Below, one piece after another: positions 1 through 26,015 of a stretch of 26,015 nt of DNA; the stretch's first letter is position 1, and the number at the start of each line of letters is the position of its first letter. This stretch comes from a virus. The notes beneath the pieces were generated by a model. It saw only the letters and a program-made list of their open reading frames with translations. It did not search any database and had not been told where the DNA came from. The position numbers and the translations under genes are program-made. The stretch covers positions 1-26,015 of IMG/VR virus record IMGVR_UViG_3300010883_000381. One strand, written 5' to 3'.

Positions 1-2510
1 AGGGGGAAGTATGCCCGGAGTTCCTCAGCTGGCCCTGCGACGGCGGTCGGCAGGACCGTGACGGAACCATCCGCATTGTAGTCGAGCGTGGCGTACTTGA
101 ACCGAAGGGTGTCTGCGCGGGCGGAGTCACCGAAGGTGGTGTCCCACCTGTGGGATGTCTCTGGGCGCATCCTTGGAACAAGGGCGGCACCTTCAGGGAA
201 GGTCAGTGAGGTTCCGTAGCTGGGATCCCACGTGATGCCCGCAAACCAAATATGATCGGCCGCTTTGAAGAGAGTCCTGTAGTGAATCTCTGAAGGGAAG
301 GGCAGCAGACTTACTGGTTCGACACCAGGGCCCCTGTGTACATCGTGGTATGGAAGGCCCGATGCCTGATCCACGACCATCAAATACCCCGTGGCCGGGA
401 CACCGGGGTCGATCCCTACACCCCGCAGAGGGACTTTGATCATGCGGGTGGCCGAGTACCAGGGATCAGTAAGGTCGATGGTCGAATCACCCGCGAGGGG
501 CATGGGGGTCCGTTCACCGATGATGTCGTGCTGAAGGGGATCCGGTACGCCGAGGTTCGCCGATAGGAGGTCGCCTCCCGTCAGACGGATTCCGGTGGAT
601 CCCTGGCCCCCCTCCATGGAGTAGGGGACGTAGGCGGCCCACAGATGGATCCCTACATTGTTGGGGTCTACATCACACCGCCCCGCCGAGGGGTTCGGTG
701 CATGGGAGAGCCTTACCAGGCCGGAGTCATAATCGACCTCGATGTACTGGAGCTCGTCGAGCTTCGTCGAATCAAGGACGGCCTCCCTCGAGTGGAGGGG
801 GTGGTCCCAGTCCGGTACGGGGCCGTAGTTGCCCTGCTTCGCGGGGTACAGGACCATGCGGAAGCCGAGATCGAGCAGGTTGCCGGGATCGACGCCGGTA
901 CGCGTATCAAAGATGGCACGGTCGGCACGGGCCGGTGTGGCTCCTGCCCCCACACCCGTGATTCCATGCGTCTTCACCGTGCGCCCGACCGTCTTGGGGT
1001 CGATGAGTCCCGTCAGTCTGGCCGACTCGATGGTGTCAATGTCTGCCGTCCGATCCGCAAAGAGGGATGAGACAGGTTTGTGGACGGTGGCGGAGAGGCG
1101 CACAAAGGAGCTGGAGTCGCAGCCTGCAGTTGCCTGGATTTCCCTATCGTTGGAGGGTGTCCATGAATCATCCCCCGTCTCGAACATGCCGAGGTTCGCC
1201 CATGAAGTAACGGCGTGACCGCGGAGCTCGTACCAGGACCACTGGTTCGCGTCTGGATCCGCAACCTGGCCGAACGCCATGATCTCGAACCACCCGACAA
1301 CCCTACGGAGATCGGTGCGTTCCATCTCCACACCAGCGTCGGTGCTGGCCTCGAAGATCCGGATGATCCTCCCAACCTCATCCGAAGAATCGGTGAGGGT
1401 TCCAGAATCATTGGCGACCCGCTTGAACCCGACCCGGAACCTCCCAAGAGGACAATCGCCGAAGTCGACGAAATGGTCATCAAGGCGAAGGTCTGCCACC
1501 CCATCCGACCGTTCAGGGTGAGCAACGGTGTCGAGGGGGAGGGGTTTCGGAATGGGTGTAGCGAGACCGCCCTGAATATCCGTCAGGTTGCCGTCCCAAA
1601 CACCTAGACCCCACCATCCAGGACCAGCGCCAACATGCTGCCTGGCCGACCTCTCGGGGGGGACCACTGCCCACACCCTCTCGGTGCCGATGCCGGCCCC
1701 AGAGTCAACGGAGTCGGGGATGGGGGCAAGACGGGATACGAATGGCTTGATGATGGTGATGGAGGGGATGCGCCCGCCCACCCCGTCGTCTGATTCAAAG
1801 TAGTCGGAGAGCTTCTTGTTACCGACGAGAGTGATCGAGTCCCCATCGATCCGGTCGATTCGGAACAACTCGTAGCGACCAGTACCAGACCTGGACTCAA
1901 GCTCCCTGTATCCTGCAACCCCATGAGGGTGGACAAGTGGGATGCCAGCCTCGGATCCGGGGACGGTGATCCTGACAAAGAGAGGAATCGAGGGGGCACC
2001 TTCGCTGGTGTCATACCAATCTGACACCAACTGGAAGTCCTGCACCCCCCCTGTGTATGACGGATTCGTGACCTCCATCGTGAGGGTGTTCGCACCGTCA
2101 TAAACCCACTGGAAGTTAGTCAACGAGGATGTATGGGCTCCCACGCACTCCCACGACACGGGGTGGCCGACAAACGAGGGTGACATGTCGCCGCCCACCG
2201 CTCCGGTGTTCCAGTTGTAGGGGACGAAATCGATCTCGGGCGACCCAATGCGCCCGACCTTGTTCTCAAAACCGACACGGGGTGCCGGGGAAAGGCTGTC
2301 CGTAGGTGCGATGGCATTGTCCGACGTCCACGACGCGGCCCAAGATCCAACGAGTCCCTTTACCGCCTCGGCCGCCCTTATGGACCTCGCCGGAACGGAA
2401 TCCCTCTGGTCGAGAAGTTCCTGCCACGCGCTTCGCGTGGAGGACGTATCCGTAGTCTCCTCAAGGAGTTTACGAAGCCTCGCCAGTAGTTCGTCGTTTC
2501 CCATCGCCAT
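1..2510 (-). CDS. Large virion structural protein, unrecognised, 3' end outside window
   Basis: Reading the minus strand from the ATG at 2510 gives an open frame of 836 complete codons with no stop to the window edge, so the C-terminus is missing. An in-frame TGA lies three codons upstream, which fixes this as the most upstream ATG; a second ATG follows two codons later. A GGAG lies nine bases before the start. Residues 1-50 look helical and charged; the rest is beta-rich, with many Asp, Gly, Pro and Trp residues. Around residue 592 is VDYDSGLVRLS, a phrase resembling strand-turn-strand segments of other phage tail proteins. I see no signal peptide, membrane segment or catalytic motif and do not recognise a family. 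Its place as the last gene of a tail/fibre operon suggests a baseplate or fibre-associated component. The coding call is strong; the function is inferred from context only. Confidence 0.85.
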   Translation of the reverse strand, partial: MAMGNDELLARLRKLLEETTDTSSTRSAWQELLDQRDSVPARSIRAAEAVKGLVGSWAASWTSDNAIAPTDSLSPAPRVGFENKVGRIGSPEIDFVPYNWNTGAVGGDMSPSFVGHPVSWECVGAHTSSLTNFQWVYDGANTLTMEVTNPSYTGGVQDFQLVSDWYDTSEGAPSIPLFVRITVPGSEAGIPLVHPHGVAGYRELESRSGTGRYELFRIDRIDGDSITLVGNKKLSDYFESDDGVGGRIPSITIIKPFVSRLAPIPDSVDSGAGIGTERVWAVVPPERSARQHVGAGPGWWGLGVWDGNLTDIQGGLATPIPKPLPLDTVAHPERSDGVADLRLDDHFVDFGDCPLGRFRVGFKRVANDSGTLTDSSDEVGRIIRIFEASTDAGVEMERTDLRRVVGWFEIMAFGQVADPDANQWSWYELRGHAVTSWANLGMFETGDDSWTPSNDREIQATAGCDSSSFVRLSATVHKPVSSLFADRTADIDTIESARLTGLIDPKTVGRTVKTHGITGVGAGATPARADRAIFDTRTGVDPGNLLDLGFRMVLYPAKQGNYGPVPDWDHPLHSREAVLDSTKLDELQYIEVDYDSGLVRLSHAPNPSAGRCDVDPNNVGIHLWAAYVPYSMEGGQGSTGIRLTGGDLLSANLGVPDPLQHDIIGERTPMPLAGDSTIDLTDPWYSATRMIKVPLRGVGIDPGVPATGYLMVVDQASGLPYHDVHRGPGVEPVSLLPFPSEIHYRTLFKAADHIWFAGITWDPSYGTSLTFPEGAALVPRMRPETSHRWDTTFGDSARADTLRFKYATLDYNADGSVTVLPTAVAGPAEELRAYFP

Positions 2511-2538
2511 GTGTGTTCACTCCATGTTCCTGTCGTTG

Positions 2539-2554
2539 GCCCCCTATAGGGGGC
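2539..2554. repeat. 16-base perfect palindrome between two genes
   Basis: GCCCCCTATAGGGGGC reads the same on both strands and sits in the 54-base gap between the 1256-residue gene and the last gene. As RNA it could form a 6-bp G/C stem with a UAUA loop. There is no U tract after it, so it is not a standard intrinsic terminator. It could be an RNA-processing or stability hairpin, or a protein-binding site. No function is shown. Confidence 0.5.
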
Positions 2555-2564
2555 GAACCGCAGA

Positions 2565-5500
2565 TCAGCCCTCGTCCGTTGGGAGAATCCCATCCCAGGG
2601 ACCACCCCAGAGATCATGTCCTTCAAGGATGCCCACAGAACCATCCCCGGGTCCTCTGCCCCCTAGCATCCGCATCGCCGCCAACCCCCGTAGATTTGCT
2701 GGCGATCCAGTGGGTCCGCCCTGCTCCAGGTTGAGTGCCCTGCCCGCCACATTGTCCTGTAGCACCGCCTTGAACAGCAGAGGGGTCTTGCCCTCTGCGG
2801 AAAGGAAGAGATTGGCTGCGGGCCCCAGGTTGACCTGGACCTGTGACCGCACGATCTTCATACTCGGGATCATACCGTTCCGAGTATCAGGCCCAACCAC
2901 TACGCACCCTGCCCCATCTGAAAAAGCATCCTGCTTCGAGGGGCCGTCGCCGTCTGGCCGTCCGATGTTCATCCAGGTCGTCTGTCCAGGCACCTTGACG
3001 TAGAGCTGGATCCCCCGCGAGTTCCCCGGATCCCATACGAAATCTTCAAGGGTCAGCCCCACGAGCTGGATCCGAACGAAGGGTTGCCCCTCGCCGGCGG
3101 GGATGTGGAACAAGCGGATGTACTCCCTGTCCCCGGAAAGCGTCGAGTAGTCGGGCTGGTTCCAGACGAGTTGCCCCGAAGCTGGAAGGTATCCGGTGTT
3201 GTAGTCCTCCTGCGGGTAGACGAGGACGCCGGTACACAGCGATGGAGAGTAGACTCCCTCGAGAATGGACGGGTTGCGATCCGGCCACCCAGCTACCTGC
3301 GCCTGAGGGGTGGCATCGCCACCAACTCCATCAAGGAACATCGCCGAGTTGTTGGATTGTGCATACCAGTGGGCAGCATCGCCGAAGGGCTCGCGCACCT
3401 TCACATAAGAGGAGCAGTCAAGCACCCCGTACGGTAGACCAGGCCCCTTGAGTGTGTCTGTAGTCTCAGCATCAAGACCCCACAGGTCGAGGGGGGCTGA
3501 CCGGTAGGATTCGTCGAGGAATCTCTCCTCCGAGTCCTTCACATCGCTCTGTGTGGAGGCGTTCTGGTTGTTCCCATAAGCCTCCTCGAAAGCACCACCG
3601 GAGCCGGATCCGAACCAGAGTAGACTGCCGAGGAAGCCGCCACTTGAGAGGGTGACCTCCCATGACTCGAAGTAGTCGATGTAGGGGATCAGGGGAGACT
3701 GGTGCCACAGGGGCTTGCGGACAAAGGCCCGGACGATGGCATCGCCCGAGAACTTCGGAAGCTGGTCTCCCGTGAGGTGCATCGCATGTGTGCTGGCCGT
3801 GGCCGAATCCCATGTGATCCTCGCCAGGTTGTCTGGGATGGGCACGGGAGCGTTCGCCTCATTCCTAATGAGGTCGGCGGCGGAGAAGCCCAACCTTTCC
3901 CTACGCGCATCACCAAGGGTGGATAGCCCCATCCCAATGACAGCGGTGAAAAGGGCGGTGTCCGGGATGATTCCGCTATCAGGCGTAAAGGCAGAGAATG
4001 ACAGGAACACGGGATCCATGTTCCCCATGAGTGAATCAGGTGTTGCAACGCCGTCCAAACCGAGCGCCGCCATCGCCAAATGGGACGGCCCAATCTCTGG
4101 GCTGGCCCAGAACGACTCATGCGTCCGGTAGGAGTGCTCGAACACGCCCGCATATCCGGGATCCACGGTGTTGGCGCCCCTCCACGAGATGTCGAGATCC
4201 TCGATCTGCCAGGACATCGCACCCCCAAGACCAAGGGGCCTGAAGTATGTAACACCGCTGCAGGCATGGAGGCCTGCGGGGTCATTCTGGAAATCGCAGG
4301 TGCCCGACATGCTGTGGGCCTGCACGCTCCAGGTAGCAAGGCCGGAGCTGACGGCGAGGGCGTCCCCCATATTAGGGTGGGTGTGACAGAAGTAATGGAG
4401 GGTCCCGCCCGTCTCGAAATATGCCGCAGCATCGACCGTGAGCTCCAACACGCGCTCGGAGAATCCGGAGAATCCAGCGAGCCAAACGGTCTGATCCACT
4501 TCAACCCCATCGGCGAAGTACTTGACCCCCGTCCCATAGATGGAGCCGCTGTTGTGAACGCCGTCGCCCGTCGTGGAAAGGTGGAAGGGATGGGCGTCCA
4601 CTGAATCGGAGCTGAGGTCGAACCTGTAGGTGCCGCCTGGGAGTAAGTCGCCAGGTGTGGGCCATGTGAGGACGAAGGTGCCGTCCACCGTCACGATAAT
4701 GTTGGCGATGGGGGAGCAACTGAACACGCCGCCGCACTTGGGATCCTCGAAGACCCCTGACCGGATCACATGGTATGAGTGCCGGGGGAGGATCCCACCA
4801 GTGAGATCCACGGAAACGATGTTCGCCACGGATTCTGGGTCGGTCCAGTCCATGAGATTCATGCTGTAGACCCTGTCGTCGGACGGCCACACACCGTCCC
4901 GGACGGCCTCCTCGAAGTATTGCTCCTTCTTGAAGTGGACGAGGACATAGGATCCGCAGTCCCTCGGGTCGCCTTCAGGGAGAACATCATTAGGGAGGTG
5001 GAACTGGTGCCTGTAACGACCGATCTGGTGGGTCCACCAATCCTTGCCGCCAGGAGGGTAGTTGCCCGCTGAATCAAGATCCGCAGACGGAGATTGACTG
5101 ATGGTGGGCTTACCAAAGTATCGTTCACGCGTTGAGATTGGAGCCCACTTGAGATCCTTGTAGTTCTCGAGGACAGGAAGTCTGTACCCAAAGAAGTTCT
5201 GATCGTGGCCGCCCGCTCGAGCGGCGGTGGTGCCACCCAGAATGGGGATGCCTTCAGCGATGACCGGGACCCCCGCATTGGCATCCGATCCGAGACGGAC
5301 CTGACCACCGTGCGGCCAGCCCTGGGCGCCGTCCGCATCCATGTCGAAGAACGGAGATGGGAGGTTTCCGTCAGCGACAATGACGCTGACGCCCGTATGA
5401 ATCTCCTCAAGGTTGTACTGTCCAGTAGCCCTGCCTGGATAGGAGAAGGGGTCATATGAGTGCGGTGCAAACTCCCCGCCTGGGGTGCCGAGCCAGAAGA

Positions 5501-6335
5501 TGCCGCCGGGATCGCCGTCACAGTGGTCGAGGATGCCCTCGCCGAGGTTGATGGCACACACCACCCTGTCGAGGGCGGCCACGCCTGTGAAGCCCGTTGA
5601 GGGGGCACCACGGAGCAACGCCATCGTGCCCCTGTCGGCGGGATAGACCACGCCAGAAACCACCACAGGTCTGCCGAGGCTCGGAGACTCTCCGACCTGC
5701 TTCGATGGGATGATCATGTGGGTTGCGACCAGATCGTGCGCTGCATTAGCGAAGTCCGACCTTGTGAAGGCCCCCGCATGTGCTTCTCCGCGCCCACCAC
5801 CCCTGTAGTCTGCATTGAACACGTTGAACACAGGGTCGGAGGGATCCTCACCTGGCGTGGCGAAGTCCTGCGTCGGGTCGGGAGCTGTGTGGTAGTAGGG
5901 GTAGAGCTCGGATCCCTTCTCGGTGATCCCCAACCCCCATCCCTCTGGAAGCGCCGCGTCGCGGTGGAAATACGAAGAATCGTCCAGCTTCAGGATGCCC
6001 CAGTCGGGTCGGCAGTCGAGAGCTGTGTATGAAAGCAACGCCCCAACGGTCGGGGGTCTCGGCGGCACGAGGGCCGACAGCTCGTCAAGGACGCCCTCCA
6101 CGTGCGCTGCATCATAGATGTCAGGCACCGAGTCGATGGATACAGCATGTGCGGGGTGTGCGTTGTGCTCATCCTTGATGTGGAGTTCGAGGGCATAGAG
6201 GCCACCCCCACCTCCGTCCGAGTACGCGGGCTCATGACCAGACGCTGCCGGGATGATGGCGTTCGCCTCGATGCTGTCGGGGCCAGCGAGGCCCCTACCC
6301 ACAGTGATCAATGCTGGATTGGTTTTTCTAGGCAT
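2565..6335 (-). CDS. 1256-residue tail/baseplate-associated protein with embedded cupredoxin-like domain
   Basis: The ATG at 6335 is one base after the stop of the preceding gene (TGACATG), with a G-rich Shine-Dalgarno (GGGGGA) about six bases upstream. Residues 76-88 (AAHVEGVLDELSA) resemble the VExxLdEL phrases common in phage fibre proteins. Residues about 541-660 form a cupredoxin-like unit: a GGTYRFDLS strand, then HPFHLS at 582-587, ending in FCHTHPNMG at 649-657. Cys650, His653 and Met656 plus His582 would make a type 1 copper site. Cysteines also sit at 534, 540, 680 and 692 around this unit. The remainder is Gly/Asp/Pro-rich and unrecognised, with no membrane segment or signal peptide. 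Size, position and style indicate a virion structural protein exposed on the tail. The coding call is near certain; the cupredoxin fold is a motif-based inference, and metal occupancy is unknown. Confidence 0.88.
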   Translation of the reverse strand: MPRKTNPALITVGRGLAGPDSIEANAIIPAASGHEPAYSDGGGGGLYALELHIKDEHNAHPAHAVSIDSVPDIYDAAHVEGVLDELSALVPPRPPTVGALLSYTALDCRPDWGILKLDDSSYFHRDAALPEGWGLGITEKGSELYPYYHTAPDPTQDFATPGEDPSDPVFNVFNADYRGGGRGEAHAGAFTRSDFANAAHDLVATHMIIPSKQVGESPSLGRPVVVSGVVYPADRGTMALLRGAPSTGFTGVAALDRVVCAINLGEGILDHCDGDPGGIFWLGTPGGEFAPHSYDPFSYPGRATGQYNLEEIHTGVSVIVADGNLPSPFFDMDADGAQGWPHGGQVRLGSDANAGVPVIAEGIPILGGTTAARAGGHDQNFFGYRLPVLENYKDLKWAPISTRERYFGKPTISQSPSADLDSAGNYPPGGKDWWTHQIGRYRHQFHLPNDVLPEGDPRDCGSYVLVHFKKEQYFEEAVRDGVWPSDDRVYSMNLMDWTDPESVANIVSVDLTGGILPRHSYHVIRSGVFEDPKCGGVFSCSPIANIIVTVDGTFVLTWPTPGDLLPGGTYRFDLSSDSVDAHPFHLSTTGDGVHNSGSIYGTGVKYFADGVEVDQTVWLAGFSGFSERVLELTVDAAAYFETGGTLHYFCHTHPNMGDALAVSSGLATWSVQAHSMSGTCDFQNDPAGLHACSGVTYFRPLGLGGAMSWQIEDLDISWRGANTVDPGYAGVFEHSYRTHESFWASPEIGPSHLAMAALGLDGVATPDSLMGNMDPVFLSFSAFTPDSGIIPDTALFTAVIGMGLSTLGDARRERLGFSAADLIRNEANAPVPIPDNLARITWDSATASTHAMHLTGDQLPKFSGDAIVRAFVRKPLWHQSPLIPYIDYFESWEVTLSSGGFLGSLLWFGSGSGGAFEEAYGNNQNASTQSDVKDSEERFLDESYRSAPLDLWGLDAETTDTLKGPGLPYGVLDCSSYVKVREPFGDAAHWYAQSNNSAMFLDGVGGDATPQAQVAGWPDRNPSILEGVYSPSLCTGVLVYPQEDYNTGYLPASGQLVWNQPDYSTLSGDREYIRLFHIPAGEGQPFVRIQLVGLTLEDFVWDPGNSRGIQLYVKVPGQTTWMNIGRPDGDGPSKQDAFSDGAGCVVVGPDTRNGMIPSMKIVRSQVQVNLGPAANLFLSAEGKTPLLFKAVLQDNVAGRALNLEQGGPTGSPANLRGLAAMRMLGGRGPGDGSVGILEGHDLWGGPWDGILPTDEG
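4356..4715 (-). other. Cupredoxin-like domain (residues about 541-660)
   Basis: This segment lies inside the 1256-residue protein. It has the order of a blue-copper domain: a strand with His (His582 in HPFHLS), a Gly/Ser loop with TTGDGVHNSGS, a strand TLHYF, then C-x-x-H-P-x-M with Cys650, His653 and Met656. The spacing C-x2-H-x2-M matches that in plastocyanin-like proteins with an HPxM ending. Similar HP...STTxDGTHN...YYCxxHxxMG segments are, from memory, found in marine phage virion proteins. All four expected ligands are present, so copper binding is plausible, though the domain could serve only as a beta-sandwich scaffold. Confidence 0.72.
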
Positions 6336-6336
6336 G

Positions 6337-9300
6337 TCAGTCCCCCACCGTCATCAGGCAGCCCTTGGTTCTGTAGACGGCGGCGCATGTTGTGTTCTCT
6401 CCGTCCGTGAAGCGAACCGTATTGTCGTCGTCGAGCTCGGCGAACCGGGACAGGACAACGAGTAGTACCTCGCCTCGTCTAAACAGACGGGAATCTTGAA
6501 GCGACCTCCCCAGGATGGGGTACATGACCTTGTGCCGAACCACCCCGGAGCTGTTCTGTGCGAGAGCTGTGGGACGGTAGCCGTTCTCGTTGACGAACGG
6601 GTAGAGGACGCGGAACTCGTTGTCCTTCCTCGGATACTTCGCCCAGTCGTTGGGCTCCAGTGAGCGACCGCCGAGTTTCAGCGTTCCCGTTCCGTCGGCG
6701 GGCATGAACGGATGCAGGGCCATGAGACCTGTGTTGGCATCGAAGTCATCCACCGACACCATGGCGCTGGCGCAGAAGTACCACTCACCGGGGAAGGCGT
6801 CGGGGTCCAAGGGAGAGTCCAGGACTGGAATCTGGTCGAGGGGCGCCGTGTATGGGAAGCCCAGCTCGAGGGAGCCCATCCCCACCTGGCCGCTCCAGAT
6901 CTCCTCCGAGGTTGCGAGGATTTCCACCTCGAGCTCGGCGGGCACAGGGCCCGCACCGCTTGTGTCGTGGACGTCGGACTCCTTGGTCCCGCAGGTCTGT
7001 GGGGCGTTGGAACGGAAATAGATGCTCACCTGGTAGCCGCCACCGTTCTGCCCGTGGTTCGGGACGGGGTCCTGTGCATAGTAGGTGATGTTGCACAATG
7101 TTTGGCCAGTACCGCTGAGCTCCGTGGGGCCGCCTTGGGTTTCGATATGCATGAGCCGGGAGCTTGATCCGTAATCGGAGCCTGGAAGCCCGCCCACATC
7201 GAAGTGGCGTACGGTGCGGGGAGTACCGTCCACACCGTCCGTGATTCCGATCTGCTTCGAGCTCGATCCGTACACCCTGCGAGGGAAACGGACAGAACCC
7301 CTGTCCCTACTGATTCGGGTTTCCACCGTCGCCGTGCCTATGGGCTGCTCTGAGGCACCTCCATTGGAGACTTGCTCAACGAGGACCTCCCGGAATCCTT
7401 CCCGGAATACAGGAGCGGTGGGATGCTCCATCTCAGGTGACCTCTGCGAGGAGTCATTCTCCACAAGAGCCCCGTAGGGGTACACGACTGTGGATGTCGG
7501 TTCGAGGACCTCATCGGGCGTGTCGGTGATGCCAGATCCGAGGGGGTATGTGATCTCCAACTCGATGAGGATGCGCCTTTGAGACCCCACATCCCCAGAT
7601 GCAGCGTCCCCCACCATGTTGAATGCGTTGCCCGGTTGGCCCCCATTGACCTGTGAGTGATTGGCATCAAGCTCGAGGGTCAGATGATTTGATCCGAGTC
7701 CCACAACCCTTGAAAACTGGATGCTCTGATCGACTGCGGCGGCATAGTTGCCGTCGTCGTGTTCGGACACAAGGACATCAGTGATGGTCGTCCCCGGAGG
7801 CATGAGGTCCGACACCTTCATGATGTCGCCGTTCGCCCCAGCATATGTCTGGTCATAGGTGGGATCCCAGTCGGAGAGGGTGCTTCCGTTCAGGTTATCC
7901 AGGTCGATGTGGATGATGTCGCCCTCGTACCACCCAGCCCCAGCCTCCTTCTCGACATAGAGGCCATCCATGCCTCCTCCTCCGCCTACACCCGGGTGTA
8001 GGGCCCCTGGAAGGATCTCGAACACCACCCTCTCGCAGACGGGTTGGTCGGCGAAGCGTCGGGCCATATGGTCGAAGTTGCGGATCAGGACACCGTGCTT
8101 CGTGTCCCCTCCCGCTGGTCCGTGGCCGCCGTGGCCGCCGTCCCGCCCGATTTCGTTGCAGACGAGGAACCTGGTCCCGGCATCCCCAGATCCGTTCCCG
8201 AGGGTCTGCTTGCTAGCCCCGTCGATGGCCCAGGTGAAGAAGTTGCCGTCCATGAGCGACTGGATCTGGAACCGGAGCTCGGCGCCAACATCGGCCCCAG
8301 TAGGGAGGACATGCTTGCGGAGGTCCAAGACGTCTTTCTTCTCGACGACGTCGCAGAACCCTCCGTCAGGTCTGTCCGAATGACTGGCGGGGATGGGCCC
8401 CATGAGGGTGTTCGATGGGTATCCCGGGTGATCCGAAGGGGGTGCGCCGTTGGTGTTGTGGCCGGGATGGAACCCCTGTCCTGCTCCCGCAACACCCTCA
8501 CCGTTCACGTATGCGTTGTTGCGCCTGAACACAAAGCAGAGGGGGATGGCGTAGACGAAACCGTCCACCGTCCCCAGTGCGGCGGCTGATGCCGCACTCC
8601 CATCGCCCGCGATCCAGAGTCCTGAATCATGGGCTTCATATGCCGTGGCATCAGACTTGCCAGATCCACTCACTGTGGTCTTGTCAGCGGGAACGAACTG
8701 ATACTCGCCCACAGGAGTCGCCTTCGACCCCCTCGCCCACACCTGCGGGCAACTGAACCCGTCGGGTTGCGTCTTGTGGTTTACGCCTTCAGCAGTCCCC
8801 GTGTGCCTGATCCGATACTGGAGCTGGACCCGTTGGGCCGACTCCGTCCCCACTGACTGATCCATGAGGTCATCCGCAGCCGACACGGCGGTGGATGACA
8901 GCGTGTTCCCGTGTCTGTAGACATGACCCTGGTCGGGCTTATTGGGCCTGTCCTCGCCGCCCGAAAGGTTGGCGGGGGCAGGGGTCCCGTTGTTGAGTAC
9001 AAGGGCACCTCCGTCCGCCGTCACAAAGTCCATGAAGGCGGTGTTGCCCACAGCACCCGCAGCTTCGCACCTGAGGTGGACGTTGTCGGACGAGCTGTTT
9101 GCGTGAAATCCACCAAGGAGGTCGATGGCGGCCGCCAGGTTCAGGGCGGTCTCGTTGACTGTTTCCCCCAACCCGAACTCGGCAGGGTCGGCAGGGTTTG
9201 GCGATGTCCTCGCCGTAAGGATGGATGCGCCGCCCGCGTCAGTGACGGAAACTGCATCCCCATCCAAGAGGAGCGGGGTGCCCGAGTTGTCTGCGATGAC

Positions 9301-9813
9301 CTGGATGGTCCCTCGAGCGTGGGGGCTGGGGGCAACCATCGCCGTCCAGACTTCGAGGAATACGAAGTCTGACCTCTTCACATCGGGAGCGGTCCCCGTA
9401 CTAAAGGGAGCGGAATCCAGGACCACCTTGTTGGGTCCATGTGCCCACGGCATACGACCGTCGTTGGGAGTCCTCTCCGCATCATTGTTCGTGAACTCAA
9501 CCACCACGGGGCGTCCCGCCACCGATGCGACCATGCGGCGTACCCAGAAGGAGTCGGATGACCACCAGGCATCACCCGGTGTAGAGAACCCATAGTCCTG
9601 ATAGGGGTCGATCCGGGTCTGTCCCCGAAGGATGCCGGAAGGATGCCCCTGAGCGCGTAAAAGACGCTCCATTCGGGCGAGAAGATCCTGAGCATGGTTG
9701 AGCTCACTGTCGAGGATCGGCTTGCCGGACTGGTAGACGACCTGATCGAAGGATCTACCGCCAGATGGCAGATCCCTGGATACCGTCGTCCCATCGTATG
9801 TCTTCATCGCCAT
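6337..9813 (-). CDS. 1158-residue baseplate/tail-fibre-associated protein
   Basis: The ATG at 9813 follows a GAGGAG seven bases upstream and lies 11 bases after the previous stop; a second in-frame ATG is two codons later. Residues 25-39 (VVYQSGKPILDSELN) match the 'fQxGkPvLdsELN' phrase near the N-terminus of several phage tail proteins, comparable to DUF4815-type proteins. Residues about 180-288 form a module (GDAVSV...ETALNLAAAID...NLSGGED) typical of repeat units in tail sheath and fibre proteins; a related module is in the 2133-residue fibre. DVLDLRKH at 494-501 is another phrase I associate with phage fibre/wedge proteins. A His/Gly-rich loop lies near 560-572 and a Gly5 run near 610. 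The C-terminal half is beta-rich and unrecognised. Role inferred: baseplate rim or fibre-attachment protein. Confidence 0.87.
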   Translation of the reverse strand: MAMKTYDGTTVSRDLPSGGRSFDQVVYQSGKPILDSELNHAQDLLARMERLLRAQGHPSGILRGQTRIDPYQDYGFSTPGDAWWSSDSFWVRRMVASVAGRPVVVEFTNNDAERTPNDGRMPWAHGPNKVVLDSAPFSTGTAPDVKRSDFVFLEVWTAMVAPSPHARGTIQVIADNSGTPLLLDGDAVSVTDAGGASILTARTSPNPADPAEFGLGETVNETALNLAAAIDLLGGFHANSSSDNVHLRCEAAGAVGNTAFMDFVTADGGALVLNNGTPAPANLSGGEDRPNKPDQGHVYRHGNTLSSTAVSAADDLMDQSVGTESAQRVQLQYRIRHTGTAEGVNHKTQPDGFSCPQVWARGSKATPVGEYQFVPADKTTVSGSGKSDATAYEAHDSGLWIAGDGSAASAAALGTVDGFVYAIPLCFVFRRNNAYVNGEGVAGAGQGFHPGHNTNGAPPSDHPGYPSNTLMGPIPASHSDRPDGGFCDVVEKKDVLDLRKHVLPTGADVGAELRFQIQSLMDGNFFTWAIDGASKQTLGNGSGDAGTRFLVCNEIGRDGGHGGHGPAGGDTKHGVLIRNFDHMARRFADQPVCERVVFEILPGALHPGVGGGGGMDGLYVEKEAGAGWYEGDIIHIDLDNLNGSTLSDWDPTYDQTYAGANGDIMKVSDLMPPGTTITDVLVSEHDDGNYAAAVDQSIQFSRVVGLGSNHLTLELDANHSQVNGGQPGNAFNMVGDAASGDVGSQRRILIELEITYPLGSGITDTPDEVLEPTSTVVYPYGALVENDSSQRSPEMEHPTAPVFREGFREVLVEQVSNGGASEQPIGTATVETRISRDRGSVRFPRRVYGSSSKQIGITDGVDGTPRTVRHFDVGGLPGSDYGSSSRLMHIETQGGPTELSGTGQTLCNITYYAQDPVPNHGQNGGGYQVSIYFRSNAPQTCGTKESDVHDTSGAGPVPAELEVEILATSEEIWSGQVGMGSLELGFPYTAPLDQIPVLDSPLDPDAFPGEWYFCASAMVSVDDFDANTGLMALHPFMPADGTGTLKLGGRSLEPNDWAKYPRKDNEFRVLYPFVNENGYRPTALAQNSSGVVRHKVMYPILGRSLQDSRLFRRGEVLLVVLSRFAELDDDNTVRFTDGENTTCAAVYRTKGCLMTVGD
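7969..8002 (-). promoter_or_regulatory. Possible internal translation start preceded by an 18-base palindrome
   Basis: Inside the 1158-residue gene, the perfect palindrome CCTACACCCGGGTGTAGG (7985-8002) is followed on the minus strand by CGGAGGAGGAGGC and an in-frame ATG at 7971 (Met615). The Shine-Dalgarno match is as strong as at real starts here, for example that of the 213-residue gene. If used, it would give a 544-residue C-terminal product. The GGA run also simply encodes glycines, so this may be coincidence. Confidence 0.3.
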
Positions 9814-9824
9814 TCAGAAGCTCC

Positions 9825-10466
9825 TCAAAACGTTAGACGCCATGTGATGGTCAGAATCGCTGTCGAAGGCTTCGACATCACAGGAAACGTAAGGTAGTTG
9901 ATGAGGATGTCATGAGCTGACACATCGACAGTGCCATCGTATTCTGGGAATACAGCCTCCACGGGAGTCTTCACATTCGGGTTGTCCGACAGCGGTGACA
10001 CAAGCCCCATTTCGTTGAGGGGACCTACGGCCTCCGCCTCGCCAAAGGTTGTGGTGAAGTCGACCACATTAGTTGGGATCGCCGAGGCACCTCCGTCGGA
10101 ATCCCTGTAGACCACGGATGCGAACACCTTGCGCCCAATCTCTGCCTCCAAGGCCCTCTGTCTCGCATCTGGGGCGTCGGGATTCAAAAGAGATCCCCTC
10201 GCACCAGTGCCTACAGTGAGCATGGAAAGACCTCGTGCGGGACCCCCCCTCGACTGGAAAAGTAGAGATGCAAGCACCCCGCCATCCTTCGTGATGACGT
10301 TGTCCTTGGCCCAGTTCTCAAGTACCTCGCCCGTCTTGGAATCCCGCATCTCGACGATGAGGCTCCCTTTTGGGGGTCGGAGGGTGGTCTGCTGTGTAAG
10401 TGTTGCCCCCATTTTGATTGCCTGCCTCGCTTTGTCTATGTGCTCCAGATGTCGGCCTGACGTCAT
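9825..10466 (-). CDS. 213-residue virion structural protein (tail-fibre-like small protein)
   Basis: The ATG at 10466 has an excellent Shine-Dalgarno (GGAGGAGGAGG ending four bases before it). After a short charged N-terminus, residues about 30-60 read as a strand-rich segment ending in NVITKDGGVLASLLF, and LTVGTG follows near residue 80. The pattern 'xNxVtxxGxxxLaxLL ... lavGTG' recurs in small phage tail-fibre/collar-like proteins, where the rest is a compact beta domain; here it is followed by a beta-rich part ending ILTITWRLTF. No enzyme motif or membrane segment is visible. It sits between two giant fibre-like genes, 11 bases before the next start, so it probably belongs to the same baseplate/fibre complex as a small adaptor or decoration unit. 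The family-level call is moderate; the exact role is unknown. Confidence 0.85.
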   Translation of the reverse strand: MTSGRHLEHIDKARQAIKMGATLTQQTTLRPPKGSLIVEMRDSKTGEVLENWAKDNVITKDGGVLASLLFQSRGGPARGLSMLTVGTGARGSLLNPDAPDARQRALEAEIGRKVFASVVYRDSDGGASAIPTNVVDFTTTFGEAEAVGPLNEMGLVSPLSDNPNVKTPVEAVFPEYDGTVDVSAHDILINYLTFPVMSKPSTAILTITWRLTF

Positions 10467-10548
10467 AACGCCTCCTCCTCCCGGGTCTCTCTCCCATTCG
10501 GGAGGGATAGGGGACCTACCGTAGAACGGAGGTTTCGTTGCAACCCCC
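10467..10548 (-). other. 82-base intergenic gap, longest in the window
   Basis: The gap holds the strong ribosome-binding site of the 213-residue gene and two weak inverted repeats (CTCCC-GAAT-GGGAG and CCGT-TCT-ACGG in minus-strand sense). There is no U tract and no recognisable -10/-35 pair, so I do not call a terminator or promoter. The gap could still hold a virus-specific promoter that I cannot recognise. Confidence 0.4.
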
Positions 10549-13500
10549 TCATGGGAACAAGACCCCCTCTACACGGGACGGGAACGCCAACGGCGCCCCC
10601 CCTTGTAGAACAATACCGCCGACCTGCAACTCGCCTCCCCCAGAAAGGAGGGACTTCTCTTCCAATGCGGCCAGCCCTCCCCAGGGCCCAATCCTTGAAT
10701 AACCCTCGTCCCCTCCGAGGTACTCCATGATGAAGGTGCAGGAGGACTCCCCCGCGACGGGCCCCCCAATCTGATGAGAGGGCCTGATGTCCCACAACGT
10801 CCTTGTAGCCGCTGATCCGGGCGCTGGGGCGGTGGGTCTGGACGGGGCGGTGGGCCAGAGGAGGGCCCCGGCCGCAGGAGGTGCGCCGCCTCCCAATCTC
10901 CCCGTTTCGTGCGAGAACGCACCTCCCGCGGCATGGAGGAGGCCGCCCATGGCACCGCCGCGCTGGTCGTGGATGGGTCTCGGAAGAGGCGCATTGTTTT
11001 CAGAGATGGAACGACCAGAAATCTCGATCCCAGCGACACCACGACCCGGAGCGGGGCCGTCGTCAGGCGTAGATAGGAGGCCCAGCTCCCCTTCATCCTC
11101 TATCTCCATGAAGTTCATGGATGCATACAAGGCGTCGGGGTTGTTTGCGTGGGTCACATACCCAGAGGGGTCGTTTAGAACGAAGTCCTCGTCGCCGTTG
11201 AGTGTATCGCTCCACTCATTCAACCTCGACCCGTGGAAATGGGTGGTGACGGGTCCATCAACCTGATGGGCCGGGATGGGGGGTGTGCCCTCGTTCAGGT
11301 TCGTTACACCGTCCCGGACCGGTTGAGACGCCAGATAAGTGGTGGTGACCGGGGTGCCGGGGGAGAACTTCACCAGGATGGCGGCGTCCTCCTGATCCAA
11401 CTTTATTTCCTGCGTTTCGGAATCGAAGGACCAACTGGATGTGGGGAGGGAGGCACCGTCATACCAGACCGAGAAGACCCGGGCGGCATTCACATGCACA
11501 TCCCGGAAGTTGGCTGCGCCGCCCACGACCTGGAGGATTCTCTCCTCGACCGTGAGGTCGGATCCCAGCTCTCCACTCGTGATCACGTTGCAGCGGTTCA
11601 GGACGGCTCCCCGCAGCGGAAGGTGTCCCTCGTCTTCGGTGGTGTAGACCCTGTACCGGAACCGATCCCAGAGGGTTGTTGACACGGCGGACGAGGAAAG
11701 GCCTCCGAATGAAACCGTCGAGGATGCAGACCGACTAGGGGGAAGGTCGGACCACTCGAGGGACGCCCACGCCTTCGACGGATTGGTCCGCTGCGTGGCC
11801 CGGAGACTCTCGGAAGCTCCTTCGGGAACAGGTAAATCTGGCCTGTACAGAGAGGCCCCCCACTCTGGATCCACAAGGACCCTCAATGCTACGGAGTCGG
11901 TCCAGTCCATGAGGACCACATCCCCGCCCACCTTCGGAACCTCCCACGATTCAATCAAGGACGGATCTCCACCGTTCCAGATGCCGAAGGTGCGCTGAAT
12001 CTGCGGAGGAGGCGACACCCGAGCGGAGAGGGTGGAGATTTCGACCTCCAGACCGTTCCCATAGGTGGCGACGAACACGGAGTCCTGTGATCCTGAATCC
12101 AGGAAGCTCGACGGGGGTGCTGACCCCAGTGCCACTCCGTCCACCTTCAAGATGACGGCGGGATCTGCGAGGGTGTGATCCACCTCCAGGCGGTACAAGT
12201 GCTCAGAACCATCGTCCCAGGGGAAGAGGAACGATGCGACCTCGCCGCCCTGCGATGTAAGGAAGATCCGGTCGGGACCCTTCAGGAAGCAGAATCCTAT
12301 GGATTTGGAGGGGGTGGAGGCGTCCATCCCGACCGCCAGCCCGATGTGTCCGTCGGAGCCGGCATTGTGGCCGACCACGGCCATCCGAACCTCCAGGACC
12401 CTAGATACACCGTCCAAGTACGGGTGCTCCAACTTGAGGGAGCTCAGCAGCGATCCCTCGCCGGATGCCTTCAACCGGAGTTGCCTGCCCTCGGCGGTTG
12501 TGGAAACCAAACCTGACACCGCCCAACCCCTGGAGGACGGATCCGCATCGCCCGCCAGCGTGGAGGACGGCATGGACAAGAGGCGGAGGGATCCGTCGGG
12601 CCACTCGGCGAAGGAGAGGGTGGACACCCGCACTTCCCGCACAGGACCCGCCATGGAGAACCCCGCATCGCCCCATCCGGAGAACCCGTCGTCAACGGAG
12701 AAGTCAGCCTCGAAGTCTACGGAGGCCCCTTCGGGCACCAGGGTGTCGATCCTGTAGTAGCCTGAGGTGGATTCCCCGAGGGTGCCGGCTTCAGACCGCA
12801 TCCTCACCGTCCCGTCGCCCACAATGTCCGATGTCCCAAAGTGACCTGCACGCACCCATTCCCCGCGCTCCTCCGGGAGGTCGGACATCTCGGCCGTGAC
12901 CAGGTGTCCCGCAGAGTGGGAGGTAGACGAGTCGGGTGCATAGGTGTAGCGGAAGAAGTCCCACTCGGACTTGCAGCCCCCGAACGGATGACCCCAGAAG
13001 ACCTGCCCGGATGAATGGAGATCCAACACCCCGGGCGGAAGGGCCGAGGCATGGGGGATTGATCCGGAATGTTCCAGAGACCCCACCAGGTCTCCACTGT
13101 AAGTGACGGACATGCCCCCGTTTGAGCCGCCGGAGATGATCCATGTGAACGGCTGATTCCAGTTGAAGTCGAAGATGACATCTCCGGAACCAGCACCCCA
13201 GAGACCCGGATCCACGGGGAGGGCTCCGTCCAGGTTGAGGATGTGGGAGCCGTCCGAGAGTTCCTCCACAGACGAAACGTTGTAGACCCCCGCCTGTACC
13301 CCCTTGAGGATCTGGACTGCGCCGCCAGAGAAGAAGCTGGGGAGACTTCCTGCGGGGATCTCGATGGATGAGGCCCCGAACGAACAGGTTGCCCTCGGAC
13401 CCATGACCCATGAATCCGGATCGGTGTGGTCGGATCCTGACAAGATTGCCAGGTGCCGTAGGCCGTTCATGGACACGCAGGCCGTAGTCCTTACAGCAAG

Positions 13501-15738
13501 TACATCATGGAACCCGATCCCTGGTCCGATCCAGAAGCCGGCCTGGGGGGCATCCTGCTGGACGGAGACCCGAGCTGCAGCCGATACCGACCCGGGTGCC
13601 GTGCCGATATTGATCACGGAAGACAGCGCCGAGTCGGATGCCGACTGAAGGAGCCCCCACCCATCTGTTGCTGCAGAGGAGAGATCCACATCCCCCACCC
13701 AGCCCGTGGTCAGACCCCCTCCCTCCCAGGATCCATATCCTGGAGGGGTGTATTTGAACTTGTTTATAGGCCCCTGCAGGTGGGGGCTGGAGTTCAGGGT
13801 GAGGGAGGTGGCATCGTTCAGGCTGGCCGTGTACCCCCTCTCGAACCCGATGTATCTGTGGGATGTCAGAGTGGGCGCAGGGCGAGCTGGGCGGACGAGT
13901 GCCAAGGCCATCGGGAAGCGGGTGCCCTCATCGGGACCCCCTCCCTCCCAGGATCCGCTGGAGCTCGCCGTCCGGTGCCCCGAATGATCCCACTTGTTGA
14001 GCGTGGATCCGGGGGTGTTCAGACCGCCCATGGACATGCGGGGGGTTGCGATCCACGAGTAGTCGATCTGAACATTGATAGATCCCGCAGGCATACGGGG
14101 GACGGGGATCTCGGTGGTCACCCTTCCGAGGAAGGGGTTGACGGATCCGACAGCGACTTCAACCCCGTTCACCGAAACGGATACATCCTCCGGGGCGCCT
14201 GGTCGTCCGTCACCCCACCCTTTTGTGATGGGACCCCTGCTCGTCCACAGCGCGTCCAGGGCCATCCCAGCGGAGCCAGTGAACGGAGCTGGTGTCTCGT
14301 GAACAAAGTTCAGGTCCTCCCCGTAGATCGTCGAGGATGCGGTGAGGGACACCCCATGAATCGGAAGATTGCGGACGATGTATTCTGCCGCCAGGACGAG
14401 CTGGACGCCGGGGGACATGACGGGGGCCGCATCTGGGGAACCCACCCCGACCACGGGAACGCAGATGAGGGGGGCACCGTTCAGAAGGACGGCCCAGTGC
14501 CCCGAGGTTGCGTTGCGGAGAATCGTGAGATTGACAGGTCCGAGATCCCAGGCCGCGGCCGCCGATACGGACAAACTCCCACTCGAGAGTGTGATCGTCT
14601 TCGATACAACCCCACCCGAGAGCAACAGACTCGCCTGGACCGCTCCATCGCACACATGGATTGCCATCGCAGACGACTGGACGGATGGTACGAAGGAGGC
14701 CGATGAGGCATCGAACGACACATCAGCCTGAAACGTGCATCCAGCAACCATCCTGGATCCCGTGGAGTCGGGGAAATGCCACCCGTACGGGGACCCCGCC
14801 TCCTTCGTCAGAATCAGAGCTGCCGGTGAGGGGCCCGACGGATTGGGCCCAATGACGTATGCCTCCCCAGTCCCCAGCTCGACAGCGCCAGACGGAAGGC
14901 CGGCCAGGGGATCATACCTGAAGGCCTTGGCGGGTCCCGCCAAAAGGCCGTACTCCACGGAGGTCATGCCAAGGATGCCGAGCTTGACCCTGGAAGTATC
15001 GCTGCCGTCCAGTTGTGCGGAGGTCACCGAGGGTTCGATAGGGTAGGTTCCGGACACCTCATAGGAGGAGGGATCCTCAGCTCCGGATCCCAGGGGACGG
15101 GAGAAGCTCGCAACAATGTATGAACCGCCCGAATCCACCTCGACACTCTCGATGGTGTTCCCGACGCCCAGGGCGAGGAACCCCTCGGAGTTCATGCCGT
15201 CCACTGCTACGTTGCCCAAAGTGTCCTCAAGAGGATCCACCTTGACGGTGTAGCGGCCTCCAAGCGTCGTCCCCGAGTGCTGGACAAGAACCTGGATGAC
15301 ACCTTCTGGGGTGAGATCCGTCAGGTCATTCGCTGCCGTGGCGGACACCGCCTCCACCGTTGGTGTGCAGCCATACACTGGAGTGATCGCCCAGTGGTCG
15401 AGGGATCCGAACACAGAGTCGAGGGTTACGAGCTCGTTGAAGGTCACCAGGAGATGTTGGCCGTCGGTGGGGATGGCGGAGGTAATCCATGGACCCTCTC
15501 CGTCACCAGCACCGTATGGCGATGTACCGTATGGCAGGGCACCGTAGCCCTCGTAGGGCGGGAACGGGGGCCTCGGGTGCTGGCCGCTGCCGTAGGGACT
15601 GAATCCGTATAGGGCCCCTGCATCTGGGTCGGTCGTGCCACCATAACCCCGCCCCGCTGGGCTCGGTGGGCAGACAGGCACTCCGTTCTCGTCGAAGGGC
15701 CCGAATCCGAATGGAATGTTGGGATCGCTACTGGACAT
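10549..15738 (-). CDS. 1729-residue tail protein with Ig-like and LamG-like lectin modules
   Basis: The ATG at 15738 is 12 bases after the fibre stop; the stop TAG is itself the first part of the Shine-Dalgarno (TAGGAGGGG, six bases from the ATG). Residues 1-80 are rich in Pro, Gly and Tyr (PYGTSPYGAGDGEGPW near 68-83), a flexible head seen in some phage structural proteins. Residues about 82-187 and 188-272 look like two Big_5/SbsA-type Ig-like domains (lVTFNE..., then YTVKVDPLEDTLGN). Residues about 330-465, 990-1060 and 1095-1240 resemble laminin-G/concanavalin-type beta-sandwiches (for example LYRLEVDHTLADPAVILKVDG). GSWEGGG occurs twice, near 595 and 669. The end is an Ala/Pro/Gly-rich stretch, then a compact beta segment. 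Likely role: surface adhesin on the tail binding host glycans. Domain names are motif-based inference. Confidence 0.87.
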   Translation of the reverse strand: MSSSDPNIPFGFGPFDENGVPVCPPSPAGRGYGGTTDPDAGALYGFSPYGSGQHPRPPFPPYEGYGALPYGTSPYGAGDGEGPWITSAIPTDGQHLLVTFNELVTLDSVFGSLDHWAITPVYGCTPTVEAVSATAANDLTDLTPEGVIQVLVQHSGTTLGGRYTVKVDPLEDTLGNVAVDGMNSEGFLALGVGNTIESVEVDSGGSYIVASFSRPLGSGAEDPSSYEVSGTYPIEPSVTSAQLDGSDTSRVKLGILGMTSVEYGLLAGPAKAFRYDPLAGLPSGAVELGTGEAYVIGPNPSGPSPAALILTKEAGSPYGWHFPDSTGSRMVAGCTFQADVSFDASSASFVPSVQSSAMAIHVCDGAVQASLLLSGGVVSKTITLSSGSLSVSAAAAWDLGPVNLTILRNATSGHWAVLLNGAPLICVPVVGVGSPDAAPVMSPGVQLVLAAEYIVRNLPIHGVSLTASSTIYGEDLNFVHETPAPFTGSAGMALDALWTSRGPITKGWGDGRPGAPEDVSVSVNGVEVAVGSVNPFLGRVTTEIPVPRMPAGSINVQIDYSWIATPRMSMGGLNTPGSTLNKWDHSGHRTASSSGSWEGGGPDEGTRFPMALALVRPARPAPTLTSHRYIGFERGYTASLNDATSLTLNSSPHLQGPINKFKYTPPGYGSWEGGGLTTGWVGDVDLSSAATDGWGLLQSASDSALSSVINIGTAPGSVSAAARVSVQQDAPQAGFWIGPGIGFHDVLAVRTTACVSMNGLRHLAILSGSDHTDPDSWVMGPRATCSFGASSIEIPAGSLPSFFSGGAVQILKGVQAGVYNVSSVEELSDGSHILNLDGALPVDPGLWGAGSGDVIFDFNWNQPFTWIISGGSNGGMSVTYSGDLVGSLEHSGSIPHASALPPGVLDLHSSGQVFWGHPFGGCKSEWDFFRYTYAPDSSTSHSAGHLVTAEMSDLPEERGEWVRAGHFGTSDIVGDGTVRMRSEAGTLGESTSGYYRIDTLVPEGASVDFEADFSVDDGFSGWGDAGFSMAGPVREVRVSTLSFAEWPDGSLRLLSMPSSTLAGDADPSSRGWAVSGLVSTTAEGRQLRLKASGEGSLLSSLKLEHPYLDGVSRVLEVRMAVVGHNAGSDGHIGLAVGMDASTPSKSIGFCFLKGPDRIFLTSQGGEVASFLFPWDDGSEHLYRLEVDHTLADPAVILKVDGVALGSAPPSSFLDSGSQDSVFVATYGNGLEVEISTLSARVSPPPQIQRTFGIWNGGDPSLIESWEVPKVGGDVVLMDWTDSVALRVLVDPEWGASLYRPDLPVPEGASESLRATQRTNPSKAWASLEWSDLPPSRSASSTVSFGGLSSSAVSTTLWDRFRYRVYTTEDEGHLPLRGAVLNRCNVITSGELGSDLTVEERILQVVGGAANFRDVHVNAARVFSVWYDGASLPTSSWSFDSETQEIKLDQEDAAILVKFSPGTPVTTTYLASQPVRDGVTNLNEGTPPIPAHQVDGPVTTHFHGSRLNEWSDTLNGDEDFVLNDPSGYVTHANNPDALYASMNFMEIEDEGELGLLSTPDDGPAPGRGVAGIEISGRSISENNAPLPRPIHDQRGGAMGGLLHAAGGAFSHETGRLGGGAPPAAGALLWPTAPSRPTAPAPGSAATRTLWDIRPSHQIGGPVAGESSCTFIMEYLGGDEGYSRIGPWGGLAALEEKSLLSGGGELQVGGIVLQGGAPLAFPSRVEGVLFP
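13713..13956 (-). repeat. Pair of 22-base direct repeats encoding GSWEGGG
   Basis: Identical 22-base copies lie at 13713-13734 and 13935-13956, 222 bases apart and therefore in the same frame (74 codons). Each encodes GSWEGGG within the 1729-residue protein. The flanking sequence is not obviously repeated, so this may be a remnant of a duplicated module, or a repeated linker kept identical by recent copying. Confidence 0.6.
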
Positions 15739-15750
15739 CTAGAGCCCCTC

Positions 15751-18700
15751 CTATGAGCGACCTGTTATGAACCACTTGCAGGCGGCCCCTTCGCCGCCCA
15801 CGCAGACAAGCGTCATGGCGGTCATCATCGGAATATCCCAGGAGTCCATCCCGCTGACTTTGCCAGTGAGGGCCCCAGCACCATTCCGCACGGAGATTGT
15901 GATGGGAAAGTGCTCGGTGTCACCCGATGTTGGATCAGACTCGTTGCTGATGATGACCCTCCGACCCTGGACGGCCCCTTCTGCTTCGGTGTCGGGGAGG
16001 TAACACGAGAAAAAACCGCTGACCCCTGCGTCGAGGCCGAGACTGGCAGCAGCACTCTCTGTTTCGATCCCCACGTAGCAATCACCTGGAGCCACCACGG
16101 TGGTGGTGGTGGCGCCGGCCCCAATAGGAAGGTACTGCCGCACCTCGATGATGTCGGGATCGCCCTCGAAGTCCGCATCCTCGTCGAAGATGTCGCCCAC
16201 GCCCCGGAGCATCACGTTCCGATCATTAGGGGCGCTGCCGCCGAGGCCGTCGTCTGCCATGGTGCTTGCTGCCGAAAAGAGATGCACGACCTGGGCCACG
16301 TCCGTAGTGGCTGTATCGGTGAGGGCACCGGCATCGTGGTCATAGTTCCAACCACTCACATAAGCGGAAGCGAAGCCCAAGATGGACGACATGAGCAAGG
16401 TCCAATGCCAATCACCAAGGGTCCATGTCGACCTGTCGTTTACATCGGTTGACCCCATCGAGGGGACATACCCCGCCGCTTGGGCACACCACGCCCCGAG
16501 AAGGAAACCCCTCCACTGAAGTTGTGCTTCGGGGCTGATGGCCGTGTAGTCATTGACACCGACTCCGGCACCCCATGACTCCAGAGTCGATCCATCTGGA
16601 AAGTTCGGCGTCGCGTTGCCTGCTTGTGCCCCGGACAACTGCGTGGGACTCACAAGGGGGCACCCCGGAAGCGAGAGAAACTGGTGCAGGCGCATATCGA
16701 GCTTGGATGGGATCCAGTCGGCGGCCTGGCCCGCTCCCTTGCGCTTCTTCACCCCTACTCGACCACCCTTCTTGGTGCCCGTCTTGTGCGAGTCGCCAAT
16801 CCAGAGCGAGTTGTCCGAGAGGAACAGGTGCCTGATCTTGAACTCGGCAGACCCGATGTCGTAGACAGCATTCGTGTCGGGGAGGATGTGCCCCTCCATC
16901 GTCAGTCCAGAGGCACCCCACTCGAGGTAGTCGTGATCGTGACTGGCGAGGGCGTAGCTGGAAGGTGCGAGAGGAACCCACTCCCCAGCCACATGATGTA
17001 GAGAGGCTCCAGGAGCAGCTCCGCCACCGTTGCCGACAGGGAGATCAGTCTCAGTGGGTCCCGAAGGATGCCGCACGACATTATTCGATGTATCCACCTC
17101 GGATCCGGGAAGCGGGAGAGCCGCCCACCCCGCAACAGCATTGATACCGTCGATGATCTCTTGGAGGGTCGCCGCACCTGCGGGGTACTCAATGCCGAGA
17201 TGCTCACCGTTTGCCTCAATGAAGAGAGGGTCGGCATTATTGGCGAGTTGATGGAGCTGGACCTCGTCTCCGTCACCCGCGGCTCCGACCTTGCCGACAC
17301 GAAGGATAAGGATCCCATCAGCGTTAGAAGCTGTGAGCTCAGTGATCTCCAGATAGGCAGGGGTATCCACCCTGGCATCCGAGAGGTCGTCTACGCCGTG
17401 GGCATGAGCTGCTGCGGCATATGCCGAGTCATGGTTGTGTGCTGCTGCTGCATATGCCGAGTCATGGTTGTGTGCTGCTGCGGAATACAGACCAGCGTGG
17501 TCTCCCCATCCGTGCGCCGTGGTCCAGTTGGAGATGTCTGTGGCGACGATGGCGTTTACGACATGGGAGGTCGCGATGTAGTCGTGAGTGTGGGACGCGA
17601 GCTCTGCGCCTGTTGCGTATTGGGCATGCACGTGGCCGTCTTCGGAACCCTCCTCATCGGCCCCTGCTGCCCAGGAGAGGTTCCCTGCTCCATCATCCAC
17701 GACCTTGAGGATGTTGCCCTCCGCGATCCCCGGTAGGACAGCAAGAGCGCCGAGGACACCGTCAGTCGTCAGACTCGAGGCGATCCAGGCTGCGCCGTCC
17801 CATGAAAGAAGATCCCCAGATGCAACACCATCGACGAGCCCAGAAGCGGAACCGACCGACCAGGCACCACCGACGACGAGCAGAGTGCTTCCGTTGTCGC
17901 CCCCTGTCACGGGAGGAAGCGTGTCCGTCATGGCGGACACGGTGGATTGGAGCGTCGTGAGCTCCGACGAGAGGGCCAGGCCGTCGGCGGTGCCCGTTGT
18001 GGCATCCCCCTCGACCAGTCGCTTGTAGAACTTGACCGCACCGGAATCATCCACCCAGAGGGAGGACTCTCCGACGGCCAGCATGGGGCCGGCTGCCTGG
18101 TGCGTGATGACGACCGCGGTGGGGTCCAGGACCCCCGTGATCTTCACATCGCCGTTGACGGTGAGGGCCTTGCCGGATCCCGAAGCGGGTCCGTTGATGA
18201 TCACCTCTGAGTTGGCACTCGACATCGTGATGGCGCGTGTACCGCCCGTGCCGATGTTGATCGGACTGTTCTTGTTCTCTGCCCCAAGGTTGATGTCATG
18301 CGTGTGGCTGTTTGTCTCCAGGTGTAGGGCCGCCGAGCTTGTGACGGCGATGTACCCCGCCGCATTCAACGAGATTCGACCCGCCGAGTCGAGGGTGATG
18401 GGATCACCCTGGACGGTCGTGGTGGTCGTCGTGGTCCCGAGGTTCAAGTCCCTCGTCCCGTTCGTGGCGATGTTGACTGGCCCCGGCTTGTTTTCCGTTC
18501 CGAGGTTGATGGCGTGTGTGGCGTCGTTGCTCTGCGTGTTCAGGTTCAGGCTTGCAGCAGAATCCAGCGTGAGATTCCCCGCCGAAGTAACCAAGATTGG
18601 CCCACCCACACTCTCAACGGCGAGCCCTGTGGCACCGTCCACCCCGAGGGTGGCATACTCCGTCAGGCTGGACCCGATCCGCAGTTGATCCGCGGAGCTC

Positions 18701-21700
18701 TGGATGTTGATGCCCTGGTTGAAATGCCAGGCCCCGGTCGCCAGGTCCCAGGTGATGGTCTTGTCCGTATCGCCCTTGAGGGTGATGCCGCCGCCGTCGG
18801 CAGAAACGTCAGTTTCACCGCCCCCGTCAATGACTCCGATCTCGATGTTCTTATCCTCGACCAGCACCGTGGAGGTGTTCATGGTCGTTTGGTCACCCTG
18901 GACCACCAAGTCGCCGTTCACGGTCACGTTACCTGTGAACAGGCCATTACCGACTACATGGAGGGGCTCCGTGGCCGAATCGACCCCGATCCCGACATTC
19001 CCCGAGAAGAAATGCGTCCCACCGCCGCCGTGAGAGGTGTACTTCGTCCAGCTCGCACCCCTTGTGAGTTGGAGAGTCTCCAGCCCGTTGAGGAACACGA
19101 AGAAATCGTTGTTCGTCTGGCTTCCGACCACAAGGTGTGATCCGTCTGCCCAGAGGCCCATGTTCCCAGCGTAGGCTCCGTCCACATCAAGGTTCAGGGT
19201 TCCCGTGCCGGATTCGGCAGCCACGTTGCCCACAACATGAAGCGGAGTGGCGGGGGCGTCGGTTCCAACACCCAGCCGTCCATTGACCGCATCCCACCTG
19301 AGGTTCTCGTCGCCGGCGAGTACGCCGTCGGCAGACCAGAAGGCCACCTCGGTGGCATTACCGGTTCCGTCCGAGAGCACGAAGGCCAGCGGATCCTGCT
19401 CCACGCCTGCGCCGTCGTCCTCCCCCCGGTAGTGGGGGTGGTTGTCGATGAGACCGCCTGCGCCGTTAGAGACGAACACAGCACCCTCACCTTGGGTCGG
19501 GTGAATCCCCGCATCGTCAACGAGCGTGTGATCCACCTCGGCGAAGATGAGTCCCCAGGGGTCGATGAGGCCGGGGACGGTGAGTTTGCCGGTGTCGGCG
19601 TTGTAGACCATTGGGCCGACAGCTCCGCCGATCCCGAGCGTGAGCTCGTTGTCGTCCGTGGTCCGCACGGTGAACGTGTCACCATATGCGCCGTCTACAT
19701 AAGTGACGGCAGCAGCGGTCAGATCTCCGAGGGCCGTGTTGAGTTGGGCAGATGCCGTGACAAGTAGAACATCCGCAAGGGGTCCCGTGGCGTTGGTAGT
19801 GAGCTCGAGCTCACCTCCTCCGGTGACTACGGCCGTGACCGATCCTGCCGAGGCGAGGTTGATGGCACTGGCCACCTGTGCGGGGGTCAATCCCGGATTG
19901 ACGGAGACCTTGAAGGAACCAGCGGGTGTGGACAGGAAGAGATCTTCTTGAAGGCCCACGGGGTCGGCGCAAGCATTCGCCGCCGTGAGGACAGCTCCGG
20001 TGGATCCAGATCCTGCCACGACCAGGGAGCTCTCTCCGGAGGCGATGAAGACGGATCCTGGGGTCCCGCCATCCGACGAGCCCGACTGGATGTGGACTGC
20101 GCCGCCGTCGGCGGGGCCGAATGAGTCCCCGCCCTGGACGACGACTGATCCGATGTAGCCGGGGCCAGCCAGGTTGCTCGCTTGAGTCTGGAGGCGGAGG
20201 TGATAGTAGCGCCCGAGAACCTTATCGGAGGATGCCTGCACGACGGCGGCTGCCTTATGTGAGCCTCCCGGCCAGACGGTCTTACCGAACGAAACCCTCG
20301 GGCCTGCGCCGAACGGGTTGGGGTCGAGGTCGATCTCTGGAGCGTCAATGGCTCCGACCTCCACGTTGGACACAACCTGGAGGCGCCCCTTGGAGTTGGC
20401 GGCCCCTGCGAAGTCGTCTGGGGATGTCTTGTCCACGATACTGACTGGGATGCCCCGGCCGAGAGCATCCGTAGCATCGGCGACAATCTGATGCCCGTGC
20501 CCTGATCCGCGCGTGGGCGGATCAGTAGAATGGTCGAGGAGGCCGTCGTAGGCATCGTCGAGGGTGGCAACCTGGATGGCCACACGTAGGAGCTTGTCGA
20601 GGGCCTGCTGCACACTGTCGGCAGGGAGGTTCCCCGTGGACAGGGAGCTCGTGTGGACCTCCTTGTCAGTCTTGTAGAAGAGACTCTCACCGGTGGTTCC
20701 GTGGGTCACCCTGGCGTCGTCCACGAACTCGGGCGGATCGAAGACCAGGCGAGGCAAGTCAACCGAGGCGAGGTGCACGCCTGGATCTGCAACGCCTGTG
20801 GTGTTGTAGCGGAGTCCGCCCTTGGTGGACTCACTCAAGGACACAAGACTTGAGTGGGAAACCACGATGCGGTTCCCGGCGGTGCCTGTGGGATTGACAT
20901 CAACGGCCCATCCGTCTGAAGCCCCCACATCGATCACAGTGCCCAGAACGCCCGTCCGACCCCAGGTGCGGATACCCGCCGCCGAAGCATCCGGATGCTC
21001 GACCCGGATGCGGGATTTCCGAACTTGTATGGAGCTCGAGGCGTCTGCGCTGATGCCGCTTGCGCCCTGGATCTCCGAATCCACGATAGAAGCGTCTGCG
21101 CCGGAGAGGGTCACAGCGAAACGGTCGCTGTTGGTGAGAGCACTACTCTCGAGCTTACTCTCGAGGATCTTCAGACGGGGCTGAAGGGATCCCACGCAGG
21201 GGCCCTGCGTAGCCGAGTTGCCCCTCTGCTCCACCCATGACCCCGCCAATATGAAGCTCGCATCTGCGACCCCTGAAACCCGGAGGACACCCTCGGTGTC
21301 AGCGGTGTCGAAGTTGACGAAGTGGATCCCGAACACCTGTGCCATGTCACCCGCATTGGGGAGTTCAACATGGTGGACACCCGGAAGCTGTGCATCGGTG
21401 TCTTCAGTGCGTACGATGACCTCGGAGTTGACGGTTCCAGAGGGATCACCCCAGAGGATCACCCCGGAATGGATCGTGAGGGACTCCCGGTAGAGCCCGG
21501 GCCGCACAACGATGAACCACGGATGCTCTGGGCTGGCAGGGACTCCGCAGTGGCCGCCCGCTACACAGTGATCGATGGCGTCCTGGATCTTCCAGAAGTC
21601 TGCGTACCCCTCCGCCTCTACAGTGTTCTGACCGTTCGTGGGGTCGTTGCCACGGTTGGCATCGACATAGACGGTGCGCGAGCTGATGGCTGTCCTGGAG

Positions 21701-22152
21701 ATGTGGTGGAGGAGCTCCTGGAGGTTGTAGTTCTGATCGTTGGCCCACCCCTCCGTCGTGGCATCAACGGGAACGATCCCCGAACCGTCGCGGCGCTCTC
21801 CAGCGGCCACAAGTTTGAGGGATCCGAACCGGGTGAGGAACCGGAGGCGGACGAACTGCGCGGACTCGGTAGCAGTCCCGGGATCAATGATGAGGCGTAC
21901 AAGGTAGGCCCCCTCGTGATCAACGGTGAACGAGCACTGCGGAGATGTTTCCTGGCCGTCAACGGTGGCGGCCGACTTGACCGCACCGGCCTCGTCCATG
22001 GGTGCGAAGGCCAGCGTCCAGCGGTATTCACCACCGGGAGCTGCGCTCGCCTCGCATGTGACCACGTCCCCAGGACGGAGGTCATCTCTGCTGGCCCCCT
22101 CCACGAGGGTGGTGGGGTCCCCATTTAGATATGTCTTGATAATGGCTGCCAT
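15751..22152 (-). CDS. 2133-residue tail fibre with beta-helix domain and His-x-His shaft
   Basis: The ATG at 22152 has AAGGAG eight bases upstream. Residues about 28-110 look like an Ig/PKD-type beta-sandwich. Residues about 158-450 (SRTVYVDANRGND..., FWKIQDAIDH, VVRPGLYRESLTI) match the start and coil pattern of a pectin-lyase-like right-handed beta-helix, as in tailspikes. Residues 728-821 resemble a module also found in the 1158-residue protein. GVGTDAPATPLHVVGN and GIGVDSATEPLHVVGN, around 972 and 1065, are fibre repeats 93 residues apart; a second pair lies at 1213 and 1285. HxH pairs occur at 552/554, 1283/1285, 1507/1509, 1521/1523, 1561/1563, 1572/1574, 1583/1585 and 1738/1740. DIGSAEFKIRHLFLSDNSLWIGDSHK near 1764-1790 is split here as DIGSAEFKIRHL and SLWIGDSHK, both fibre phrases. 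Residues 1810-2133 form an unrecognised tip; no S74 endosialidase-type chaperone is seen. Probably the host-recognition fibre. Confidence 0.9.
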   Translation of the reverse strand: MAAIIKTYLNGDPTTLVEGASRDDLRPGDVVTCEASAAPGGEYRWTLAFAPMDEAGAVKSAATVDGQETSPQCSFTVDHEGAYLVRLIIDPGTATESAQFVRLRFLTRFGSLKLVAAGERRDGSGIVPVDATTEGWANDQNYNLQELLHHISRTAISSRTVYVDANRGNDPTNGQNTVEAEGYADFWKIQDAIDHCVAGGHCGVPASPEHPWFIVVRPGLYRESLTIHSGVILWGDPSGTVNSEVIVRTEDTDAQLPGVHHVELPNAGDMAQVFGIHFVNFDTADTEGVLRVSGVADASFILAGSWVEQRGNSATQGPCVGSLQPRLKILESKLESSALTNSDRFAVTLSGADASIVDSEIQGASGISADASSSIQVRKSRIRVEHPDASAAGIRTWGRTGVLGTVIDVGASDGWAVDVNPTGTAGNRIVVSHSSLVSLSESTKGGLRYNTTGVADPGVHLASVDLPRLVFDPPEFVDDARVTHGTTGESLFYKTDKEVHTSSLSTGNLPADSVQQALDKLLRVAIQVATLDDAYDGLLDHSTDPPTRGSGHGHQIVADATDALGRGIPVSIVDKTSPDDFAGAANSKGRLQVVSNVEVGAIDAPEIDLDPNPFGAGPRVSFGKTVWPGGSHKAAAVVQASSDKVLGRYYHLRLQTQASNLAGPGYIGSVVVQGGDSFGPADGGAVHIQSGSSDGGTPGSVFIASGESSLVVAGSGSTGAVLTAANACADPVGLQEDLFLSTPAGSFKVSVNPGLTPAQVASAINLASAGSVTAVVTGGGELELTTNATGPLADVLLVTASAQLNTALGDLTAAAVTYVDGAYGDTFTVRTTDDNELTLGIGGAVGPMVYNADTGKLTVPGLIDPWGLIFAEVDHTLVDDAGIHPTQGEGAVFVSNGAGGLIDNHPHYRGEDDGAGVEQDPLAFVLSDGTGNATEVAFWSADGVLAGDENLRWDAVNGRLGVGTDAPATPLHVVGNVAAESGTGTLNLDVDGAYAGNMGLWADGSHLVVGSQTNNDFFVFLNGLETLQLTRGASWTKYTSHGGGGTHFFSGNVGIGVDSATEPLHVVGNGLFTGNVTVNGDLVVQGDQTTMNTSTVLVEDKNIEIGVIDGGGETDVSADGGGITLKGDTDKTITWDLATGAWHFNQGINIQSSADQLRIGSSLTEYATLGVDGATGLAVESVGGPILVTSAGNLTLDSAASLNLNTQSNDATHAINLGTENKPGPVNIATNGTRDLNLGTTTTTTTVQGDPITLDSAGRISLNAAGYIAVTSSAALHLETNSHTHDINLGAENKNSPINIGTGGTRAITMSSANSEVIINGPASGSGKALTVNGDVKITGVLDPTAVVITHQAAGPMLAVGESSLWVDDSGAVKFYKRLVEGDATTGTADGLALSSELTTLQSTVSAMTDTLPPVTGGDNGSTLLVVGGAWSVGSASGLVDGVASGDLLSWDGAAWIASSLTTDGVLGALAVLPGIAEGNILKVVDDGAGNLSWAAGADEEGSEDGHVHAQYATGAELASHTHDYIATSHVVNAIVATDISNWTTAHGWGDHAGLYSAAAHNHDSAYAAAAHNHDSAYAAAAHAHGVDDLSDARVDTPAYLEITELTASNADGILILRVGKVGAAGDGDEVQLHQLANNADPLFIEANGEHLGIEYPAGAATLQEIIDGINAVAGWAALPLPGSEVDTSNNVVRHPSGPTETDLPVGNGGGAAPGASLHHVAGEWVPLAPSSYALASHDHDYLEWGASGLTMEGHILPDTNAVYDIGSAEFKIRHLFLSDNSLWIGDSHKTGTKKGGRVGVKKRKGAGQAADWIPSKLDMRLHQFLSLPGCPLVSPTQLSGAQAGNATPNFPDGSTLESWGAGVGVNDYTAISPEAQLQWRGFLLGAWCAQAAGYVPSMGSTDVNDRSTWTLGDWHWTLLMSSILGFASAYVSGWNYDHDAGALTDTATTDVAQVVHLFSAASTMADDGLGGSAPNDRNVMLRGVGDIFDEDADFEGDPDIIEVRQYLPIGAGATTTTVVAPGDCYVGIETESAAASLGLDAGVSGFFSCYLPDTEAEGAVQGRRVIISNESDPTSGDTEHFPITISVRNGAGALTGKVSGMDSWDIPMMTAMTLVCVGGEGAACKWFITGRS
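17408..17483 (-). repeat. 33-base tandem repeat encoding the AAAHNHDSAYA shaft unit
   Basis: Two full 33-base units (17408-17440 and 17441-17473) differ at a single base, and the first ten bases of a third unit follow (17474-17483). Each unit encodes eleven residues containing HNH. The near-identity at DNA level suggests recent duplication, and copy number may vary between relatives. HxH pairs in phage fibres are known to coordinate iron in T4 gp37. Confidence 0.85.
18223..18516 (-). repeat. 72-residue-spaced fibre repeat pair
   Basis: Within the fibre, HAINLGTENK (from residue 1213) and HDINLGAENK (from residue 1285) start two aligned 26-residue segments with 15 identities, covering 18439-18516 and 18223-18300. 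A poly-Thr run lies between them. This fits a repeated triple-stranded beta shaft segment. Confidence 0.65.
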
Positions 22153-22216
22153 GTCATGGGCTCCTTCGCTTCACCGATCCTCACAACCTCCGTGCCGATA
22201 GACGGGCGACCGTGGA
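22153..22216 (-). other. 64-base intergenic gap before the fibre gene
   Basis: The gap contains the fibre ribosome-binding site (AAGGAG, eight bases from the ATG). I see no clear hairpin, promoter or short gene in it. Confidence 0.4.
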
Positions 22217-23716
22217 TCAGATGAGAAACTGATTGGATACGTCCTCCTGCGCCTGCACGGGCTCCGCCATACCTAGTCTGTCCATCTCGACCTCGTATGC
22301 TTGGCCTTCGACGATGTGGGCCATCCTCGGAAATAGGCGGAGTCTGGATTTGGCAACGCGGATTCTAGATGCGGGTCCTGGGGCTGCACCGGGAGGTCCA
22401 CCCCCAGTGCCGAGAACGGCGGCGACCCTGTAGGATCCCTTATTGGGGCCCTCGTGAAAGGTGATGTACTCGTTGGCGGACACGGCAGAGAGGTCTACCG
22501 CGGGATCCATAATCTCCCCATCCACCACGACCGCCGACCCTGAGATTCCCGAGGGGGAGGTCGTGTATGTCCGGGCGACTGGATCCGAATCGGACACCAA
22601 CCCATAGACTCCCCGGACCGTGTACCTCCCGGCATTGAGACCGTCCTTGATCTCGAGGGGTGCGGCATAGGGGACCTCCAGAAAGTCCCGAAGGGGGTCC
22701 ACAAGAATCCCCCTATCCCCTTCAGAGGTGTTTCCGAGCCCGGTGATGGAACGGGCACCCCTCCAGTTTCTCCGGAGGTCTTGGTAGTAGTAGGGGGCCA
22801 TCTCCACGAGACTCTCGTCAGCGAAAACCCCCTCAAACATCTCCACAAACAGGTGCCTGTATGAGTAGACCGTGTGAGCTGGCTTCAGAGCGGCCAGGAT
22901 CAGATCCACGTTCCCCTTCAATGTGAAGGGGTCCGAGGGGAATCCCTGGCGGGCGGCATGTCCGTGCTCGACCTGTTGGCCGTCCCGGTACGGTTGGACG
23001 ACCCAGTCCTCAACAAGGTGGTAGTGCGGCGTCTCCGAACCGTCTTCCGAGTATGTGCCGTGAGTCCTTCCCGACCCGCTCCCATCGACACGTATGCGGT
23101 GCCAGTGACCCCCAACCTCCGAGGCGGCTGCATCCTTGAGAGCAACCATGTTCACCTCGAACTCATACTGGTTCGCCAGACCCCACGCCGAGGTCTCCTT
23201 GGAGAGATGCTCTGCCTTTTCAACGATGTCCACGCCGAGCTCGGAGAGCAGGCCAGCCCCCCTCTCGATGGAATCCTTCTTCGCCCCCTCCAGGAGGATC
23301 AGGATCATCCGCCGAAGGAAGTCCCGCAGATCCACATCACTGCCCACCTGCGGCGCCGGCTTTCCGTCCTGCCCTGCCCGAGGGAACACCGACCACCCAA
23401 ACATCTGATAGATGAAGTCGGGGCGCGTGAGACTCCAGGATGCATCGTCCGTAGAGAGCTCTGCGATGATCTGAAAGTCGGCGAGCTGGAGGGCAAGTGC
23501 CCTGAACAACCTGATGTAGAAGGGTCCTCCAGTCCGTGCAACATAGTTGGAGGGGAGGGACTCCCTGAAACGCTCCACGATGAGGTCGGCAATCTGATCC
23601 CGCCGATGGGATGCTGAATCGGAAAGGGGTGTCAGCGGGGCGGGGTTCTGTATTTCAGAGAGAAGCCTCTCGCCCTCTGGGAGGATGGTCCCATCGTCAT
23701 CGTAATACTTGCTCAT
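22217..23716 (-). CDS. 499-residue baseplate protein in the P2 gpI position, with triple HxH cluster
   Basis: I start the gene at ATG 23716, whose A is the last base of the J stop (TGATG overlap); AGGG lies six bases upstream. A TTG three bases earlier is too close to that site. Residues about 40-115 are helical (RDQIADLIVERF, SLPSNYVART, IYQMFGWSVF) and recall tail protein I of P2-like phages, which sits between J and the fibre gene exactly as here. At 499 residues it is far longer than typical gpI. Residues 204-253 hold three His-x-His pairs (204/206, 231/233, 251/253) plus His219 around the phrase RVDGSGSGRTHG, a likely metal-binding insert. The C-terminal third is beta-rich. Proposed role: baseplate wedge or tail-tip protein linking J to the fibre. 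Position supports this better than sequence does. Confidence 0.85.
   Translation of the reverse strand: MSKYYDDDGTILPEGERLLSEIQNPAPLTPLSDSASHRRDQIADLIVERFRESLPSNYVARTGGPFYIRLFRALALQLADFQIIAELSTDDASWSLTRPDFIYQMFGWSVFPRAGQDGKPAPQVGSDVDLRDFLRRMILILLEGAKKDSIERGAGLLSELGVDIVEKAEHLSKETSAWGLANQYEFEVNMVALKDAAASEVGGHWHRIRVDGSGSGRTHGTYSEDGSETPHYHLVEDWVVQPYRDGQQVEHGHAARQGFPSDPFTLKGNVDLILAALKPAHTVYSYRHLFVEMFEGVFADESLVEMAPYYYQDLRRNWRGARSITGLGNTSEGDRGILVDPLRDFLEVPYAAPLEIKDGLNAGRYTVRGVYGLVSDSDPVARTYTTSPSGISGSAVVVDGEIMDPAVDLSAVSANEYITFHEGPNKGSYRVAAVLGTGGGPPGAAPGPASRIRVAKSRLRLFPRMAHIVEGQAYEVEMDRLGMAEPVQAQEDVSNQFLI
22958..23107 (-). other. Triple His-x-His cluster, putative metal-binding insert
   Basis: This encodes residues 204-253 of the 499-residue protein: HWH (204-206), THG (His219), HYH (231-233) and HGH (251-253). 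The arrangement 'HxH...DxxGxGxT...HxH...V...HxH' recurs, from memory, in virion proteins of marine phages. Bound metal and geometry cannot be read from the sequence. Confidence 0.6.
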
Positions 23717-26015
23717 CAATAACCCTGCGCCGTGGATCCGAAGAACCTGGTCGATGAACGATCCTCGTCATAGGTGAAGATCCAGGTGCCGCCCTCGAAG
23801 AAGCTCGAGGGGCCGATTTCCAGATCCAAGGCACCCTGGTCCCCGTATGAGGTGTAGGTAACCGACCATGCCCTGCCCGATGCGGACTCTCCGACGGAGA
23901 GGGAAACCAGCACCCGATTGGCTGTGATCTCCTCCCGTTGCCTCTGGATCTCGGCATCAGTGGAGTAACCCTCCGAACGGATGGTATCGTCGTCACTCAA
24001 CCCGGGGATCACGAAGCCAGCAGATCCGATGATCCACGCCTGGCCCGGGGTGGATCCCAGAAGATGTGGAGATCCCTGAGAGAGCTCCACGGGAGCATCA
24101 TCCGACCACACACCCGTGTAGTTGCCGGACTCGACCCCTCCCCCGTCGGTGGTGGCATGTGCAAGGGGCGCCTTCAGGAGGTAGACCTGTGCCTGATTTG
24201 TGGACCATGCATCAATGGGGGTCTGGTCGGAGAACTGGTCGGAGGGGAGGATCTCCCGAACAACCTGAGACGCGTCAGAGAGGGCCATCTTGGTGAGGGG
24301 GAGGATGACATAGGACACGGACGAGGAAGCATCTATGGCCTGTACAACATCGGAATGTCGGATGGGGTCTCCGATTCCGAGCCCCCCGAACAGGTTCGTC
24401 AGCATGGTCCTGATGGAGGCATCCGCCTCCGAGGCTGATGCCCCCCGGTTCACCACCACGGTGCCTGTGATGTCCACAGCGACCGGAACGGCCTCCTTGG
24501 CCAAGAGATCCGCTGACAGATGCTTGTTCTCGTCGATGTCGGTCTGCGTCACGGACACGGCGAGGTTCGTGGTGTACTCCACGGTGAAGTTCTCGTCGTG
24601 CTGATACGAAATGAGGACGGTGTCCCCATCGGAGATCCTGCCCCCCTCGATGCGCTGGATGCCGAGAGCGGATGTCTGATCCCCTTCGATGATGGTGTAG
24701 TCGGAATCCACAGAAGGGTCATAGGGTCCCCTGTATTCGACTTCACCATCGCTTGATTTGACAGTGAGGGTCAGACCGATGGCCCCGAGGTTGGCGATAT
24801 ACTCCGCGTACTCGCCGATCATCACGTGGGACTCATCCGTCACGGTGATGAGATCCCCAGAGGGGACGACCAGGGTCGCGTCGACGTCGAGGGGCTCCGA
24901 CACCTGGATATAGGCCCCCGCTGAACTGGAGCGACCATATGTCAGGGGGGAACTCGGACGGACGAGCGTCCACACCTTCGCATCAAGTGTGCCAGCAACG
25001 GTGCCTTTGATTCCCGCCACGGAGGTCACGGGCTGCCGCTCGAGGGTGTACTGCGTACCCGTCCTGTACCTGTAGTCCCCGAGGACGACATCCCCGAAGT
25101 CGAGGTCAGGTTGATCCACCTTCGAGGAGAGGCGGATGGTGTTGTATCCAGTGATCTTGGCATCTGTCAGATCGAAGTATTCCCCCGTGCTGGCATTCCG
25201 GATGCCGAACTTCGGGGTCTCCTTGTTGAGAACCTCGATGATCGGGTTGGAGGGCGTCAGATCGTCGTCCAATGCTACGAACTCGAACATGTCCGGTGTG
25301 GAGGTGAGCTCAAACTGAATGTCCCTGGCAATCTCGAAGGTAAACGAGAACGTATCGGTGACCTGTGCCTCGGAGGCACCCCGCACCCACACATCAACCT
25401 TGCCTCCCCGGTGTACACCTCCCTCATCCATATCCCTCTGCATCAGGGGGTCGCCGGATGCCACCACCTTGATCTGATCCACACCAGGGACCATGGCGGC
25501 GCTCTGGAACACCCCTCTGTAGGTTCCGGTATCCACGGAAGCCAGTCGCCTGTGGGCGCGGATGGCGAGCTCCTGATTGCTCTCCGAATCCTTCCCGCCG
25601 AATGTGGCCTCATCGTTCCGGACATTGACCCCAGACATGTCAGACCTGCCGATCCTTCCAGATCCCTGATTCCCCCCCGCCCCTGGAGTGGCAGCTCGGA
25701 TCCCTACGGTTACGGAATACTCACCCTTCGAGGGGTTGTAGTAGCTGGCGGCGTTGTCTGCTGGAATGGAAACCGCAGACACGGTCCTGAACACGACGGA
25801 TGCGCCCATGACCCTGGTGCCGAGGGGGATGCTTATAGAAACAGTCGGGAGAGATTTCAGATAGAAGGTGACTTCCCCCCGGGCTGAAGCTCCACTGGAT
25901 CGAACCACTCCGAAGTTGCTTGCGAGCTTGTCGAACTGCACGTTGATGAGCTGCTGCACACCGGAAGCGGGATTCATGAACAGAGCCTCCGCAACACCCT
26001 GCTTGTAGGGAGAGG
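23716..26015 (-). CDS. Baseplate J-like protein (P2 gpJ / T4 gp6 family), probably 5'-truncated by the window
   Basis: Counting from ATG 25977 (753 residues), residues 127-135 (GGKDSESNQ), VPGV at 163-166 and GKVDVWV at 192-198 match the Baseplate_J core, which forms the wedge ring around the tail tube. The frame stays open upstream to the window edge, and the extra codons read SPYKQGVAEALF, merging smoothly into MNPASGVQQLINVQFDKLAS. That segment is the 'LDxLAxxxGvxR' region, which normally lies about 80-120 residues into the family. I therefore think the true start is outside the window. The alternative is ATG 25977, which has GGAGG eight bases upstream and would overlap an upstream frame ending in TGA (ATGA). 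The C-terminal two thirds are beta-rich extra domains. The next gene starts inside its stop codon, implying coupled translation. Confidence 0.9.
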   Translation of the reverse strand, partial: SPYKQGVAEALFMNPASGVQQLINVQFDKLASNFGVVRSSGASARGEVTFYLKSLPTVSISIPLGTRVMGASVVFRTVSAVSIPADNAASYYNPSKGEYSVTVGIRAATPGAGGNQGSGRIGRSDMSGVNVRNDEATFGGKDSESNQELAIRAHRRLASVDTGTYRGVFQSAAMVPGVDQIKVVASGDPLMQRDMDEGGVHRGGKVDVWVRGASEAQVTDTFSFTFEIARDIQFELTSTPDMFEFVALDDDLTPSNPIIEVLNKETPKFGIRNASTGEYFDLTDAKITGYNTIRLSSKVDQPDLDFGDVVLGDYRYRTGTQYTLERQPVTSVAGIKGTVAGTLDAKVWTLVRPSSPLTYGRSSSAGAYIQVSEPLDVDATLVVPSGDLITVTDESHVMIGEYAEYIANLGAIGLTLTVKSSDGEVEYRGPYDPSVDSDYTIIEGDQTSALGIQRIEGGRISDGDTVLISYQHDENFTVEYTTNLAVSVTQTDIDENKHLSADLLAKEAVPVAVDITGTVVVNRGASASEADASIRTMLTNLFGGLGIGDPIRHSDVVQAIDASSSVSYVILPLTKMALSDASQVVREILPSDQFSDQTPIDAWSTNQAQVYLLKAPLAHATTDGGGVESGNYTGVWSDDAPVELSQGSPHLLGSTPGQAWIIGSAGFVIPGLSDDDTIRSEGYSTDAEIQRQREEITANRVLVSLSVGESASGRAWSVTYTSYGDQGALDLEIGPSSFFEGGTWIFTYDEDRSSTRFFGSTAQGY

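Follow-up and report, generated by a model that had tools for sequence, protein, structure and literature searches.

Genomic context of the domain-carrying protein

The window analysed here is a 26,015-nt stretch of viral DNA (positions 1 to 26,015 of IMG/VR record IMGVR_UViG_3300010883_000381). An ORF on its minus strand (2565..6335) encodes a protein of 1256 residues, which we assigned to the tail/baseplate region on the basis of the ORF, an orthologue and the gene order. The gene of a baseplate J-like protein (23716..25977; PF04865, E 4.5e-16) lies on the same strand, as does that of a phrog_5417 protein (9825..10466) related to gp190 of phage G. An orthologue of the 1256-residue protein, with 32-37% identity, was found in LR745208, a 485-kb uncultured phage that keeps the window's order of the baseplate J gene, the phrog_5417 gene and the gene of the 1256-residue protein. 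Judging from this gene context, the window probably represents the baseplate/tail-fibre region of a huge-phage relative. Positions 15751-22152 of the minus strand encode a 2133-residue protein, for which the flagellin hook IN motif was the sole match, and a sub-threshold one. The neighbouring genes at 6337-9813 and 10549-15738 had no Pfam or PHROG match. ORFs antisense to the region (e.g. 4080-4604 on the plus strand) were taken as chance frames, the DNA being GC-rich.

A sequence-only reading of this DNA had proposed that a tail protein contains a cupredoxin-like domain in which all the ligands of a type 1 copper site are kept. The placement in a tail protein is supported by the gene context and by the relatives of the domain, whose annotations name tail fibres, baseplates or virion proteins. 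Location in a tail/baseplate module and relatedness to virion proteins together mark the 1256-residue protein as a probable virion protein.

The domain as an insertion in the tail protein

Besides LR745208, ten IMG/VR loci encode orthologues of the 1256-residue protein; a few of these loci are near-duplicates of each other or of LR745208. BLASTP indicated that the cupredoxin domain is absent from all these orthologues, and the domain is therefore an insertion in the window protein. Relative to the ten orthologous loci, the inserted stretch comprises residues of about 543-691 (4263..4709, minus strand). In the orthologue L346, for example, one aligned part ends at window residue 542 and the next begins at 692; L346 spans this gap with 18 residues, the window with 149. 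The insert was mapped by BLASTP segments; a MAFFT pairwise alignment with an orthologue scatters it.

The domain itself covers residues of about 545-671 (4323..4703, minus strand), as judged by an HMM, the AlphaFold model and fold matches in the PDB. A family HMM built from 67 viral relatives, with the window excluded, detected residues 569-677 (E 3.7e-27), and the same HMM gave no other convincing match across the window. The range first given for the domain, residues 541-660, proved too short because it cuts the last strand, which the AlphaFold model places at residues 657-662; the domain ends at about 665-671.

The 1256-residue protein has a single CxxHxxM motif. A loose pattern (His, 50-80 residues, CxxHxxM) arose in 10 of 2000 shuffled versions of this protein, so the motif by itself is only suggestive and the family evidence is much stronger. 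The window domain had no match in Pfam and did not reach the gathering cut-off of PF00127 (Copper-bind), the plastocyanin/azurin family, which was matched by 9 of 68 relatives (best E 2e-4). A bacterial repeat protein that scores above this cut-off (L338) has the pattern SHPF ... YYYQCSAHNGM. A PDB sequence search returned nothing better than a match to PcoC at chance level (E 1.2). The matches of a profile search were all weak; in one of them, to pseudoazurin (E 1.2), the Cys-His loop was aligned. When viral contigs were scanned with the single sequence of the window domain, no match was obtained; an alignment query was required. HHalign comparison with SAR86 pseudoazurin-like proteins gave a probability of 7 alone and 92 after intermediates were added. 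We set this result aside because one added intermediate was a phage protein and the first His was off by one column.

Predicted fold of the domain

Window residues 535-680 were modelled with AlphaFold using 67 relatives from viral contigs (mean pLDDT 82.6, pTM 0.78). The top Foldseek matches of this model in the PDB were multicopper oxidase, amicyanin and rusticyanin, with probabilities of 0.95-0.98 and modest to weak E-values (2e-3 to 1e-2, best 2.1e-3). In VIA-align 2, the best 50 matches listed were all of the cupredoxin fold, with Z scores of 5.9-7.5; according to the guidance for this tool, Z < 8 can reflect a common arrangement, and 7.5 alone is middling. Because the window model stayed below 8, a typical family member (L049) was modelled as well. 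Its model had a pLDDT of 89.1, its first 14 Foldseek rows were all cupredoxins (probability 0.99-1.00), and fold comparison gave 50 chains at Z >= 8, up to 9.3, with rusticyanin at Z 8.9 (3.4 A over 107 residues). Nitrite reductase, rusticyanin, laccase and amicyanin are among the PDB cupredoxins matched by the two models. Immunoglobulin-type chains also appeared in the Foldseek lists, ranked lower. Four BFVD entries (A0A481Z6J5, A0A481Z7Q7, A0A481YY19 and A0A481YWX9), small 'beta-sandwich proteins' of pithovirus- or marseillevirus-like viruses, also matched the fold model.

In the window model, Cys650 ends the penultimate strand (model strand 111-116) and Met656 immediately precedes the last strand, as in cupredoxins. 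The VIA alignment stops 7 residues beyond the axial Met in the window model and in rusticyanin alike, the axial ligand of the latter being Met148. The Greek-key barrel expected of a cupredoxin was thus found in the predicted models, which match solved structures, and on these models the window domain almost certainly has the cupredoxin fold.

The predicted barrel is common to the window domain and to rusticyanin, amicyanin, plastocyanin and the domains of nitrite reductase and laccase, and so is the order His ... Cys-His-Met, with Cys as the final residue of the penultimate strand and Met immediately ahead of the last one. Unlike these cupredoxins, the window domain is part of a phage tail protein, and its family has only weak Pfam matches. 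It also differs in an extra segment between strands, YFADGVEVDQTVWLAGF, and in the Pro that follows the first His.

Conservation of the predicted copper ligands

The four residues put forward as ligands were confirmed at their claimed positions. His582, the first predicted copper ligand (codon 4590..4592, minus strand, as for the other three), is 97% conserved over all copies; Cys650, the predicted thiolate ligand (4386..4388), which closes the penultimate strand, is 97% conserved; His653, predicted to bind copper from the loop (4377..4379), is 96% conserved; and Met656, the predicted axial ligand (4368..4370), is Met in 92%, with Gln in one subgroup of relatives. The loop of amicyanin is Cys-x2-His-x2-Met and that of plastocyanin Cys-x2-His-x4-Met. 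The ligands had been described as having the order and spacing of plastocyanin-like domains; their order does fit cupredoxins, but they are spaced as in amicyanin, Cys-x2-His-x2-Met.

Because the first scan for the family searched with a pattern that included Cys-x2-His-x2-Met, it could not show whether these positions are conserved. Queries that did not select for the ligands were informative. With a query lacking Cys, His653 and Met and retaining only the first His, 75 of 76 distinct copies had the first His together with CxxHxxM. With a ligand-free query, drawn solely from the middle of the window's subtype, all 52 of 52 copies had His and CxxHxx(M or Q), 43 with Met and 9 with Gln. Among 322 distinct copies from fetched loci, 298 were HCHM and 11 HCHQ, giving 309 with His-Cys-His-(Met/Gln), a share that leans high since part of the copies had been chosen for Cys-His-Met. 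A type 1 copper site calls for His, Cys, His and an axial Met (or Gln or Leu) in this order, with Cys-His-Met on the last loop; the window has this set, as do these 309 copies, with Met or Gln.

The exceptions with all four columns present were YATA, ISAA, QATH, DATM, FCYY, HNTM, DCHL and one HCHL. Copies departing from HCHM or HCHQ thus mostly alter two to four ligands together, as expected for a metal site that has become dispensable, and the natural copies without the site indicate that the scaffold can persist metal-free. A 3072-residue frame (L030:3-9218) contains several copies of the domain, some with the full ligand set and some without any ligand, so that forms with and without the metal site can be compared within one natural protein. 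The copies with Gln in place of the axial Met (L302, L288, L304, L318, L320 and others) appear to form a coherent subgroup with the motif YYWCHxHTGQG, and most of them have a common HPLM ... DGDHNGHGHY segment. Axial Gln is a ligand of stellacyanins.

The sequence, both predicted models and the conservation seen in searches that did not select for the ligands uphold the proposed cupredoxin-like domain and its full set of type 1 ligands; fold and ligand set are both well supported. Ligand conservation, the exchange of axial Met for Gln and the concerted losses make it likely that a metal is bound in the virion. If so, this metal is quite probably copper, the likeliest choice for the predicted ligand set; type 1 ligand sites take zinc too in vitro.

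An HPFHL motif had raised the idea of a multicopper oxidase. The idea was dropped: the trinuclear ligands are absent, the 1256-residue protein has one such domain, and the sequence around Cys650 is F-C-H and not H-C-H.

Distribution in phages and bacteria

A tblastn search of annotated phages yielded 42 records, mainly from cyanophages and also from pelagiphages, and a consensus query brought in Methylophilales phages. Where the annotations of these matches were informative, they read tail fibre, baseplate wedge or virion structural protein. Matches to Enterococcus phiFL phages look spurious, as they lack the Cys-His-Met motif. The PHROG family phrog_708 (baseplate wedge) was matched by 68 of 68 aligned members, and by the window domain at 4.9e-5; 17 PHROGs were matched in all, most of them virion families. 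Like phrog_708, the families phrog_677, phrog_30742 and phrog_693 (tail fibre) are known here mostly from cyanophage matches. These PHROGs consist of long proteins in which the match covers the cupredoxin module only, and their descriptions do not name the module. Scanning of viral contigs gave at least 489 confirmed copies among the 600 stretches listed. The domain family is abundant in marine viral contigs.

A similar pattern searched against 84,980 prokaryote genomes turned up 124 stretches and 82 relatives, mostly in genomes of marine plankton. Some of these copies are phage genes, for example one in a Pelagibacter bin that encodes a T7-type tail fibre. Others belong to surface lipoproteins of SAR86 and other gammaproteobacteria, which have a lipobox, a glycine run and cadherin or Big domains, with the cupredoxin domain near the C-terminus. 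In examples on bacterial contigs (L193, L182, L191, L239 and L195) the glycine run follows the lipobox; L195 has three tandem copies of the domain and a C-terminal membrane anchor.

Across the family, the domain is found in N-terminal, internal, C-terminal and tandem positions. It interrupts DUF7483 (PF24299) in two proteins (L017:3156-5993 and L019:4554-6008), with two match stretches of the family around it. In Cyanophage PSS2, gp080 (L002:4947-5285) consists of the domain alone (112 residues) and adjoins tail tape-measure genes; three of its four ligands are lost (D, A, T, M).

Proposed role on the virion

The best explanation overall is that the domain is a surface-display module whose type 1 copper-type site helps the tail engage the host; we put its probability at about 0.5. 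The cupredoxin domain would have been inserted, as a self-contained module, in a loop of the tail/baseplate protein, and it is probably exposed on the virion. The metal would staple the Cys-His-Met loop to the barrel and so produce a rigid knob on the tail, which could take part in contact with the host surface. Tail proteins that are otherwise unrelated, and surface lipoproteins of bacteria, would exchange the module. As the cytoplasm is copper-poor, copper loading would probably be delayed until lysis. The position in a tail protein, the modular exchange and the parallel with surface lipoproteins make a host-contact role plausible, at a little under even odds. We know of no receptor or partner for the domain.

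That the domain is a structural spacer or stabilising insert, in which any metal, zinc or copper, serves folding stability and not host contact, is rather unlikely on balance. The many positions and fusion partners of the domain would suit a spacer, as would natural copies such as PSS2 gp080, which retain the fold after losing ligands; beta-sandwich inserts are common on phage virions. However, Cys, the two His and Met are kept in 309 of 322 copies, with the axial residue exchanged only for Gln and rarely for Leu. This retention speaks more strongly against a spacer free of metal than against one that a metal stabilises, and the concerted loss of ligands argues against a purely structural filler.

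Redox activity of the site on the virion, by electron transfer or superoxide scavenging that would protect the particle or trigger a change at the host surface, is improbable. The site has the ligands found in type 1 centres that transfer electrons, and Met/Gln/Leu variation was seen at the axial position; in known blue copper proteins such variation tunes the reduction potential. Against this, none of the window genes was recognisable as that of a redox partner or enzyme, and a single domain with no trinuclear cluster motif is not an oxidase.

Least probable is that the copper-loaded domain acts as a lure, mimicking a copper ligand or surface cupredoxin taken up or bound by the host, in the manner of the iron-based Ferrojan horse idea for tail fibres: marine bacterial surface lipoproteins carry the same domain, and the HxH motifs that coordinate iron in gp37 of T4 and in the tails of marine phages are a published parallel (PMC11705849), but the lure has no known receptor, the hosts of phages with the domain have very different surfaces, and no window feature points to uptake. 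Neither sensing nor uptake mimicry, both raised by the sequence-only reading, received direct support.

The proposed display module in the context of marine phages

In the literature searched, which covered few subscription journals and preprints, we found no relevant paper on a cupredoxin or plastocyanin-like domain in phage tails. Cupredoxins as such are known; what appears new within the searchable literature is their wide use as a virion module, and a prior description is possible. The closest published idea is that of iron bound by HxH motifs of tail fibres, as described for T4 gp37 and marine phage tails together with the Ferrojan/Trojan horse hypothesis (PMC11705849). As with the HxH sites of T4 gp37, a metal, here a predicted one, would lie on the tail fibre and might have a role in host contact (PMC11705849). 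The T4 gp37 iron sites on the fibre are octahedral and His-only, whereas the window domain is a cupredoxin with Cys and Met ligands.

Returning to the surface-display module, its broadest form is possible but doubtful: a large, unnamed family of type 1 copper domains, present on the tails of marine phages from several phage families, would move between tail proteins and surface lipoproteins of bacteria, and virions would be carriers of copper on which their host contact depends. Metal sites on virions are rarely considered, and the domain is common yet labelled hypothetical or generic tail fibre. The isolated phages HTVC028P, P-SSM2, P-HM2 and Melnitz carry it and have cultured hosts, which makes the question testable now; the HTVC028P copy lies in gp32, at residues of about 620-705. 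If the module binds copper, the tails of many marine phages would carry type 1 copper sites; this would bear on attachment to Prochlorococcus, Synechococcus, Pelagibacter and methylotrophs, and on the colloidal copper of seawater.
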